Positions 1 through 64,000 of a DNA stretch of 64,000 nt are shown here, one piece after another. Within the stretch, counting starts at the first letter, position 1. Each line of letters opens with the position of its first letter. The notes under the pieces are model-generated. The model was not told where the DNA came from, did no database searches, and saw nothing but the letters and a program-made list of their open reading frames with translations. Made by a program: the position numbers and the translations under genes. Source of the stretch: Cellulomonas sp. (GTDB lineage Bacteria > Actinomycetota > Actinomycetes > Actinomycetales > Cellulomonadaceae); contig NZ_JADGMY010000023.1 in NCBI RefSeq assembly GCF_015234515.1, positions 618,366 through 682,365 on the forward strand, read 5' to 3'.

Positions 1-387
1 CGGCTTCGACGACTCGACCAGGACCACTCCATCCGGATCTGGTCCGGTTTCCGTGATGTCGCTGGTGAAGCCTGCGCACGTTTGGCAATCTGGCGCTGTC
101 AGGCGCGTCCACTCCGAGACGTCAGCCGTCGCGGAGGCGTGGTTGAGCACAGCTATGGCGTACCGCGCGGCGGCCTCGGCGCCGGTGATGTCGGCACTAC
201 TCATCTCCGCCGGCAAGGGGGGCGCCGTAGTGGTGGCGCTCGATGTCGTCGTAGCAGCGACACTCGGTTCCGCTGTCAGTGTCGCCACCGCAGTCGATTC
301 CGCAGGCACAGCGGGACCGGTGCACGCACCCAACATCAGCCCCACACCTGCGACGGCAGCGAGCCGCCTGCGCCTATGCATCCTCAT
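1..387 (-). CDS. putative lipoprotein, DUF6318-like, truncated by window start
   Basis: Minus-strand translation from ATG at 387: MRMHRRRRLAAVAGVGLMLGACTGPAVPAEST..., lipobox LGAC, conserved-looking YAIAVLNHASATADVSEWTRLTAPDCQTC; open to window edge. Confidence 0.7.
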   Translation of the reverse strand, partial: MRMHRRRRLAAVAGVGLMLGACTGPAVPAESTAVATLTAEPSVAATTTSSATTTAPPLPAEMSSADITGAEAAARYAIAVLNHASATADVSEWTRLTAPDCQTCAGFTSDITETGPDPDGVVLVESSKP

Positions 388-495
388 GCCGGAAAAGTAC
401 CGGTTCAGCACCTCCAGGGGTGCAGGTCGGTTCGACCTGTGGACAAGCGATCCGATCCATCACGGATGCCTTCAACGGTCCCGCGCGGCACCGAG

Positions 496-3400
496 CTAGG
501 TCTGGGCGGCGGCGGCGATCTCCTCCGCGACGACGTCTGCCTCGGCCAGTGCCCGCCATGCGGGCACCCGGAGGACCTGCCAGCCGAGCCCTTCCAGCAC
601 GGCGTCGCGAGCGAGGTCCTGTCGCCGCTGTCGCCCGCGGACGTCGGTGTGGTGCGCGCCGTCCACCTCGATGTTCAGAGGGCCAGTCGGGGTGTCGAGC
701 GCCAGGTCCAGCTCGTATCCCTCGACGATCTCCTTGAGCCGGGGCGTGCGGCCCGCTCGGGCAAGCGACGCGAACAGCCGTCGCTCAGCGTCGGAGTGCA
801 GTCCGCGGTTCTCCCGCAGCTCAGAGACGGCGTCGCGTTCGGTCGCATCCGCCCCAGCGAGGGCGACGAGCGTCCGCAGCGTCGGTACAGCCAGCGACTC
901 GATCGCAGCGACATCAGCAACAACGACGAGCGCGCGCCTCGCGCGGGACACGGCGACGTTGACGAGGTTGCGCTGGTCCTCGACCCAGCGCAACGTCCCT
1001 GGACCGGCATCTGCGCTCACCACGGGCGAGAACAAGACGACCTCACACTGGCCACCTTGGAAGCGGTGCGCCGTACCGACACGGATACGCGCCGCTGCGT
1101 CTGTGCCGATGGCCCGCCGCAGGCGCTGCTCGATGGCTTGGGCCTGGGCGGCGAAAGGGGTGACGACGCCGAGAGTTCCAGCCTCGTCCGGGTGGTCCCG
1201 GATCCAGCGGACGACGGCGTCGGCTTCTGCTGGGTTGTATGCGCCGCCGCGTGGGCCCGGCAGTACGGCGCCTGGGGTGTCCACGAGCACGAGTCCGCGC
1301 GTTCCAGGCCCATGCTGCGTGACGTCGGTGAGCACCTTCAGCAGCCCACCGTAGAACTCCTCGTTGACGAAGCGGGCGATGGCGGGATGGCAGCGATAGT
1401 GCTCCGTCAGCAGCAGCGGCCGGTCCCCGTAACGCGCCGCGTACGCGGTGTACACGGAGTCGTGCCCGATGGACAAGGCTTGGCGCCGTACCTCGTCCGG
1501 CGTCCAGCCGGCGCCCGCCGCGAGCCGAGCCTGACTGCGACGGTCAAGCGTGACGACCGGTGTGAGCTGGTTCGGATCACCGACGACGACTATGCGACGT
1601 GCCCGGTAGGCGAGCGGCAGGACATGGGCGATCGAGCACTGGCTCGCCTCGTCGACGACGAGCAGATCGAAGAGACCTGCCGTCAGGGGGAACGTTCCCT
1701 GCGCGGAAAGCGCGGTGCACGCCCACCCACCCGCAGTCGGCAGTGCGCGCATGACCGCGTGGGCGCGAGCCGATCGCGCGGCGGTACGCAGGCGGGCCAG
1801 GTGCTGCAGGGCTGCTCGTCCGGCACGAAGGCGCTGTTGGACGGTATCGCGTAGCGCGATCATCCCGGCATCGGCCCAGGCATCTTCAGCGTCCTTGAGG
1901 GCATTGCGGTCGTGCGCGGGGTCGGACGGCCCTGCCGCACGCAGCGCCGATGTCAGGCGAGCGGCGGTGACTTCGGTCGTCGCCCACGCAGCGACGTCCT
2001 CGACGGTGATGCCCGGTCGTGAGGGCCGTGCAGCGGTGACCGCTCTGCGCTCGCGTCGGTGGCGTAACGGACCGCGTCGTGCCGCGCGGCGAGTGAGTCT
2101 CTCGACGGTCGACGCATCGGCGAGCGGGGTGCTCGCCGCGTCCGCCCCCCACAGGCGGCGACGCAGGAGCTCGAGGTCGACGAGCGTCTGAGCCAGGTTC
2201 GCCTCGTCGCGGGTGCGGGCCTCTAGCGCGGTGTGCACCTCTCGACGCGCCGCGGCGGCGGCTTCGAGCTGTCGGCGAATCACCTGTGGCGATGGGCCGC
2301 GTTCGAGCTCGCGCCCCGCGATCTCCTCAAGCTGCTGGGGCAAGCGGTCGCGCACCTCCCGGTTGCCCGTACGCAGCAGCAGCACCGGGTCGAGGCTCGC
2401 GCACCTGCCGACTGGTTCGTCGACGGCGCCGTTGTTCGTCGAGGTCACCAGGACGCTGCGTCCGCCCAGCCACTGGTTCGCCACCACTGACGCGACCAGC
2501 TGGCTCTTGCCGGTTCCCGGTGGGCCGGTGACGACGGTCAGGTCGCGGGTGAGCGCGGCCGCCACGGCTTGCTCCTGGGCGTCGTTGAGCGTCAGCTTCG
2601 CGAAGGCTGACGGGGCGAGTGATAGCGGCTCCGCCTCCCGCGCAGGTGGCACGGGCTCGTCGACCGACCGCACCAGTGGTGCCGCCGCTGTCGCAGTCCA
2701 GTCCGTGCGGTTCCTCAGCTCCGTAAGCTCCTCGATGAGCGCGCGAGTGGCGAGCGTCGACGGGCCCCGGACGAGGGCAGCGAGGTTGTGAAGCCCGCTC
2801 TCGGGCCGAGATGGGGCCCGGACGGCATCAGGATCGAGCTCGCCGAGCACGGAGATTCCGAGCGCTCGCGCGATGCGTTCAGCGGCCGCGGCGACGGCAC
2901 GGGCGTCACCGAATCCGATTCCTGCTCCGACAGCATCCTGAGCAGCGGCAACTTGCTCAGCGGTTCCGTACTCCTCGGACAGCAGCGCCGGATTCACATA
3001 CGGTTCATCGTCACCAGGGACGACGATGCCGTCGGCACCTCCCGACGTGAGCTCGGTGAGGAAGACCGGTGTCACCCGCGCCGTGCCCGCGCGGTCCTCC
3101 ACGATGGCGAGCGGCCAGCCGTACAGAACGACGTCCTGCGCCGACGTGCTCGCGACGAACCTCTGGCCCTCGGGCGTCAGCACCAGCGCGTCGCCGCGGC
3201 CTGTGATCAGCTCCTCGCGGACGAGCGGGAGAAGCTGCCGACGCGACGTGTCGCTCACCAGGGGTGCAGCTGGCATGGCTGCGAGGCGGAGGGCTGCCAG
3301 ATGGTAGTCGATGAGGGCCTGCCAACGGTCGCGGGTTACGGGCCCGGTCGCCGTCGAAGCGTCGGGTCGGGACGTGGTGGCGGGTGCCGGACCCGTGCTC

Positions 3401-3534
3401 GAGACGGTGGGACAACGGATGCACGTCGTCTGCTTGGTCGTCGGTTCCCACCTCGCCGACGTGCCGATGGTGAGCTCGCGCCCGCAGCGGCGGCAGCGCG
3501 CGGCGAATCGGAGCGGGAGGATGCGGTCGCTCAC
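496..3534 (-). CDS. SF1 (UPF1-like) DNA/RNA helicase with N-terminal zinc ribbon and C-terminal DUF559/Vsr-like nuclease domain
   Basis: CRRCG...CIRC zinc ribbon; Walker A VVTGPPGTGKSQ; DLLVVDEASQC; VVVGDPNQLTP; C-term YELDLALDTPTGPLNIEVDGAHHTD...LGWQVLRVPAW restriction-endonuclease-like fold. Confidence 0.88.
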   Translation of the reverse strand: MSDRILPLRFAARCRRCGRELTIGTSARWEPTTKQTTCIRCPTVSSTGPAPATTSRPDASTATGPVTRDRWQALIDYHLAALRLAAMPAAPLVSDTSRRQLLPLVREELITGRGDALVLTPEGQRFVASTSAQDVVLYGWPLAIVEDRAGTARVTPVFLTELTSGGADGIVVPGDDEPYVNPALLSEEYGTAEQVAAAQDAVGAGIGFGDARAVAAAAERIARALGISVLGELDPDAVRAPSRPESGLHNLAALVRGPSTLATRALIEELTELRNRTDWTATAAAPLVRSVDEPVPPAREAEPLSLAPSAFAKLTLNDAQEQAVAAALTRDLTVVTGPPGTGKSQLVASVVANQWLGGRSVLVTSTNNGAVDEPVGRCASLDPVLLLRTGNREVRDRLPQQLEEIAGRELERGPSPQVIRRQLEAAAAARREVHTALEARTRDEANLAQTLVDLELLRRRLWGADAASTPLADASTVERLTRRAARRGPLRHRRERRAVTAARPSRPGITVEDVAAWATTEVTAARLTSALRAAGPSDPAHDRNALKDAEDAWADAGMIALRDTVQQRLRAGRAALQHLARLRTAARSARAHAVMRALPTAGGWACTALSAQGTFPLTAGLFDLLVVDEASQCSIAHVLPLAYRARRIVVVGDPNQLTPVVTLDRRSQARLAAGAGWTPDEVRRQALSIGHDSVYTAYAARYGDRPLLLTEHYRCHPAIARFVNEEFYGGLLKVLTDVTQHGPGTRGLVLVDTPGAVLPGPRGGAYNPAEADAVVRWIRDHPDEAGTLGVVTPFAAQAQAIEQRLRRAIGTDAAARIRVGTAHRFQGGQCEVVLFSPVVSADAGPGTLRWVEDQRNLVNVAVSRARRALVVVADVAAIESLAVPTLRTLVALAGADATERDAVSELRENRGLHSDAERRLFASLARAGRTPRLKEIVEGYELDLALDTPTGPLNIEVDGAHHTDVRGRQRRQDLARDAVLEGLGWQVLRVPAWRALAEADVVAEEIAAAAQT

Positions 3535-3701
3535 GCGGCGGCCCCGAGGCGCGTGGTCACGTGACGATCGAACCGCATGGAGGTGACATCGGCCGTCGAG
3601 GGCGGTCGCTCAACCATGCGCTGACGATCTCCAGCTCGATGTGAACCCGGCGGACACCTCCGCCCGGCACAATGGCGAGGTAATGGACGAGGGGTCAGTC
3701 C

Positions 3702-5492
3702 GTGAACCTGTCGGGTCGACCGAACGGAGCTGTGGTGGCGGGGGAGACGATCGCGAGGTTCGCCTTCGACTCGCGGGCTGTGGATCGCTGGTCGCGCGCG
3801 GACCGGCGCCACATGAACTGGCCGGTCGTGTACGTGATCGACGACCAGCTGGCAACGACGAAACCTGGTGCACGAACGTCCGTATACGTAGGAGAGTCGC
3901 TCAGCGCAGCCACGCGGATGCGTCAGCATCTGGATGCCACGAACAAGCAGGGCTTGCGTACCGTCCGAGTGATCATCGACGACGAGTTCAACAAGTCGGT
4001 GTGCCTCGACCTCGAGGCGTACCTCATCGGTCTGTTCTCCGGCGACGACGCGCACCGGGTGATCAACCTGAACGTCGGGGTAAGGGACGCGGACTACTTC
4101 CAGCGCGAGAGGTACCGGCGCCAGTTTCGCGAGGTCTTCGAGGCGCTGCGGGCCGAAGGTCTCTTCTCCCGGTCGCTGCCGGAGATCGAGAACAGCAACC
4201 TCTTCAAGCTCTCGCCGTTCAAGGCGCTGAGCGAGGACCAGGCAGTGGCCGTGGAGGGCATCCTCGAGGGCCTTTTCGCCGATCTCACCGCTGACGTCGG
4301 CCGTTCGATCGTCATTCAGGGTAGCCCTGGTACGGGCAAAACGGTCGTCGCAATCTACCTCATGAAGGTGCTGCTCGACATCGCGCGCACCTACACCGAC
4401 GACGACATCGACCAAGATGGTCTGTTCGTCGACTTCTTCGCCGCAGGTTATCGCGAGCTTCTCCACGGCTTCCGCATCGGGCTCGTCGTGCCGCAGCAGT
4501 CCCTGCGGGCGTCGATCAAGGCTGTGTTCGCCAAGACGCCCGGCCTGCGACCCGAGATGGTGCTCTCGCCGTTCGACGTGGGGAAGGCGACGGACAAGTA
4601 CGACCTCCTGATCGTCGACGAGGCACACCGGCTCAGCCAGCGCGCCAACCAGCCGTCGGGTCCGCAGAACCAGATGTTCCGCCACATCACCGAGCGGTTG
4701 TTCGGGTACGACGACGTGAGCCGCACGCAGCTGGACTGGATCAGAGCCCAGAGCAAGCAAGCGGTGTTCCTGGTGGACGGTGACCAGAGTGTGCGCCCGG
4801 CGGATCTGCCGACTGCCGCCATCGCGGACCTAGTGTCGGAGGCGCGTCGAGATGCGCGTTGGTACCCGCTGATGTCGCAGATGCGGGTCGCAGCGGGGGC
4901 GGATTACGTGCAGTACGTCAGGGATGTCCTCACCGGGCGACCTGGCCTCGCGCGGCAGGTCTTCGAGGGCTACGATCTGCGGTTTTACGATGATCTAGCT
5001 GCCATGCGGGACGCCGTTCGGCGTCGTGACGACACGCACTCGCTCGCCCGGCTCGTCGCCGGGTACGCCTGGGACTGGGTCAGCAAGAAGGACCCAACTG
5101 CCTTCGACATTATCATCGGCGGAGTCGCAATGCGGTGGAACTCTGCCGAAAAGGACTGGATCAACTCCTCGGCGTCCGTCGACGAAGTCGGGTCTATCCA
5201 CACCGTCCAGGGGTATGACCTGAACTACGCCGGTGTGATCATCGGGAAGGAGTTGCGCTACGACGCGCGGTCCGGGCGGTTGCTCGTCGATCGAGCGTCC
5301 TACCGGGACCGTAAGGGCAAGGAGAACAATCCGACGCTCGGTGTGCGCTACTCGGACGAGGATCTACTGCGGTACATCGTGAACATCTATAGCGTGCTGC
5401 TGACGCGGGGCATGCTTGGAACATATGTGTATGTCTGTGACCCGGAACTTCGTGAATACCTTCGGGGATTCTTCAGCAATGTCCCCGGATGA
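3702..5492 (+). CDS. GIY-YIG nuclease-like N-terminus fused to DUF2075 (Schlafen-like) P-loop helicase
   Basis: N-term VVYVIDD...YVGES...RMRQHL...LEAYLIGLF...NLN; Walker A IVIQGSPGTGKTVVAIYLMK; DLLIVDEAHRLSQ; VFLVDGDQSVRP; SIHTVQGYDLNYAGVIIG. Confidence 0.85.
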   Translation: MNLSGRPNGAVVAGETIARFAFDSRAVDRWSRADRRHMNWPVVYVIDDQLATTKPGARTSVYVGESLSAATRMRQHLDATNKQGLRTVRVIIDDEFNKSVCLDLEAYLIGLFSGDDAHRVINLNVGVRDADYFQRERYRRQFREVFEALRAEGLFSRSLPEIENSNLFKLSPFKALSEDQAVAVEGILEGLFADLTADVGRSIVIQGSPGTGKTVVAIYLMKVLLDIARTYTDDDIDQDGLFVDFFAAGYRELLHGFRIGLVVPQQSLRASIKAVFAKTPGLRPEMVLSPFDVGKATDKYDLLIVDEAHRLSQRANQPSGPQNQMFRHITERLFGYDDVSRTQLDWIRAQSKQAVFLVDGDQSVRPADLPTAAIADLVSEARRDARWYPLMSQMRVAAGADYVQYVRDVLTGRPGLARQVFEGYDLRFYDDLAAMRDAVRRRDDTHSLARLVAGYAWDWVSKKDPTAFDIIIGGVAMRWNSAEKDWINSSASVDEVGSIHTVQGYDLNYAGVIIGKELRYDARSGRLLVDRASYRDRKGKENNPTLGVRYSDEDLLRYIVNIYSVLLTRGMLGTYVYVCDPELREYLRGFFSNVPG

Positions 5493-5637
5493 GGAGTGGA
5501 GACTGCCGAGCGGCGCGCTCTCTGAGTAACCATCTCGGAGCCTGTCTGTCCTCCTTGCGAGTGTGCGCGCCCGGTTGCGGACGTACACCCGGAGGCCACC
5601 AAGCAGACCGCGACGGCAATGAGGGCAATCTGTCCGT

Positions 5638-5662
5638 CCTTCCGGCATGGCCGGAAGGTTTT
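5638..5662 (+). terminator. Rho-independent terminator downstream of the DUF2075 gene region
   Basis: Perfect 9-bp stem CCTTCCGGC-ATG-GCCGGAAGG followed by TTTT. Confidence 0.7.
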
Positions 5663-5899
5663 GATTGAAAGTGACTCGGTCGGTGCGTTGTCTCGCATCT
5701 GTGGGCAGCGCCGAACGCTGCGATCAGCCCCTTCCGCGTCGCTGTCAGTCGTCCGTCCTAGGATCTCTCCCGATCACGAAGCTCGGCCTCAAGCCCTCCG
5801 GCTGGCCGACTGGCAACCGCGCTGAGCGCACGGTGCCCCCGGAGGAAGATCCGCCCGTGCCGCCGGCACGGGAAGCTGCTCGACCTGACGGAGTACCCC

Positions 5900-6538
5900 G
5901 TGCCTGATCTGCACCTCGACGACCCCACCCACCTCGCGTGCGCCTCCGACGCTCCCGGCCACGTCGTCCAGCCGGACCTCGTCGCCCGCGCTGTCCGGGC
6001 CGCTGGCACCCCGTGGCGGCTGACGGGCGTCGGCCCGCATCGCATCGAGCTCGTCGGTCCCTCGGGTGAGCGGGCGAGCTGGTGGCTGCACGACTTCAAG
6101 CCATTCATGCAGCACCTCCGTACCGCCGACCCGACGGTGTGGGTGTACGACTTCGGGGTCGTGCGCGTCGGCGGCCGGTACGTCGCCGTCACGTCGCGCG
6201 AGCACTGGACCCCCTGCGCGCGAGTGGCTGCGCGTCAGCCGGGCACGCGGGTCGCGTGGCTCGTCGCGATGCTGCAGCCGCGGGCGGACGCCGAGGGCGC
6301 TGACCTCCTCCCCCCGCACACGGCCACGCTCTACCACCTCGACCCGCCCTACCAGCGGGGCCGGCTCGCCAACGCCCCGATCGACTGGGTGCTCGTCCTG
6401 GCCTACCCGCGCGAAGGCGGAGGAACCACGGCGATCTACGAGGCTGACGCGACGGGCCGGCTCGTGTCGCCCTGGGACCTGCCGGGCAGCCACGACGACG
6501 GGATCGATCACGTCCGAGCCCTGCAGGGACTCGGTTAG
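5900..6538 (+). CDS. hypothetical protein (212 aa)
   Basis: GTG start, strong GC3 codon bias, ends TAG. Confidence 0.65.
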   Translation: MPDLHLDDPTHLACASDAPGHVVQPDLVARAVRAAGTPWRLTGVGPHRIELVGPSGERASWWLHDFKPFMQHLRTADPTVWVYDFGVVRVGGRYVAVTSREHWTPCARVAARQPGTRVAWLVAMLQPRADAEGADLLPPHTATLYHLDPPYQRGRLANAPIDWVLVLAYPREGGGTTAIYEADATGRLVSPWDLPGSHDDGIDHVRALQGLG

Positions 6539-6782
6539 GAGATCACCCTGCCCCCAGCGCGGGACCGCTGACGGCCGTCGGCTCGGACGTCCCGCTGGTC
6601 GCAGCGAGCCGATGTGTCGATCGGCTCGGTCCTCGGCAGGCGCGGTGCCGCCCGGATCCTGCGGTGCGGGTGCGGGCGTCCAGGGGTCGACGCAGGATGG
6701 AACGGCGCCGGGGCGCCCGGTGCGGCCCGCTCGTCGCCCCGGGTGCCGGGCAGGCCCTTCGCAGGACCGAGGGGGAACACGC

Positions 6783-6965
6783 ATGGGCATCGACGACCTC
6801 AAGGGCAAGGCGTCCGACGCGGTGCAGGGAGAGAAGGGCGAGCAGGGGAGCGACGCGGCCCTGGAGAAGGGGTCCGACGCGGCGTCGTCCGCCACGGGCG
6901 GCAAGCACGACGAGCAGCTCGACAAGGCGCAGTCGGCGGCGGACAAGAAGATCGGCGACCAGTGA
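6783..6965 (+). CDS. small Rv0909/MT0933-like antitoxin-family protein
   Basis: MGIDDLKGKASDAVQGEKGEQGSDAALEKGSDAASSATGGKHDEQLDKAQSAADKKIGDQ; SD-like gagggggaac upstream. Confidence 0.6.
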   Translation: MGIDDLKGKASDAVQGEKGEQGSDAALEKGSDAASSATGGKHDEQLDKAQSAADKKIGDQ

Positions 6966-7020
6966 CGACCTCCGTCCGGGCCGGGCGCGGTGCCCGGCCC
7001 GGGCGGACGAGAGGAGCGGC

Positions 7021-7257
7021 ATGAGCAAGGACGTGACGGGCACGGGGGCGACGGAGATCGAGCCGACGGGGACGGGCGCCGACGCCGGGCTCGCCGAGGC
7101 GCTCGACGAGACGTCGGGGCCGACCGAGAACCCCCAGGGCCCCCGCGGGGACGGGCCGACGTTCGACAGGACGGGGAGCCCCGTGTCGCCGTCGTCAGGA
7201 GGTGACCTGGAGGGCGACGCCATGGACGGACATGACGGGCAGGACGACGACCGGTGA
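7021..7257 (+). CDS. small acidic hypothetical protein
   Basis: ATG preceded by gagaggagcggc (SD-like); 78 aa. Confidence 0.5.
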   Translation: MSKDVTGTGATEIEPTGTGADAGLAEALDETSGPTENPQGPRGDGPTFDRTGSPVSPSSGGDLEGDAMDGHDGQDDDR

Positions 7258-7819
7258 GCGCCCAGCCCGACGCGACCGCGGTCGAGAATGACTTGTGAGG
7301 CGCCCTAGCGGTGACGACCCGCGGGACCGGGGTTGGCGGCCGCGGGTCCTACCCACGTCGCCTCGCATCCGCACCGCGAGAGCGGGCCGTGGCGAACACG
7401 TTTCACACAGTCCTGGCGCCGAGATGCAGGCGGCCGTCAGAGCCTGACCGCGTTCGGGTCGACCCGCGTCGCCGTCCAGGTCGACTGCGCGGTCGGCGCT
7501 TTCCTCGTTCTGCTGCGGGTGACGCGTTGGGTGCGGGGGGCGGGTTCGGTTCGCCACTGAACGACAGGCGTGCGTAGTCCTGCCCGAGTTCCGGGTCCAT
7601 GTGCGGAGGATGCCGCAGGTCGTGTCCGTGGAAGTGATGTAGTCGTCGGGCGTTCGGTGCCTGACCACTGGGCATGCTCTACAGCCGACGTCGGAAGCTG
7701 CCGAGATACCAGGCAGAGCATCGTCACCACGATGTCCTTCTTGTGTTCCGGATCATGAGGTGTGCACCGCTACGGTGTCGACGGGCCGCGACGAAGTGGC
7801 GCTATGGGGGAGAGACAGC

Positions 7820-10444
7820 GTGAGTGACTCAGTCGTCGAGGACGCGGCCTGGAACGCGTTCACCGGTTTCACCTCCAGGTCCCAGCCGCATGAGGTGATC
7901 CAGGGACTGCGAGCAATGGGGTTCCCCGAGGACAGGCTCGACGCCTTGCTGGCCAGGCACGAGCTCAAGGCCCGGGAGATCATCCAGCTGCGCGAGCCGC
8001 TGGGCATCTCGCGTGAGGGGCGGGTGCCCTGGTACATCGGCCCTCGCTCGGGCGACGTCAACTGGCCCCCGCTGGAGAAGCGGTTGGTGCGAAAGCTGGG
8101 CAGCGAGTCCGCTGCGAAGATCGACGCTGCATCCAGCAAGGTGGTAGCGATGCTGGACCACCCGGCGACGCCGGAGTTCGCGGCGAAGGGGCTCGTCGTC
8201 GGTCACGTGCAGTCGGGGAAGACATCTAACTTCACTGCCGTCATCTGCAAGGCGGCAGACCGCGGGTATCGCATGTTTATTGTGCTGTCCGGCGTTCACA
8301 ACGCTCTGAGGGCTCAGACGCAGGCGCGTCTCGTGAGCGACATCGTCGGCGCAAATCCGACCTTCTGGCACCAGATCACGAGCGCGGAGCGCGATTTCGT
8401 ACCGCCTGCGAATGCGGCCTCACTCCTCGCGGTCAAGGACCAGGCACTACTGCTTGTCGTGAAGAAGAACGCGGTGGTCCTGCGCAAGTTGCGTCGGTGG
8501 CTCCTGAGCGCTTCCGAGCATCTGGCGCAGGTCCCGACACTCATCATCGACGACGAGGCGGACCAGGCGACAGTTGCTACGAAGACCATCAACCCGCTCA
8601 TCGCCGACATCGTGGAAGGTCTGCCAAAGGTCTGCTACGTGGGCTACACCGCGACGCCCTTCGCCAACCTGGTCATCGATCCGTCCGATGAGCGGGACTT
8701 CTACCCGCGCGACTTCGTCCTGAGTCTCGAACGGCCGAGCTCCTATCAGGGTCCGGAGACGCTCTTCGGCAGGCGAGCGCTGGACGGCGAGGACCCTGCC
8801 GACGTCCCTGGCGGACTCGACGTCATTCGGGACATCGCAGAGGAGGAGCTTCCCGACCTGCGTCCACGGAGCAGGGCCGACATCCCCGGGTTTGCGCCGC
8901 GGATCACGGACTCGTTACGGGACGCACTCCTGTGGTTCTGGCTCGCAACGGCCGCCCGTAGATGTCGCTCCGGGACGGCCGAGCACTCGTCGATGCTCGT
9001 CCACGCGCACTCAGACACACGGGTTCACGACTCGTACGCGGAGCCCCTCCGCCAGTTCAGGAGCTTGACGCTCGGGGCTCTCCGATCCGGTGACACGCGG
9101 TTGGAGACCGAGCTGCGCCGTCTCTGGCACGACGAGACCTCCCGAGTACCCGCGTCCGAGCTCGGCGAGTCGCCCCTGGCGTTTGCGGACGTGTTCGCCC
9201 TGCTGACTGCCGTCGTCAGTGACACGGACGTCATCCTCGACCACTATCGCAGCCAGGATCGCCTCAACTACGACGGCGGGCCGCGCACCGTCATTGCTGT
9301 CGGTGGCAACACGCTGTCCCGAGGGCTGACGCTGGAGGGCCTGGTCGTCAGCTTCTTCGTGCGCTCCGCGGACGTGTACGACACCCTGCTCCAGATGGGC
9401 CGGTGGTTCGGGTACCGGCCGGGCTACTCGGACTTGCCGCGCATCTGGATGCCGGCACAGCTTCGCGACTGGTACGCCCACCTCGCCACGGTGGAGGAGG
9501 AGATCCGTCGGGAGATCGATCGCTATCTCGTCGAGCACAAGTCACCCCTCGACCTCGCGGTCCGCATCCGCTCGCACCCGAAGATGAGGATCAGCGCAGC
9601 CGGCAAGATGACGAACGCTGTGCGTGCTGCGGCGGCTTACGGCGGCGAGCTGGTTGAGTCCCGCTACTTCCCGGTCGCCCCAAAGGAGGAGGCGGGCGCG
9701 TGGCTGGACAGAAATGCAGCGGCGGTCAACGACTTCCTCACCCGCTGCGCGATCCGGGGGCGGGAGGACAGCGCGACGGTGCCGGCCAGCACCGGAAAGG
9801 TGCTTTGGCGGGGTGTGAGCTCGCGTGACGTAGTGACGTTCCTCGAGAGCTACTCCTTCCACGAGAGATCCGTCGAGGCCGATCGCGATCTTCTCGTGCG
9901 GTACATCGACGGTCGTGTCCGTGCCGGCGGGTTGAAGTCGTGGAACGTCGCGGTCATGGGGCAGCCCACGGCGAGGGCCCTCAAGGTCCTCGAGCTTCCT
10001 CACGGTGCGTCCGTGGGCATGGTCCGTCGGTCTCGTCTGAAGAACTCCCCGATCACCGCCTGCGCAGACATCAAGACGCTCTCCGGTTCGCGTGACGAGG
10101 CCATCGACCTTGTCGTGTCCGCCGGGGCTGCGAAGCTGGGCCGGACCGGGTACGCCAGGCTCCGGGTCGAGCAGACGCCCGAGACCGGTCTCGTCCTGCT
10201 GTACCCGATCGACCCTCTGTCGCCCACGACACTCAGGGGTCGCGAAGAGCTCGACGCGCCTGCGGATGTCGTGTGGGGCGCGGCCCTCGTTTTTCCGCAG
10301 CCGTCCGTCGGGAGTGATCTCCCGGTCCACTACGACTTCTTCTCGGCAGACCTGTCCGGGATCTTCCCAGCGCTCGACGAGGACGACGAGGTCGACCTTG
10401 CCATCCTCGACGAGGACCTCGACGGCGTCGAGAGCGACGCATGA
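7820..10444 (+). CDS. Z1 domain-containing SF2 helicase/ATPase
   Basis: VVGHVQSGKTSNF Walker A, LIIDDEADQ, Z1 hallmark LLQMGRWFGYRPGYSDLPRIWM; GTG start at 7820 with GGGGGAGA SD (ORF can extend to 7760). Confidence 0.9.
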   Translation: MSDSVVEDAAWNAFTGFTSRSQPHEVIQGLRAMGFPEDRLDALLARHELKAREIIQLREPLGISREGRVPWYIGPRSGDVNWPPLEKRLVRKLGSESAAKIDAASSKVVAMLDHPATPEFAAKGLVVGHVQSGKTSNFTAVICKAADRGYRMFIVLSGVHNALRAQTQARLVSDIVGANPTFWHQITSAERDFVPPANAASLLAVKDQALLLVVKKNAVVLRKLRRWLLSASEHLAQVPTLIIDDEADQATVATKTINPLIADIVEGLPKVCYVGYTATPFANLVIDPSDERDFYPRDFVLSLERPSSYQGPETLFGRRALDGEDPADVPGGLDVIRDIAEEELPDLRPRSRADIPGFAPRITDSLRDALLWFWLATAARRCRSGTAEHSSMLVHAHSDTRVHDSYAEPLRQFRSLTLGALRSGDTRLETELRRLWHDETSRVPASELGESPLAFADVFALLTAVVSDTDVILDHYRSQDRLNYDGGPRTVIAVGGNTLSRGLTLEGLVVSFFVRSADVYDTLLQMGRWFGYRPGYSDLPRIWMPAQLRDWYAHLATVEEEIRREIDRYLVEHKSPLDLAVRIRSHPKMRISAAGKMTNAVRAAAAYGGELVESRYFPVAPKEEAGAWLDRNAAAVNDFLTRCAIRGREDSATVPASTGKVLWRGVSSRDVVTFLESYSFHERSVEADRDLLVRYIDGRVRAGGLKSWNVAVMGQPTARALKVLELPHGASVGMVRRSRLKNSPITACADIKTLSGSRDEAIDLVVSAGAAKLGRTGYARLRVEQTPETGLVLLYPIDPLSPTTLRGREELDAPADVVWGAALVFPQPSVGSDLPVHYDFFSADLSGIFPALDEDDEVDLAILDEDLDGVESDA

Positions 10445-11454
10445 CGCAGCGTCGGAACGTCGAGTCGGAGCTGCGCCGCACGCTCGACTACTTCTGGACC
10501 CAGCTTCCCGTGCCCGACGGGCCGACCGTCGCGTCGACCGCGATCGCGCTCCAGGTGGGGGGCGGCTCGGTGCGTGTCGGGGTGGATTCTGAGGGGCACC
10601 GGCACCTGCTCGTCCCCCTAGCCCACAGTCGTCCCGAGGTGTCCGACCGGAGCGGAACGGCGGTCCGGCTCACGACGCGGCCGCTGACATCGGAGGTGGG
10701 GGGCGGCCGCTACGTGGACCTCGAGTGCCTGCGGCCTGACCTGGACGGGGTGTTCACGGGCCTGGCGGCGGACATCTGCCTCGGCCTCGTGTCCGCCCCG
10801 GACGACCCCGGCACGACCGTGCGGCGGCATCTCGAGAACTGGCGCACGCTGCTGGGCTCCGGTGCGCAGACGTGGAACGCCACCCGCCTGGCCGGGTTGA
10901 CCGCCGAGCTCCTCGTGCTGGAGCAGCTGCTCGGACTCGACGAGGGGGCGGTCGCACTGTGGACGGGCCCCGACGGGGCCGCGCAGGACTTCCGTTCGGC
11001 GCGTCATGCCATCGAGGTCAAGGCGAGCCTCACCCGGGAGGGCAGGCTCGTCCGTGTCCACGGCACCGACCAGCTCGAACCGCCCGTGGGAGGCGTTCTC
11101 GGTCTGGTGTGGTTCCGGCTGCGTCAGACGAGCGCCGAGAACGGCGACGGTCTCGCCGACCTCATCGCGCGGTGCCTGGATGGGAGCAGCCACACGGCAA
11201 TGATCGAGCGGCTCGGAAAGCTCGACTTTCCCGGCGTTGCGTCCCCGGTCGTTCGTGAGTTCAGGTTTGAGGTGGTCGAGCAGCGCTGGTACCTGGTGGA
11301 CGACGGCTTCCCGGCGATCTCTCCCCAGAAGTTCGAGCACGCTGCCGTACCAGCTGGTGTCGGAGGCGTCGAGTATCTGGTGGACCTGGATGTCGTGACT
11401 CCGGAGCTGCGGCCGGTGGGAGACCTGTACGCCGTGGTGGTGGAGGACTCGTGA
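10441..11454 (+). CDS. PD-(D/E)XK motif protein (DUF4420-like nuclease)
   Basis: ATGA overlap with Z1 gene; RSARHAIEVKASLTREGR catalytic-like ExK; typical Z1-operon partner. Confidence 0.8.
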   Translation: MTQRRNVESELRRTLDYFWTQLPVPDGPTVASTAIALQVGGGSVRVGVDSEGHRHLLVPLAHSRPEVSDRSGTAVRLTTRPLTSEVGGGRYVDLECLRPDLDGVFTGLAADICLGLVSAPDDPGTTVRRHLENWRTLLGSGAQTWNATRLAGLTAELLVLEQLLGLDEGAVALWTGPDGAAQDFRSARHAIEVKASLTREGRLVRVHGTDQLEPPVGGVLGLVWFRLRQTSAENGDGLADLIARCLDGSSHTAMIERLGKLDFPGVASPVVREFRFEVVEQRWYLVDDGFPAISPQKFEHAAVPAGVGGVEYLVDLDVVTPELRPVGDLYAVVVEDS

Positions 11455-13319
11455 CTGCTCCGACGTGGTTCTCGCAGCCGTTCTCACCTGCGGGTGGGAT
11501 CACTGCCGAGGGACTGCGGAATCAGCTCGGCCGGCCGTCACTGTCCTTGCTGACCGTCCTGGTGCGTGAGGCTGCGCAGAACTCCTGGGACGCCCGGATC
11601 GGTGAGCGTGTCGACTTCTCCATGCACCTCGGGACTGTCGGGCCTGATCGCGCGCATGTCTGGCGGGAGCTGCTCCTCCCCGGCGCACCGCGACCGGTGG
11701 GACCGGTCCGCGGCCTGGGGGAGTCGTTGCGCAAGAGGTCGATCCGCTACCTGGCCGTGACAGACCGGGGGACGACGGGCCTAGGGGGGCCGACGCGATC
11801 GGACCACTACGCAGAGCCGGGAAACCGCGGGTGGCTCTCGTTCGTGCTCAACTCCGGCGAGAAGCAGGACACTGACGGTGGCGGTGGCACCTACGGGTAC
11901 GGGAAGGGTGCGTTCTTCCTGGCGAGCCGAGTTGGCACCATCCTGATCCACACGAGGTTCAGGGATGAGAGCGGCGAGCTCCGCACACGGCTCATCGGCT
12001 CGGCACTTCTGGGCGAGTTCCACGACCGAGACCGGAGACCGTTCACCGGACGCCACTGGTGGGGGGACGTCAGGTCCGACCACTGCGAGCCCCTCGTCGA
12101 CCAGGTGGCTTCCGAGTACGCCGATCGTCTGGGACTGCCCCCGTTCGAGGGAAACTCGACGGGGACAACGGTCGTCGTGATGGACCCGGACCTGAGAGAC
12201 GCGTCGGACGACGGGGACGGGCCGGACCTCTCGCAGGACGAGGCGGGCGAGTACCTCGCGGACGCAGCGGCATGGAATCTTTGGCCACTGACTCTGGTCG
12301 ACCGCGACCAGCGGCTGAACCTGTCGATCTCGGTGAACGGCGTCGCCGTCCAGGTCCCAAATGAGTCGAACGATGCCGCCATCGCTTGCTTTGCTCGCGC
12401 GTACCGGAAGATGCTCGAGCGTGAGCCCGGTGGCCGGATCGAGTGCTTGAAGCCTCGCCGTCTCCTCGGTCAGTTCGCGGTCGAGCAGACGTTCGGCGCA
12501 AGCGTCCGCCATCGAGCGGCGGAGGAACTGGGACTCGAGCGCGACAAGGCTCCGCACCACGTTGCCCTGATGCGTCACCCGGACCTCGTGGTCGGCTACT
12601 TCGAGGGTCAGGCGAAGCCGCATCCTGAGGTGGGGTACGCGGGAGTGTTCAAGGTCGACGACGACCTCGACGTGGTCTTTTCCCGTGCCGAGCCGCCGAC
12701 CCACGACGCCTGGGTGGACGCCCAGCTGAGCGGGCATGACGCGACGTTCGTCCGTGTCGCGCGCCGGCGGCTGTCCGACCGTTGTGCCGACCTGGTCGGA
12801 CCCCGCCACGTCCCCCGCGCCGTCGAGAGCACCCCCGTCGGAGGTGTCTCGCAGCGCCTCGGGTTCCTGCTCGCGGGCGGGGGAGGTGCTCCGGTGGATG
12901 GTGACCAGGATGTCGTGGTGCAACCCCCGAGCCGGGGTGGTGACGCTACGGGCGCGGGCGGCGGTGCCCGGCGGTCGGGTGACGGTACGGGGCGGGCCGG
13001 TGCACGGCGGAAGCCGCGCTTCGTCGGAGAACCGCGCTTCGAGATGCTCGACGGGCGCTGGGTTGTGGCGCAGGCCCTGCGTGTCTCGTCGGAAGGGAGG
13101 GTACGGGGATGTGTCGCCGTCGTCACCGGTGAGGGCACCGAGGCCTCGGCGCCGGTTGCCGCCGGCCAACCGACTGTCCTGGGATGGCGCCGCTCGGACG
13201 GTGCCGTCGTCCTCGGGGACACCGTCGATGCCGGTAACGAGGAGCTGGACCTACTTGCGTGTCCGGTCGAGGATGCGGCACTGGAACTGACCGTCGAGTG
13301 GGACGGGAACCTGTCGTGA
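11451..13319 (+). CDS. GHKL-type ATPase (paraMORC/MutL-like HATPase)
   Basis: N box VREAAQNSWDA; G1 AVTDRGTTGLGG; G2 GGGGTYGYGKGAFFLAS; GTGA overlap with upstream gene. Confidence 0.85.
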   Translation: MTAPTWFSQPFSPAGGITAEGLRNQLGRPSLSLLTVLVREAAQNSWDARIGERVDFSMHLGTVGPDRAHVWRELLLPGAPRPVGPVRGLGESLRKRSIRYLAVTDRGTTGLGGPTRSDHYAEPGNRGWLSFVLNSGEKQDTDGGGGTYGYGKGAFFLASRVGTILIHTRFRDESGELRTRLIGSALLGEFHDRDRRPFTGRHWWGDVRSDHCEPLVDQVASEYADRLGLPPFEGNSTGTTVVVMDPDLRDASDDGDGPDLSQDEAGEYLADAAAWNLWPLTLVDRDQRLNLSISVNGVAVQVPNESNDAAIACFARAYRKMLEREPGGRIECLKPRRLLGQFAVEQTFGASVRHRAAEELGLERDKAPHHVALMRHPDLVVGYFEGQAKPHPEVGYAGVFKVDDDLDVVFSRAEPPTHDAWVDAQLSGHDATFVRVARRRLSDRCADLVGPRHVPRAVESTPVGGVSQRLGFLLAGGGGAPVDGDQDVVVQPPSRGGDATGAGGGARRSGDGTGRAGARRKPRFVGEPRFEMLDGRWVVAQALRVSSEGRVRGCVAVVTGEGTEASAPVAAGQPTVLGWRRSDGAVVLGDTVDAGNEELDLLACPVEDAALELTVEWDGNLS

Positions 13320-14218
13320 GGACTACTCCCTACGCGGTCCCTAGGCCCTCCGAGGTCATCGCCGAACCCTGGTTCTCTGGGGGCCTACCCGTGGGCCGCC
13401 TTGTCGCGGGCTGGGACTACGAGAGTCTCCTCAAGTTCGAGCGCGTCGTACGGGTGAACCTTCGCACCGTGCTCGAGCAGGCAGGGCTCGAGGCGAACAC
13501 GCCCGTCGCCCTGCACGTCCGGTACTGGGCAAGCGGGTCGATGGTGAGGTGCTCGGCGGTCGTCCAAGGCCTGGTTGCCGACAGCACGGGGTGGTCACAT
13601 GCGCACCTGATCGCCCCGGTGCACGGGAGCGACCTGGCCGGGGAGCTCGTTCTGGAGACAACCCTCGTCAGGCAGGACGACGTCGAGAGCAACCGGTTCA
13701 CGGCCAGGCGGGCGGGCAGCATTCTCTGGCGCGACGCGCACCATCTTGCGCTAGAGGGGGAGGGAGGCCTGCTGCCTGTGGCTCCGGTGCGGTTCCGGGA
13801 GCAGGGGTTCCCCCCGGATGCTGCGTGGTACATCAGTCTCGACGGCGCGGACTGGTCGGCCCCCGCGATGGGCAACCTGCTCGTCCTCCTGAACGTCGAC
13901 AACAGCTCGGTCGTCGAAGCGCTCGAGCCCGGGGATAGTGGCTCGGCGCTCCTGTGGGACGCGCTCATGGTCGACGTGGTCTGCGACCTCGTCAGACGAG
14001 CGCTCGATGACGACGAGTTCCGACCTGTGCAGTCCGACGAGGACGAGCTGTCGACCGGTGGTCTGGTGACAGGTCTGATCCGTTCGTTCCTGAGGCTGCC
14101 CGGTGAGGAGCTTGACGACGCTGTTGCTCGGCTCAGGGGCGAGTGGGTCCGAGACCCGTCCCTCGTCAGGTCACGAGCGCAGAGCGCGCTGAAGTTCCCG
14201 AGGGCGGTCAAGTCATGA
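13316..14218 (+). CDS. hypothetical protein of Z1/paraMORC operon (301 aa)
   Basis: GTG start overlapping the ATPase TGA (GTGA); good coding bias; no recognisable motif. Confidence 0.8.
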   Translation: MRTTPYAVPRPSEVIAEPWFSGGLPVGRLVAGWDYESLLKFERVVRVNLRTVLEQAGLEANTPVALHVRYWASGSMVRCSAVVQGLVADSTGWSHAHLIAPVHGSDLAGELVLETTLVRQDDVESNRFTARRAGSILWRDAHHLALEGEGGLLPVAPVRFREQGFPPDAAWYISLDGADWSAPAMGNLLVLLNVDNSSVVEALEPGDSGSALLWDALMVDVVCDLVRRALDDDEFRPVQSDEDELSTGGLVTGLIRSFLRLPGEELDDAVARLRGEWVRDPSLVRSRAQSALKFPRAVKS

Positions 14219-14976
14219 CTCGGCTCTACCCGAGGCTCCTCCCTGCCGAGGCCGAAGCGCGATTCGCCTCTCTCGCGCAAGCCGCGGCCCAGTCGGATGG
14301 TGTCCCGGAAAGGGTCACCGCAGCGCGTACGGTGTTCGCGGCCTCCGGTGGTCGGCGGACCCAGGTTGACGAGTTGCGCGGCCTTCGTGCCAGGGTGCTG
14401 GCGCTCGCTGTGGAGCACGGGTTCCCCGACCGGGGTGGGACCGACAGTCGGAGCAGCTTCGACCGTGCACTAGCCCGGCTCCTTCACCTGGAGATGGGCA
14501 TCGGTCCGGGCGAGGCCTCCCAGCGTCAGGTGTGGGCGTATCTTGCACTCGTCCTCCTCCCTGACGTCTGCGCCTGGCGGTTCCCGCCGGGGGCGGGCGG
14601 GTTCGTGGCGGACAGGTTCAAGGGCACGGACCTGACGCGGCACGTGTTGGCGAGGCTCTGGTGGCGTGCCCATCTGCTGCGCGACGAGCAGCCAAGGGCC
14701 GATCCTTATTGGATGCTCGATGTGCTGGGTGAGGCCGACCTGGATCAGATCATGGCGCGGCGGCGGTCGGTTGCGGCCAGCCCGGGACTGGTGCGTGCCG
14801 TCGTGCGCACGTCAGCGGCGGAGGACGGGAGCGGGGGCAGGGAGGTCTTCCGCGACCTCCTGAAGCGATTGCTACGACTCACGGCCTTCCTCGACGTGGA
14901 CTGGATGGGAGAGGCGGAACTCACGGCGCTCGTCGCCCGTGAGAGAGCCGTATCCCTCGCACACCTCGGTCGGTGA
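14215..14976 (+). CDS. DUF6339-like protein of Z1/paraMORC operon
   Basis: ATGA overlap; MTRLYPRLLPAEAEARF...WAYLALVLLPDVCAWRFP...RNxF-like family features recalled for DUF6339. Confidence 0.7.
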   Translation: MTRLYPRLLPAEAEARFASLAQAAAQSDGVPERVTAARTVFAASGGRRTQVDELRGLRARVLALAVEHGFPDRGGTDSRSSFDRALARLLHLEMGIGPGEASQRQVWAYLALVLLPDVCAWRFPPGAGGFVADRFKGTDLTRHVLARLWWRAHLLRDEQPRADPYWMLDVLGEADLDQIMARRRSVAASPGLVRAVVRTSAAEDGSGGREVFRDLLKRLLRLTAFLDVDWMGEAELTALVARERAVSLAHLGR

Positions 14977-14993
14977 GTAAGGTCAGGCGACCG

Positions 14994-15527
14994 TCAGGGG
15001 ATCTGTGTCCGCGGTCGGTGGTGACTCGGTACGTCGTGACCTACGCCGATTTCCTCCGCAGGGCGGTCGAGCCCGCGGACGACGGCGTTGATCTCATCCG
15101 CTATCACCCAAGCCTCCTCGTGTTCCCAGTAGCGGAGCACGCGCCACCCCGCAGACTCGAGCACGTGGTTGGTGTCGGTATCCCGGACAACGTTCCGGCG
15201 TAACTTGGTGAGCCACCAGTCGGAGTTGGCTCGTGGCTGGGTCCCGTGCTCGGGGCAGCCGTGCCAGAAGCACCCGTCCAGGAAGATCGCGATCCTCGAT
15301 CGCGTGAATGCGATGTCGATGGTCCTCCGCGGGAGCCCTGGGACGGGGTAGTTGACCCGGTAGCGCAGCCCACGGGCGTGGAGAATGCGGCGGACGTCGA
15401 GCTCGGGCTTTGTGTCCCGCCGTCGAGCCGCGCTCATCCGTTCGCTCACCGACGGGCTCGACGCCCCCGGGTGCGGGGCAACCTGCTCCATGGGAACCAG
15501 CGTACCTGGCGGGGTGGCAGCGTTCAT
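14994..15527 (-). CDS. vsr: very short patch repair (Vsr) endonuclease
   Basis: RRRDTKPELDVRRILHARGLRYRVNYPVPGLPRRTIDIAFTRSRIAIFLDGCFWHGCPEHGTQPRANSDWW hallmark. Confidence 0.93.
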   Translation of the reverse strand: MNAATPPGTLVPMEQVAPHPGASSPSVSERMSAARRRDTKPELDVRRILHARGLRYRVNYPVPGLPRRTIDIAFTRSRIAIFLDGCFWHGCPEHGTQPRANSDWWLTKLRRNVVRDTDTNHVLESAGWRVLRYWEHEEAWVIADEINAVVRGLDRPAEEIGVGHDVPSHHRPRTQIP

Positions 15528-15586
15528 GGTGAGATCGAGCGTGTCCGCAGGTCAGGGCTGGGGCCGGCAGCGGGTACGATCGCCCG

Positions 15587-17113
15587 GTGACGAGCGACGG
15601 GCTTCCTGGGGCCCCCTTCACTGTCCTCGATCTCTTCGCCGGCTGTGGTGGTCTCACGGAGGGCTTCCACCAGTACCGCCCCACCGGCGCGACCGGCCCC
15701 GTCTTCCGCACCCTCGGGGCTGTCGAGTGGGAGCCCGCGGCAGCCGCGACCTATGCCGCCAACTTCGTCGACGGGCCACGCCGCGGTGTGGCCGCCCCGC
15801 CCGAGATCGTCTGTCGAGACATCGTCGGCTGGGAGCCGCGGTGGGCGCCGGGCGAGATCGATGTCGTGGTCGGGGGGCCTCCCTGCCAGGGGTTCTCAGG
15901 GCTCAACCGCGAGAGGGTGCGGGCCGATCGCAACACGCTGTGGCAGGAGTTCATCCGCGTCGTCGTCGCCATGCAGCCCAAGGTCTTCGTGATCGAGAAC
16001 GTCGACAGGTTCCTCCGGTCGGTCGAGTTCCAGGATCTGAAGGAGCGGATCGGCGGCGCCGACCTGATGAACTATCGGCTGGTCGACCCCGGATCGAAGC
16101 CGGGTGAGGACGCGTGGGCCCAAGACCGCCGCTACCTCCTGAACGCCGCCGACTTCGGCGCTCCGCAGGCCCGCCGGCGAGCCATCGTCATGGGCGTCAG
16201 GACGGACGCCGACCTCCGCCTCGACCTGCTGCGCTACCCGAGACAGACGCACTCGAAAGAGATGCTGAAGCACAAGAAGGACCTCGAGGGCATCAGTCTC
16301 CCCCTCGGCAGCGAGGAACCGTGGGCGACCGCCGACGCGATCTTCGAGGAGACGGCGAGGAGGAGCGTGGCTGCGGAACTGCCGACGCTCGCTGCACGCT
16401 CGGTCCGTGGAGTTGGCGGCCGGTACCCCGGGCCGTTCCGCACGACCGACCTCCACATCGGGCGAAGGCCGGAGCAAGTCTCGCTCGCGCGTTACCGGGC
16501 GATCCCGCGTGGCGGGAACCGGAAGGACCTGAGAGGCCGGTACGTCTGCCGCTTCCGCGACGGCACCGAGATGATCACGGAGAAGGTCGGGTTGCCCCGC
16601 GGGAACGACGGCGAGCTGCTCGTGCTGGGTGCCCACACTGTGGTCGAGGAAGGTGTGCCGACGTCCGAACGAGTCCTGGTCCGGGACGCCGTCGCCGTCA
16701 CGGAGGAGACTGCGAGGCGTCGCAGCAGGTCGCAGCGGTACAGCGCCGTCGTGGTCGCCGGTGACGTCGAGCGGCCCGCCCAGCTCGAGTACCTCTCCAC
16801 CGTCTCGTGGGACGCGCACGACGCAGGCTCGGGAGACGTCATGGGCAGGCTCCGGCGCGGTGAGCCGTCCGTGACCGTCCGCACCGAGTTCTTCAAGCCC
16901 GAGAAGGGGCGCTACCTGCATCCATCGGAGGACAGGCCCATCACGCACCTCGAGGCAGCGCGTCTCCAGGGCTTCCCCGACGACTACGTGTGGTTCGGCT
17001 CGAAGATCGAGATCGCACGGCAGATCGGTAACGCAGTGCCCATCCCGCTCGGTCGCCGGATTGCGGAGTCGATCTACCGGTACCTCAGTCAAGCGCAGGA
17101 CAGCGCGGGCTGA
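15587..17113 (+). CDS. DNA (cytosine-5-)-methyltransferase
   Basis: Motif I VLDLFAGCGGLTEGF, motif IV GGPPCQGFSGLN, motif VI VIENV, motif VIII QARRRAIVMG, motif X RQIGNAVPIPLG. Confidence 0.95.
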   Translation: MTSDGLPGAPFTVLDLFAGCGGLTEGFHQYRPTGATGPVFRTLGAVEWEPAAAATYAANFVDGPRRGVAAPPEIVCRDIVGWEPRWAPGEIDVVVGGPPCQGFSGLNRERVRADRNTLWQEFIRVVVAMQPKVFVIENVDRFLRSVEFQDLKERIGGADLMNYRLVDPGSKPGEDAWAQDRRYLLNAADFGAPQARRRAIVMGVRTDADLRLDLLRYPRQTHSKEMLKHKKDLEGISLPLGSEEPWATADAIFEETARRSVAAELPTLAARSVRGVGGRYPGPFRTTDLHIGRRPEQVSLARYRAIPRGGNRKDLRGRYVCRFRDGTEMITEKVGLPRGNDGELLVLGAHTVVEEGVPTSERVLVRDAVAVTEETARRRSRSQRYSAVVVAGDVERPAQLEYLSTVSWDAHDAGSGDVMGRLRRGEPSVTVRTEFFKPEKGRYLHPSEDRPITHLEAARLQGFPDDYVWFGSKIEIARQIGNAVPIPLGRRIAESIYRYLSQAQDSAG

Positions 17114-17209
17114 TCTGCGAAGAGGTCTCATGGCGGCAGCCGTAGCCGCCGTCGGAGCTGGGTCGTCGAGCCCCATGGGGGACGGTCCTCGTGCGTCACG
17201 TGCTGTGCG

Positions 17210-17390
17210 GACCGGCGCTGGTGCCCCAGGACGTTGTCGTGCGGGCCGTCGGCGAGCTCGTCGGACGCCCGCGTGTAGTAGCTCCAGCGGTCGGCGTGGT
17301 CGACGTCCCGACCTGCCGCGGGCGCTCCATGGGCCGAGCTCACCAGCACGCCCGGGAGAGGGGCAAGCTCCACGGCAGGCATTCACCCTG
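17210..17390 (-). pseudogene. degraded copy of the 5' end and upstream region of the HNH gene at 18832-19818
   Basis: DNA similarity: gtgccccaggacgttgtcgt...cgagctcgtcgg...tgtagtagctcca.gcggtcggcgt...catgggccgagctcaccag vs 19708-19840 gtgccccaggacgtcgccgt...cgagctcgtcgg...tgtagcagctccaggcggtcggcgt...catgggccgagctcatcag. Peptide WSYYTRASDEL...NVLGH vs WSCYTGTTDEL...DVLGH. Confidence 0.75.
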
Positions 17391-17455
17391 ACAACAGCCC
17401 TCGCCGGCGATGGTGCAAGAGTCGACCCTCGGTGAGACTCCGCCGCGGCGTCCCG

Positions 17456-18685
17456 TCACGCCCGACCCACGCCCCGCCTCCCCGCCCGAGCTGCGAACCC
17501 GTCCAGCGCGGTGAGCACCTGCGTCGACTGCCACAGCACCGACCGGCGCCGCCCGCCGACCTCCGCCAGCGCACCAGCCGCCACGAGCCGCTCGATCGCC
17601 CGCATCGCGTTGGTGTGTGAGATGCCGAGCTCACGCTGGACGGTGGCGGTGTTGACGACCGGGTGGCGGAGGACGAGCTCGACCAACGGCCATGCGGACG
17701 AGTCCGAGCGTGCCTTGATCCGCATCCGCCACTCGCTGCGCGCCGCGCGGAGGTCCGCCAGCAGGATGCGGCCGTTCGCGACGGCCTCGTGCGTGGCGCG
17801 AGCGAGCTCGAGGACGATCGCTGCCGGATCGCCCGCACGGTAGGCGGTGAGCGCGTCGAAGTACGCGGACGTGTCCACGAGCAGGCCGGCGGACACCGGA
17901 ACGGTGACGGACCTCGTCAGCCCGCGGCGTCGCAGGAGGGCGTGGATCAGGGCCCTGCCGGTGCGCCCGTTGCCGTCGGGGAAGGGGTGGATCGTCTCGA
18001 ACTGTGCATGCGTGAGTGCCGCGTGGACGAGCGGGGGGATGTCGTCGCGGTGGGCGAACGCCACGAGGTCGGCGATCGCCGTGGGGACGCGGCCGGGGTG
18101 CGGGGCGACGAACGCGGCACCGTGAGGGGAGTACCCGGTGCCGCCGATCCAGACCTGCTCGGTGCGCCACCGACCGGCCGCCTCCGGCTCGGCGCCCTCG
18201 AGCAGCGCGCGGTGCATCGCGAGGATCGCGTCGGCGTCGATCGTCTCCGACAGTGCGATCGCCGCCTGCATCGCGTGCACGTTGCCGACGATCTGCACGG
18301 CGTTCCGCCGGGCTTCTTCTCCGAGCTCCGCGAGGGCGATCTGCTTGGCGCCGGACGTCAGGTTCTCGATCTGGGAGCTCGAGGCGGACTCGGACCGGAG
18401 CAGGATCGCAGCGAAGGGAGCCACGTCGCCGGCCGCTTCGGCGTCGAAGTCCCGGATCACCGCGGACGCCTCCTCGGCGGCCGCCGCAGCGGCGCGCGGC
18501 AGCCGCACGTCGAGGTCCGCGACGGCCGGCGTCACGGCAGCGCGATACGGCTCCCGGAGCGCCGCGCGTGCCGACTGCGAGAGCAGGTCGGGCGGAAGCG
18601 TCGATCGCCACGGTCGTTCCTCCCACGCGAGCGCAGGCCAGGATCGGTGGGCTCTCGGCTGATCGGCGTCAGCAACGGTGTGCAC
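17456..18685 (-). CDS. Fic family protein with N-terminal inhibitory motif and C-terminal winged helix
   Basis: Fic motif HPFPDGNGRTGR; inhibitory [S/T]xxxE[G/N] motif SSQIEN; C-term VNTATVQRELGISHTNAMRAIERLVAAGAL HTH. Confidence 0.92.
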   Translation of the reverse strand: MHTVADADQPRAHRSWPALAWEERPWRSTLPPDLLSQSARAALREPYRAAVTPAVADLDVRLPRAAAAAAEEASAVIRDFDAEAAGDVAPFAAILLRSESASSSQIENLTSGAKQIALAELGEEARRNAVQIVGNVHAMQAAIALSETIDADAILAMHRALLEGAEPEAAGRWRTEQVWIGGTGYSPHGAAFVAPHPGRVPTAIADLVAFAHRDDIPPLVHAALTHAQFETIHPFPDGNGRTGRALIHALLRRRGLTRSVTVPVSAGLLVDTSAYFDALTAYRAGDPAAIVLELARATHEAVANGRILLADLRAARSEWRMRIKARSDSSAWPLVELVLRHPVVNTATVQRELGISHTNAMRAIERLVAAGALAEVGGRRRSVLWQSTQVLTALDGFAARAGRRGVGRA

Positions 18686-18702
18686 CTGAAGATGCTACCC
18701 AT

Positions 18703-18716
18703 CTATCAGTAGATAG
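18703..18716. promoter_or_regulatory. inverted repeat CTATC-AGTA-GATAG upstream of fic start
   Basis: Perfect 5-bp arms 18-31 bp upstream of the GTG start; AT-rich in a GC-rich context. Confidence 0.4.
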
Positions 18717-18831
18717 GGATGGATAAGCGTGCCTCATGTCCATCCCTGGGCACGATCCCCACGCCGCGCACGCATGAACCCGGACCGCCGGGCCTGCCCG
18801 TCGAACCGGCGCACGCTCGGCGGCGGGGCCC

Positions 18832-19818
18832 TCACACCCGCGCCAGGTCCTTCCACCGTGCCCGCGCCGCCGCATGGTGCTCCTCGATCAGCCCCACGTC
18901 CGGCAGCCGCGTGGCGTGCACCGAGATCCGCCGACCGTCGAGCACGGCGAGGCTCTCGTGCCGCTCCAGCAGCACCGGCGCGACCTGCGTCGTCCACGTC
19001 CGCGGGTGGAACGTCAGTACCAGCCGGTCGAACAGCCGGTGCACGTCGGCGCGCAGCAGCAGCCCGCCGTCGTCGGCGTGCTCCGGTCGGTCGGCGAACC
19101 GGTACAGGTGCGCCGCGTCCAGGACCATCTCCGGCTGCGCACCCGTGACGGCGCACGTGGCCCCGTACCGGTCGAGCAGGTGCTCGCGGAAGCGCTGCTG
19201 CCCGACGCGTCGTCGCACGACCGCCTCGACGTGCCCGCCCGTGATCGGGGCGCCGTGGCGCAGCAGCTCGGCCTCGAGCGCCTCCTCGACGCCCCCGAAC
19301 TCCTCGAGCATCGTCAGCGCCCGCGCCCAGTCGAGCCGGCGGATCGCGTTCTGCCGGTCGGCGCCGGCGTAGACACCCTCGAGCGCGCGGACGGGCAGCG
19401 GGGAGTCGAGCGTCCGCCACGAAGAGCGGTAGACGGCGGAGTACCGGGTCACCGCCATGTCCTTCAGGACCGGCTCGTCGAACTCCGCCTTGCAGTCGTT
19501 GCAGCGGTACCGCGGGAGTGCCCGCTTGCGCGCCGTGGCGTCCGCCGACCCGCACTGAGGACACCGGCGCATCGTCTTCACGCCCGGTCCGCTGGTGACG
19601 TCCTCGACCACGCCGTGGCCCAGGATCAACTGACCGTCCCGCACGACCAGCAGGTCACCGGGCGCGATTGCCTTGTGGTTGACGACGTTCGAGTCGTACT
19701 CGTACCGGTGCCCCAGGACGTCGCCGTACCCGCCGCCGACGAGCTCGTCGGTCGTCCCCGTGTAGCAGCTCCAGGCGGTCGGCGTCGCTGCCGACCCGAC
19801 CCGCCGCTGGACCTCCAT
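18832..19818 (-). CDS. HNH endonuclease with N-terminal PUA/EVE-like region and zinc ribbon
   Basis: YEYDSNVVNHKAIAPGDLLVVRDG...LGHGVVEDV; CPQCG..RYRCNDCKAEF; YGATCAVTGAQPEMVLDAAHLYRF...NGGLLLRADVHRLFDR-type HNH. Confidence 0.85.
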   Translation of the reverse strand: MEVQRRVGSAATPTAWSCYTGTTDELVGGGYGDVLGHRYEYDSNVVNHKAIAPGDLLVVRDGQLILGHGVVEDVTSGPGVKTMRRCPQCGSADATARKRALPRYRCNDCKAEFDEPVLKDMAVTRYSAVYRSSWRTLDSPLPVRALEGVYAGADRQNAIRRLDWARALTMLEEFGGVEEALEAELLRHGAPITGGHVEAVVRRRVGQQRFREHLLDRYGATCAVTGAQPEMVLDAAHLYRFADRPEHADDGGLLLRADVHRLFDRLVLTFHPRTWTTQVAPVLLERHESLAVLDGRRISVHATRLPDVGLIEEHHAAARARWKDLARV

Positions 19819-20084
19819 GGGCCGAGCTCATCAGCCGGCGCCCCGCGCGACAAGTGTTCCTCCGGCCGTTCACCCTCGTGGCGGCGCGCGCGCCGGCCTG
19901 CGACGTTGTACCGGCCGAGCAGCGTCATGGCCGCCGCCGTGGCCAGAAGGAGGACGGGGGAGCGCATGGTCGTGCACCTCCCGCGGCGATGAGCGCGGCT
20001 GCGTTCACACCTCACGGGGAACCACATCTAGGGCGACGGGCCCGCGCGGAATGCCCCGAGACGTCCCACCTGCGACGCGGATCG

Positions 20085-20609
20085 TCACAGGTCCTCGTGC
20101 CCCGTCCCGGGGACTCGATCCGGGTCGATCCCCAGACGCTTCTCCTCGCGTGCGAGGTCGGCGGCATCGCGTGACAGCAGGATCAGGATCACGATGTCGC
20201 TGAGCTGCTGGACGCCGACCCGCCCACCGTTCTCGAGGTCCCAGAACGTCCGCGGGAGCGACCCGCGGTCCACCTGGACCGACGTGCCGAGTGTCGTCCC
20301 GACGAGCGCGCAGAGGTCGGCGTAGGCGTTCTTCAGCTCCGCCGGTGCCGCCTTGACGGCGTCGGAGACGTTCACGGTGAGCTTGTCGAGGGTTCCGCCG
20401 GTGGCCTCGTCCGACAGCACGAACGCCCGCGCGCGGTCGTCGTTGGTGCCCAGATTCGTGGTGAACCGGACGGCGTTCCGTGTCTCGAGCCGCACGGACC
20501 ACCCGCGAGCGGCGGCGAGGTCGAGCGCGGTCTGCCTCCCGGTCGGCCACGTGAGGGCGCCGAAGGCGCGCAGCAGGTCGTTGATCTGGTCGGGTCTGGC
20601 TGTTCGCAT
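20085..20609 (-). CDS. conserved ~174-aa protein, copy 1 of local family (possibly DUF6301-like)
   Basis: MRTARPDQINDLLRAFGALTWPTGRQTALDLAAARGWSV... closely matches copy 3. Confidence 0.75.
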   Translation of the reverse strand: MRTARPDQINDLLRAFGALTWPTGRQTALDLAAARGWSVRLETRNAVRFTTNLGTNDDRARAFVLSDEATGGTLDKLTVNVSDAVKAAPAELKNAYADLCALVGTTLGTSVQVDRGSLPRTFWDLENGGRVGVQQLSDIVILILLSRDAADLAREEKRLGIDPDRVPGTGHEDL

Positions 20610-20718
20610 CAGGGGCCTCGTCCCGAGCGGTCACGTCTGGAGGACGCGAAGGCGGCGTGCGACCGAGGCAGGCGACGCGGTCCGCGAGCGCGGGCGTCCC
20701 TGGAGTGGAGCGCGATGT

Positions 20719-21106
20719 TCACAGGGCCTCGCGTCCCGTACCCGGGATGCGGCCGGAGTCGATCCCCCAGCCGCTCCTCGCCACGCTCGAGGTCCGCGAC
20801 CTCCTGCGAGCGCAGGACGATGACGACGGACTCGAGCCTCCGGACCACGACTCGTCCACCACTGGCGATGTCCCACACGGTCCGGGCGTGCTCCCACGCG
20901 TCGGTGCGCACCGGTTCGCCCAGCTCGGTCTGGACCGCAGCCGCCACGTCTCGCTGGGCGCCGTCCAGACCTGCAGGCGTTCCGGGATCCCGGTCGGAGA
21001 CGTGGACCGTCAGGTCGAGGACTCGGCTGTCTGCACCGTCCGGCCTGATCAGAGCCCGGAAGGCACGCAGGAGCGCCCGGATCTGACAGGCGGATGCTGT
21101 CTGCAC
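20719..21106 (-). pseudogene. decayed middle copy of the ~174-aa family
   Basis: VQTASACQIRALLRAFRALIRPDG...LDLTVHVSD lacks ~48 residues present in both flanking copies; frameshift in CCCCC/GGGGG at 20764-20768; corrected frame reads LGIDSGRIPGTGREAL* as in siblings. Confidence 0.75.
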
Positions 21107-21210
21107 GGGATGTCCTCCTCGGTCTGCCACGGCCAGATCGTGTCGGGTTCGCCGTCGTGAGCCGGCAGGACGCGGTCCCTCCGTTGGGCGCCCTCGGTGC
21201 TGGTGACGGT

Positions 21211-21735
21211 CTAGAGGTCCTCGTCTCCCGCCCCGGTGATGCGGTTCGGGTCGAGGCCCAGTCGCTTGTCCTCACGGAGGAGGTCGGCGGCGTCGCGCGA
21301 GATCAGGATCATGATCACGATGTCGTCGAGCCGCTGGAAGCCGACCCGCCCGCCGTTGTCGAGGTCCCAGAACGTCCGCGGGTTCGACCCCCGCTCCACG
21401 TATACCGGTGCGCCCAGCGCGTTCTCGGCGACCGCGCAGAGGTCGGTGTAGGCCTTCCTCAGCTCGGTCGGTGCTGCCGCCTCGGCGTCCGAGACGTTGA
21501 CGGTGAGCTTGTCGAGGAGTCCGCCGGTGGCCTCGTCCGACAGCACGAGCGCGCGTGCGCTGTCGTCGTTGGTGCCGAGGTTCGTGATGAAGCTGACGGA
21601 GTTCTTCGTCTCGAGCTCCACGGACCACCCGCGCGCGGCGGCGAGGTCGAGCGCGGTCTGCCGCCCGGTCGGCCAGGTGACGGCTCCGAAGGCGCGCAGC
21701 AGGTCGCTGATCTGGTCGGGTGATGCGGTTCGCAC
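21211..21735 (-). CDS. conserved ~174-aa protein, copy 3 of local family (possibly DUF6301-like)
   Basis: MRTASPDQISDLLRAFGAVTWPTGRQTALDLAAARGWSVELETKNS...; near-identical organisation to copy 1. Confidence 0.75.
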   Translation of the reverse strand: MRTASPDQISDLLRAFGAVTWPTGRQTALDLAAARGWSVELETKNSVSFITNLGTNDDSARALVLSDEATGGLLDKLTVNVSDAEAAAPTELRKAYTDLCAVAENALGAPVYVERGSNPRTFWDLDNGGRVGFQRLDDIVIMILISRDAADLLREDKRLGLDPNRITGAGDEDL

Positions 21736-22203
21736 CGTGGGTCTCCTCGTGAGCGGGGATCAGGTGAGGCTGGACGGATGAGACTGGGATCGACCGTGAC
21801 CTCGACGCCGGCCAGTGCGGAGTGAGCTCAAGAAGGGTCGCCACAGCGTCGATTCCTCCGCATGGCGAGTGACTGGCGACGTTCCGAAGTCTCCATCGAG
21901 AGCTTGCTGCGTGGATCCCCTCCGCCATCATGTGGAGGCTCCGCACAGCCGGTGCGTAGCAGGCGCCGGGTTGGGGGAGCGCGCCAGGCGCGACGAGGAC
22001 AGCGCATCGCCGGTGCGAGACGGCGTCCCTCCACCGCATCGCCCATGGCGCCGGTGCGGAAGCAGCGCTCCGATCGATGGGCCTATGTCACTCTCGGGTT
22101 CATCGGCGCAGGTTACGGACTGCTTCGGCTTGTCGACGTCTTCGGCTGACGGGCTTCTCCAGGGACGGATCCGGGGATGACCCCTGACCCAGCGGATCGA
22201 GCA

Positions 22204-25200
22204 CTACCGAGCCTGCGCGGCGTCACCCCCCCCGCTGACGTACGTCCCCACGCCCCGCACCCGCACGCGTCCCCACTCCAACGCGAGCGCGAGCCCCTCG
22301 TCCAGCCGCTTCCCGATCGCCTCGGTGACGCGCCGTCCCCCGAACATCTGCAGTGCCCGCCGCTTCAGCTCGTCCGCCGACGCACCCCCCGTCTCCTCGG
22401 CGGCCACGCGCAGGGCGTTCGCGATCTCCACGAGCGACACCTCGTCCACCGGCCGGCTCGTCCCGTCGGCCGCGGACCGCACCTCGAACCACGTCCGCGG
22501 CTCCACGCCCGCGGGCCAGTAGAAGTCGTCACCCGCCGGTTGGTTCTCCGCCGGCACGAGCCTCCGGATCGCCGCCTTGCGCTCCTCACCGACACGCCCC
22601 AGCCCGTACGCGCCCGCCACGATCTTGGCGAGGCGGTCGGGGTGGATCGGGCCCTCGGTGGTGATCGCATCGACGACGGCCGCACGCACCTCCGCGGCCG
22701 CGCGCGCATCGGGGAGCCGGTTGAGCGTCGAGACCGTGCCCAGGACGCCCGGGGACCACTCCTCGTGGTCCCGGACAGCGGGGTGCCGACGCATGGGCAC
22801 AGCGGGAAGGTCCAGCACAGAGGCCCGTGACCCGGCGTGCGCCTCGCTCGCGGGGAGCACAGCCGAGCCGCCGGCGACGGCGAGCATCCCGACCTCGGCC
22901 TCGTCGACCACGTCCTCGACCACGTCGTCGACGTCCCCGTCCACCACGTCCCACGCGAGCGCGTCACCGTCCACGACGACCCGCAGCGCATCGACCGCCG
23001 GCGACCCGTAGTCCACAGCCCCGGCACCAGCAGCCCCCGCACCCGCGGCGTCCGTCGCCTCATCAGCCACCGACCCGCGCTCCGCTTCCCGCGCCGCCTC
23101 CCGCAGCACCTCCCGCGCCCGCTCCACCGCCGCCGCCAACCGCGCCAGCGTCTCCTCGCGCTGCTGCACCCACTCCGGCAGCCACACCCGCTCGACCCCG
23201 GGCCACCGCATCAGCCCCTGCAGCACTTCCACCGGCAGCCCGTCGCGGTCGCCCACGGTCCGCCGCGCGCGCCACGTCGGGCCGTCGAGCAGGACGGCGA
23301 CCAGCGGCTGGTCGGGGTCGTCTGCGGTCGCGATCGACACGTCCACGCGGAAGTCCGACAGCCCCACGTCGGTCCGCACGGCGTACCCGGCCAGCCGCAG
23401 CTCGGCGGCCAGGTCGTCGCGGTGGTGGTCCACGACGCTGCGTCGTCGCCCGTCCGCGGCCGCGACCTCGACGCCGTGTGCCGCGAGCTCCAGGTACGCC
23501 CGCAGGTGCTTGGTCCCCACCTGCGTCGACTCCTCGGCCCGCAGCGCCTCGGGCGCAAAGCTCGCGTACAGCACCACCTGACGCCGGGCGCGCGTCACGG
23601 CGACGTTGAGCCGCCGCTCACCACCCGGCTTGGACAGCGGCCCGAAGTTGAGCGGCACGACACCGCGGTCGTTCGCGCTGAACGCGACGGAGAACAGGAT
23701 GCAGTCGCGCTCGTCGCCCTGGACGTTCTCGAGGTTCTTGACGAACAGCCCGTCGGCCTCGTCGAGCGCGGCGACGATGCGCTCGTCGCCGCTGTCACGC
23801 AGCAGGTTGTCGATGAGGTCGCGCTGCTGGGCGTTGAACGTGATGATCCCGAGCGACGGCGCGCGCCCCGGTGACGCGGCGAAGCGGGCGCGCACGTCCG
23901 CGACGATCGCGTCCGCCTCGACGGGGTTCGTGCGCAGCGCCTTGCCCTTGCCCGACCGCTGGAACGTCCCGTCGACGCGGACCAGCGAGATCCCGTACCC
24001 CGCGGGGTGCGCGCGGGTGTCGCCCGGCAGCGGCGCGGGGAACGACGACAGCCGGTCCTCGTAGTAGAGCCGGTTGCTGAACGCAATGAGCGACTCGTCC
24101 TGGCTGCGGTAGTGCCACGACAGCCACCGGCTCGGCACCCGCGCCTGCACGCACTCCGAGAGGATCGACTCCTCGTCGACCACGGTCTCGACCGTGACCT
24201 CCTCGTCGTCCTCGACGGTCGCGTTGGTCTCCGCGACCTGCGTGGGCGGCATCTGCTTGCTGTCGCCGACGACGACCACGGACGACGCCCGGCCCATCGC
24301 GCCGATCGCGTCGGCGACGCGGATCTGCGAGGCCTCGTCGAACACGACGACGTCGAACAGCCCGGGCCGGGCGGGGAAGAACCGCGCGACCGACTCGGGG
24401 CTCATGAGCGTGCACGGCATGATCTGCGTGATCAGCTCGCCGTAGTGCTCCATGAGCGCGCGCACGGTCATGCCGCCGCGCTCGCGCTTGAGCTGGCGGA
24501 CCAGCCCGCCGATCTGCCCGGCGCCCGACGTCACGTCGAACCGGCGCAGCGCCAGCACCTGGTCGGGGATGGCCTGCGGCAGCTCGGCCCGCACGGCGCG
24601 CGTCGCCTGCGTGAAGCGCTCGATCGTGCGGTTGTGCGCCGCGACGTCGAAGTCGCCCAGCGCGGTCGCCTCGGCACGCTCGGCCAGCGACGTGCGTGCG
24701 GCGCCGCGGTCGAACGCGAGCACCGCCTCGTCGGGTGGGACGCGGCCGTCGAGGATCGCCCGGCGCGCGACGTCCATGCCGCTGCGCCGCAGCGGCTCGA
24801 GGTGCTGGACGAGGCCCACCCAGTGGTCGAGGGTCGCGGTGGACTCCAGGCGGCGGTCGGTGCGCGTCGTCCACCACGTGGTGAGGAAGCCGTCGTCGCC
24901 GGACCACCTCTCCCGCGCCGACGTGTCGGTGGCGATGGCCGCGTCCAGGCCGGCCCAGCTCTCCGCCAGCTCCGTCAGCGGCGTCAGCGCGTGGCCCTGC
25001 GGGGTCCCGGAGTAGAACGCGCGCAGGTCGTCGCCCCGGGCGGACCCGTCGACGGCCAGCACCTCACCCAGCCACATCAACACGTCGACGTTGTCGCGCA
25101 TCCACCCCGCGGCCTGCGGGTCGCCGGGGTTCCAGCCGTCGGCGGCGAAGGGCAGCGGCGTCTGCGCCACCAGCGCGCGCAGCTCGGTGACCTTGGCGTA

Positions 25201-28200
25201 CGTCGCGGCCAGGTCCCCGGTCAGGGTCGAGAGCTCCTTGAGCGGCACCTGCGAGGGCGGCACGACGAGCGCGTCGAGGAGCTGCGCGAGCACGGCCCGG
25301 CGCCGCTTCTTGCGTCCGAAGAACCCCGACGCGTCAGCCGCGAGTGCCGCCGCGTGCACGGCGGCGACGTCGCGCAGCATGACGACGGGCGCGACGACCT
25401 GCCGCCACTCGCCCCCACCGCCGGCCAGCGCGTCCGCCGCCGCGCGCACGCGCTGCAGGTGCGGGCGCCACGCCGTGTCGAGCACCGTGGCCAGGGTCGC
25501 GAGCGGGTACCGGGGCGCGTCGGCGAGCCGGGCCCACGTCGCCGCGTCCTGCGCCGAGCGCAGCCGGCCGAGCCGGGGCAGGTCCAGACCGTGCGCCTGC
25601 GCATCCGCTATCGCCGCGTCGAGACGCTGCGCCGCGGCGTGCACCCGACCCACGTCGAACGGGCCGTCCGGCCGCACGTCCACGAACCGCCACGGGTGCC
25701 GCGGGCGGGGCCGGGCCAGGTCGGCGACGTCGGGCAGGTCACGCAGGACGCCCCGGATCTCCGCGAGCTGCTCGGGTGTCCCGCCGGCGACGAGCGTGGC
25801 GGGCACGTCCAGCGGCGTGATGGCCGGGTCGGACGCGAGCTCGAAGCTGCGCGCCGAGTACAGGGAGTGCCCGGCGGCGTTCTGCTCGTGCAGCCGGGCC
25901 GCGTACGTGGCGAGGCGTCGGCGGGCGGCGGACGCGGTCTCCGAGCCGGCCCGCAGCGCGTCGAGGTCCGGCGTCGCGTGCAGCGCGAGCGCGGCGCGGA
26001 GCTGCGCGCGGACGGCCGCCGGGCGCGCGCCCTTGTCGTGCAGGTCCAGCGACAGGTGCCCCAGGCCGACAGCCTCGAGCCGCGTCTTGACGACGTCCAG
26101 CGCCGCGCGCTTCTCGGCGACGAACAGCACGCGCCGCCCCTCGGCCAGCGAGCGCGCCAGGAGGTTGGTGATCGTCTGCGACTTGCCCGTCCCCGGTGGG
26201 CCCTCGAGCACGAACGTCCGGCCCGCGACGGCGTCGGCGACGGCCTCGAGCTGCGAGCTGTCCGCCGGCACGGGGACGGCGGCGTCGAGCAGGTCGAGGT
26301 CGACGTCCTGCGGCGGGGGAGTCGGGTCGGCGAACGCGTCGAGCGGCGTGTGCACGAGGTGCCGCACCAGCGGGTTCTGCGTGAGCGTCTCCCAGTGCTG
26401 GTCGAGGTCCTTCCACAGCGGGAACTTCGCGAACTGCAGGATCGCGAGGTCGACCGTCTCCTCGACGCGGAACGGCAGGCCGGCCACCGCGATCGCGCGC
26501 CGCACCGCGTCGAACGCCGCCGCCAGGTCGATGCCCGACGCGTCCTCACCCGGTTCGGCCAGGCCCGGGATCTCCAGCCCGAACGAGACGCGCAGCTTCT
26601 CCAGCAGGCAGTAGTTGGGCGTCGACGCGCCCGCCTCGTCGACGCGGATGCGGTACGCCTGCCCGCGGCTCGTCGTGGACAGGTGCACCGGCACCAGCAC
26701 GAGCGGGGAGCGCAGGTCCCGGTCGTTGAACCGCCAGCTGAGCATGCCGAACGCGAGGTAGAGGTTGTTCGACCCCGTCTCCTGGACGATCGTCCTCGCC
26801 TTGTACGTCAGGTACCGCAGCTTGCTCGTGTACGACGCGGACGTGATGTCGATGTACGCGGAGCGCTTGTCCGCCAGGAGGAGCTCGCGCGTCTCCTCGG
26901 GCAGGTCCCGGCCGTAGCGGATACCGCGCGCGGCGTCGACCTCCGCGACGACGTCGGAGGCCACGAGCCGGATCGGCACGTTGGCGCTGATCTGGTCCTC
27001 GAGCCGCCCGAGCGCCTCGCCCGGGACCTCGAGGCGGAACCCCGCCCGGTCCGTGTAGTGGATGAGCCGGTTGCGCAGGCTCAGGTCGAGCAGGGAGTTC
27101 TTCCACCGGCCGACGCGCGCGGGCACGTCGCGGCGGTCGTCCCCGGCGCGCTCCGACGGGGACCCGCGGTACGCCTCGATGGTCGGCCCGGCGCCGGGCG
27201 TGTACTCGTGGACGACGACCTGCCCGTCGGCCCCCACCGAACGGCTGGGCAGCGGGAGGATCCCCGCGAGCCGCGCCTGGCGGACGTCCGTGACGCCCAC
27301 GGCGTCGGCGAGGTCCCGCGCGAGCTTGCTCCGCCCGGCCCGTCGCGCCACCTCGAACGGCTGCGACTCGACGCCTCCCGTCAGCGCCGTCGTCTCGACG
27401 AGCCCGACGAGGCCCAGGTCCACGAGGTTGATCAGGTCCGCGACCTCGGACGTCGCGACCATGCCGAGGGTCGTGTCCTGCCGCCAGTACCCGACGACCA
27501 CGTGCCCCGCGAACAGCCACAGCGTCGGGTTGATCCCCGCCTGCTCGAGCGCGGCCGCGTACGTCACCGTCGTGTCGAGGCAGGTGCCGAGGCGCCCCTC
27601 GAGCACCTCGGCCGGCGTCCGGACCTTCTGACCCACGTCGCCCCACGACGCGGGCGGCTCGGCGTACCGCACGTCGCGCGCCCGGATCGCGTCGTAGACG
27701 GACGCGGCGATGGCGTCGACGCGCTCGGGGTCCTCCGACTGGTAGCCGTCGAGCGCGGAGCGTCCCGTGGACGCGCGCAGCAGGTCCGACGCCTCGACCA
27801 GGAGCGGTGCGATCGCGGCCGCGTTGGGCTGGACGTGCGCGGCGAGCATCTCGAGCGCGAGGTGCGCGGGCCGGGCCATCCACTGGTGGGACGCGAGGAC
27901 CTGCACATCGACGGACCCGGTGGCGAGCACCACCCCGGCCGCGTCGCGCAGCACCGTGCGGATCCGTCCGGGCTGCTGCTCGTCGACCGCGAGCATGCGC
28001 CCCGGGTCCAGGACCAGGTCGACGGCCCGCAGCATCGTCGGTTGCCCCGCGGCCAGGTCGAGGAGGTGCACCTTCGGCCCGCCGAGGGACCCGCTCGCGC
28101 ACACGACGTCGACCTCGAGCGACGCGCCGCGCGAGTCCGCGGCGACGCCGGTCACCGTGACCTCGTCGATGACGCCGATGCGGCTGTGGGCCATCGCGTA

Positions 28201-28281
28201 GCTGAGGACGGGGAGAGCCGTGATCGAGATGGTCGCGCCGGCCGCCGCGTCCACGTCGCCGTGGTGGTCCCCGTCGTTCAC
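22204..28281 (-). CDS. DUF4011-SF1 helicase-Vsr-like nuclease-DUF3320 protein (Hhe-type)
   Basis: DUF4011-like N-term VGRWKNSLLDLSLRNRLIHYT; LEGPPGTGKSQTITNLLA; VVFDEASQIRVADAIGAMGRA; VVVGDSKQMPPT; Vsr-like GLSDFRVDVSIA...VAVLLDGPTW; DUF3320-like C-term. Likely GTG start at 28281 (ORF extends to 28416). Confidence 0.9.
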   Translation of the reverse strand: MNDGDHHGDVDAAAGATISITALPVLSYAMAHSRIGVIDEVTVTGVAADSRGASLEVDVVCASGSLGGPKVHLLDLAAGQPTMLRAVDLVLDPGRMLAVDEQQPGRIRTVLRDAAGVVLATGSVDVQVLASHQWMARPAHLALEMLAAHVQPNAAAIAPLLVEASDLLRASTGRSALDGYQSEDPERVDAIAASVYDAIRARDVRYAEPPASWGDVGQKVRTPAEVLEGRLGTCLDTTVTYAAALEQAGINPTLWLFAGHVVVGYWRQDTTLGMVATSEVADLINLVDLGLVGLVETTALTGGVESQPFEVARRAGRSKLARDLADAVGVTDVRQARLAGILPLPSRSVGADGQVVVHEYTPGAGPTIEAYRGSPSERAGDDRRDVPARVGRWKNSLLDLSLRNRLIHYTDRAGFRLEVPGEALGRLEDQISANVPIRLVASDVVAEVDAARGIRYGRDLPEETRELLLADKRSAYIDITSASYTSKLRYLTYKARTIVQETGSNNLYLAFGMLSWRFNDRDLRSPLVLVPVHLSTTSRGQAYRIRVDEAGASTPNYCLLEKLRVSFGLEIPGLAEPGEDASGIDLAAAFDAVRRAIAVAGLPFRVEETVDLAILQFAKFPLWKDLDQHWETLTQNPLVRHLVHTPLDAFADPTPPPQDVDLDLLDAAVPVPADSSQLEAVADAVAGRTFVLEGPPGTGKSQTITNLLARSLAEGRRVLFVAEKRAALDVVKTRLEAVGLGHLSLDLHDKGARPAAVRAQLRAALALHATPDLDALRAGSETASAARRRLATYAARLHEQNAAGHSLYSARSFELASDPAITPLDVPATLVAGGTPEQLAEIRGVLRDLPDVADLARPRPRHPWRFVDVRPDGPFDVGRVHAAAQRLDAAIADAQAHGLDLPRLGRLRSAQDAATWARLADAPRYPLATLATVLDTAWRPHLQRVRAAADALAGGGGEWRQVVAPVVMLRDVAAVHAAALAADASGFFGRKKRRRAVLAQLLDALVVPPSQVPLKELSTLTGDLAATYAKVTELRALVAQTPLPFAADGWNPGDPQAAGWMRDNVDVLMWLGEVLAVDGSARGDDLRAFYSGTPQGHALTPLTELAESWAGLDAAIATDTSARERWSGDDGFLTTWWTTRTDRRLESTATLDHWVGLVQHLEPLRRSGMDVARRAILDGRVPPDEAVLAFDRGAARTSLAERAEATALGDFDVAAHNRTIERFTQATRAVRAELPQAIPDQVLALRRFDVTSGAGQIGGLVRQLKRERGGMTVRALMEHYGELITQIMPCTLMSPESVARFFPARPGLFDVVVFDEASQIRVADAIGAMGRASSVVVVGDSKQMPPTQVAETNATVEDDEEVTVETVVDEESILSECVQARVPSRWLSWHYRSQDESLIAFSNRLYYEDRLSSFPAPLPGDTRAHPAGYGISLVRVDGTFQRSGKGKALRTNPVEADAIVADVRARFAASPGRAPSLGIITFNAQQRDLIDNLLRDSGDERIVAALDEADGLFVKNLENVQGDERDCILFSVAFSANDRGVVPLNFGPLSKPGGERRLNVAVTRARRQVVLYASFAPEALRAEESTQVGTKHLRAYLELAAHGVEVAAADGRRRSVVDHHRDDLAAELRLAGYAVRTDVGLSDFRVDVSIATADDPDQPLVAVLLDGPTWRARRTVGDRDGLPVEVLQGLMRWPGVERVWLPEWVQQREETLARLAAAVERAREVLREAAREAERGSVADEATDAAGAGAAGAGAVDYGSPAVDALRVVVDGDALAWDVVDGDVDDVVEDVVDEAEVGMLAVAGGSAVLPASEAHAGSRASVLDLPAVPMRRHPAVRDHEEWSPGVLGTVSTLNRLPDARAAAEVRAAVVDAITTEGPIHPDRLAKIVAGAYGLGRVGEERKAAIRRLVPAENQPAGDDFYWPAGVEPRTWFEVRSAADGTSRPVDEVSLVEIANALRVAAEETGGASADELKRRALQMFGGRRVTEAIGKRLDEGLALALEWGRVRVRGVGTYVSGGGDAAQAR

Positions 28282-28444
28282 AGGCGTCCTCTCGGTCGTC
28301 GGGCGCGTCCGCAGCCCGACATGTCCATGTCGGCACGCGTCGGCCGGTCCTGAAGGGCGCCGCCGAGGCCCTCCGGACTGTAGCGGGGAGGTCCGACGAG
28401 CCGGTCGACCCGGCACCGGCCCACGGGCACAGCGCCGCCGCGCC

Positions 28445-28516
28445 TCAGCTCCCCGCCGGGCCTCAGCTCCCCGTCGGGTTCAGCTCCCCGTCGGGTTCAG
28501 CTGCCCGTCGGGTTCA
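28445..28516. repeat. 17-bp tandem repeat (CAGCTCCCCGTCGGGTT)n at 3' end of next gene
   Basis: TCA (TGA on minus) at 28514, 28497, 28480, 28463, 28445. Confidence 0.85.
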
Positions 28517-29756
28517 GCTGGGCGAACAGCGCCTCCAGCTCCGTCTTCATCGCCTCGACCCGGGCCTGCTCGGCGGCGACCTCCGCGGCAGTGGCCTGGA
28601 TCGCCGCGCCGCGCGTGGCGATCTCCGCCTCGTCGCGCGCCAGCAGCGCGCGGGCGTCGGCGATGAGCTCGGCGGCGGGAGCCTCGGGCAGGGGGGTGCC
28701 GTCGCGCCACGTCCACGACAGCAGCGAACGGGCACGCTCGGACGCGGGCAGGGCGGCGAGCCGCGCCTCCTCCTGCTCGATGGTGCCGCGGTACTGCGCG
28801 AGGCTGGCGATGTCGGCCTCGAGCTGCGCGGCGGCGAGCGACTGGTCGTACTGCCGTTGCGCGAGCGCCTGCTGCGCGGTGGTGAGCTCGGCGGTCATCG
28901 TGTCGATCTGCCCCTCGAACGCCTTGTGGACGCCCACCAGCGCCTGGCGGTCGGCGATGAACCGCCCGTACAGCGCCTCGAGGGCGGGGTCCAGCCCGCC
29001 CTCCTGCCAGATCTGCGTGCCGATGTAGGAGAACAGCTCGGTCGGCCGGTTGGCCGGCTCGGTCCCGACGGACCCCGAGATCTGGGTGTGGATGTCGTCG
29101 GCAGGGTCGATGCCGGCCAGGACCGTCGCCAGGGACGTCGTCGCCGCGTCGCGCTCGTCGCTCGTGAGCTCGGTCCAGGCGGCGTGCAGCAGCTCGTGTG
29201 CGGCGGTCTCGACGACGAACCCGCGCAGCCGCGGGTCCGCGGGCGTGTAGATGACGATGCGGCCGCCCGTCTCGATGCCGCCGGCGGTGCTGTGGTAGCA
29301 CCCGACGGCACCGGCCGTGCCTGCCGCACCGGAGTCGCCGCGGTCGCAGCGACCGGCGAACTCCTCGGCACCCAGCAGCTCCGGCTCCGCCATGTAGAGC
29401 AGGTCGCGGCCCTCCTGGGTGAGGTACATCTCGTCCGCCAGTGCGGCGACCTCGGGCGAGGGGTCCGGGACGCGACCGGCCACGACACCGTCGAGGAACG
29501 GAGCGTCGGCCTCCCGCAGGAACCCCGGCAGCACCGTGGTGGCCAGCCACCAGCCGAGCACCGCGACCGCGACGACGACCGCGAGACGCGTCACGAGGCT
29601 GCGCCGGCCGCGGCCGGGCGGCGGGCCGGCGTACGCGGACCCGCTCCACTCGGCCGGCGGCGGAGGGGGGATCTCGCTGCCCGCGGCCTCGTCGGCGACC
29701 CACCGCGGCAGCCGTCCCGTGGGGGAGCGCGGCAGGTCGTCCGGGGGCAAGGTCAT
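28497..29756 (-). CDS. membrane-anchored protein with HELLH zincin-like motif
   Basis: RSLVTRLAVVVAVAVLGWWLATTVLPGFL TM segment; VVETAAHELLHAAWTEL (HExxH); coiled-coil C-term. ATG at 29756. Confidence 0.7.
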   Translation of the reverse strand: MTLPPDDLPRSPTGRLPRWVADEAAGSEIPPPPPAEWSGSAYAGPPPGRGRRSLVTRLAVVVAVAVLGWWLATTVLPGFLREADAPFLDGVVAGRVPDPSPEVAALADEMYLTQEGRDLLYMAEPELLGAEEFAGRCDRGDSGAAGTAGAVGCYHSTAGGIETGGRIVIYTPADPRLRGFVVETAAHELLHAAWTELTSDERDAATTSLATVLAGIDPADDIHTQISGSVGTEPANRPTELFSYIGTQIWQEGGLDPALEALYGRFIADRQALVGVHKAFEGQIDTMTAELTTAQQALAQRQYDQSLAAAQLEADIASLAQYRGTIEQEEARLAALPASERARSLLSWTWRDGTPLPEAPAAELIADARALLARDEAEIATRGAAIQATAAEVAAEQARVEAMKTELEALFAQLNPTGS

Positions 29757-29891
29757 GTGTTCACCGATCGGCAGGTCGGGTGGACGTGTTGAGGTCGGCG
29801 CCCGTGGAGGGGCCGCGCACATCCGACGGATCCTGCCCCATTCGATCACGCACGCGCGCCCGCGGCCCTGCCGGCCGTCGGTCCGCGGCCG

Positions 29892-30503
29892 TCACGCCAC
29901 CCCGTCCTGGGAGGTCGTCGCCGCCGACCCGGCCGCCTCCCGCGCCGCGCGCAGCTCGCCGACCAGGGCGTCCACCTGGCTCGGGCTCGCGGGCAGCATC
30001 CCGCCGTCGGGCCGCCGTGTCGGCACGAGCACGATCCGGACGGACTCCCGCGTCACGAGCTCGACCGCCGGGTTGCCGGTCGACGCCGCGCGCCCGGTCG
30101 TGGCCGTGATCGTCCATACCTGCGACCACGGCCGGCTCAGCAGCACGGCGTCGCCGCGCCAGACCTCGACGCCGGACGCCGACCACGCGAACGTCAACCG
30201 CGTGCCGCCTCGCACCTTGCCGACCGACGCACCGAGCTGGGCCAGCGACGCCCCGAGCGTCTCCTCCGCCCACACCGCTTGCGTGTGCCACCCGGGCCGC
30301 GCGGCGACGGTGCGACGCCGCTTCCCGTCGTCGCGTCGGGACCACCACCACACCCCCGCCACGATGGCGGCGACGAGCACGACCGTGGCGAGCACCGACG
30401 GCCACCACGGCCCGTCGGACGTCAGGGCCCGGCGCCACGCGAGCACCACGAGGATGAGCACGCCCACGATCTGCAGGGTGCGGCTGGTCGACTGCCGGTT
30501 CAC
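29892..30503 (-). CDS. hypothetical membrane protein of WXG100 cassette
   Basis: GTG start overlapping upstream stop; two TM segments (LQIVGVLILVVLAW; VLATVVLVAAIVAGVWWW). Confidence 0.7.
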   Translation of the reverse strand: MNRQSTSRTLQIVGVLILVVLAWRRALTSDGPWWPSVLATVVLVAAIVAGVWWWSRRDDGKRRRTVAARPGWHTQAVWAEETLGASLAQLGASVGKVRGGTRLTFAWSASGVEVWRGDAVLLSRPWSQVWTITATTGRAASTGNPAVELVTRESVRIVLVPTRRPDGGMLPASPSQVDALVGELRAAREAAGSAATTSQDGVA

Positions 30504-31120
30504 ATGTCCTCCTGGGGGGTGTGGGGCGTGGCGGGCTGGAGCACGCGGACGGACGACACGACGGTGTCGAACAGTCCGAGGAGCTCGTCGCGCAGGTCGA
30601 CGAGCGGGCTGGAGAAGACGAGGTAGACGAGCTGGGCGCCGGGCGTCGGCTCGACCCAGTAGTCGGCGACGAGGGCGGGGACCTCGCGGTCGCCGGTGAG
30701 GCCGGACGACGCGCCCGTCGGCCGCACGCGCCGCAGCACCGTGCCGGCCGGACCCTCGCCGAGGTCGAGCGTGTGCCCTGGCTCGTCGCTCGCGAGCACG
30801 CTGGTCATGGCGGCGCGTCCCCGGGCGTCGAGGCTCCCCGGGACCCGGTACACCGTGAGGGACGCGGGCACGGGCGGGGCGCCACCGGTGCCGACGGCCA
30901 ATGCCATGAGCACACCGCCCGCGCGAGCGGCCCGTTCTGTGCTCCGCAGCAGCTCCTGCCGCATCGCGGCGCGCAACGGCGCGAGGTCCGGCGCCCCGCT
31001 CAGCTGACGCGCGACCAGGTCCTCGACGCAGGCGGTGCGTGCGGCGTCGTCCTCGAGGTCGAGGACGGCCCAGTCGTCGGGGAGGAGGACGGCGACGGTC
31101 CCGTCGACGACCCCGCTCAT
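30500..31120 (-). CDS. hypothetical protein of WXG100 cassette (206 aa)
   Basis: ATGA overlap with 31117..31698 gene; good coding bias. Confidence 0.7.
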   Translation of the reverse strand: MSGVVDGTVAVLLPDDWAVLDLEDDAARTACVEDLVARQLSGAPDLAPLRAAMRQELLRSTERAARAGGVLMALAVGTGGAPPVPASLTVYRVPGSLDARGRAAMTSVLASDEPGHTLDLGEGPAGTVLRRVRPTGASSGLTGDREVPALVADYWVEPTPGAQLVYLVFSSPLVDLRDELLGLFDTVVSSVRVLQPATPHTPQEDM

Positions 31121-31698
31121 GGTGACTCCAGGGTGACCTCGACGGCGTTCGCGATGTCCGTGGACATGTCAGCGAGCTGGTCGAAGTGGGCGATCGAGGA
31201 GGACTCGACGTGGACGAGGACCAGATCCTCCGTGTCCGGCGGCAGGATGAACCACGACCACTCCCGGTTGACCCGTCGACGGAAACGCGGGGCGGTGTCG
31301 ACGATCTGGAGCACTGCGTCGCCGGCTGCGACCTGTGATGGCAGGGCGGCCACATCGAGGAGCCGGACGCCGGGCGGTAGAGGGATGTCGGCGCGAGCGC
31401 GTTCGAGCACGCGCTCGAGCCGCGGCTCATCGGACCGGGGTAGGGAGAAGCTCCGCAACACGGCCGAGGCATGCGGGGTGGGATCTGCAGGTTCCGGGAA
31501 CCACAATGCGGCGCACGCAGTTCCGGGCAGCTCGGTGGAGATCATGTCCTCGAAGCTCCGCACGGCCGCGACGACGCCGCGACGCACACCGTCGTCGCCG
31601 TGCAGCGGCGATCGCCGCTCTGCCTCAGCGCGATCACCGTGCGCCCAGCCGAGCCAGTCCTGCGGCAGTGCCCACCTCACCGTCGCTAGTGCGGCCAT
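31117..31698 (-). CDS. hypothetical protein of WXG100 cassette (193 aa)
   Basis: Coding bias, coupled to downstream ORF by 4-bp overlap. Confidence 0.7.
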   Translation of the reverse strand: MAALATVRWALPQDWLGWAHGDRAEAERRSPLHGDDGVRRGVVAAVRSFEDMISTELPGTACAALWFPEPADPTPHASAVLRSFSLPRSDEPRLERVLERARADIPLPPGVRLLDVAALPSQVAAGDAVLQIVDTAPRFRRRVNREWSWFILPPDTEDLVLVHVESSSIAHFDQLADMSTDIANAVEVTLESP

Positions 31699-31741
31699 GC
31701 GTCTTCTCCTGTCAGCGGCACGACGACGTGCCTCGGGCGTC

Positions 31742-33079
31742 TCACAGGCTCAGCCTCGTGCCGGCGGCGGCTGGAGGACCGGTCACCGCCTCGCCGACGA
31801 GCTTCGTCACCGAGGTCATCGCGAGCGCGGCGTCACCCAGGTACTGAACCGTCGCAGCTCCTTCGAGGGCGGCGCCCCGAACCGTTGGCCCGAGGAGCGT
31901 CAGGAATGCGCGGGGGCGGAAGGGGAACGCATCCCACAGCTGTTCGCGGAGCAGGTTGGTCTGTCGTACCAGGCCGCTGTGTCCTGCCATTGCCAGGACC
32001 CGGTCCCACCCGTGCAGGGACATCACCTCGCGCGCGGCGGTCGTGAGGCGGTCGGTCCTGCCAGCACCACGCGCGAAGGCATCGACTTCCGCGGCGCCCC
32101 TCACAGCCTGCGTCGTCGGCCCCAGCTCCAGCCCCACCAGTAGTCGGCCGAGCAGTCCCCGTGGTACCTGGGTGGCGGCCTGGGACGACGCTGTTCTCGC
32201 CGAGACCTCGAACGCGTCGACTGATCGCGCGAGCAGCCTGCTCGCTCCGAAGGACGCGAGCCCCACGACCCCCATGACGACGTTGAACCAGTCCTTCCCG
32301 TCGCCGCTCTTCAGGGCGAGGGCGAGGTCCGCGACGAGCGCGACGGCGCCTGCCACTACCGACACGGCGATGATGATCTGGCCGATGAACGGCACCCAGC
32401 CGAGCACCAACGACAGCACCCCGGCTCCCGTCGCGATGTTCCCCGCCCACGTCGACACCACCTGCGCGACGTCCGCGCCCCAGTCCTCCCACCACCCGTC
32501 GTGGAGCGTGTCGTCCATACCGGTGTCGAGCTCGTCCATGGCCTGTGCGGCGGCGGTGTCGCGGCGTTCGACGGCTTCGGCGAGGGCGAGCCGGGCGCGC
32601 GCGAGGTCGATCTCGGCGTCGGAGCGTTCCGTGCGGGCCGTGGTGAGGGCGTGCTGCTGGGTCGTGGTGTCCTCGCCGAGGTCGATGGCGTCCTCGAGCA
32701 GGATCCGCGAGCGGCGGACGGCGTCCTCGGCGAGGTCCAACGAGTGCTGGGCCGACTGGGCGGTGTGCAGGGCGTCGAGGGACTGGGTCTGGGCGAGGTC
32801 GAGCTGGCGGGAGTACCGCACCAGGGCGTCCCCGGCGGCGTCGTACCGGGCGTGCGCTCGGCGGATGCGGTCGGCGACGGCGTGCGTGCGGTCCCGGATC
32901 GCGTCGACCGCTTCCGAGACCGCGTCCTGGGCGTCCACCAGTGCGCGCAGGACGCGCTCGGCATCGCCGATGGCGGTGGCGACCTGGCGGTAGTGGTCGC
33001 CACCGGCGCGGACGACAGCAGGGTCGCCGGGGACGGGGTCGCTGGTCGCCAACGGGTACCAGGAGTACGGCCGGCTCAC
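31742..33079 (-). CDS. putative T7SS-associated/LXG-like secreted or membrane protein
   Basis: Long N-terminal helical coiled-coil followed by WAGNIATGAGVLSLVLGWVPFIGQIIIAVSVVAGAVALVADLALALKSGDGKDWF hydrophobic core typical of actinobacterial T7SS substrates; 4-bp overlap with WXG100-like gene. Confidence 0.65.
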   Translation of the reverse strand: MSRPYSWYPLATSDPVPGDPAVVRAGGDHYRQVATAIGDAERVLRALVDAQDAVSEAVDAIRDRTHAVADRIRRAHARYDAAGDALVRYSRQLDLAQTQSLDALHTAQSAQHSLDLAEDAVRRSRILLEDAIDLGEDTTTQQHALTTARTERSDAEIDLARARLALAEAVERRDTAAAQAMDELDTGMDDTLHDGWWEDWGADVAQVVSTWAGNIATGAGVLSLVLGWVPFIGQIIIAVSVVAGAVALVADLALALKSGDGKDWFNVVMGVVGLASFGASRLLARSVDAFEVSARTASSQAATQVPRGLLGRLLVGLELGPTTQAVRGAAEVDAFARGAGRTDRLTTAAREVMSLHGWDRVLAMAGHSGLVRQTNLLREQLWDAFPFRPRAFLTLLGPTVRGAALEGAATVQYLGDAALAMTSVTKLVGEAVTGPPAAAGTRLSL

Positions 33080-33363
33080 ACGTCACCGCGCAGCGCTGCG
33101 GCGAACTCGGTGTCGATGCGCTCGAAGTTGTCGCCGATGCCGGTGCACGCGTCGGCGAGGCGGGCGATCTCCTCGAGCATCTCGGCGCGGTGGTCGTCCC
33201 AGCCGTGCGCGAGGTCCCGGACCTTGCCGGCCAGGCCGGCGTGCCCGACGGCCTCGGCGACGGTGTCGCTGGTCGCGTCGGCGTCCTCGAGCTCGCGCGC
33301 CACGGTGCGCAGGTCGGTGCCGACGGCGATCAGCTCGTCGGTGCTCAGCCGCAGGTGCCCCAT
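33076..33363 (-). CDS. WXG100-like small helical protein
   Basis: 95 aa; two-helix pattern with HGWDDH turn (MGHLRLSTDEL...LAHGWDDHRAEMLEEI...). Confidence 0.65.
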   Translation of the reverse strand: MGHLRLSTDELIAVGTDLRTVARELEDADATSDTVAEAVGHAGLAGKVRDLAHGWDDHRAEMLEEIARLADACTGIGDNFERIDTEFAAALRGDV

Positions 33364-33506
33364 GGCGGGGGAACGTATCGGATCAATCCGGGCACGCGGC
33401 GACGTCATCCACAGGTGCGAGGTGCCGCGCATCAGGAGGAGCCGTCCGGGGGCATCCTGTGGAAATCAAGGACGGGGCGCGCGCTCGCGGCCTAGGCTCA
33501 CGGACC

Positions 33507-34004
33507 GTGACGGAGAACTACGGACCGGTGACGACGGACCTGCCCGACGACCTCTTCGACGACTCACCGCTCCCCGGCGCGACGTTCCCCCAGGCGGTCC
33601 GCCGCCTGGTGCGTCGCTACACCGTGTTCAGCGGCCGGGCGAGCCGCAGCGAGTACTGGTGGGTCGCGCTGTTCTACCTGCTGGTCGAGGTGGGTGCCGG
33701 CGTCGTCGCGGCGGTGGTCGCAGGCGTGACCGGCAGCATCGTCGGCGACGACTCGACCGCCTTCGGCTGGGTGATGGGGATCGTGCTCGGCCTGGCCGCC
33801 CTGGCCTGGCTCCTGCTCCTCATCCCCGGCATCGCCCTGGCAGTCCGACGCATGCACGACGCGAACCTGTCCGGCTGGCTGCTCCTGATGTGCCTCGTCC
33901 CCGGGCTCGTGCTCGTCGGCATCGTGTTCATGCTGCTGCCGAGCAACCCGGCGGGCGCGCGCTTCGACCGCGCCGTGCCGATCCCTCCGCTCGACGAGGA
34001 GTGA
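33507..34004 (+). CDS. DUF805 domain membrane protein
   Basis: YTVFSGRASRSEYWWVALFYLL...AVRRMHDANLSGWLLL. Confidence 0.9.
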   Translation: MTENYGPVTTDLPDDLFDDSPLPGATFPQAVRRLVRRYTVFSGRASRSEYWWVALFYLLVEVGAGVVAAVVAGVTGSIVGDDSTAFGWVMGIVLGLAALAWLLLLIPGIALAVRRMHDANLSGWLLLMCLVPGLVLVGIVFMLLPSNPAGARFDRAVPIPPLDEE

Positions 34005-34112
34005 GCTCGCGCCGACCCGCGGACGCCGAGCGCATGCGGTGACGCGCTTCGGTACCGGCGGTCGGCCTTGAGGTAGGCAGCGCACGGAGATCCGACGCCG
34101 CTCCCAGCAGGG

Positions 34113-34829
34113 CTACTCGCAGCCGACCCCGTCGTCGTCCCGGTCGAGGTGCGAGGCGTAGCCCGGTTGACCACGGCGCACCGGTGCGGCACCGGCGGCG
34201 CGCGCGGCGTCGCAGTTCTCGTAGTAGACCGAGCCGCCCGCCGGTGCCGAGCCCTCCCCGGTGGCCGACGAGCTGCCCGACGACGCCCCCGATGCCCCGG
34301 TCGAGCCCGTGCGAGCCTCCGATGCCGCGACCGAGGCCTCGCGCGTGTCGAGGTCACCGGAACGGGCATCGAGCTGGGCCTGCCGTGTGTCGAGCTCCTG
34401 CTGCCGGGCGGCGAGCGCGGTCTCGAGCGCGGCCAGGTCGGCGGACCGGCGGTCCAGCTCTGCCACCTGCGCCAGCGCCGACGTGAGCTCGGCCTCCGTG
34501 GAGGCGAGCTCGCCCTGTACGCCCAGCAGCTCACCGTCGAGCGTGTCGACGTCCGTCGTCAGTTCCTCGATCGTCGTCCGGTCGGCAGCCGCCCGGTCGT
34601 TGCCCGCCGCGGCGCCCGACGTCGACCCGAGGATCAGACCCAGAAGCAGTGCGGCCCCGGCGACGGTGGGCATCAGCCATCGGCGTTGCCGCGCGGGTGC
34701 CTCGACCCAGAGTTGCCAGCCCTCCGGAGGGGCCGGCCAGGACGGGTCGGGCTTCCAGTCCGCCGGTGGTGCCCACCCCGGCCGGGGTGCGGGCCAACCG
34801 GGCGGTGGGTTGAGCTTCTTCGCTGGCAT
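34113..34829 (-). CDS. membrane-anchored excalibur calcium-binding domain protein
   Basis: C-term VYYENCDAARAAGAAPVRRGQPGYASHLDRDDDGVGCE. Confidence 0.9.
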   Translation of the reverse strand: MPAKKLNPPPGWPAPRPGWAPPADWKPDPSWPAPPEGWQLWVEAPARQRRWLMPTVAGAALLLGLILGSTSGAAAGNDRAAADRTTIEELTTDVDTLDGELLGVQGELASTEAELTSALAQVAELDRRSADLAALETALAARQQELDTRQAQLDARSGDLDTREASVAASEARTGSTGASGASSGSSSATGEGSAPAGGSVYYENCDAARAAGAAPVRRGQPGYASHLDRDDDGVGCE

Positions 34830-34918
34830 GAGGCCCCCTCGCCGTCGCCACCCGCGTATCCGCGCATATCGGACACTAGCGACCAGATCGGCCAGGAGTC
34901 TTCACCCGCGGCCTAACC

Positions 34919-35593
34919 TCACCCGCCCACCCGCACCAGCCCCGTCTCGTACGCGACCACGACCGCCTGCACCCGGTCCCGCACCCCGAGCTTGGCGAGG
35001 ATGCGTCCGACGTGCGTCTTCACGGTCGCCTCCGACAGGAACAGGCGCCCGGCGATCTCCGCGTTGGACAGCCCCTCGGCGACCTCCCGCAGCACCTCGA
35101 CCTCACGGGGCGTGAGGTCGGCGAGGCGGGGGTGCGGGGCGTCGGGGTCGGCGACGGCCCCGCCGGCGGGCAGGTGCCCCGCGAACAGCTCGAGCATGCG
35201 GCGCGTGATGCGCGCGGACACCACGGCCTCACCGGACGCGACGGTCCGCACGGCAGCGGCCAGCTCGGCCGGGGCGGCGTCCTTCAGCAGGAACCCGCTG
35301 GCCCCGGCGCGCAGGGCCGCGAACGCGTACTCGTCGAGGTCGAACGTCGTGAGCACGAGCACGCGCGTCTCGGGGTGCGTCTCGACGATGCGCGCGGTCG
35401 CGTCGATGCCGTTGACGCCCGGCATACGCACGTCCATGAGGACGACGTCGGGACGCAGCGCGGCCACCTGCTCGATCGCGGACTGCCCGTCCTGCGCCTC
35501 CCCGACGACCTCGAGGTCCTCGGTGCTGTCGATCAGCAGCCGGAACCCCATGCGGATGAGCGCCTGGTCGTCGACCAGCAGGACGCGGATCAT
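34919..35593 (-). CDS. NarL/LuxR-family response regulator
   Basis: [20 protein letters not shown]...[10 protein letters not shown]...[40 protein letters not shown]. Confidence 0.95.
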
Positions 35594-37173
35594 GCCTCTC
35601 CTTCGTTCGTCGCCGGCACGGCTCGCTCGACGCGGGGCGTCGCGCCCGTCGTCGCGCCCGTCGTGCCGCCGGGCTGCGGCAGGACCGCGCGCACGCGCCA
35701 CCCGCCGAGGTGCGGGCCGGCCTCGAGCGTCCCACCGAAGGCGGCGACCCGTCCGGTCATGCCGGCGATCCCGCGCCCCGACCCCGGGACCGGTGCGGTG
35801 GTGGAGCGGTCCTCGTCGCCAGGGCCGCGGTCCGCGACGACGACCTCGATCGCGTCGTCGAGCTGCCGCACGGCGACGTCGACGGACGCGGTGCCCGGCG
35901 CGTGCCGCAGGGTGTTGGTGAGGGACTCCTGCACGATGCGGAACACGGCGAGCTGGACGGTGGCGTCGAGGCCCTCGAGCCCGGCCACCGCGAGTCCCGC
36001 GGTCCGCACGGGCAGCCCGGCGGTGCGGAACCGCTCGACGAGGCGGTCGAGGTCCTCGACACCCGGCTGCGGCGCCATCGGCACGTCACCGGCCGACGCG
36101 TCGTCGCCCGCCGCCGAGCCGGCCGGGTGTGCGAGGGCGACGGCGCGTCCCGGACCGTCAGCAGCCTGCGTGTCGTCCGGCGCGTGCAGCACGCCGAGGA
36201 TCCGTCGTACGTCCCCGAGCGCACCGCGGCCGGTGTCGACGAGCTCGTCGAGCGCGCGCCGCGCCTGGTCGGGCGACCGGTCCATCGCCGCGGCGGCGCC
36301 ACCGCCCAGCGCGATCATCACGGTGATGGAGTGCGCGATGACGTCGTGCATCTCGCGGGCCACGCGGGCGCGCTCGTCGGCCTGCAGGACGTGGGCACGG
36401 TGCTCCTCCTCGGCGGCGCGCGCCGCGGCGGCCTCCGCGAGCGCGGCGGCGCGGAGCCGGGCGGTGCGCACGAGGGTGCCGAACGCGATGCCGAACAGCG
36501 CGAGCACCACCAGCGGCAGCGCGGTGACGATCCACGACGGCGGCAGCACGTCGGCGAGGAACCCGGGCAGCCGGAACCGGGAGACCGCGTCGACCGCACC
36601 CGGTGCGTCGCCCGCGGCGAGGGACCCGACGAGACCCACGCGCGGCGCGACGCGTGCGGTGACGAGCACCGGCACGACGACGGCCAGGGCCACGACCCAC
36701 GTCGTGCGGGGCGGGCGGGCGGCTGCGAGCGCGAACAGCGCGGCCGCGAGCGCGAGCTCGTACCCGTTGGTCGCCCCGGCGACGACGAGCGTCGCGATCG
36801 CGAGCGCCGCGAGGACGGCGGCGACCAGCTCCGGCCGGCGGTGGCGCGCGAGCAGCACGCCCGCGCCCACCAGGGTGAGCAGCACCGATGCGAACGCCAT
36901 GGTGTCGGTCTGCTGCTGGCCGACGTACCGGCTGAGCAGGTACATCGACTCGGCGCCGAACGCCGTCATGACGCCCCACGCGACGAACGCGACGACGAGC
37001 GCCATGGACGCCAGCGCCCGCCACCACGTGCGGGCGGTGGCGCTGGTCATCGTCCGCAGCCGGGCCCGCACGCGCCCCACGGGGCGCGGCGAGCGGCCGT
37101 GCGTGCTTGCCGTGACCGACCCCCGAGGGCCGAGCCCTGCGGCCCGGCCCTCGGTGGTCGTCGTGTCAGTCAC
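35590..37173 (-). CDS. NarL-type sensor histidine kinase
   Basis: [35 protein letters not shown]; overlaps response regulator by 4 bp. Confidence 0.93.
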
Positions 37174-37197
37174 CTGCGCATCCTCCCAGGTCACGGC

Positions 37198-38055
37198 TCA
37201 GGCGTCCCGACGGCGCAGCAGCACCGCACCGACGACGACCGCGGCGACGGCCCACGCGACCAGCACGCCGTAGCCCTCCCAGGGGCCGAGCGCGGTGCCC
37301 TGCGAGCCCGAGAGCACGGAGCCGGTGGCGTCGTGGGTGATGAGGCGCCCGCCCGCGGCCGACGGCAGGAGCGTGGCGAGGTCCTGCACCGGCTTCCACG
37401 GGATGTAGGCGAACGCGGGCTCGATGACGAAGACGAGGCCGAGCACGGTCGCGATGCCCGCGGCCGAGCTCCGCAGGATCGCGCCGATGCCGTACGCGAG
37501 GGCTGCCATGGCGGCCAGGTACAGCGGCACGCCCAGCATGATCCGCAGGTGCTCGGGGTTCGCGAGGTCGACCGTCATCTGCAGCTTCTCGAACCACGGT
37601 GCGACGGACGCCCAGCCCGCGAGGGACCCGACGAGGCCCGTGGCGAGCACGAGCCCGACGACGACGACGAGCTTGGCGAGCAGCACCGGCACACGGGTGG
37701 GCGCCGCCGCGAGGGTCGAGCGGATCTGGCCCGTGCGGTACTCGGCGGTGATGACGACGACCGCGAGCCCGGACAGCACGAGCTGGGTGAGCGTGAGCCC
37801 GGAGATCGCGTACACGGGCCCGACGAACCAGTCGTCCGGGGCGTCGTCCGCGATGCCGGAGACGCTCGAGGCTCGCATCGCACCCATCAGGGGGAAGAAC
37901 GCGACGGCGAGCAGGGCGGTCCACCACGTCGAGCGCAGCGAGCGGATCTTGACCCACTCGGAGGCGACGAGGCGGCCGAAGCTCACGGGCTGCACGACGG
38001 TGCGGGGCCGCGTGCGGCTGGCGGGCAGGGACGTGGAGGGCGTGGCGGTGGTCAT
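37198..38055 (-). CDS. ABC-2 type transporter permease
   Basis: SFGRLVASEWVKIRSLRSTWWT and multiple TM segments. Confidence 0.88.
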   Translation of the reverse strand: MTTATPSTSLPASRTRPRTVVQPVSFGRLVASEWVKIRSLRSTWWTALLAVAFFPLMGAMRASSVSGIADDAPDDWFVGPVYAISGLTLTQLVLSGLAVVVITAEYRTGQIRSTLAAAPTRVPVLLAKLVVVVGLVLATGLVGSLAGWASVAPWFEKLQMTVDLANPEHLRIMLGVPLYLAAMAALAYGIGAILRSSAAGIATVLGLVFVIEPAFAYIPWKPVQDLATLLPSAAGGRLITHDATGSVLSGSQGTALGPWEGYGVLVAWAVAAVVVGAVLLRRRDA

Positions 38056-38999
38056 CGGTGGGCTCCTGCGACGGGGCGGGTGGTGGCGTCGGCGGCCGTC
38101 GAGCGGTACTCGACGGAGTCGCCGGTGAGCTGCAGGTACGCGTCCTCGAGGGAGGCCTGCACGGGGGCGAGCTCGTGGAGGACGATCCCGGCGCTCGCGG
38201 CGAGCGCCGCGACCTCCGGGGCAGTCGTGCCGGTGACGTCGAGGACGTCGGGGCCGGTGGACGCGAGCTCGATGCCGGGCTGCGTGGCGAGCAGCGCGGC
38301 GAGGCGGCGGACGTCGGGCGTGCGGACGCGCACGGCGGGCTTGCCGGCCAGCGCGACGACGTCTGCGACCGGGGCGTCCGCGACGATCCGGCCGCGCCCG
38401 ATGACGATGAGGTGGTCGGCCGTGAGCGCCATCTCCGACATCAGGTGCGACGAGAGGAAGACGGTGCGTCCCTCGGCGGCCAGGCCGCGCAGCAGGGTGC
38501 GGACCCACAGGACGCCCTCGGGGTCCAGGCCGTTGACCGGCTCGTCGAGGATGAGCGTCTGCGGGTCGCCCAGCAGGGCCGCGGCGATGCCCAGGCGCTG
38601 CCCCATGCCGAGCGAGAAGCGTCCGGCGCGCTGGCGGGCGACCGACGTCAGGCCCGTGAGCTCCATGACCTCCTCGACGCGGCGCTTGCCGATGCCGTGC
38701 GTCGTGGCCTGCGCCAGCAGGTGCTCGCGCGCCGACCGGCCGCCGTGCACGGCCTTGGCGTCGAGCAGCACGCCGACCTCGCCGAGCGGCGCGCGGTGCT
38801 GCGCGTACGGCTTGCCGTTGACGGTGACGCTGCCGGCGCTGGGCCGGTCGAGCCCGACGACCATGCGCATCGTCGTCGACTTGCCGGCGCCGTTGGGGCC
38901 CAGGAAGCCGGTGACCTTGCCGGGCTGGACGGTGAAGTCCATGTGGTCGACGACCGTCTTGTCGCCGTACCTCTTCGTCAGACCGATGGCCTCGATCAT
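38052..38999 (-). CDS. ABC transporter ATP-binding protein
   Basis: GFLGPNGAGKSTTMRMVVGL; LILDEPVNGLDPEG. Confidence 0.95.
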   Translation of the reverse strand: MIEAIGLTKRYGDKTVVDHMDFTVQPGKVTGFLGPNGAGKSTTMRMVVGLDRPSAGSVTVNGKPYAQHRAPLGEVGVLLDAKAVHGGRSAREHLLAQATTHGIGKRRVEEVMELTGLTSVARQRAGRFSLGMGQRLGIAAALLGDPQTLILDEPVNGLDPEGVLWVRTLLRGLAAEGRTVFLSSHLMSEMALTADHLIVIGRGRIVADAPVADVVALAGKPAVRVRTPDVRRLAALLATQPGIELASTGPDVLDVTGTTAPEVAALAASAGIVLHELAPVQASLEDAYLQLTGDSVEYRSTAADATTRPVAGAHR

Positions 39000-39229
39000 G
39001 CGTCCTCCTCGTTCGGGTGTGACTCGAACGTACGGAGAGCGCCGCGCCACGGGGACGCCCGCAAGGCGCATCTGCGCAGGCCGGGGGCATACGCCGCAGG
39101 GATGACCCGCGTCCCCCTCCGGTGCCCGTGAGGCAGAGGAATCCGGGCACAGGAGTCCCGGATTTCTCGCTCTCGCGGGATGGCGGCGGGTGTGTGACGC
39201 TCGTGTCCCCGACGACAGGGAGGTCACCG

Positions 39230-39433
39230 ATGTCCGTTCCCGACGACACCGCCACCCCGACGCCCGACGACACCACCGCCGAGACGCCCGACGCGTTCCC
39301 CGACCCCGTCACCGCGACGGCCCCCGAGGCCGACCCGGCGCCGGACGAGGACCAGGACGCGACCCGGCAGCCCGCTGACCAGGGGACGATCCTGCCCGTC
39401 CCCGGCAACCGGGCCAGCACCGGCTTCGCCTGA
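39230..39433 (+). CDS. small acidic Pro/Asp-rich protein, paralog A
   Basis: MSVPDDTATPTPDDTT...GTILPVPGNRASTGFA; SD-like cagggaggtcaccg. Confidence 0.65.
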   Translation: MSVPDDTATPTPDDTTAETPDAFPDPVTATAPEADPAPDEDQDATRQPADQGTILPVPGNRASTGFA

Positions 39434-39458
39434 CAGGTCGGCCTGACGACTCCGGCCG

Positions 39459-39492
39459 ACGACGGTGGCGCCCACGCGGGCGCCACCGTCGT
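39459..39492. terminator. strong bidirectional hairpin between convergent genes
   Basis: 15-bp perfect stem ACGACGGTGGCGCCC-ACGC-GGGCGCCACCGTCGT. Confidence 0.8.
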
Positions 39493-39538
39493 GTCAGACC
39501 CGTCGTGTCAGGCCCGTCGTGTCAGGCCCGTCGTGTCA
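39486..39538. repeat. 14-bp tandem repeat (CCGTCGTGTCAGGC)n abutting ABC permease stop
   Basis: TCA (TGA on minus) at 39494, 39508, 39522, 39536. Confidence 0.85.
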
Positions 39539-40303
39539 CGCGCGGCGCCGCAGGGCGACCGCAGCGCCCGCGAGCGAGGCGGCGGCCCACGCGAGCAGCA
39601 CGACGAGCGAGCGGGTCGGCATCGCGAACGTCTCCTGCGCGAGCCCGGCACGCACCAGCTGGGCCATCGGCTCGATCGGCAGCCACTCGTGCGCGGTCTG
39701 CAGCCACGCGGGCATGCGCTCGGCGGGGTAGGACACGGGGGAGAACAGCAGGACGATGAAGACGAGCGCCTGCGTGAGCAGCATGGCGAGCTGCGGCGGC
39801 AGGACCGTCGCCATCGCGTAGCCGACGGCCGAGGCGGTCAGCGAGACCAGCACGGTCGCGGGCAGGAACCACGGCGCGATCGACAGGTCGACGTCGAAGC
39901 GCAGCACCCCGGCGAGCACGCCGAGGGCCATGCCGGGCAGGGCGATGAGGGTCCACACCAGCAGGTCGGACAGCAGGAACGCGATGCGTGGCACGGGCAG
40001 GGTCCGCATCCAGTCGAGCGAGCCCTCGATGCGCGACTGCCCGACCATCTGCGGCACCATCACCAGCCCGACGGTGATCAGTGTGATGGTCGGCGCGCCC
40101 GTGGCCAGGAACAGGGCGGTGACGGGGTCCGGGTCCCCGACGAGCAGCCCGTAGCCGACGACGGTGGCGACGGCCATGAACACCTGCACGACGACCATGA
40201 GCGGCAGGTACTGCGACTGCCGGCGCAGCTGCCACTGCGCGAGCAGCAGGGTCTGCCGCAGGCCGTCGGTGCGCGTCGGCGCGGGGGCGGTCAGGGTCGT
40301 CAT
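39536..40303 (-). CDS. ABC transporter permease
   Basis: Multiple TM segments; coupled to ATPase gene by 4-bp overlap. Confidence 0.88.
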   Translation of the reverse strand: MTTLTAPAPTRTDGLRQTLLLAQWQLRRQSQYLPLMVVVQVFMAVATVVGYGLLVGDPDPVTALFLATGAPTITLITVGLVMVPQMVGQSRIEGSLDWMRTLPVPRIAFLLSDLLVWTLIALPGMALGVLAGVLRFDVDLSIAPWFLPATVLVSLTASAVGYAMATVLPPQLAMLLTQALVFIVLLFSPVSYPAERMPAWLQTAHEWLPIEPMAQLVRAGLAQETFAMPTRSLVVLLAWAAASLAGAAVALRRRA

Positions 40304-41259
40304 GCTGCCGGTGCCTCCTCGGTGACGTCGACGGGCTCGCCGACGAGCTGCACGTACACGTCCTCGAGCGACGCGGGGGTCAGCGCGTAGCGCTCGAGCC
40401 GCCCGGCCTCGACCTCGTCCTGCGCCCAGCGCACGACGTCGGCCGCCGCGTCGGACGGGACGGTGGCGGTCGCGCGCAGGTGGCCGGCCGCGGCGTCGCG
40501 GGCGGCGGCGTGCCAGCGCACGGGCACGCCGGGCACGGTGTCGACCTCGAGGGTGAGGGCGCCGCGCAGCCGCGCGGTGAGCCCGCTCGGGGTGTCCGCG
40601 GCCAGGACGACGCCGCGGTCGAGGATCGCGAGGTGGTCGACGACACGCTCGGCCTCGCGGACGTTGTGCGTGACGAGCAGGACGCCGTGACCGGCGTCGG
40701 CCAGGCCGCGGATCTGCTGCCAGAGCAGCCGGCGGCGCACGGGGTCGACGTCGTTGGTGGGCTCGTCGAGGACGACCAGGCGCCCGGGGACGACGGTGGT
40801 CATGGCGAACGCGGTGAGCCGGGCGACGCCGCCCGACACCTTCTCGGCCGGGGTGTCGGCCCAGGCGCCGAGGTCGAGGGCGTCGAGCAGGTCCGTGGCG
40901 CGGCGGCGCACGTCGGCGGGGGACGCGCCGCGGATGCGGCCGACGAGCTCGATGGCGCGCCGGGGCGTCAGGCCGCTGATCGGCACGTTGGCCTGCGCCT
41001 GGATGGAGACGAGGCGGCGCGCGTGCTCGGGGTGGGCCACCGCGTCGTGGCCGGTGACGGTGATGGTGCCCTCGTCCGGCCGCACGAGCCCGACGACCTG
41101 GTGCACGAGCGTCGTCTTGCCCGCGCCGTTGTGGCCGAGCAGCCCTACCACCTGACCTGGGGCGACATCGAGGTCGATGCCGTCGTTCGCCTGCACACCG
41201 CGTCGTCCGCGGTACCGCTTGCGCAGCCCGCGGACCGTGAGCACGTCCTGCCCGGTCAT
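40300..41259 (-). CDS. ABC transporter ATP-binding protein
   Basis: GLLGHNGAGKTTLVHQVVGL; LVVLDEPTNDVDPV. Confidence 0.95.
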   Translation of the reverse strand: MTGQDVLTVRGLRKRYRGRRGVQANDGIDLDVAPGQVVGLLGHNGAGKTTLVHQVVGLVRPDEGTITVTGHDAVAHPEHARRLVSIQAQANVPISGLTPRRAIELVGRIRGASPADVRRRATDLLDALDLGAWADTPAEKVSGGVARLTAFAMTTVVPGRLVVLDEPTNDVDPVRRRLLWQQIRGLADAGHGVLLVTHNVREAERVVDHLAILDRGVVLAADTPSGLTARLRGALTLEVDTVPGVPVRWHAAARDAAAGHLRATATVPSDAAADVVRWAQDEVEAGRLERYALTPASLEDVYVQLVGEPVDVTEEAPAA

Positions 41260-41276
41260 CTCGTCCTCCAGTCAGA

Positions 41277-41337
41277 TACCGATCGGTACATGCTGCACAG
41301 TACGTCGGTATACCCGTCGGTATCAACCCTTCGGTAT
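41277..41337. promoter_or_regulatory. probable TetR operator cluster between divergent ABC operon and regulator
   Basis: Perfect palindrome TACCGATCGGTA (41277-41288), GGTATACC (41307-41314), CGGTAT half sites at 41306, 41318, 41332. Confidence 0.65.
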
Positions 41338-41360
41338 GAGCTCGGCGTATCGTGGGGGCC

Positions 41361-42164
41361 ATGGCCGACGACCGTGACCGCCTCAGCGCCGCCAGCCGCG
41401 CCCTCGCCGACGCGGCAGCACAGCTGACGCGCGCTCTCGGCTCCCAGGCCGAACGTCTGCTGCCGGAGGTGACGGACGCCGTCGCGGAAGGGCTGCGCGA
41501 GGCCGCCCGGGAGCTGGCGGACGCCACCGGATCCATCGCGGACGACGCCCGCACGCGGGACCAGCGCCGTCGGCGCAAGGTCGACCGCACGCGGGCCGAC
41601 CTGCTCGACGCCGCCGCGCGCGTGTTCGCGGCCCGCGGCTTCGAGGGCGCGTCCGTCGACGACGTCGCCGCCGAGGCCGGGTACACCAAGGGCGCCGTCT
41701 ACGCGCACTTCGGGTCCAAGCGCGAGCTCTTCCTCGCCGTCGCACGCGCCCGCCTCGGTGAGGAGGGCGACCCGTCGCAGCACACGGTGCCCGGCGTCGG
41801 GCCTGCCGGCGTCGACGTCGGCGCCCTCACCGACGCGCTCGCGCTGTCCTCCGACGACCCGCGCCTGCTGCTCGCGGTCGAGCTGCTCGCGTACGCGCTG
41901 CGCCACCCCGAGGACGCCGACGAGCTCGCCGGGTTCTACGCGCGCGCCTTCGACGCGCTCGTCGAGCACGTCGCCGACCTGCGCCGCGCACGGGACGCCC
42001 GCGAGGGCCGCGAGTCGGCGCCCGGCATCACGCAGGACGACCGCGACACGACGCTCGGTGTCGTCGCGCTGCTGAACGTCGCGCCGCTCGGCGCACGGCT
42101 GCTGGGGCCGGAGCACATCACGCCCGCGGCGGGGGCCCGTGTGATCGCGCGCCTGCTCGCCTGA
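41361..42164 (+). CDS. TetR family transcriptional regulator
   Basis: RADLLDAAARVFAARGFEGASVDDVAAEAGYTKGAVYAHFGSKRELFLAV. Confidence 0.93.
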   Translation: MADDRDRLSAASRALADAAAQLTRALGSQAERLLPEVTDAVAEGLREAARELADATGSIADDARTRDQRRRRKVDRTRADLLDAAARVFAARGFEGASVDDVAAEAGYTKGAVYAHFGSKRELFLAVARARLGEEGDPSQHTVPGVGPAGVDVGALTDALALSSDDPRLLLAVELLAYALRHPEDADELAGFYARAFDALVEHVADLRRARDAREGRESAPGITQDDRDTTLGVVALLNVAPLGARLLGPEHITPAAGARVIARLLA

Positions 42165-42264
42165 CGACGGGCAGTGGTCGGCCGCCCGCGGGCGCCGGTC
42201 GCCCAGCGCGCGGGCGCGGGGACGTCGTGCCACCATCGAGCCACCGATGAGAGGGAGGCCACCG

Positions 42265-42456
42265 ATGTCCGTCCCCGACGACAACGTCACCCCCACGCCC
42301 GACGAGGTCCCGGACCCCGTCGACACGACCGCGCCCCAGGCCCCGCCCGCACCGGACGACCCGGAGGTCGACACCCCGGAGGACGAGTCCGGCCGCGCGG
42401 ACGAGAAGGGCGTGCTCCCCGGGGTCCCCACGCGGCCCTTCAACGGCGACATCTGA
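42265..42456 (+). CDS. small acidic Pro/Asp-rich protein, paralog B
   Basis: MSVPDDNVTPTPDEVPDPVDTTAPQAPPAPDD...GVLPGVPTRPFNGDI; same start context as paralog A. Confidence 0.65.
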   Translation: MSVPDDNVTPTPDEVPDPVDTTAPQAPPAPDDPEVDTPEDESGRADEKGVLPGVPTRPFNGDI

Positions 42457-42541
42457 CCGTCCCGCGCGAGACCGGCCCTTGGGCTCTGGTGCCACGCCCT
42501 GACGCGCGCCACCATCGGCTCGTCGACACGGGCAGGGGGCT

Positions 42542-43030
42542 GTGGTGGGACGGTTCGAACGCTGGCAAGCGACGCGTCTGCGGCGGCACTACGCAGGTGG
42601 GCGCGGCGACGCTTTCGCACGCCGGGCCGCGCGCTTCTACGCCGCGCTGCACGGGACGTGGCTAACCCCGCGACGCTGGGTGACGCTCGAGGTCCCCGGC
42701 CGACGCACCGGTGACCTCACGCGCTTCCCGCTGGGCATGGCCGACGTGGACGGGCGCTGGTACCTGGTGTCGATGCTGGGTGAGTGCGCGTGGGTGTGGA
42801 ACGTCCGCGCCGCCGGGGGCCGTGCCGTGCTGCGGCACGGCCGGGCACGACCGGTCCGGCTGGTCGAGGTGCCCCTCGAGGAGCGGGCCCCCGTCATCCG
42901 TCGGATCGTGCAGGTGGCGCCCGGCACCCGCCCGCACGTGCGGGTCGGCCGCCACGAGCCCGTCGAGGCGTTCGAGGCCGTCGTGGCCGACCACCCGGTC
43001 TTCCGGGTGGAGCCGGCCGACGCGCCGTAG
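42542..43030 (+). CDS. F420/deazaflavin-dependent nitroreductase family protein
   Basis: VTLEVPGRRTGDLTRFPLGMADVDGRWYLVSMLGE..WVWNVRAAGGRAVLRHG. Confidence 0.88.
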   Translation: MVGRFERWQATRLRRHYAGGRGDAFARRAARFYAALHGTWLTPRRWVTLEVPGRRTGDLTRFPLGMADVDGRWYLVSMLGECAWVWNVRAAGGRAVLRHGRARPVRLVEVPLEERAPVIRRIVQVAPGTRPHVRVGRHEPVEAFEAVVADHPVFRVEPADAP

Positions 43031-43055
43031 GGGACGACGCGCCGGCCGAGGTCCG

Positions 43056-46000
43056 TCAGGCGCGAGCGCCGCGTCGCCGCGTCGCCGCGACGAGGGCCAC
43101 GACACCCGCGGAGGCGAGCAGCGCACCGAGCGCGAGCAGCCGCAGGGGTTCGGCGCCGGTGCTGGACAGCGCGGCCCCACCCGCGGGCCGGGCGGTGGAC
43201 GAGGAGCCCGTCCCTGCCGCGCCGCCCGGGGCGTCGCCGCTCCCCGCTGACCCGCCCGCGCCCGGGGCCCCGGCGCCCGGTCCCCCGGCGCCCGTCCCCG
43301 GGTCCGGCACGCCCGCGACGTCGAGCACGGTGCTCGGGCTCGCCGTGCCACCCGCGGTCGTGACGGTGAGCCGCACGAGTGCGCCCTCGTCGGCGATCGC
43401 CGGCGTGAGGGCCAGCGAGTGCACGGTCCGCACGGCCGGCCCGGCGGCGCGCGCCATGGCTCTCGCGGCCTGCGCATCGACGACCCAGCCGACCGGGACC
43501 GGCGCCCACGTGGCACCGCCGTCGCGCGAGACGTGCCACGCGGCGCTCGCGTCGGCGGCCAGGATCGTCCACGCGAGGGTCGTGGGGACCCCCGCCGTGA
43601 GGGTCGTCAGCGCCCCCGGCCCGTCGATGACCACGGGGGCGTCCGCGACGGCGAGCTCGGCCGCCGCGCTCGTCGCCGACACCGGTCCCGACGTGAGCGT
43701 CGCACTCGCGACCGCCCTCACCAGCAGCCCGTCGTCGGAGAGCGTGGGCGTCAGCCGCAGCGCCGTGCCCGTGCCGACGGTCGTCCACATGGCGCCGTCG
43801 GACGACACCTCCCACGTCACGTCCGGCAGTGGGCGGCCCGTGACGTCCACGGTGAACGTGACCTCCTCGCCGGGGGCCGTCGCGACGTCCTCCGGGTCGG
43901 AGACGGTCGGTGCGAGCAGCACCCGCATCGTGGCGGGGTCGCTCGTCGCCGTGCCGCGGGCGTTGGTCGCCACCGCCCGGTAGCGGGTGCCGTGGGCGGC
44001 GTCCGTGCCGGGCACGACGAGCGTCGTACCCGTGGCACCGGGCACCACGACCCAGTCGCCGTCGACCTCGGTCTGCCAGGTCACGTCCGGTGCTGGACGT
44101 CCGGTGACCTGCACCTCGAACGTCGCGGACGTGCCGAGGTCGACGGTCGCGTCCGCGGGCTGCGCGGTCACGACGGGAGCCGCCTCGACCGTCACGTGCG
44201 CCACGTCCGACACGGTCCGGCCCATCGAGCTGACCGCCACGACGCGGACCTGCAGGCCGTCGTCGGCGTCGGTCAACGTGCGCGTGTACGTCGTCGCGGT
44301 GGCCCCGGCGACGGCCGACCAGGAGGAGCCGTCCGTGGACGTCTCCCACGTGAGCGTCGGCGCGGGGTTGGCGTCGACGGCCGCGGTGAACGTCACGGTG
44401 TCGTCCGCGAGGCCCGTGACGTCGGCCGGCTGCTGCGTGAACGTCGCCCTGTAGAGCACCTCCAGGGTGGCGACGGTGCTGGTCACCGAGCCGTGCGTGT
44501 TGCCCACCACCGCGGCGACCTGCGTGCCGTTGTCGGCGGCCGTCACGCCCTCGAGCAGGAACGACCGGCCCGATCCGGCGACGGTCCACCCGCCCCCCGG
44601 TGCCCGCGTCACCCACTGGACGATCGGCGCGGGCGTGCCCGTCACGCCGACCTCGAACCCGGCGTCGCCGCCGGCGCCGACCGACACGTCCTGCGGCTGC
44701 GCGGTGATCGCCGGTCCGTGCTCGACGGTGAGGACCGCCACCGACGACGCCACCGGTCCGGCCCACCCGGTCGCGACGACGCGCACCCGCAGGCCGTCGT
44801 CCGCCGTCGTCGTGGTGCGTGCGTACGTCCACGACGTCGCCCCGGGGACGTCGGACCAGGTGGTCCCGTCCGTCGACGTCTGCCATTGCACGACGGGCGT
44901 GGGGTTGCCGTTGCCGGCGGCCGAGAACGTCGCCACCTGGCCCGTGTACACGGTGGCCGCCGCCGGCTGCCGGGTGAAGGTCGGTGCCCAGCGGACGGTG
45001 AGGGTCGCGGTCGCGCTGGTGACGGAGCCCAGCTTGTTCGTCACGACGGCGCGGACCTGGGTGCCGTCGTCGGCGGGTGTCACGTCGGCGAGGACCAGCG
45101 AGGTCCCGGTGCCCGCGTCGGTCCACGACGCCTCGCCCGCGCCCCGGCGCTGCCAGGTGACGGTCGGGGTGGGGGTGCCGCCGGCCTCGACCGTGAACGT
45201 GGCGTCCTCGCCGAGGGTGACGGTCGTGCTGGCGGGAGCGGTCACGGTCGGGTCGGCCAGCACGGTGACGTACGCGGACTCCGAGATCAGGGTCACGCCT
45301 CCACCGGAGACCACCGCGCGCACCCGCATGCCACGCTCGCCGGTGCCCAGAGCGCCCCCGTACACGGTGCTGGTGCCCCACTTGGTGGTGAGCCAGTAGC
45401 TGCCGTCCCAGGAGACCTGCCACTCGACGTTCGGCGCCGGGTAGCCGGTGACGCCGACGTGGAACTCGACGATCTCGCCCAGGCGGCCCTCGACGTCGGC
45501 GGGGTGCGCGGTGATCGTCGGCGCGTGCGGGACGAGCACCTGGGCGACCCGGCTGTCCGTCGAACCGTGGACGTTCGTCAGGACGGCCCGGACCTCCTGG
45601 CCGTGGTGGCTCAGGTCCCGCGCGGGGAGCGTCAGGGTGGTGCCGGTCTCGGCGAGCCGCTCCCAGCCGCTGGGCGTCTGCTGCCACCAGCTGACGGTGG
45701 GAGCCGGTGCGCCGGACCCGGCGACGGTGAACACCGCGTCGTCGCCGATCGCGACCGTGGCGTCGGCGGGCTGCGTCGTGACGACCGGTGCGGACTCCAG
45801 CGTGACGCTGGCGGGCGAGGTCGGCACGTCACCGGTGGCACCGGTCGCGACCGCGCGCACGAGGAGGCCGTCGTCGTCCGCGGCGAGCGTCCGGGTGTAC
45901 GTCCACGACGTGGCGTCCGCGACGTCCGTCCAGGTGGTGCCGTCGGTCGAGGTCTGCCACTGCACGGTCGGAGTGGGCCGTCCCGACGCGCTCGCGGTGA

Positions 46001-47753
46001 ACGTGACGTCGCTGCCGGCGAGGCCGGTGACGTCCGCGGGGCCGACGACGTCCTGCGGGCCGTAGCCGACGGACAGCGTGGCCGGTGACGTCGTGGCCGT
46101 GCCGGCGGTGCTGGTGAACACCGCGCGGACCTGGGCGCCGTGGTCGGCGAGCGTGAGACCGGGAAGGACGAGGGTCCCGCTGGTCGCGCCGGCAACCGTC
46201 GCCCAGTCGGCGGACGCGTCCGCGCGCCGCTGCCACGTGACCGTCGGTGCCGGGTCGCCGGTCGCAGCGGCGACGAACGTCGCGGACCCGCCCTCGGGTG
46301 CCGCGGCATCGCTCGGCTGCGTCGTGACGACGGGCGGGACCAGGACGGTCATGAGCCCGCTCGCCGTCATGCCGTCGAGCGACGCGGTGACGGTGGTCGT
46401 GCTCTCGGCCGACCACGACGCGCCCGCGCTCGCGGCGCTGCCGAGGGAGTCGACGGTGGACCGGAAGGTGGCACCCGCCCACGTCACGGGCGCGCCCGCG
46501 ACCGCGCTGAAGAACGCGGACGTGGGCCTCGACCCGTCGGACATCGTCAGGTCGAGGTTCGCCGAGACGAGCTGCCCCGCGTTCACCGTGCCGTCCGAGA
46601 GCGACAACGTGGCCGTCGCGTGCGGGGCCGTCGTGGCACCGCCGGCGCTGTCGCAGGTCGTGCCGAGGTCGTTGCAGCCCCACCACGTGCGCACGGCGCT
46701 GTCGGCGCCGGCCACACCGGCGCGCGTGCGCACGTCGTCGACGTCCGTGACGTTCAGGACGACGCGCGAGTCGCTGAGCGTGCCCCCGGCCAGGTCGAGC
46801 GCGGCGGTCGAGCCGGTCCCCCCGACGGCCTCGTTGCCCGTCACGGCCAGACCCGTGAGCGTCGCGGTGCCTGTCGCCACGCGCACGGCCGACCCCGTGG
46901 CGGGCCGCGAGCCCGTGCGCAGCGTGTTGTCCTCGAACCGGGTGCCGGTGATCGTGGTCGTCGGGTCGCCCCAGGCGACGTCGAGCGCACCGCCGACCGT
47001 GCTCTGCACCCCGGACGCCTCGACCGCGTTGCCGCTCACGACCGAGTCCACGACGACGACCTCGTCGGTGCCGTCCACGCCGGTGAAGCCGATGGCGCCG
47101 CCCCCGGCGCCGATCGCGGTGTTGCCGGTGAGCGTGCAGCGCTCGACCCGCAGCGAGCCGCCCGCCATGGAGACGGCACCGCCGACGTCGGACGGCAGGC
47201 CGCCGCCCGGCGTGTTGCGGTTGCCGGTGATCGCGCAGTCCCGCAGCGTCAGGGAGTCGGGCGCGTCAGGGTCGCCGCTGCCGGCGATGATCGCGCCGCC
47301 GCCGCCCGTCTCCGGCGTCCCGACGCCGTTGCGCAGCGTGACGCGCTCGACGGTGAGGTCGACCCCGCCGACGAGCGCCGGGTCCACGTCGAGCACGCGC
47401 GCCGTGCCGCCCCCGTCGATGACCGTGGTCGCCCGGTCCGCCCCGCGCAGCGTGAGGTCCAGCGCATCGCCCGGGTCGACCGTCAGTGCGCCCGCCGTGA
47501 GGTCGTACGTGCCGGCGGGCAGCTCGACGACCGCCTCGGCCGTGTCGCCCGCCTGGCACAGCGCCTCCCGCAGCGACGTCCCGGCGACGCTGCTGGAGCA
47601 ACCCGCCGTGAGGGGCGCGTCGGTGGCCGTCGTGACCGCGATCACCGTCGCCGCCGCCTGCGCGGGTGCCGCGACGAGGCCTGTGGCGAGCACGACGAAA
47701 ATCCCCACACCGGTAGCAATCGGACGGGAAAGGGGGCGCTGACCTGGGGACAT
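43056..47753 (-). CDS. large cell-surface protein: signal peptide, beta-helix-like N-region, 11 Ig-like repeats, C-terminal sorting-like signal
   Basis: MSPGQRPLSRPIATGVGIFVVLATGLVAAPAQA signal; CSSSVAGTSLREALCQAG; 11 repeats of (x)xTxQPxDxxVxxGxxATFxVxxxGxPxPxVxWQ; C-term LSSTGAEPLRLLALGALLASAGVVALVAATRRRGARA. Confidence 0.88.
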   Translation of the reverse strand: MSPGQRPLSRPIATGVGIFVVLATGLVAAPAQAAATVIAVTTATDAPLTAGCSSSVAGTSLREALCQAGDTAEAVVELPAGTYDLTAGALTVDPGDALDLTLRGADRATTVIDGGGTARVLDVDPALVGGVDLTVERVTLRNGVGTPETGGGGAIIAGSGDPDAPDSLTLRDCAITGNRNTPGGGLPSDVGGAVSMAGGSLRVERCTLTGNTAIGAGGGAIGFTGVDGTDEVVVVDSVVSGNAVEASGVQSTVGGALDVAWGDPTTTITGTRFEDNTLRTGSRPATGSAVRVATGTATLTGLAVTGNEAVGGTGSTAALDLAGGTLSDSRVVLNVTDVDDVRTRAGVAGADSAVRTWWGCNDLGTTCDSAGGATTAPHATATLSLSDGTVNAGQLVSANLDLTMSDGSRPTSAFFSAVAGAPVTWAGATFRSTVDSLGSAASAGASWSAESTTTVTASLDGMTASGLMTVLVPPVVTTQPSDAAAPEGGSATFVAAATGDPAPTVTWQRRADASADWATVAGATSGTLVLPGLTLADHGAQVRAVFTSTAGTATTSPATLSVGYGPQDVVGPADVTGLAGSDVTFTASASGRPTPTVQWQTSTDGTTWTDVADATSWTYTRTLAADDDGLLVRAVATGATGDVPTSPASVTLESAPVVTTQPADATVAIGDDAVFTVAGSGAPAPTVSWWQQTPSGWERLAETGTTLTLPARDLSHHGQEVRAVLTNVHGSTDSRVAQVLVPHAPTITAHPADVEGRLGEIVEFHVGVTGYPAPNVEWQVSWDGSYWLTTKWGTSTVYGGALGTGERGMRVRAVVSGGGVTLISESAYVTVLADPTVTAPASTTVTLGEDATFTVEAGGTPTPTVTWQRRGAGEASWTDAGTGTSLVLADVTPADDGTQVRAVVTNKLGSVTSATATLTVRWAPTFTRQPAAATVYTGQVATFSAAGNGNPTPVVQWQTSTDGTTWSDVPGATSWTYARTTTTADDGLRVRVVATGWAGPVASSVAVLTVEHGPAITAQPQDVSVGAGGDAGFEVGVTGTPAPIVQWVTRAPGGGWTVAGSGRSFLLEGVTAADNGTQVAAVVGNTHGSVTSTVATLEVLYRATFTQQPADVTGLADDTVTFTAAVDANPAPTLTWETSTDGSSWSAVAGATATTYTRTLTDADDGLQVRVVAVSSMGRTVSDVAHVTVEAAPVVTAQPADATVDLGTSATFEVQVTGRPAPDVTWQTEVDGDWVVVPGATGTTLVVPGTDAAHGTRYRAVATNARGTATSDPATMRVLLAPTVSDPEDVATAPGEEVTFTVDVTGRPLPDVTWEVSSDGAMWTTVGTGTALRLTPTLSDDGLLVRAVASATLTSGPVSATSAAAELAVADAPVVIDGPGALTTLTAGVPTTLAWTILAADASAAWHVSRDGGATWAPVPVGWVVDAQAARAMARAAGPAVRTVHSLALTPAIADEGALVRLTVTTAGGTASPSTVLDVAGVPDPGTGAGGPGAGAPGAGGSAGSGDAPGGAAGTGSSSTARPAGGAALSSTGAEPLRLLALGALLASAGVVALVAATRRRGARA

Positions 47754-47875
47754 GCTGCGAACAGTAGAGAGTTTCACCCGGGACGAACGGCCTGCCGGAG
47801 GGTGAAAACACCTAGGCTCGCCCTCGGCCCGATCGGCCCTCCCGGACAGATGTCCATCTCAGGAAGCGGGAATCG

Positions 47876-48283
47876 GTGACCACAGAACGGATCGCGGCGT
47901 CGACCGGAGTGACCCGGCGCACGGTGCTGGCCACGGGCGCCGGCGTCGCCGGCGCCGTCACGCTCGGTGCGGCGGCCGGGGTGCAGGTGCTGTTCCGCGA
48001 CCTGCCGCTCGACGGCACCGTGCTGGCCCGGCTGCTCGGCCAGACCTTCGTCGACACGCAGACCGGCACGCCGCTCGTGCTCGCCGCCGTCGACGGGTTC
48101 CGCGGCGCCGCCCCCGACGCCGAGCGGTTCTCGCTCGTCCTCGTCGCCGACGACGCCGCGCTGCCCGGCGCGACCCGCACGCTGCGCCACCCGGACGGCG
48201 ACCTCGTCGTCCACCTCGGCCCCGTGACGGCCGACGGCCGCACGCTCGAGGCCGTCGTCGACCGCACCGGAGGCGCGCTGTGA
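47876..48283 (+). CDS. Tat-signal protein, DUF6916-like
   Basis: GVTRRTVLATGAGVAGAVTLGAAAGV twin-arginine leader; immediately coupled to collar-domain gene. Confidence 0.65.
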   Translation: MTTERIAASTGVTRRTVLATGAGVAGAVTLGAAAGVQVLFRDLPLDGTVLARLLGQTFVDTQTGTPLVLAAVDGFRGAAPDAERFSLVLVADDAALPGATRTLRHPDGDLVVHLGPVTADGRTLEAVVDRTGGAL

Positions 48284-49287
48284 CCGGGTTCGTCGGTGAG
48301 GTCCGGATGTTCGCGGGGTCGTACGTCCCCGCGGGCTGGGTGCCGTGCGACGGGCGCCAGCTGCCGGTCTCGCAGTACATCCTCGCCGCCTCGATCGTCG
48401 GCAAGACGTACGGCGGTGACGGCGTCACCACGTTCGCCGTGCCCGACCTGCGCAGCCGGACGCCGCTCGGAGCCGGTGCCGGCTACCGCCTGACGTCGCG
48501 CGCGCTGGGCGAGATGGGCGGGACGGAGTTCGTGACGCTGACGCACGCCCAGATGCCGACGCACGCCCACGGCGTCCTCGCCTCGGGTGCGCAGGCCACC
48601 GAGGCATCGCCCCAGGGGCACACGTGGGCCGTCGCGCCCGACACCGCGCCCTACGCCCCGCCGCGCGGGTCCGCGACGCTCGCCCCCGACGCCCTCGGCA
48701 CCGCCGGTGGCGGTCAGGCGCACGCCAACAGGTCACCGGTCGTGGGCGTCGAGTTCGGCCTGTGCGTCGAGGGATCGGACCCGCTCGCCGGCTGGGACGA
48801 CGACACCTCGGTCGGCGAGGTGCGGTTGTGGGCCGGGCAGGACCCCCCGGAGACGTGGGTGGTGTGCGACGGCGCGCTGCTGCCGATCGGACAGCACGAG
48901 ACGATGTACACCGTCGTCGGCACCCAGTTCGGTGGCAACGGCGTGACGACGTTCGCGGTGCCCGACCTGCGCGGCCGCGTGCCGGTCCACGTCGGGAGCA
49001 CGTCGCTCCCGGGGTCGACGGGCGGTGCGGAGCAGGTCACGCTGCTGCCCACGCAGCTGCCGCAGCACACGCACCCCGCGTACGGGACGCCGACGGCCGC
49101 GACGACGTCGTCACCCGCCGGGGCCACCTGGGCGGTGGCGGGCCGGCCGCAGTACGCCGCCAGCGCGCAGGTCGCCGCCGCGCACACCGGCAGCGCCGGT
49201 GACACGCAGCCGCACCCCAACATGCCGCCGTACGTCGCGCTGTCGTTCATCATCGCGACGCAGGGCGTCTACCCGGACCGGACCTGA
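48280..49287 (+). CDS. double phage tail collar (MdpB-like) domain protein
   Basis: Two copies of GEVRxxAGxxxPxxWxxCDGxxLPIxxxxxxxxxxGxxxGGxGVTTFAVPDLRxRxP; GTGA overlap with upstream gene. Confidence 0.9.
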   Translation: MTGFVGEVRMFAGSYVPAGWVPCDGRQLPVSQYILAASIVGKTYGGDGVTTFAVPDLRSRTPLGAGAGYRLTSRALGEMGGTEFVTLTHAQMPTHAHGVLASGAQATEASPQGHTWAVAPDTAPYAPPRGSATLAPDALGTAGGGQAHANRSPVVGVEFGLCVEGSDPLAGWDDDTSVGEVRLWAGQDPPETWVVCDGALLPIGQHETMYTVVGTQFGGNGVTTFAVPDLRGRVPVHVGSTSLPGSTGGAEQVTLLPTQLPQHTHPAYGTPTAATTSSPAGATWAVAGRPQYAASAQVAAAHTGSAGDTQPHPNMPPYVALSFIIATQGVYPDRT

Positions 49288-49296
49288 GGAGACGAC

Positions 49297-49827
49297 GTGA
49301 TCGAGCCGTACGTCGGAGAGATCCGCCTGTTCGCCGGGAGCTACGCCCCGTCCGGCTGGGCGCTGTGCAACGGCCAGCTGTTGCCGATCGAGCAGAACGC
49401 GCCGCTGTTCTCGCTCCTGGGCGTCAGCTACGGAGGGGACGGCCGCACCACCTTCGCGCTGCCGGACCTGCGCGACGCCAGCCCGGTCGGCGTCGGCCCC
49501 GGGTCCGGTCTGACCGACTTCGTGCGCGGATCGCGTCAGGGCGCGCCGACGGTGACGCTGCACGCGGGCGAGATGCCGGTCCACCGCCACCCGGTGCCGG
49601 CCGTCGACGCGGCCGGCTCCACCGACAACCCGTCCGGTGCCGTCTGGGCGCAGTCCCGGCGCGGCCGCGCCAGCGAGCGGCTGTACGGTCCGGCGGTCGA
49701 GCTCACCGCGATGGCGGCGAACGCCGTGGCGCCCGCCGGGGGGTCGCAGCCGCACGAGAACATGCCCCCGTACCTGCGGCTCAACTTCGTCATCGCGCTG
49801 CAGGGGCTGTGGCCCCCGCGCGACTGA
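49297..49827 (+). CDS. phage tail collar (MdpB-like) domain protein
   Basis: VGEIRLFAGSYAPSGWALCNGQLLPIEQNAPLFSLLGVSYGGDGRTTFALPDLRDASP; QPHENMPPYLRLNFVIALQG. Confidence 0.92.
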   Translation: MIEPYVGEIRLFAGSYAPSGWALCNGQLLPIEQNAPLFSLLGVSYGGDGRTTFALPDLRDASPVGVGPGSGLTDFVRGSRQGAPTVTLHAGEMPVHRHPVPAVDAAGSTDNPSGAVWAQSRRGRASERLYGPAVELTAMAANAVAPAGGSQPHENMPPYLRLNFVIALQGLWPPRD

Positions 49828-50024
49828 CGGCGCCGTGGTGGCGGCGCTCCGCCGCGTGCGCGGGCCGCGAGCACGGCCGCCGGGCCGTCCACTAGGGCTT
49901 CCTGCCCTGGCGTGACAGTCAGGCGTGGGCGACGATGCGCAGCGGTGCCGACGACGACGCCGCGCGGCCGGCCGGCCGCACCCGCCCGCGCCTGCGCGTC
50001 GCCGACGCAGCACCAGGAGGACCC

Positions 50025-51488
50025 GTGACCCGACCCGACGTCCCCGTGGACCCCACCGTGCGTCCCGGCGACCCCGCCGCTCGGCTCGACGCGCTGCCCG
50101 TGACCCGCCGCCACCTCCGGCTGCTCGTCGGGTCGGGGGTCGGGTGGACGTTCGACGCGATGGACGTCGGGCTCATCTCGTTCGTCATCGCGCAGCTCGC
50201 GGTCGTGTGGGGTACCGACGCGACGACCCTCGGGTGGGTCGCGTCGGCCGGGTTCGCCGGCATGGCGGTCGGCGCGGCCCTCGGTGGGCTGCTCGCCGAC
50301 CGGATCGGGCGTCGGCAGGTGTTCGCGCTGACGCTGCTGGTCTACGGCGTCGCGACGGGCGCGTCGGCGCTCGCCGGCGGGGTGGCGGTGCTGATGGTGC
50401 TGCGGTTCGTCGTGGGGCTCGGGCTCGGGGCCGAGCTGCCCGTCGCGTCGACGCTGGTCAGCGAGTTCGCACCGCCGCGCATCCGCGGCCGGGCCGTCGT
50501 GGTCCTCGAGTCCTTCTGGGCCGTGGGGTGGATCCTCGCCGCCCTCGTCGGCTACCTCGTCGTGCCCTCCGGTGACGACGGCTGGCGGTGGGCGCTCGCG
50601 CTGGGCGCCCTGCCCGCGATCTACTCCGTCGTGGTGCGCCGCGGGCTCCCGGAGTCCGTGCGCTTCCTGCAGACGCGCGGCAGGCACGCCGAGGCGGAGC
50701 AGGTCGTCGCGGACCTCGAGGCGTCGCCGGCCGTGGGGCACCGCGGGATGACGGGTGCGCAGGTGCGCGACGCGTCGGGTGGGTCGTCGGTCGCCGACGG
50801 GTCCGCGAGCGGCGGGTCGTCGGTCGACGTGGCCGGCAGCGGCGCGTCGTCGACCGACGGGTCCGCGAGCGGCAGGTCAGCGGCCGACGCGCAGGCGCCG
50901 CGGCTGGCCGCGCTCTGGGTGCCGACGCTGCGCCGACGCACGACCGCCCTGTGGGTGGTGTGGTTCGCCGTGAACTTCTCCTACTACGGCGCGTTCATCT
51001 GGCTGCCGTCGCTGCTCGCGGCGGACGGGCACACGCTCGTGCGGTCGTTCGGCTACACGCTGATCATCACGCTCGGCCAGCTGCCCGGGTACGCGGCCGC
51101 CGCCGTGCTCGTCGAGACGTGGGGGCGGCGACGCACGCTCGCCGCCTTCCTCGTCGGGTCCGCGGTCGCCGCCGGGGCCTTCGCCGCCGCGTCCGGCGAC
51201 GCGCAGATCATCGGCGCAGGGCTGCTGCTGTCGTTCTTCAACCTGGGCGCGTGGGGTGCGCTCTACGCGGTCACCCCGGAGCTGTACCCGACCCGCGTGC
51301 GCACCACCGGCGCCGGATGGGCCGCCGGCGTCGGCCGCACCGCCTCGATCCTCGCGCCGCTCGCCGTGCCCCAGCTGCGCGAGGTGGGCGGCACCGGCCT
51401 GCTGTTCACGGTCTTCGCTGCGGTCTTCGTCGTGGCGGCGCTGGGCGCGCTCGCCCTGCCGGACCGCACGGGCGAGTCCCTGACCTGA
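50025..51488 (+). CDS. MFS transporter with Ser/Gly-rich insertion in central loop
   Basis: TM-rich; ADRIGRRQVF motif; SD caggagga before GTG 50025. Confidence 0.9.
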   Translation: MTRPDVPVDPTVRPGDPAARLDALPVTRRHLRLLVGSGVGWTFDAMDVGLISFVIAQLAVVWGTDATTLGWVASAGFAGMAVGAALGGLLADRIGRRQVFALTLLVYGVATGASALAGGVAVLMVLRFVVGLGLGAELPVASTLVSEFAPPRIRGRAVVVLESFWAVGWILAALVGYLVVPSGDDGWRWALALGALPAIYSVVVRRGLPESVRFLQTRGRHAEAEQVVADLEASPAVGHRGMTGAQVRDASGGSSVADGSASGGSSVDVAGSGASSTDGSASGRSAADAQAPRLAALWVPTLRRRTTALWVVWFAVNFSYYGAFIWLPSLLAADGHTLVRSFGYTLIITLGQLPGYAAAAVLVETWGRRRTLAAFLVGSAVAAGAFAAASGDAQIIGAGLLLSFFNLGAWGALYAVTPELYPTRVRTTGAGWAAGVGRTASILAPLAVPQLREVGGTGLLFTVFAAVFVVAALGALALPDRTGESLT

Positions 51489-51527
51489 CGCACGCGCCAC
51501 CTCCCGTCGAGCGCGGTACATCGCGCG

Positions 51528-51557
51528 CGAGCGCGGCACCAACGAGTGCCGCGCTCG
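51528..51557. terminator. bidirectional hairpin between convergent genes
   Basis: 12-bp perfect stem CGAGCGCGGCAC-CAACGA-GTGCCGCGCTCG. Confidence 0.75.
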
Positions 51558-51602
51558 GCGGTGGTGTGCCGCGCTGGGCGGTGGAGTGCCGCGCTGGGCG
51601 GG
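51546..51602. repeat. 20-bp tandem repeat of terminator right arm (GTGCCGCGCTGGGCGGTGGA)x3
   Basis: GTGCCGCGCT at 51546, 51566, 51586. Confidence 0.8.
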
Positions 51603-51614
51603 AGGTGGTGCGGG

Positions 51615-51803
51615 TCAGGCCTTCTTCTGCTTGTCCAGGTAGTCCTTGGCGGCGTCGACGACCTTGTCGACGGTCGCGTCCGTGCCCGTGTCGGTGCGCG
51701 CCTTGACCGCACCGGCCGCCTTGTCGAGTGCGTCCTTGGCCTGCTCCTCGCGGCCGTCGAGCGCGCCCGTCGCCTTCTTCACGAGGTCGTCGAGACCCAT
51801 GGG
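51615..51803 (-). CDS. Rv0909/MT0933-like small antitoxin-family protein
   Basis: MGLDDLVKKATGALDGREEQAKDALDKAAGAVKARTDTGTDATVDKVVDAAKDYLDKQKKA. Confidence 0.75.
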   Translation of the reverse strand, partial: PMGLDDLVKKATGALDGREEQAKDALDKAAGAVKARTDTGTDATVDKVVDAAKDYLDKQKKA

Positions 51804-51850
51804 GTCCTCCATCCGTGTTGCGGAGCCGAGGGTCGGCGCCCACGGCCATT

Positions 51851-51907
51851 CTGCGCCCCGGCTGCCCCGGCTGCCCCGGCTGCCGCGGCCGCCCCGGCTG
51901 CCCCGGG
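51851..51907. repeat. 9-bp tandem repeat (CTGCCCCGG)n, imperfect
   Basis: gccccggctgccccggctgccccggctgccgcggccgccccggctgccccggg. Confidence 0.75.
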
Positions 51908-51964
51908 CCGGCGGCGTCGACCTGACGGATCGGGGCCGACGTCGCGTGGCCCGCCGCCCTGTCG

Positions 51965-52462
51965 TCAGTCGCCGCGCTCGACGTCGCCGATCCGCTCGTC
52001 GGACTCGTCACCGCCGTGGGTGACCTGCTCGACGCTCGTGCCGTCCGACTGCTGGAGCGAGTGCGGGTCGCCGGTCGGGTCCTGCTCGTGCGCCGGGTGG
52101 GTCTCGTCCGCCGCGTGCGGCTCGTCCGCCGCGTCCGGCTCGCCGGACCCGTCGACGGCCTCGGGACCGTCCGTCACGTCCGTCGCCTCGTCGGCGCCCG
52201 CGGGCGGCCCGGTCAGGTCCTCCCCGTCACCCTCGACCTCCGCGCGGAGCTCCTCGCTGTGGGCCGCGACCTCCTCGCGCTGCTGCGCGATCGCCTCGCG
52301 GATGCGATCCGCCTGCGTCGCGAGCTGCTCGCGCACCTGCGCGACGCTCGCGTCCACGGCGGCTCGCGCCTCCTGGTCGATCTGCTCGAACTCCCGCGCG
52401 AGCGCCTGCTCCTCGACGCGCAGCGCCGTGCGCACCCGCTCGAACTCCTCGTCCACGCCCAT
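51965..52462 (-). CDS. hypothetical coiled-coil protein with acidic tail
   Basis: MGVDEEFERVRTALRVEEQALAREFEQIDQEARAAVDASVAQVREQL heptad-like. Confidence 0.65.
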   Translation of the reverse strand: MGVDEEFERVRTALRVEEQALAREFEQIDQEARAAVDASVAQVREQLATQADRIREAIAQQREEVAAHSEELRAEVEGDGEDLTGPPAGADEATDVTDGPEAVDGSGEPDAADEPHAADETHPAHEQDPTGDPHSLQQSDGTSVEQVTHGGDESDERIGDVERGD

Positions 52463-52532
52463 CGTTCCTCCGAGAGTCCCGTCCGTGCCTCTGCCGTGCG
52501 CCCGCCTGCTCGCGCACCGCCCGGGCCCGACG

Positions 52533-55500
52533 TTACGGCCCCGCGGGCGGCTCCACGACCGAGCGGGTGGTCAGGCCGACGAACGCGCCCAGCCGCTCGA
52601 GCGACTCCGGCCGGCGCGGCAGCGTCCGCGTCAGGTGCGCCGAGCGGACGACGAACGCCGCCCACTGCCCGCGGGACACCGCGACGTTCAGCCGGTTGCG
52701 GTCGAGCAGGAAGTCCAGGCCGCGGGGGACCTGGTCGGGGGAGGACGCCGCCGTGGTGACGAGCACCACGGGCGCCTCCTGACCCTGGAACCGGTCGACG
52801 GTCCCCACGCGCGTGCCCGTGAACCCGGCGGCGTCGAGGGCCTGGCGCACGGTCCACACCTGGGCGTTGTAGGCGGCGACGACCAGCACGTCCTCGGGCG
52901 TCAGCGGACGCTCCGCCGGTGCCGCGTGCGGGTCGCGCCACGTGCGTCCCACGAGGTCCCGGACGAACCGCACGACCACGTCGGCCTCCTCGGCGGACGA
53001 CACCGCGTTGCCGTGGTGCTCGACGAGCACGCCGTGCACCCCGGGCGGCACACCGTCCAGCGAGCGTGCCGCCGCGCGGGTCGCCGAGACCAGCCGGTCC
53101 TCGTAGGCGAGCGCCGAGACCGCCCCGCACAGCGCGGGGTGCATGCGGTGGCTCACGGGCAGGAAGTAGCCGAGGTCGGAGGGCAGGGTGTCGTGCCCGT
53201 CGGTGAGCCACCCCAGCGCGCTGCGGTCGACCGGCTCGGGGTGCGTGCCCTGGCTGACCTGCGGCAGCTGCTGCGGGTCGCCCAGGAGCAGCAGGTTGCG
53301 GGCCGATCCCGCCACGGCGAACGTGTTCGCGAGCGCGAACTGCCCCGCCTCGTCGACGACCAGCAGGTCGAGCGGCGCGGACGGCAGCCGCTTGGCGTTG
53401 ACCAGGTCCCACGCCGTGCCGCCGAGCACCGCGCCCGTGCCCGGCGACCCGCCGGGGTGCGCGGTCCAGAACGCGCCGAAGCCGGCGTCGGGGACCCACG
53501 TCCACGGCGCCCCGGGGTCGGCGGAGCGGCCGTCGGACGAGGCGGGGGCCTTCTTCGCGATCGCGTCGGACGGCACACCCGCGCCCGCGACACCGCGCAG
53601 CATGTTCTCGACCACCGCGTGCGACTGCGCGACGACCCCGACGCGCCACCCGCGCGCGACGAGCGCCGCGATCACCCGGGCGCCCGTGTAGGTCTTGCCC
53701 GTCCCGGGCGGCCCCTGGACCGCGAGGTAGGAGTCGTCGAGGTCGAGCACGGCGCGCGTGAGGACGTCCACGAGGTCGTCGCCCGTGGGCAGCGGCCGGC
53801 CCGAGCGGGTGCGCGGCGGTCGGCGCCGGGCCAGGTCGAGCACGGCGGCGCGGGGGAGTGCGACGTCGACCGCGTCCGTCGACACCGCGTCCGTCGAGAC
53901 CGCGTCCACCGGCACTCCATCCCGCGACACCGCGTCGAGCACGCGCTCGGCGAGCCCGCGGATCGCGGTGCGCAGGGGACCGGTGGCGATCGGTCCGGCG
54001 GGTGCCAGGGCCATCGGCACCTCGCCAAACGGCGCCGAGCCCCGCGGTCGGGTCTCCTCGACCAGCAGCACGTCGCGCGGCCTGACACCACCGAGCTCGG
54101 CCGTCACGTCGAGCACCGTCATGCGCTCGCACCAGCCGCGCGGGCCGTCCACGGACGTCTTCACGCACTCCGGCAGGGGCGGGTCGTACAGGCCGACGGC
54201 CTGCGCCCCGGGCCGCAGGTCGCTGCCGGGCTCGAGACGCCCGGTCATGCGCAGCACCCGCCGCTCGACCTTCTTGCCCGGCGGGACGTGCCAGTCCGTC
54301 ACGACCTCGACGGAGCCCGGCCGGTCCGCCAGCAGCACGTTGCGTCGCTCGGTCCAGTCCGAGGGGTGCGCGGCGAGCCGGTCGAAGTGGCCCCACCAGT
54401 ACGGCTTGTCCTCGCGCTGGTGGTAGCGCAGCGCCGCGCCCACCAGGGCGACGGCCTGCCGCCCCGGTGTCCGTACGACGCCCTCACCCGGGCCCGGCCC
54501 GGCGATCGCGAGCAGCTCGTCCTCGAGCGGGTCGGGTGCGCCGAGCTCGGCTGCCCGCGCCTCGGCCTCGGGGTCGAGCACGACGGGTCGGGACGGCGCG
54601 ACCCCGGCCTCCGCGAGCCGCGCGAGCAGCCAGTCGCGCAGACCCAGCGTGGAGTCGCAGTCGTAGTGGTTGTAGACCTCGATGGCCTTGATGCGCTCGT
54701 TCCAGTCGTCGATCCGGCCGGCGTCGCGGGCCGCGACGGCCTCGGCGTACTCGACGATCGAGTCGGCGGCGTTCGTGACGCCCTCCCCACGGCCGGTGGC
54801 CATGTACAGCGGCTCGAGCTTCTTCAGCGAGTACGACCGCTGCCCGGTGCGCACACCCGCCTTGACCGCGGCGTACAGGTCGACCAGCAGGCCCTCGCGC
54901 AGCAGCGCGTCGACCTGCGCCTCGCCCTCGCCGTGCCGCCCGGCGAGCCGCCGCAGCGTCGACTTCTCGTACGCGGCGTAGTGGTACACGTGCATGCCGG
55001 GGAACCGGGTGCGGCGCTCGGCGAGGTAGGCGAGGAAGTCGCGCAGCGCCACGCGCTCGGCGGCGCGGTCGTGCGCCCAGAAGGCGACGAACGGCGCTTC
55101 GGCGTCCGGCGACGGCGGGTTCTCCACGACGCCGAACAGGTACTCCAGCCCCCCCGCGTCCGGCTCGCCGGCCAACGCGGCGTCGTACCACAGGGGATCG
55201 CCCTCGAAGTCGAAGAAGATGTCGCCGGGGTCGGCCGGCGGCAGCAGCTCGGCGATCCTCTCGGGGTGCGTCACGGCCCACGGGACGTCCGTCGGGTGCG
55301 TGGGATCGGCGTTGCGAGCCTCCTGCTCGACCTGCAGCCGCGCCTGGAGCTGGGCCTTCTCGACGACCGCAGGGCTCAGGCCCTCGACCTCGAGGCCGTC
55401 GGGCGCGGCCGCCAGCGCGTCGATCGTCGTGATTCCGGCCGCCACCAGCGCCGCCCGCTGCCGCTCGTAGACACCGGCGACGAGCGTGACGTCGCGCCGC

Positions 55501-56216
55501 ACCTCCAGCTCGGCCGTGCACACCGAGCAGCGCCCGCACGCCGACCACCGATCGTCACCCCAGGCGACCGGGCCGTCCTGCGCGCGGTGGGTGTCCAGCA
55601 TCAGCTGCAGCCGTGCGCGCCGGTCCAGGTACACCGGCACGAGGTCGGCCACGGCGTGCCGCGTGACCACGCCGTCACCCAGGACGAGCTGCACCTGCCG
55701 GGCCACGGGCAGCCCGGCACGGGCGAGCTGGTCCGCGTACGCGGCGACCTGCAGCAGCGCCGTCGGCTGGGCGTTGCGCGCGAGCTTGGCGTCACGCACG
55801 GACCACGTGCCGTCGTCCTCGCGCACCACGAAGTCGGCCCGTCCGACGAAGCGTCCGTCGAAGAACGCGGCCTGGTGCACGACCTGTGCTGACGCGAGCC
55901 GGTCCAGCGTCGCCGCGTGCGCGGCCTCGAGGTGGGCGCGCGAGGCCGGGTCGCGCGTCGCCGGCACCTGCGCGAGGCCACCGTGCACGCCCGGCTGCCA
56001 CACGCCGTAGCGAGCGACCATCGCGCGCAGCACGCGTTGCTCGTGCTCGTCACCGAGGTGCGACACGCGCGCCAGGACGACGTCGGCGTCGGGGTCCACC
56101 GCGGGTCCCCGTCCGAGCCGCGCGTCGAGCGCGCGCAGGACGGCGTGCTCGCACTGGGCCGCGGACGTCAGGTCGCTCGCGGAGTACGTCAGGGTGCCGT
56201 CGTCGAGCAGGATCAC
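52533..56216 (-). CDS. TM0106-family RecB-like nuclease fused to SF1 helicase
   Basis: Starts MILLDDGTLTYSASDLTSAAQCEHAVLRALD; RecB-like FVGRADFVVREDDGTWSVRDAKLAR; IFFDFEGDP; VQGPPGTGKTYTGARVIAALV; LLVVDEAGQF; ETAR-like GTVDRFQGQEAPVVLVT. Confidence 0.92.
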   Translation of the reverse strand: MILLDDGTLTYSASDLTSAAQCEHAVLRALDARLGRGPAVDPDADVVLARVSHLGDEHEQRVLRAMVARYGVWQPGVHGGLAQVPATRDPASRAHLEAAHAATLDRLASAQVVHQAAFFDGRFVGRADFVVREDDGTWSVRDAKLARNAQPTALLQVAAYADQLARAGLPVARQVQLVLGDGVVTRHAVADLVPVYLDRRARLQLMLDTHRAQDGPVAWGDDRWSACGRCSVCTAELEVRRDVTLVAGVYERQRAALVAAGITTIDALAAAPDGLEVEGLSPAVVEKAQLQARLQVEQEARNADPTHPTDVPWAVTHPERIAELLPPADPGDIFFDFEGDPLWYDAALAGEPDAGGLEYLFGVVENPPSPDAEAPFVAFWAHDRAAERVALRDFLAYLAERRTRFPGMHVYHYAAYEKSTLRRLAGRHGEGEAQVDALLREGLLVDLYAAVKAGVRTGQRSYSLKKLEPLYMATGRGEGVTNAADSIVEYAEAVAARDAGRIDDWNERIKAIEVYNHYDCDSTLGLRDWLLARLAEAGVAPSRPVVLDPEAEARAAELGAPDPLEDELLAIAGPGPGEGVVRTPGRQAVALVGAALRYHQREDKPYWWGHFDRLAAHPSDWTERRNVLLADRPGSVEVVTDWHVPPGKKVERRVLRMTGRLEPGSDLRPGAQAVGLYDPPLPECVKTSVDGPRGWCERMTVLDVTAELGGVRPRDVLLVEETRPRGSAPFGEVPMALAPAGPIATGPLRTAIRGLAERVLDAVSRDGVPVDAVSTDAVSTDAVDVALPRAAVLDLARRRPPRTRSGRPLPTGDDLVDVLTRAVLDLDDSYLAVQGPPGTGKTYTGARVIAALVARGWRVGVVAQSHAVVENMLRGVAGAGVPSDAIAKKAPASSDGRSADPGAPWTWVPDAGFGAFWTAHPGGSPGTGAVLGGTAWDLVNAKRLPSAPLDLLVVDEAGQFALANTFAVAGSARNLLLLGDPQQLPQVSQGTHPEPVDRSALGWLTDGHDTLPSDLGYFLPVSHRMHPALCGAVSALAYEDRLVSATRAAARSLDGVPPGVHGVLVEHHGNAVSSAEEADVVVRFVRDLVGRTWRDPHAAPAERPLTPEDVLVVAAYNAQVWTVRQALDAAGFTGTRVGTVDRFQGQEAPVVLVTTAASSPDQVPRGLDFLLDRNRLNVAVSRGQWAAFVVRSAHLTRTLPRRPESLERLGAFVGLTTRSVVEPPAGP

Positions 56217-56403
56217 ACCGGCAGGCTACGGCGGCCCACCGACACCGGCGGCGAGCCGCGGCACGGCGGCGCGTCCCCTCGAGGACGCCGTTCCCGAGAT
56301 GCGAGCGGGCGCCCGGTGACGGACCGTGGACGCCGGACGGCGTCCCCCGCCGCCCGCGGGAGGCCACCCGCCGACCCGTACACCCAGCACGAGGAGGACG
56401 GAC

Positions 56404-56820
56404 ATGACCCGCACGGTCTCCGAGCTCATGACGCCCCACCCGACGGTCGTCGAGGTCACCGACACGCTGCGCTCCGTCGCGCAGACGATGGCGGCGCAGG
56501 ACCTCGGCTCGCTCGTCGTCGCCGAGGACGGCACGGTCGTCGGCATCGTCACCGACCGCGACCTGGTCGTGCGGGGCCTCGCCCAGGGCATCGGCCTCGA
56601 CGCCCCCGTCGGCCAGCTGGCGACCGGCGAGCTGGTGACGGTCGGGCCCGACGACGACGTCGCGGACGTCGTGCGCATCATGCGCGAGCAGGCGGTGCGC
56701 CGGGTGCCGGTCGTCGACGGCGGTCAGGCGGTCGGCGTGCTCAGCATCGGCGACCTGGCGGCCGAGCTCGACCCCCGGTCGGCGCTCGCGGAGATCTCCG
56801 AGGCGCCGGCGCAGGACTGA
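56404..56820 (+). CDS. CBS domain protein
   Basis: VSELMTPHPTVVEVTDTLRSVAQTMAAQDLGSLVVAEDGTVVGIVTDRDLVVR; SD gaggagga. Confidence 0.93.
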   Translation: MTRTVSELMTPHPTVVEVTDTLRSVAQTMAAQDLGSLVVAEDGTVVGIVTDRDLVVRGLAQGIGLDAPVGQLATGELVTVGPDDDVADVVRIMREQAVRRVPVVDGGQAVGVLSIGDLAAELDPRSALAEISEAPAQD

Positions 56821-56905
56821 CGCGCGTCCGCCCCGGCGCGGCGGGCGCCGCGCCGGGCGGGCGTCTCGGGATGCCGGTCGTGCCCGTCCCCACCACGATG
56901 GACGG

Positions 56906-57796
56906 ATGGCAGACCAGACGACACCCCAGGACCCCACGACCCAGCACCCGGACCCCGAGACGCAGTCCGCCGAGCAGATCGCGCACCCGGGGCACACCGA
57001 CGAGATGCAGCAGGAGCCGGACCACGGCGAGGAGTCGTACCGCGGCTCCGGGCGCCTTGACGGCCGGCGCGCGCTCGTCACGGGCGGCGACTCCGGCATC
57101 GGCCGCGCCGTCGCGATCGCGTTCGCCCGCGAGGGCGCGGACGTCGCCATCGCCTACCTGCCCGAGGAGGAGGACGACGCGCGCGAGACCCTCGCGTGGA
57201 TCGAGCGGGCGGGCCGGCGCGGCCTGCTGCTGCCCGGCGACATCCGTGACGAGGAGCACGCGCGCTCGCTGCCCGGCAAGGTCGTCGACGCGTTCGGCGG
57301 TCTCGACGTCCTCGTCAACAACGCCGCGTACCAGATGGCGCAGACCGGCGGGCTCGCCGACATCACGACGGAGCAGCTCGACCGCGTCCTCAAGACCAAC
57401 GTCTACGCGATGTTCTGGATCACGCAGGCCGCGCTGCCGCACCTGGGGAAGGGTGCGTCGATCATCAACACCTCGTCGATCCAGGCGTTCGACCCCAGCC
57501 CGCCGCTGCTGGACTACGCGTCGACGAAGGCCGCGATCTACAACTTCTCGAAGGGCCTCGCGCAGCAGCTCGCCGAGGACGGCATCCGCGTCAACGCGGT
57601 GTGCCCCGGCCCGATCTGGACGCCGCTGATCCCGGCGACGATGAACGCCGAGAAGGTCGAGAGCTTCGGCTCCGACACGCCGCTCGGCCGCGCGGGGCAG
57701 CCCGCCGAGCTCGCGCCGGCCTACGTGTTCCTCGCCTCGCAGGAGTCGTCGTACGTCACCGGTGACCGCATCCTCGTCACCGGCGGGCGGTCCTGA
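56906..57796 (+). CDS. SDR family oxidoreductase
   Basis: RRALVTGGDSGIGRAVAIAFAREGADV; LDYASTKAAIYNFSKGLA. Confidence 0.94.
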   Translation: MADQTTPQDPTTQHPDPETQSAEQIAHPGHTDEMQQEPDHGEESYRGSGRLDGRRALVTGGDSGIGRAVAIAFAREGADVAIAYLPEEEDDARETLAWIERAGRRGLLLPGDIRDEEHARSLPGKVVDAFGGLDVLVNNAAYQMAQTGGLADITTEQLDRVLKTNVYAMFWITQAALPHLGKGASIINTSSIQAFDPSPPLLDYASTKAAIYNFSKGLAQQLAEDGIRVNAVCPGPIWTPLIPATMNAEKVESFGSDTPLGRAGQPAELAPAYVFLASQESSYVTGDRILVTGGRS

Positions 57797-58452
57797 TGCG
57801 CGTCGTCGTCGTGGGCGGCCACGGCAAGGTCGCGCGGCTGCTGGCGCCGCTGCTGGTCGCGCGCGGCGACGAGGTGGTGCCGCTGGTCCGGCGGCCGGAG
57901 CACGCCGACGAGCTGGCGGCGCTCGGCGCGCAGCCCGTGCTGCTGGACATCGAGGAGTCCGACGAGCAGGACTTCGCGACCGCGTTCGCGGGTGCCGACG
58001 CCGTCGTCTTCGCGGCCGGTGCCGGCCCGGACGGCAACGCGGGCCGCAAGCGCAGCGTCGACCTCGAGGGGTCGCTGAAGTCGCAGGAGGGGGCGCGCCG
58101 TGCGGGCGTCCGCCGGTTCGTGCAGGTGTCCGCGATCGGGGTCGACGCGCCGATCACGGACGACATGCCGGCCGTGTGGGCGGCGTACGTCGTCGCCAAG
58201 CGCGACGCCGACGACGCGCTGCGCGGCACCGACCTCGACTGGACGATCCTGCGTCCCGGCGGGCTGACGGACGACGAGGGCACGGGGCGCGTGACGCTCG
58301 GCGAGCACGTCGAGCGCGGCGAGATCCCGCGTGCCGACGTCGCCGCGGTGGTGGCCGCCGTCCTGCTCGACGACTCGACGGTCGGCCGTCAGTGGGAGCT
58401 GGTCTCCGGCGACGTGCCGATCGCGGAGGCGCTCACGCGCGCCGGCGCCTGA
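57796..58452 (+). CDS. NAD(P)-binding atypical SDR
   Basis: MRVVVVGGHGKVARLLAPLLVARGDEVVPLVR; TGATG coupling. Confidence 0.9.
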   Translation: MRVVVVGGHGKVARLLAPLLVARGDEVVPLVRRPEHADELAALGAQPVLLDIEESDEQDFATAFAGADAVVFAAGAGPDGNAGRKRSVDLEGSLKSQEGARRAGVRRFVQVSAIGVDAPITDDMPAVWAAYVVAKRDADDALRGTDLDWTILRPGGLTDDEGTGRVTLGEHVERGEIPRADVAAVVAAVLLDDSTVGRQWELVSGDVPIAEALTRAGA

Positions 58453-58774
58453 CTACGACCGCCACCACGGCGGTCACCAGGGCGACCACGGCCACGCCCA
58501 CCAGGACGCCGGCCCACGGCCCTGCGGTGACGTGCACGGAGAGCCGCCGCAGCGACCCGAGGTACCAGTCGACGTCGTACTCCAGCACCCGGTCGAGCCA
58601 CGGCGACCCGTCGAGCCGTCCGTCGAGCCGGTGCCGGGCGCGCACCAGCAGCAGGCCGACCATCGACGCCGCCACCACCAGGCCGGTGAGGACACCCGCG
58701 ACCGCCCACCCGGACGGCGCGCCGCCGAGCCCCTCGGTGTCCTCGGGCACCGCCCGTCTCGTGACCGCCCCCAC
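58433..58774 (-). CDS. hypothetical membrane protein
   Basis: Two TM segments; convergent overlap of 20 bp with preceding gene. Confidence 0.6.
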   Translation of the reverse strand: MGAVTRRAVPEDTEGLGGAPSGWAVAGVLTGLVVAASMVGLLLVRARHRLDGRLDGSPWLDRVLEYDVDWYLGSLRRLSVHVTAGPWAGVLVGVAVVALVTAVVAVVVRRRRA

Positions 58775-58882
58775 CTGTCCCCCTGCCGTCGTGGCCGGGC
58801 GAGCCCGGCCGGCGGACGCCCCCCTGTGAGAGAAAGACGTCCCGGTGTCCGGAAAGGTTGTGCCCTGATCGGGTGACGTGCG

Positions 58883-59638
58883 TCAGCCGACGACCTGCCG
58901 GGCGCGGCGCAGCACGGCGTCGAGCATCGCCGGGGTGAGCCGTCCCGTGAAGGTGTTCTGCTGGCTCACGTGGTAGCAGCCGAGCAGCGTCAGGTCGCGC
59001 GGCTCCGTGGCGTGCCGCAGCGTCACCTCCGCGCCGTGGCCGAACACCGGCCGCGGGCGCGGCACCGCCCAGTCCTGCTCGGCCAGCGTCGTCAGCAGCG
59101 CCTGCCACCCGAACCCGCCGAGCACCACGGCGACGCGCGGCGCGACGAGCTCGAGCTCGCGCGCCAGCCACGGGCCGCACGTGCGGCGCTCCGCGGGTGT
59201 CGGCGCGTTGGCCGGGGGAGCGCACCGCACGGGCGCCGTCACGCGCACGCCGTGCAGCGTCAGGCCGTCGTCCGCGGACGTCGACGTGGGCTGCGAGGCC
59301 ATGCCGACGCGGTGCATCGCGGCGAACAGGAAGTCCCCGGACCGGTCGCCCGTGAACATGCGTCCCGTGCGGTTCGCGCCGTGCGCCGCGGGGGCCAGCC
59401 CGACGACGACGACGCGCGCGTCCGGGTCGCCGAACCCGGGCACCGGGCGGGCCCAGTACGTCTGCCCGCGGTACCGCGCCGGCGGGTCGGCCGCGGTGGC
59501 CTCGCGCCACGCCACGAGGCGGGGGCACGCGCGGCACGTCGTGGAGACGGCGGCGAGGGCCGCCAGGTCCGGCGCGGCGGCCGCCGCGCGCACCACGTCC
59601 GCGGGCGACGCGGGGACGTCGCCCGGCTGGCCGCTCAC
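58883..59638 (-). CDS. uracil-DNA glycosylase (UdgB-type, family 5)
   Basis: CRACPRLVAWRE...VVVGLAPAAHGANRTGRMFTGDRSGDFL; GCYHVSQQNTFTGRLTPAML. Confidence 0.93.
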   Translation of the reverse strand: MSGQPGDVPASPADVVRAAAAAPDLAALAAVSTTCRACPRLVAWREATAADPPARYRGQTYWARPVPGFGDPDARVVVVGLAPAAHGANRTGRMFTGDRSGDFLFAAMHRVGMASQPTSTSADDGLTLHGVRVTAPVRCAPPANAPTPAERRTCGPWLARELELVAPRVAVVLGGFGWQALLTTLAEQDWAVPRPRPVFGHGAEVTLRHATEPRDLTLLGCYHVSQQNTFTGRLTPAMLDAVLRRARQVVG

Positions 59639-59648
59639 GGCGCGCCCG

Positions 59649-60266
59649 TCAGAACCGCGACGCGTCGCCCGCGCCCTCGCGGACGACCTCGGGCGCACCG
59701 GACGTCCAGTCGACGACCGTGGTCGGCTCGCTGCCGCGGTCCCCGGCGTCGACGACCGCGTCGAGCACGTCGTCGAGCTCCTCCTTGATCTGCCAGCCCT
59801 CGGTCATCGGCCAGTCGTGCCCCGGCATCAGCAGGGACGACGACAGCAGCGGCTCGCCCAGCTCCCGCAGGATCGCCAGCGCCACCGGGTCGTCGGGGAT
59901 GCGCACCCCGACGGACCGCTTCTTGGGGTGCGCGAGGCGCCGCGGCACCTCCGGCGTCGCGAGCAGGATGAACGTGTACGGGCCGGGTGTCGCCGACTTG
60001 ATCGCGCGGAACGCGCTGTTGTCGAGGTGCACCAGCTGCCCCAGCTGCGCGAAGTCGCAGCACACGAGCGTGAAGTGGTGCCGGTCGTCGAGGTGCCGGA
60101 TGCGCCGGATCCGGTCCGCGCCGTCGTGGTTGTCCAGGCGGGTCCCCAGCGCGTACATGGAGTCCGTCGGGTAGGCGATCACGGCGTCGTCGCGCAGCAT
60201 CGCGACGACCTGCGAGATCGCGCGCGGCTGCGGGTCCGTCGGGTGGACGTCGAAGTACCGGGCCAT
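59649..60266 (-). CDS. Sua5/YciO/YrdC-family protein
   Basis: AISQVVAMLRDDAVIAYPTDSMYALG; PGPYTFILLATPEVPRRLAHPKKRSVGVRIPD. Confidence 0.93.
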   Translation of the reverse strand: MARYFDVHPTDPQPRAISQVVAMLRDDAVIAYPTDSMYALGTRLDNHDGADRIRRIRHLDDRHHFTLVCCDFAQLGQLVHLDNSAFRAIKSATPGPYTFILLATPEVPRRLAHPKKRSVGVRIPDDPVALAILRELGEPLLSSSLLMPGHDWPMTEGWQIKEELDDVLDAVVDAGDRGSEPTTVVDWTSGAPEVVREGAGDASRF

Positions 60267-60287
60267 GCGACCCAGCGTAGGCCGGGC

Positions 60288-60425
60288 TCAGCCGCCGGTC
60301 CCGAGCACCGCGGCGAGCAGCGGGCGGGCCAGGTCGGTGAGCAGCGCCGGGTGCGCCGCGTACGCGAGCCCCGCGCCGAGGACGACGGCGCCGACGACGC
60401 GTGCGGTGCGCTGGAGCGCGAGCAT
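60288..60425 (-). CDS. small hydrophobic hypothetical protein (45 aa)
   Basis: MLALQRTARVVGAVVLGAGLAYAAHPALLTDLARPLLAAVLGTGG. Confidence 0.4.
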   Translation of the reverse strand: MLALQRTARVVGAVVLGAGLAYAAHPALLTDLARPLLAAVLGTGG

Positions 60426-60712
60426 GGGGAGGACCTCCGGTCGGCGGGCCGCCGGTGCGGCCCCGTCGGGACCAGCCTGGCGGCCCGGGTGGTCGCGGCG
60501 GATCCGGGGCGACCCCCGGTCCGTCCCGGGATCCACGCCCGCAGGCTCCCCGGGGTCCGGCGCGTGGCGCAGGGCGCGGAACCCCGGTCCAAGGCCCGTG
60601 ACCAGGCCCTTCGTCACCCAGGGGCACCCTGAGTGGTGAGCCGCCCACGTTCAGGGTCGCCTCCGGGCGCGCCCGGATGTCGCCCCCCTCGTCCGCGCGG
60701 GACGATCGACTC

Positions 60713-61516
60713 GTGACCCTCAACGACAGCACCCGCTCCGGCGGGCCCATCGCCACCGCGCGCGGCCTGGTGCGCACCTACGGTTCCGGCCCCACGGCCG
60801 TCCACGCCCTCGCGGGTGTCGACCTCGACATCGAGCGCGGGCGGCTGACCGCCACCATGGGCCCGTCGGGGTCCGGCAAGTCGACGCTCATGCACTGCCT
60901 GGCCGGGCTCGACCGCCCGACCTCGGGCACCGTGGTGGTCGACGGCGAGGAGGTGTCCGCCATGTCGGAGCGCCAGCTGACCCGGCTGCGCCGCGACCGC
61001 ATCGGCTTCGTCTTCCAGGCGTTCAACCTGGTCCCGACGCTCACCGCGCTCGAGAACATCACCCTGCCGTTCGACATCGCCCGCCGACCGGTCGACCGCG
61101 CCCACCTCGACGCCGTCGTGCAGGCCGTGGGCCTCACCGACCGCCTGAACCACAAGCCGGGCGAGCTGTCCGGCGGGCAGCAGCAGCGCGTGGCCTGCGC
61201 CCGGGCGCTCGTCACGCGCCCGGCCGTGGTGTTCGCCGACGAGCCGACGGGCAACCTGGACTCCGCGTCCGCGCACGAGGTGCTCTCGTTCCTGCGGCAC
61301 AGCGTCGACGAGCTGGGGCAGTCCGTCGTCATGGTGACGCACGACCCGACCGCGGCGTCGTACGCCGACCGTGTCCTGTTCCTCGCGGACGGCCGCATCG
61401 TCGACGAGCTCGCGGACCCCACGTCCGACGCCGTGCTCGAGCGGCTCGGTGCGCTGACGCGCCGCGCGCAGGCTGCCGCTGCCTCGGCAGCCGCTGCACC
61501 TGCCGAGGTCCGCTGA
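60713..61516 (+). CDS. MacB/LolD-type ABC transporter ATP-binding protein
   Basis: TATMGPSGSGKSTLMHCLAGLDRPTSG; LSGGQQQRVACARAL; FADEPTGNLDS. Confidence 0.95.
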   Translation: MTLNDSTRSGGPIATARGLVRTYGSGPTAVHALAGVDLDIERGRLTATMGPSGSGKSTLMHCLAGLDRPTSGTVVVDGEEVSAMSERQLTRLRRDRIGFVFQAFNLVPTLTALENITLPFDIARRPVDRAHLDAVVQAVGLTDRLNHKPGELSGGQQQRVACARALVTRPAVVFADEPTGNLDSASAHEVLSFLRHSVDELGQSVVMVTHDPTAASYADRVLFLADGRIVDELADPTSDAVLERLGALTRRAQAAAASAAAAPAEVR

Positions 61517-64000
61517 TGCTGCGGGTCACGCTGCGCAGCGTGCGCGCGCACGCGGTGCGGTTCGCCCTGTCCGTGCTGGCCGTGGCGCTCGGCGTCGCGT
61601 TCGTCGCCGGCACGTTCGCGCTGCGCACCATGCTGTCCGACACGTTCCACGGCATCGTCGACGGGCAGGCGCCCGCGGACGCCTACGTGCAGGGCGACTC
61701 GGTGCTGCCCGGCGGTGGCACCGGTGGCGGCCTGACGCTGGGCGGGCAGCGCACGCCCGTGCCGCTCGCCCTCGCGGACGAGGTGGCGGCCGTCGAGGGC
61801 GTGGACGCCGCGCTGCCGGACCTGGCCGGTCCGATCGTCCTCGTCGGCGCCGACGGCACCGCGGTGCAGTCCACCCAGGCCCCGTCGTTCGGTCTCGCGT
61901 TCCACGAGAGCGACCCCATGCTGGACCTGGTCGAGGGCCGTGCGCCGCGGGCCGACGACGAGGTCGCCGTCGAGTCGGCGACGCTCGCGTCGGCCGGGCT
62001 GGCCGTGGGCGACCGCACCAAGGTCGTGGTGTCCGGCGAGGTGCTCGACGTGAGCGTGGTCGGGGAGATCGACGCGGGCGGTCCTCTGGCGGGCGCGACG
62101 CTCGTCTACCTGCCCGTCGACGTGGCGAGGACCGCGTACGCCGCCGAGGGGACCGTGCCCGGCATCTCGGTCTATGCCGCGGACGGCGTCGACGAGCAGA
62201 CCGTCGTCGACCGCGTCACGGCCGCGCTGGACGACGCGGGCACCGCCGGGGCCGAGGCCGTCACGGGCGACTCGCGGCGCGCCGAGCTGCGCAGCGACAT
62301 CGACCAGACCCTCGGGTTCGTCACCTCGTTCCTGCTGATCTTCGCGGTGGTCTCGCTGTTCGTCGGCGGGTTCCTCATCTCCAACACCTTCGCGATGTCC
62401 GTGCGGCAGCGGGTGCGCGAGTACGCGCTGCTGCGCGCCGTCGGGGCGTCGCCCGCGCAGGTGTTCGGCGTCGTCGTCGGGCAGGCCGCCGTCGTGGGCC
62501 TCGTCGGGTCCGCGCTGGGCGTGGTCGGCGGGCTCGGGCTCGTGAGCATGCTGCGCGTCGTGTTCGAGGCGATGGGCATGGACCTCGTCGGTGACATCCC
62601 GCTGGAGGCCACGGGCGTCGTGACGTGCCTGGCGCTCGGCACCGTCGTGTCGGCCGTCGCGGCGGCCGTCCCGGCCCGTCGGGCCGCGCTCGTCGCGCCC
62701 GTCGAGGCGATGCGGGGCGAGGTCACGGTGCCCGAGCGGTCGCTGCACGTGCGCGGGCTCGCCGGTGCGGCGCTGGTCGCGCTGGGTGCCGCCGCCGTGC
62801 TGTTCGCCGCGCTGCGACCCGATTCCCGGGGCGCCGAGCCGGCGCTCGGGGCCGGTGCCGCAGTCGTCCTCGTCGGCGTGCTCGTCGCGTCACCGTCGCT
62901 GGCCCGTGCCGTGCTGCGCGTGCTGGCCGTGCCGTTCGTGCGCGCGCTGCCGCCGCTGGGTCGCCTCGCGCAGGGCAACGTCGTGCGCAACCCCCGCCGG
63001 ACCGCGTCGACGGCCGGGGCGCTGATCATCGGCATGGCGCTCGTCGGTGCCGTGTCCGTGATCGCCGCCACCGGGCAGGCCTCGCTCGTGCGTGTGGTCG
63101 AGAGCTCGACGGACGCGGACCTGGTGCTGCGCTCGGCGACGTCCGCGATCCCTGACGGCGCGTTCGCGGACGTCAGCGCGCTGCCGGAGGTGGGCCGTGC
63201 CGAGTCGCTGGCCTTCACGTTCGGCGGCGTGTCCCCGGAGCCGGGCGTGGCCCCCGGGCCGTCCGACGGTGCGTCCGTGCTGGGTCTGCGCCCCGGCGTG
63301 CTCGGCGACGCGCTCGTCGTCGAGGTGCTCGCCGGGGACGTCGCCGACCTCGACGACACCCACGCGGTGGTCAACCAGGCCATGGCCGGCGAGGGCTGGG
63401 CGGTCGGGGACGAGCTGACCGTCAGCACGGCCGCGGGCGAACGCACGCTCGAGGTGGCGGCGGTCGTCGACACGCGGGTCACGTCGGGGTCGGTGTTCGT
63501 CACCAAGGACGTGCTCGACGAGCTCGCCCCGGGACCCGCGCAGACCAGCGACACCGTGTTCATCGACGCCGCCCCCGGGGTGGGCGACGACGAGCTGCGC
63601 ACGGCGGTGACGGCCGCGGTCTCGCCCTACGTCGTGGTGTCGGTGCAGGACCGCGACCAGTTCGTCGACCAGATGGCCGCGCAGGTCGACCAGCTCCTGG
63701 TGATCCTGTACGCGCTGCTGGGTCTGTCGCTGGTCATCGCGGTGCTGGGCATCGTCAACACGCTCGCGCTGTCGGTGATCGAGCGGACCCGGGAGATCGG
63801 GCTGCTGCGGGCCGTGGGCCTGGGGCGGCTGCAGCTCGCGGGGGTGATCACCGTCGAGTCCGTCCTGACGGCCGTCTTCGGCACGCTCGTCGGCCTGGCC
63901 GTCGGGGTGGGGCTGGCGTCGGTGCTGCCGCGCGTCTACGCGGAGGAGGGCCTGGACCGGCTCGTCGTCCCGTGGGGCGGGCTCGCGCTGATGATGGTGC
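61516..64000 (+). CDS. FtsX-like ABC permease, truncated by window end
   Basis: TGATG coupling; MLRVTLRSVRAHAVRFALSVLAVALGVAFVAGTFAL; LLIFAVVSLFVGGFLISNTFAM and second FtsX repeat near 63.7 kb. Confidence 0.92.
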   Translation, partial: MLRVTLRSVRAHAVRFALSVLAVALGVAFVAGTFALRTMLSDTFHGIVDGQAPADAYVQGDSVLPGGGTGGGLTLGGQRTPVPLALADEVAAVEGVDAALPDLAGPIVLVGADGTAVQSTQAPSFGLAFHESDPMLDLVEGRAPRADDEVAVESATLASAGLAVGDRTKVVVSGEVLDVSVVGEIDAGGPLAGATLVYLPVDVARTAYAAEGTVPGISVYAADGVDEQTVVDRVTAALDDAGTAGAEAVTGDSRRAELRSDIDQTLGFVTSFLLIFAVVSLFVGGFLISNTFAMSVRQRVREYALLRAVGASPAQVFGVVVGQAAVVGLVGSALGVVGGLGLVSMLRVVFEAMGMDLVGDIPLEATGVVTCLALGTVVSAVAAAVPARRAALVAPVEAMRGEVTVPERSLHVRGLAGAALVALGAAAVLFAALRPDSRGAEPALGAGAAVVLVGVLVASPSLARAVLRVLAVPFVRALPPLGRLAQGNVVRNPRRTASTAGALIIGMALVGAVSVIAATGQASLVRVVESSTDADLVLRSATSAIPDGAFADVSALPEVGRAESLAFTFGGVSPEPGVAPGPSDGASVLGLRPGVLGDALVVEVLAGDVADLDDTHAVVNQAMAGEGWAVGDELTVSTAAGERTLEVAAVVDTRVTSGSVFVTKDVLDELAPGPAQTSDTVFIDAAPGVGDDELRTAVTAAVSPYVVVSVQDRDQFVDQMAAQVDQLLVILYALLGLSLVIAVLGIVNTLALSVIERTREIGLLRAVGLGRLQLAGVITVESVLTAVFGTLVGLAVGVGLASVLPRVYAEEGLDRLVVPWGGLALMMV

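What the first reader, a model, noticed from the sequence alone, without database searches (positions are those of the whole stretch)
7820..17113. Z1 / PD-(D/E)XK / paraMORC ATPase / unknown / DUF6339 operon with Vsr and C5 methyltransferase
Five genes are chained by exact 4-bp stop/start overlaps (10441-10444, 11451-11454, 13316-13319, 14215-14218), followed by convergent Vsr and a C5-MTase divergent from Vsr (59-bp gap). GHKL paraMORC + SF2 helicase + REase operons linked to methylases were described as restriction-like systems (Iyer, Abhiman, Aravind 2008), and MutL-Z1-DUF-AIPR (mza) is a validated defence system (Gao et al. 2020). This version has no AIPR gene. Inference: an ATP-dependent, multi-subunit restriction module using the 5mC mark as self-signal, with Vsr fixing deaminated sites.
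Basis: partly seen in the sequence, partly recalled or inferred. Interest (0 to 1): 0.85.

Follow-up and report, generated by a model that had tools for sequence, protein, structure and literature searches.

The report
paraMORC–Z1 restriction system with methyltransferase
A seven-gene bacterial anti-invader system, in which an ATP-driven DNA-cutting machine sits beside the methyltransferase that probably marks the cell's own DNA, is conserved across at least 28 genera of Actinobacteria and contains two uncharacterised subunits, one of which is fused in Streptomyces to a catalytically dead DNA methyltransferase.

Summary
In detail: five genes, Z1 helicase, DUF4420 PD-(D/E)XK nuclease, GHKL ATPase, an unnamed protein ("g4") and DUF6339, are chained by 4-bp overlaps, next to Vsr and a C5 methyltransferase. 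The ATPase carries the ExxxH signature of paraMORC2. Of 80 relatives in at least 28 actinobacterial genera, 77 have all five genes, 78 a free C5 methyltransferase within 6 kb, 69 Vsr. Catalytic motifs are invariant; 315 of 340 junctions overlap. The genome's only Z1, C5 methyltransferase and Vsr genes are all here. Two near congeners lack the block at this site.

New results: (1) the methyltransferase class was swapped at least nine times on a conserved core; (2) in 36 loci DUF6339 is fused to a C5 methyltransferase whose catalytic Cys is always Arg, yet which is under purifying selection, implying a DNA-reading pseudoenzyme; (3) the paraMORC–g4–DUF6339 trio resembles PADLOC's uncharacterised PDC-M33 and takes the place of MzaB and AIPR.

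Best reading: an ATP-dependent, methyltransferase-guarded restriction complex. The general scheme was predicted in 2008 and relatives (CglI, MZA) are validated; this system and its two new subunits are untested. A new variant of a known kind.

The parts
7820..10444 (+). Z1 protein (874 aa): SF2 helicase-like ATPase (GHVQSGKT, IIDDEAD) with Z1 domain (DTLLQMGRWFG)
   Evidence: PF10593 3.7e-63; MzaC-like 8.9e-109 but under cut-off; Walker A and DEAD motifs invariant in 91 loci
10441..11454 (+). DUF4420 / novel REase-fold nuclease (337 aa), E-D-ExK motif
   Evidence: PF14390 3.9e-40; MzaD-like; E, D, E and K invariant in 86 loci
11451..13319 (+). paraMORC2-type GHKL ATPase (622 aa) with C-terminal extension
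   Evidence: four GHKL motifs and ExxxH (EPPTHDAW) invariant in 91 loci; PDC-M33A 3.9e-12; paraMORC2 description in PMC2292703
13316..14218 (+). g4: unnamed 300-aa protein, predicted N-terminal beta-sandwich plus C-terminal helices; likely scaffold/adaptor
   Evidence: no family match; AlphaFold pLDDT 88; only generic beta-sandwich hits in PDB; present in 91 of 91 loci
14215..14976 (+). DUF6339 protein (253 aa), all-helical, no solved fold; invariant Arg/Trp/Asp residues
   Evidence: PF19866 2.2e-17; AlphaFold pLDDT 92; no PDB or viral fold match at E<=0.001; present in 91 of 91 loci
14994..15527 (-). Vsr-family mismatch endonuclease (177 aa or shorter; start uncertain)
   Evidence: TIGR00632 7.2e-35, above cut-off; only Vsr in the genome
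15528..15586 (.). divergent Vsr / MTase intergenic region (59 bp if Vsr starts at 15527)
   Evidence: sequence
15587..17113 (+). C5 cytosine DNA methyltransferase (508 aa), catalytic motifs intact (GGPPCQGFS, ENV, RQIGNAV)
   Evidence: PF00145 4.6e-51; only C5 MTase gene in the genome; catalytic Cys invariant in 75 free partner MTases

Best explanation
This is an ATP-dependent, multi-subunit restriction system (paraMORC2/Z1 type) whose host protection comes from the linked C5 methyltransferase. Proposed working: the Z1 protein is a dsDNA-translocating motor like the H-subunit of CglI; the DUF4420 protein is the nuclease; the paraMORC2 ATPase is an ATP-gated dimeric clamp that loops or holds DNA and licenses cleavage; g4 and DUF6339 are its dedicated partners and link the clamp to target reading. 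Unmodified target sites on incoming DNA start translocation and cleavage; sites methylated by the C5 enzyme are ignored; Vsr repairs T:G mismatches left when 5-methylcytosine deaminates. Shown here: gene content, order, translational coupling, intact catalytic residues, near-obligate linkage to a C5 MTase, insertion in a variable site, and fusion of DUF6339 to a catalytically dead C5 MTase in relatives. Inferred: every biochemical step, the direction of the self-signal, and which subunit reads the target.
For: Five-gene core in 77 of 80 relatives, at least 28 genera, order conserved in 85 of 86, 315 of 340 junctions overlapping. Free C5 MTase within 6 kb in 78 of 80 although only 29 of 60 genomes of the class have any; Vsr in 69 of 80 against 23 of 60 genomes. 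The window genome's only Z1, C5 MTase and Vsr genes are in this locus. Active-site residues of motor, nuclease, GHKL and MTase invariant. Of the two exceptions without a free MTase, one contig ends at the core and the other, L086, has a frameshifted paraMORC. MTase class switched at least 9 times on the core tree, as expected for exchange of specificity. DUF6339 fused to a C5 MTase domain with Cys to Arg in 36 of 36, dN/dS 0.19. Z1/C5-MTase systems proven to restrict: CglI/NgoAVII (PMC4267653; PMC5737866). Patchy presence: 1 of 6 other congeners sampled; block absent at the same site in two congeners.
Against: No phenotype or methylome is available. Five loci lack the nuclease gene between Z1 and paraMORC (L077, L130, L140, L069, L151), so the DUF4420 nuclease may not always be the cutter. 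No C5 MTase was found near L058, L151 and L152, which lie outside the set of 80; L058 is on an 11-kb contig. The target-reading subunit of the window system is not identified: covariation with the MTase gave only weak signals (paraMORC partial r 0.22-0.34; windowed scan inconclusive).
Confidence: 0.68

Rival explanations
1. Abortive-infection type defence: the complex senses invading or damaged DNA and degrades host and phage DNA together, the C5 MTase acting only as an antidote that lowers self-toxicity rather than giving clean self/non-self discrimination.
For: Mza-like relatives pair the same motor and nuclease with AIPR, an abortive-infection family; NCBIfam names MZA an anti-phage system; core nuclease and MTase are nearly always paired, as in a toxin/antidote.
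Against: AIPR is absent here; motor, nuclease, MTase and Vsr together are the standard parts of restriction (PMC2292703; PMC4267653).
Confidence: 0.15
2. The MTase and Vsr form a separate epigenetic/repair pair that merely shares a defence hotspot with the five-gene core; the core senses something other than methylation.
For: Vsr is missing in 11 of 80 loci; MTase class changes at least 9 times independently of the core; the MTase is encoded on either strand and either side of the core.
Against: 78 of 80 loci keep a free MTase and in Streptomycetaceae an MTase-derived domain is fused into the core itself; chance proximity would be well under a few percent (my estimate: about one to two genes per genome of several Mb, some 20 kb searched).
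Confidence: 0.1
3. A methylation-directed mismatch-repair-like system: paraMORC in place of MutL, DUF4420/Vsr as nickases and Z1 as helicase, acting at 5mC-linked lesions.
For: Iyer et al. note the parallel with MutL/Vsr/UvrD (PMC2292703).
Against: No MutS-like partner in the locus; patchy distribution and an island location full of other defence-like genes fit mobile defence better than housekeeping repair; 11 of 80 loci lack Vsr.
Confidence: 0.05

Closest known systems
paraMORC2 / Z1-helicase / NRE operons predicted by Iyer, Abhiman and Aravind 2008 (PMC2292703)
   Same: SFII helicase with DThhQxuRhFG motif (here DTLLQMGRWFG), NRE with E-D-ExK, GHKL ATPase with ExxxH, cytosine methylase and Vsr; proposed DNA looping by the GHKL ATPase
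   Different: The text read here does not describe DUF6339 or g4, nor the DUF6339-pseudomethyltransferase fusion; the figures could not be viewed
MZA anti-phage system (MzaABCDE)
   Same: MzaC-like Z1 motor and MzaD-like DUF4420 nuclease; C5 MTases also adjacent to Mza-like loci in Actinobacteria
   Different: No MzaA, MzaB or AIPR (MzaE) model matched; ATPase is a different GHKL family; g4 and DUF6339 instead
CglI / NgoAVII ATP-dependent restriction-modification
   Same: Z1-domain SF2 ATPase, C5 MTase, separate nuclease subunit; experimentally a translocating restriction enzyme (PMC4267653, PMC5737866)
   Different: Nuclease is PLD-B3 in CglI but PD-(D/E)XK here; the three-gene CglI system has no GHKL ATPase, g4 or DUF6339
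PADLOC PDC-M33 (uncharacterised phage defence candidate)
   Same: paraMORC (M33A) and DUF6339 (M33C) models hit here; colinear trio with a distant g4 homologue in L054, L056 and L068
   Different: In those loci the ATPase carries an HTH domain (shown for L054) and the trio has no Z1-nuclease pair in its own operon; g4 to middle-gene homology is only moderate (hhalign 68% local, 94% global)

Membership tests
paraMORC2 restriction operons (Iyer 2008) | GHKL motifs intact plus ExxxH in the S5 domain | tested here: met
   E, N, D, G and K of the motifs and EPPTH E/H 100% in 91 loci
paraMORC2 restriction operons (Iyer 2008) | co-operonic SFII helicase with DThhQxuRhFG (Z1) | tested here: met
   DTLLQMGRWFG; core residues invariant in 91 loci
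paraMORC2 restriction operons (Iyer 2008) | NRE with E-D-ExK, C5 methylase, Vsr in the neighbourhood | tested here: met
MZA system | MzaC and MzaD orthologues (NCBIfam equivalog cut-offs) | tested here: not met
   364.6 of 1500 bits and 64.7 of 420 bits: homologues, not equivalogs
MZA system | MzaA, MzaB (MutL-like) and MzaE (AIPR) present | tested here: not met
   no PADLOC Mza model other than MzaC/MzaD matches the ten proteins scanned
CglI/NgoAVII | DEAD-Z1 H-subunit | tested here: met
   Walker A, DDEAD and Z1 motifs; by domain, not by a direct alignment to H.CglI
CglI/NgoAVII | R-subunit with PLD nuclease and B3 domain | tested here: not met
   no PLD or B3 domain in any of the seven proteins
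restriction-modification (functional) | restriction of unmethylated DNA and protection by the cognate MTase | not testable with these tools
   needs experiment
PDC-M33 | M33A and M33C models matched | tested here: met
   3.9e-12 and 3.5e-11, partial-length matches
PDC-M33 | middle gene homologous to g4 | tested here: inconclusive
   hhalign probability 68% local, 94% global, negative controls 0.1-0.2%
Druantia / DISARM | DruE/DruH or DrmA/DrmB helicase proteins | tested here: not met
   only the MTase resembles DruM2/DrmMII; no DruE/DruH or DrmA/DrmB match in the seven proteins

The most novel reading that the evidence does not exclude
Probability: 0.35. Interest if true: 0.82.

Novelty: new variant of a known kind. 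Interest (0 to 1): 0.62.

Why it matters
Prokaryotic MORC-family ATPases were predicted in 2008 to drive restriction systems. I found no reported test of this exact arrangement in the open-access library searched. This locus gives a compact, strictly conserved actinobacterial system in which the role of a MORC relative in DNA looping or clamping can be tested, which bears on how eukaryotic MORC proteins act on chromatin. It gives a first functional context for DUF6339 and g4 and relates the PADLOC candidate PDC-M33 to restriction. The conserved dead methyltransferase fused to DUF6339 makes a sharp prediction about which subunit reads DNA. Restriction barriers of this sort may also limit genetic work in Streptomyces and other antibiotic producers.

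Tried and rejected
Viral contigs: no relative of the ATPase. Phage records: no DUF6339. PDB by sequence: no relatives of the ATPase or Z1, only chance-level hits for g4 and DUF6339. Fold search of g4: only generic beta-sandwiches (RbmA, Asf1), no enzyme fold. Fold search of DUF6339 against PDB and viral models: nothing. Identifying the specificity subunit by covariation with the MTase: paraMORC stands out weakly in both sets (partial r 0.34 and 0.22), but sliding windows give small, scattered signals over many tests, so I do not rely on it. Literature search for DUF6339 and PDC-M33: no papers. Considered and rejected: Fic (17456-18685) and HNH (18832-19818) as parts of the system, because homologues of both occur in congeners that lack the operon at this site; I did not count them systematically among the relatives. 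One search for flanking genes failed for technical reasons; one search gave the answer another way.
Full report
OBSERVATION. The window's five-gene chain is real. Z1 (7820-10444), DUF4420 (10441-11454), GHKL ATPase (11451-13319), g4 (13316-14218) and DUF6339 (14215-14976) overlap by exactly 4 bp at each junction, followed by Vsr on the minus strand (14994-15527) and a C5 methyltransferase (15587-17113). Pfam confirms Z1, DUF4420, DUF6339, Vsr and DNA_methylase; the GHKL protein and g4 have no Pfam or NCBIfam family. The genome's single Z1 gene, single C5 MTase gene (two aligned pieces of one frame) and single Vsr gene are all in this locus. The host is a Cellulomonas species, by inference: a 'same genus' genome has a contig of the same length (128461) as the Cellulomonas pakistanensis record.

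HOW CONSERVED IT IS. Of 395 genomes of the class, 31 carry DUF4420. The annotated neighbourhoods fall mainly into two lineages: MzaB-like GHKL - Z1 - DUF4420 - AIPR + C5 MTase, and the window's type, Z1 - DUF4420 - paraMORC - g4 - DUF6339 + C5 MTase + Vsr. The window's type was found in 12 of these 395 genomes, the window's included (about 3%; systems without DUF4420 would be missed). A search of GTDB genomes with the ATPase alignment gave 303 relatives; the best 80 come from at least 28 genera, all Actinobacteria. In these 80, all five core genes are found in 77, a C5 MTase within 6 kb in 79 (78 when the fused domain is not counted) and Vsr in 69. Over the 91 loci studied, order and strand are conserved in 85 of 86 complete cores, and 289 + 26 of 340 junctions are 4- or 1-bp overlaps. 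Relatives of the ATPase also occur on plasmids of Rhizobium, Agrobacterium and Synechococcus, with g4 and DUF6339 beside it in the two that were read. None was found in viral contigs.

ACTIVE SITES. Over 91 loci the Z1 Walker A (GxVQSGKT) and DDEAD, the DUF4420 E, D, E and K, and the GHKL E/N/D, DxGxxG and GxxGxGK residues are invariant or nearly so; the catalytic Cys is invariant in 75 free MTases. The ATPase has E-P-P-T-H, E and H invariant: the ExxxH that Iyer et al. give as the mark of paraMORC2, a family they report mainly in cyanobacteria and Gram-positives (PMC2292703). That fits the distribution here.

MOBILITY. In the window's genus only 1 of 6 other sampled genomes has the ATPase. 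In two near congeners the flanks align at about 80-97%, but the block 7280-17466 is absent or replaced by other content at the same place. That place holds other defence-like genes: NERD, HNH, Fic, and SF1 helicase-nucleases. This is the behaviour of a defence island.

THE METHYLTRANSFERASE LINK. The partner MTases belong to at least two classes (motif IV QGFSxL or QT[F/Y]xVA), and the class changed at least nine times on the Z1+paraMORC tree, forced by well-supported branches (FastTree, a few long branches are unsure). So a constant core has repeatedly been re-paired with different MTases, as expected if MTase exchange accompanies change of target. The two loci without a free MTase are L122, whose contig ends at the core, and L086 (Pseudonocardia oroxyli), whose paraMORC is split between two frames. 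One case, possibly an assembly error, is only a hint that an unguarded core is harmful.

DUF6339 AND THE DEAD METHYLTRANSFERASE. In 34 of the 80 loci, all Streptomycetaceae, DUF6339 is fused to a C5 MTase domain (36 fusions when the two whole-genome loci L049 and L050 are counted; L049 and L106 appear to be the same genome, so 35 are independent). In every one the motif IV Cys is Arg (GGLPR and variants), while the SAM-binding motif I and the ENV motif largely persist. Free partner MTases keep Cys. dN/dS of the dead domain (0.19) is like that of active MTases (0.17) and of the paraMORC (0.20), so it is maintained, not decaying. On the MTase tree the fused domain groups (91%) with a free but equally dead copy in Nocardia neocaledoniensis, and next (100%) with free second MTases of Microtetraspora and Nonomuraea that keep the Cys. 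The simplest history is: a second, active MTase, then loss of catalysis, then fusion to DUF6339. A maintained C5 MTase fold without catalysis is most simply a sequence reader, which places DUF6339 at the target-reading side of the complex. The window itself has no such domain (only one C5 MTase gene), so its reader is unknown.

g4 AND DUF6339 STRUCTURES. g4 is predicted (pLDDT 88) as a beta-sandwich followed by helices with no enzyme-like relative. DUF6339 is predicted (pLDDT 92) all-helical with no solved or viral match. Its invariant residues include R122, R134, D139, R142, R147, W149 and R151, compatible with binding nucleic acid or a partner; this is an inference. The paraMORC-g4-DUF6339 trio resembles PADLOC's PDC-M33: M33A and M33C models hit, and in L054, L056 and L068 a paraMORC - middle gene - DUF6339 trio occurs beside tandem C5 MTases, in two of them also beside an Mza-like Z1/nuclease set. 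Profile comparison gives 99.4% for the ATPases, 97.4% for DUF6339 and 68-94% for g4, against 0.1-0.5% for controls.

MECHANISM. Z1 motors are ATP-dependent dsDNA translocases in CglI, where a C5 MTase belongs to the same system (PMC4267653, PMC5737866). Iyer et al. proposed that MORC/paraMORC ATPases loop DNA between recognition and cleavage sites. Combining these with the anatomy: target reading (DUF6339/g4 side, or paraMORC C-terminus) - ATP-closed paraMORC clamp - Z1 translocation - DUF4420 cleavage - blocked by 5mC - Vsr repairing deaminated 5mC. None was measured.

KNOWN OR NEW. The general scheme was predicted in 2008 and two relatives are validated (CglI/NgoAVII in the papers read; MZA by the NCBIfam name and by general knowledge of Gao et al. 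2020, which was not read here). The combination, its conservation, the two extra subunits, MTase swapping and the DUF6339-pseudo-MTase fusion were not found in the papers searched, which covers open-access papers only. I rate it a new variant of a known kind.

Noticed in passing
window 17220-17347 and about 19707-19835: A 129-bp stretch between the MTase and the Fic gene is 83% identical to the start of the HNH gene at 18832-19818: a truncated copy, probably a scar of island turnover.
   Followed up: partly
window 496-3534 (-), 3702-5492 (+), 22204-28281 (-): Further candidate defence genes around the operon: an SF1 helicase with an MTES_1575 PD-(D/E)XK tail, a Schlafen-group-3 helicase with a weak GIY-YIG N-terminus, and a 2025-aa DUF4011/AAA_11/AAA_12/MTES_1575/DUF3320 protein.
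   Followed up: no
window 20085-21735 (-): DUF6301 genes in near tandem (20085-20609, 21211-21735), also repeated in congeners G854 and G868; possibly an immunity-like array.
   Followed up: no
L107, L114, L120, L131 (Planobispora, Actinomadura, Nonomuraea): DUF6339 carries a ~230-aa C-terminal tail with a faint DUF3320-like match, and a large protein of about 1054 aa (UvrD helicase with a PD-(D/E)XK domain where it was scanned) follows it in the operon.
   Followed up: partly
L077, L130, L140, L069, L151: Systems with no DUF4420 nuclease gene between Z1 and paraMORC; the nuclease may be supplied by another gene.
   Followed up: partly
L054, L056, L068: paraMORC - unnamed - DUF6339 trios (ATPase with an HTH domain) beside tandem C5 MTases, two of them also beside a separate MzaB-like ATPase, DUF4420 and Z1 set: two different GHKL ATPases in one locus.
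   Followed up: partly
L151 (Rhizobium plasmid pSRDI969_2) 3504-6165: An OLD-like TOPRIM ATPase plus UvrD-like helicase pair, resembling Gabija, lies directly upstream of the Z1 gene.
   Followed up: no
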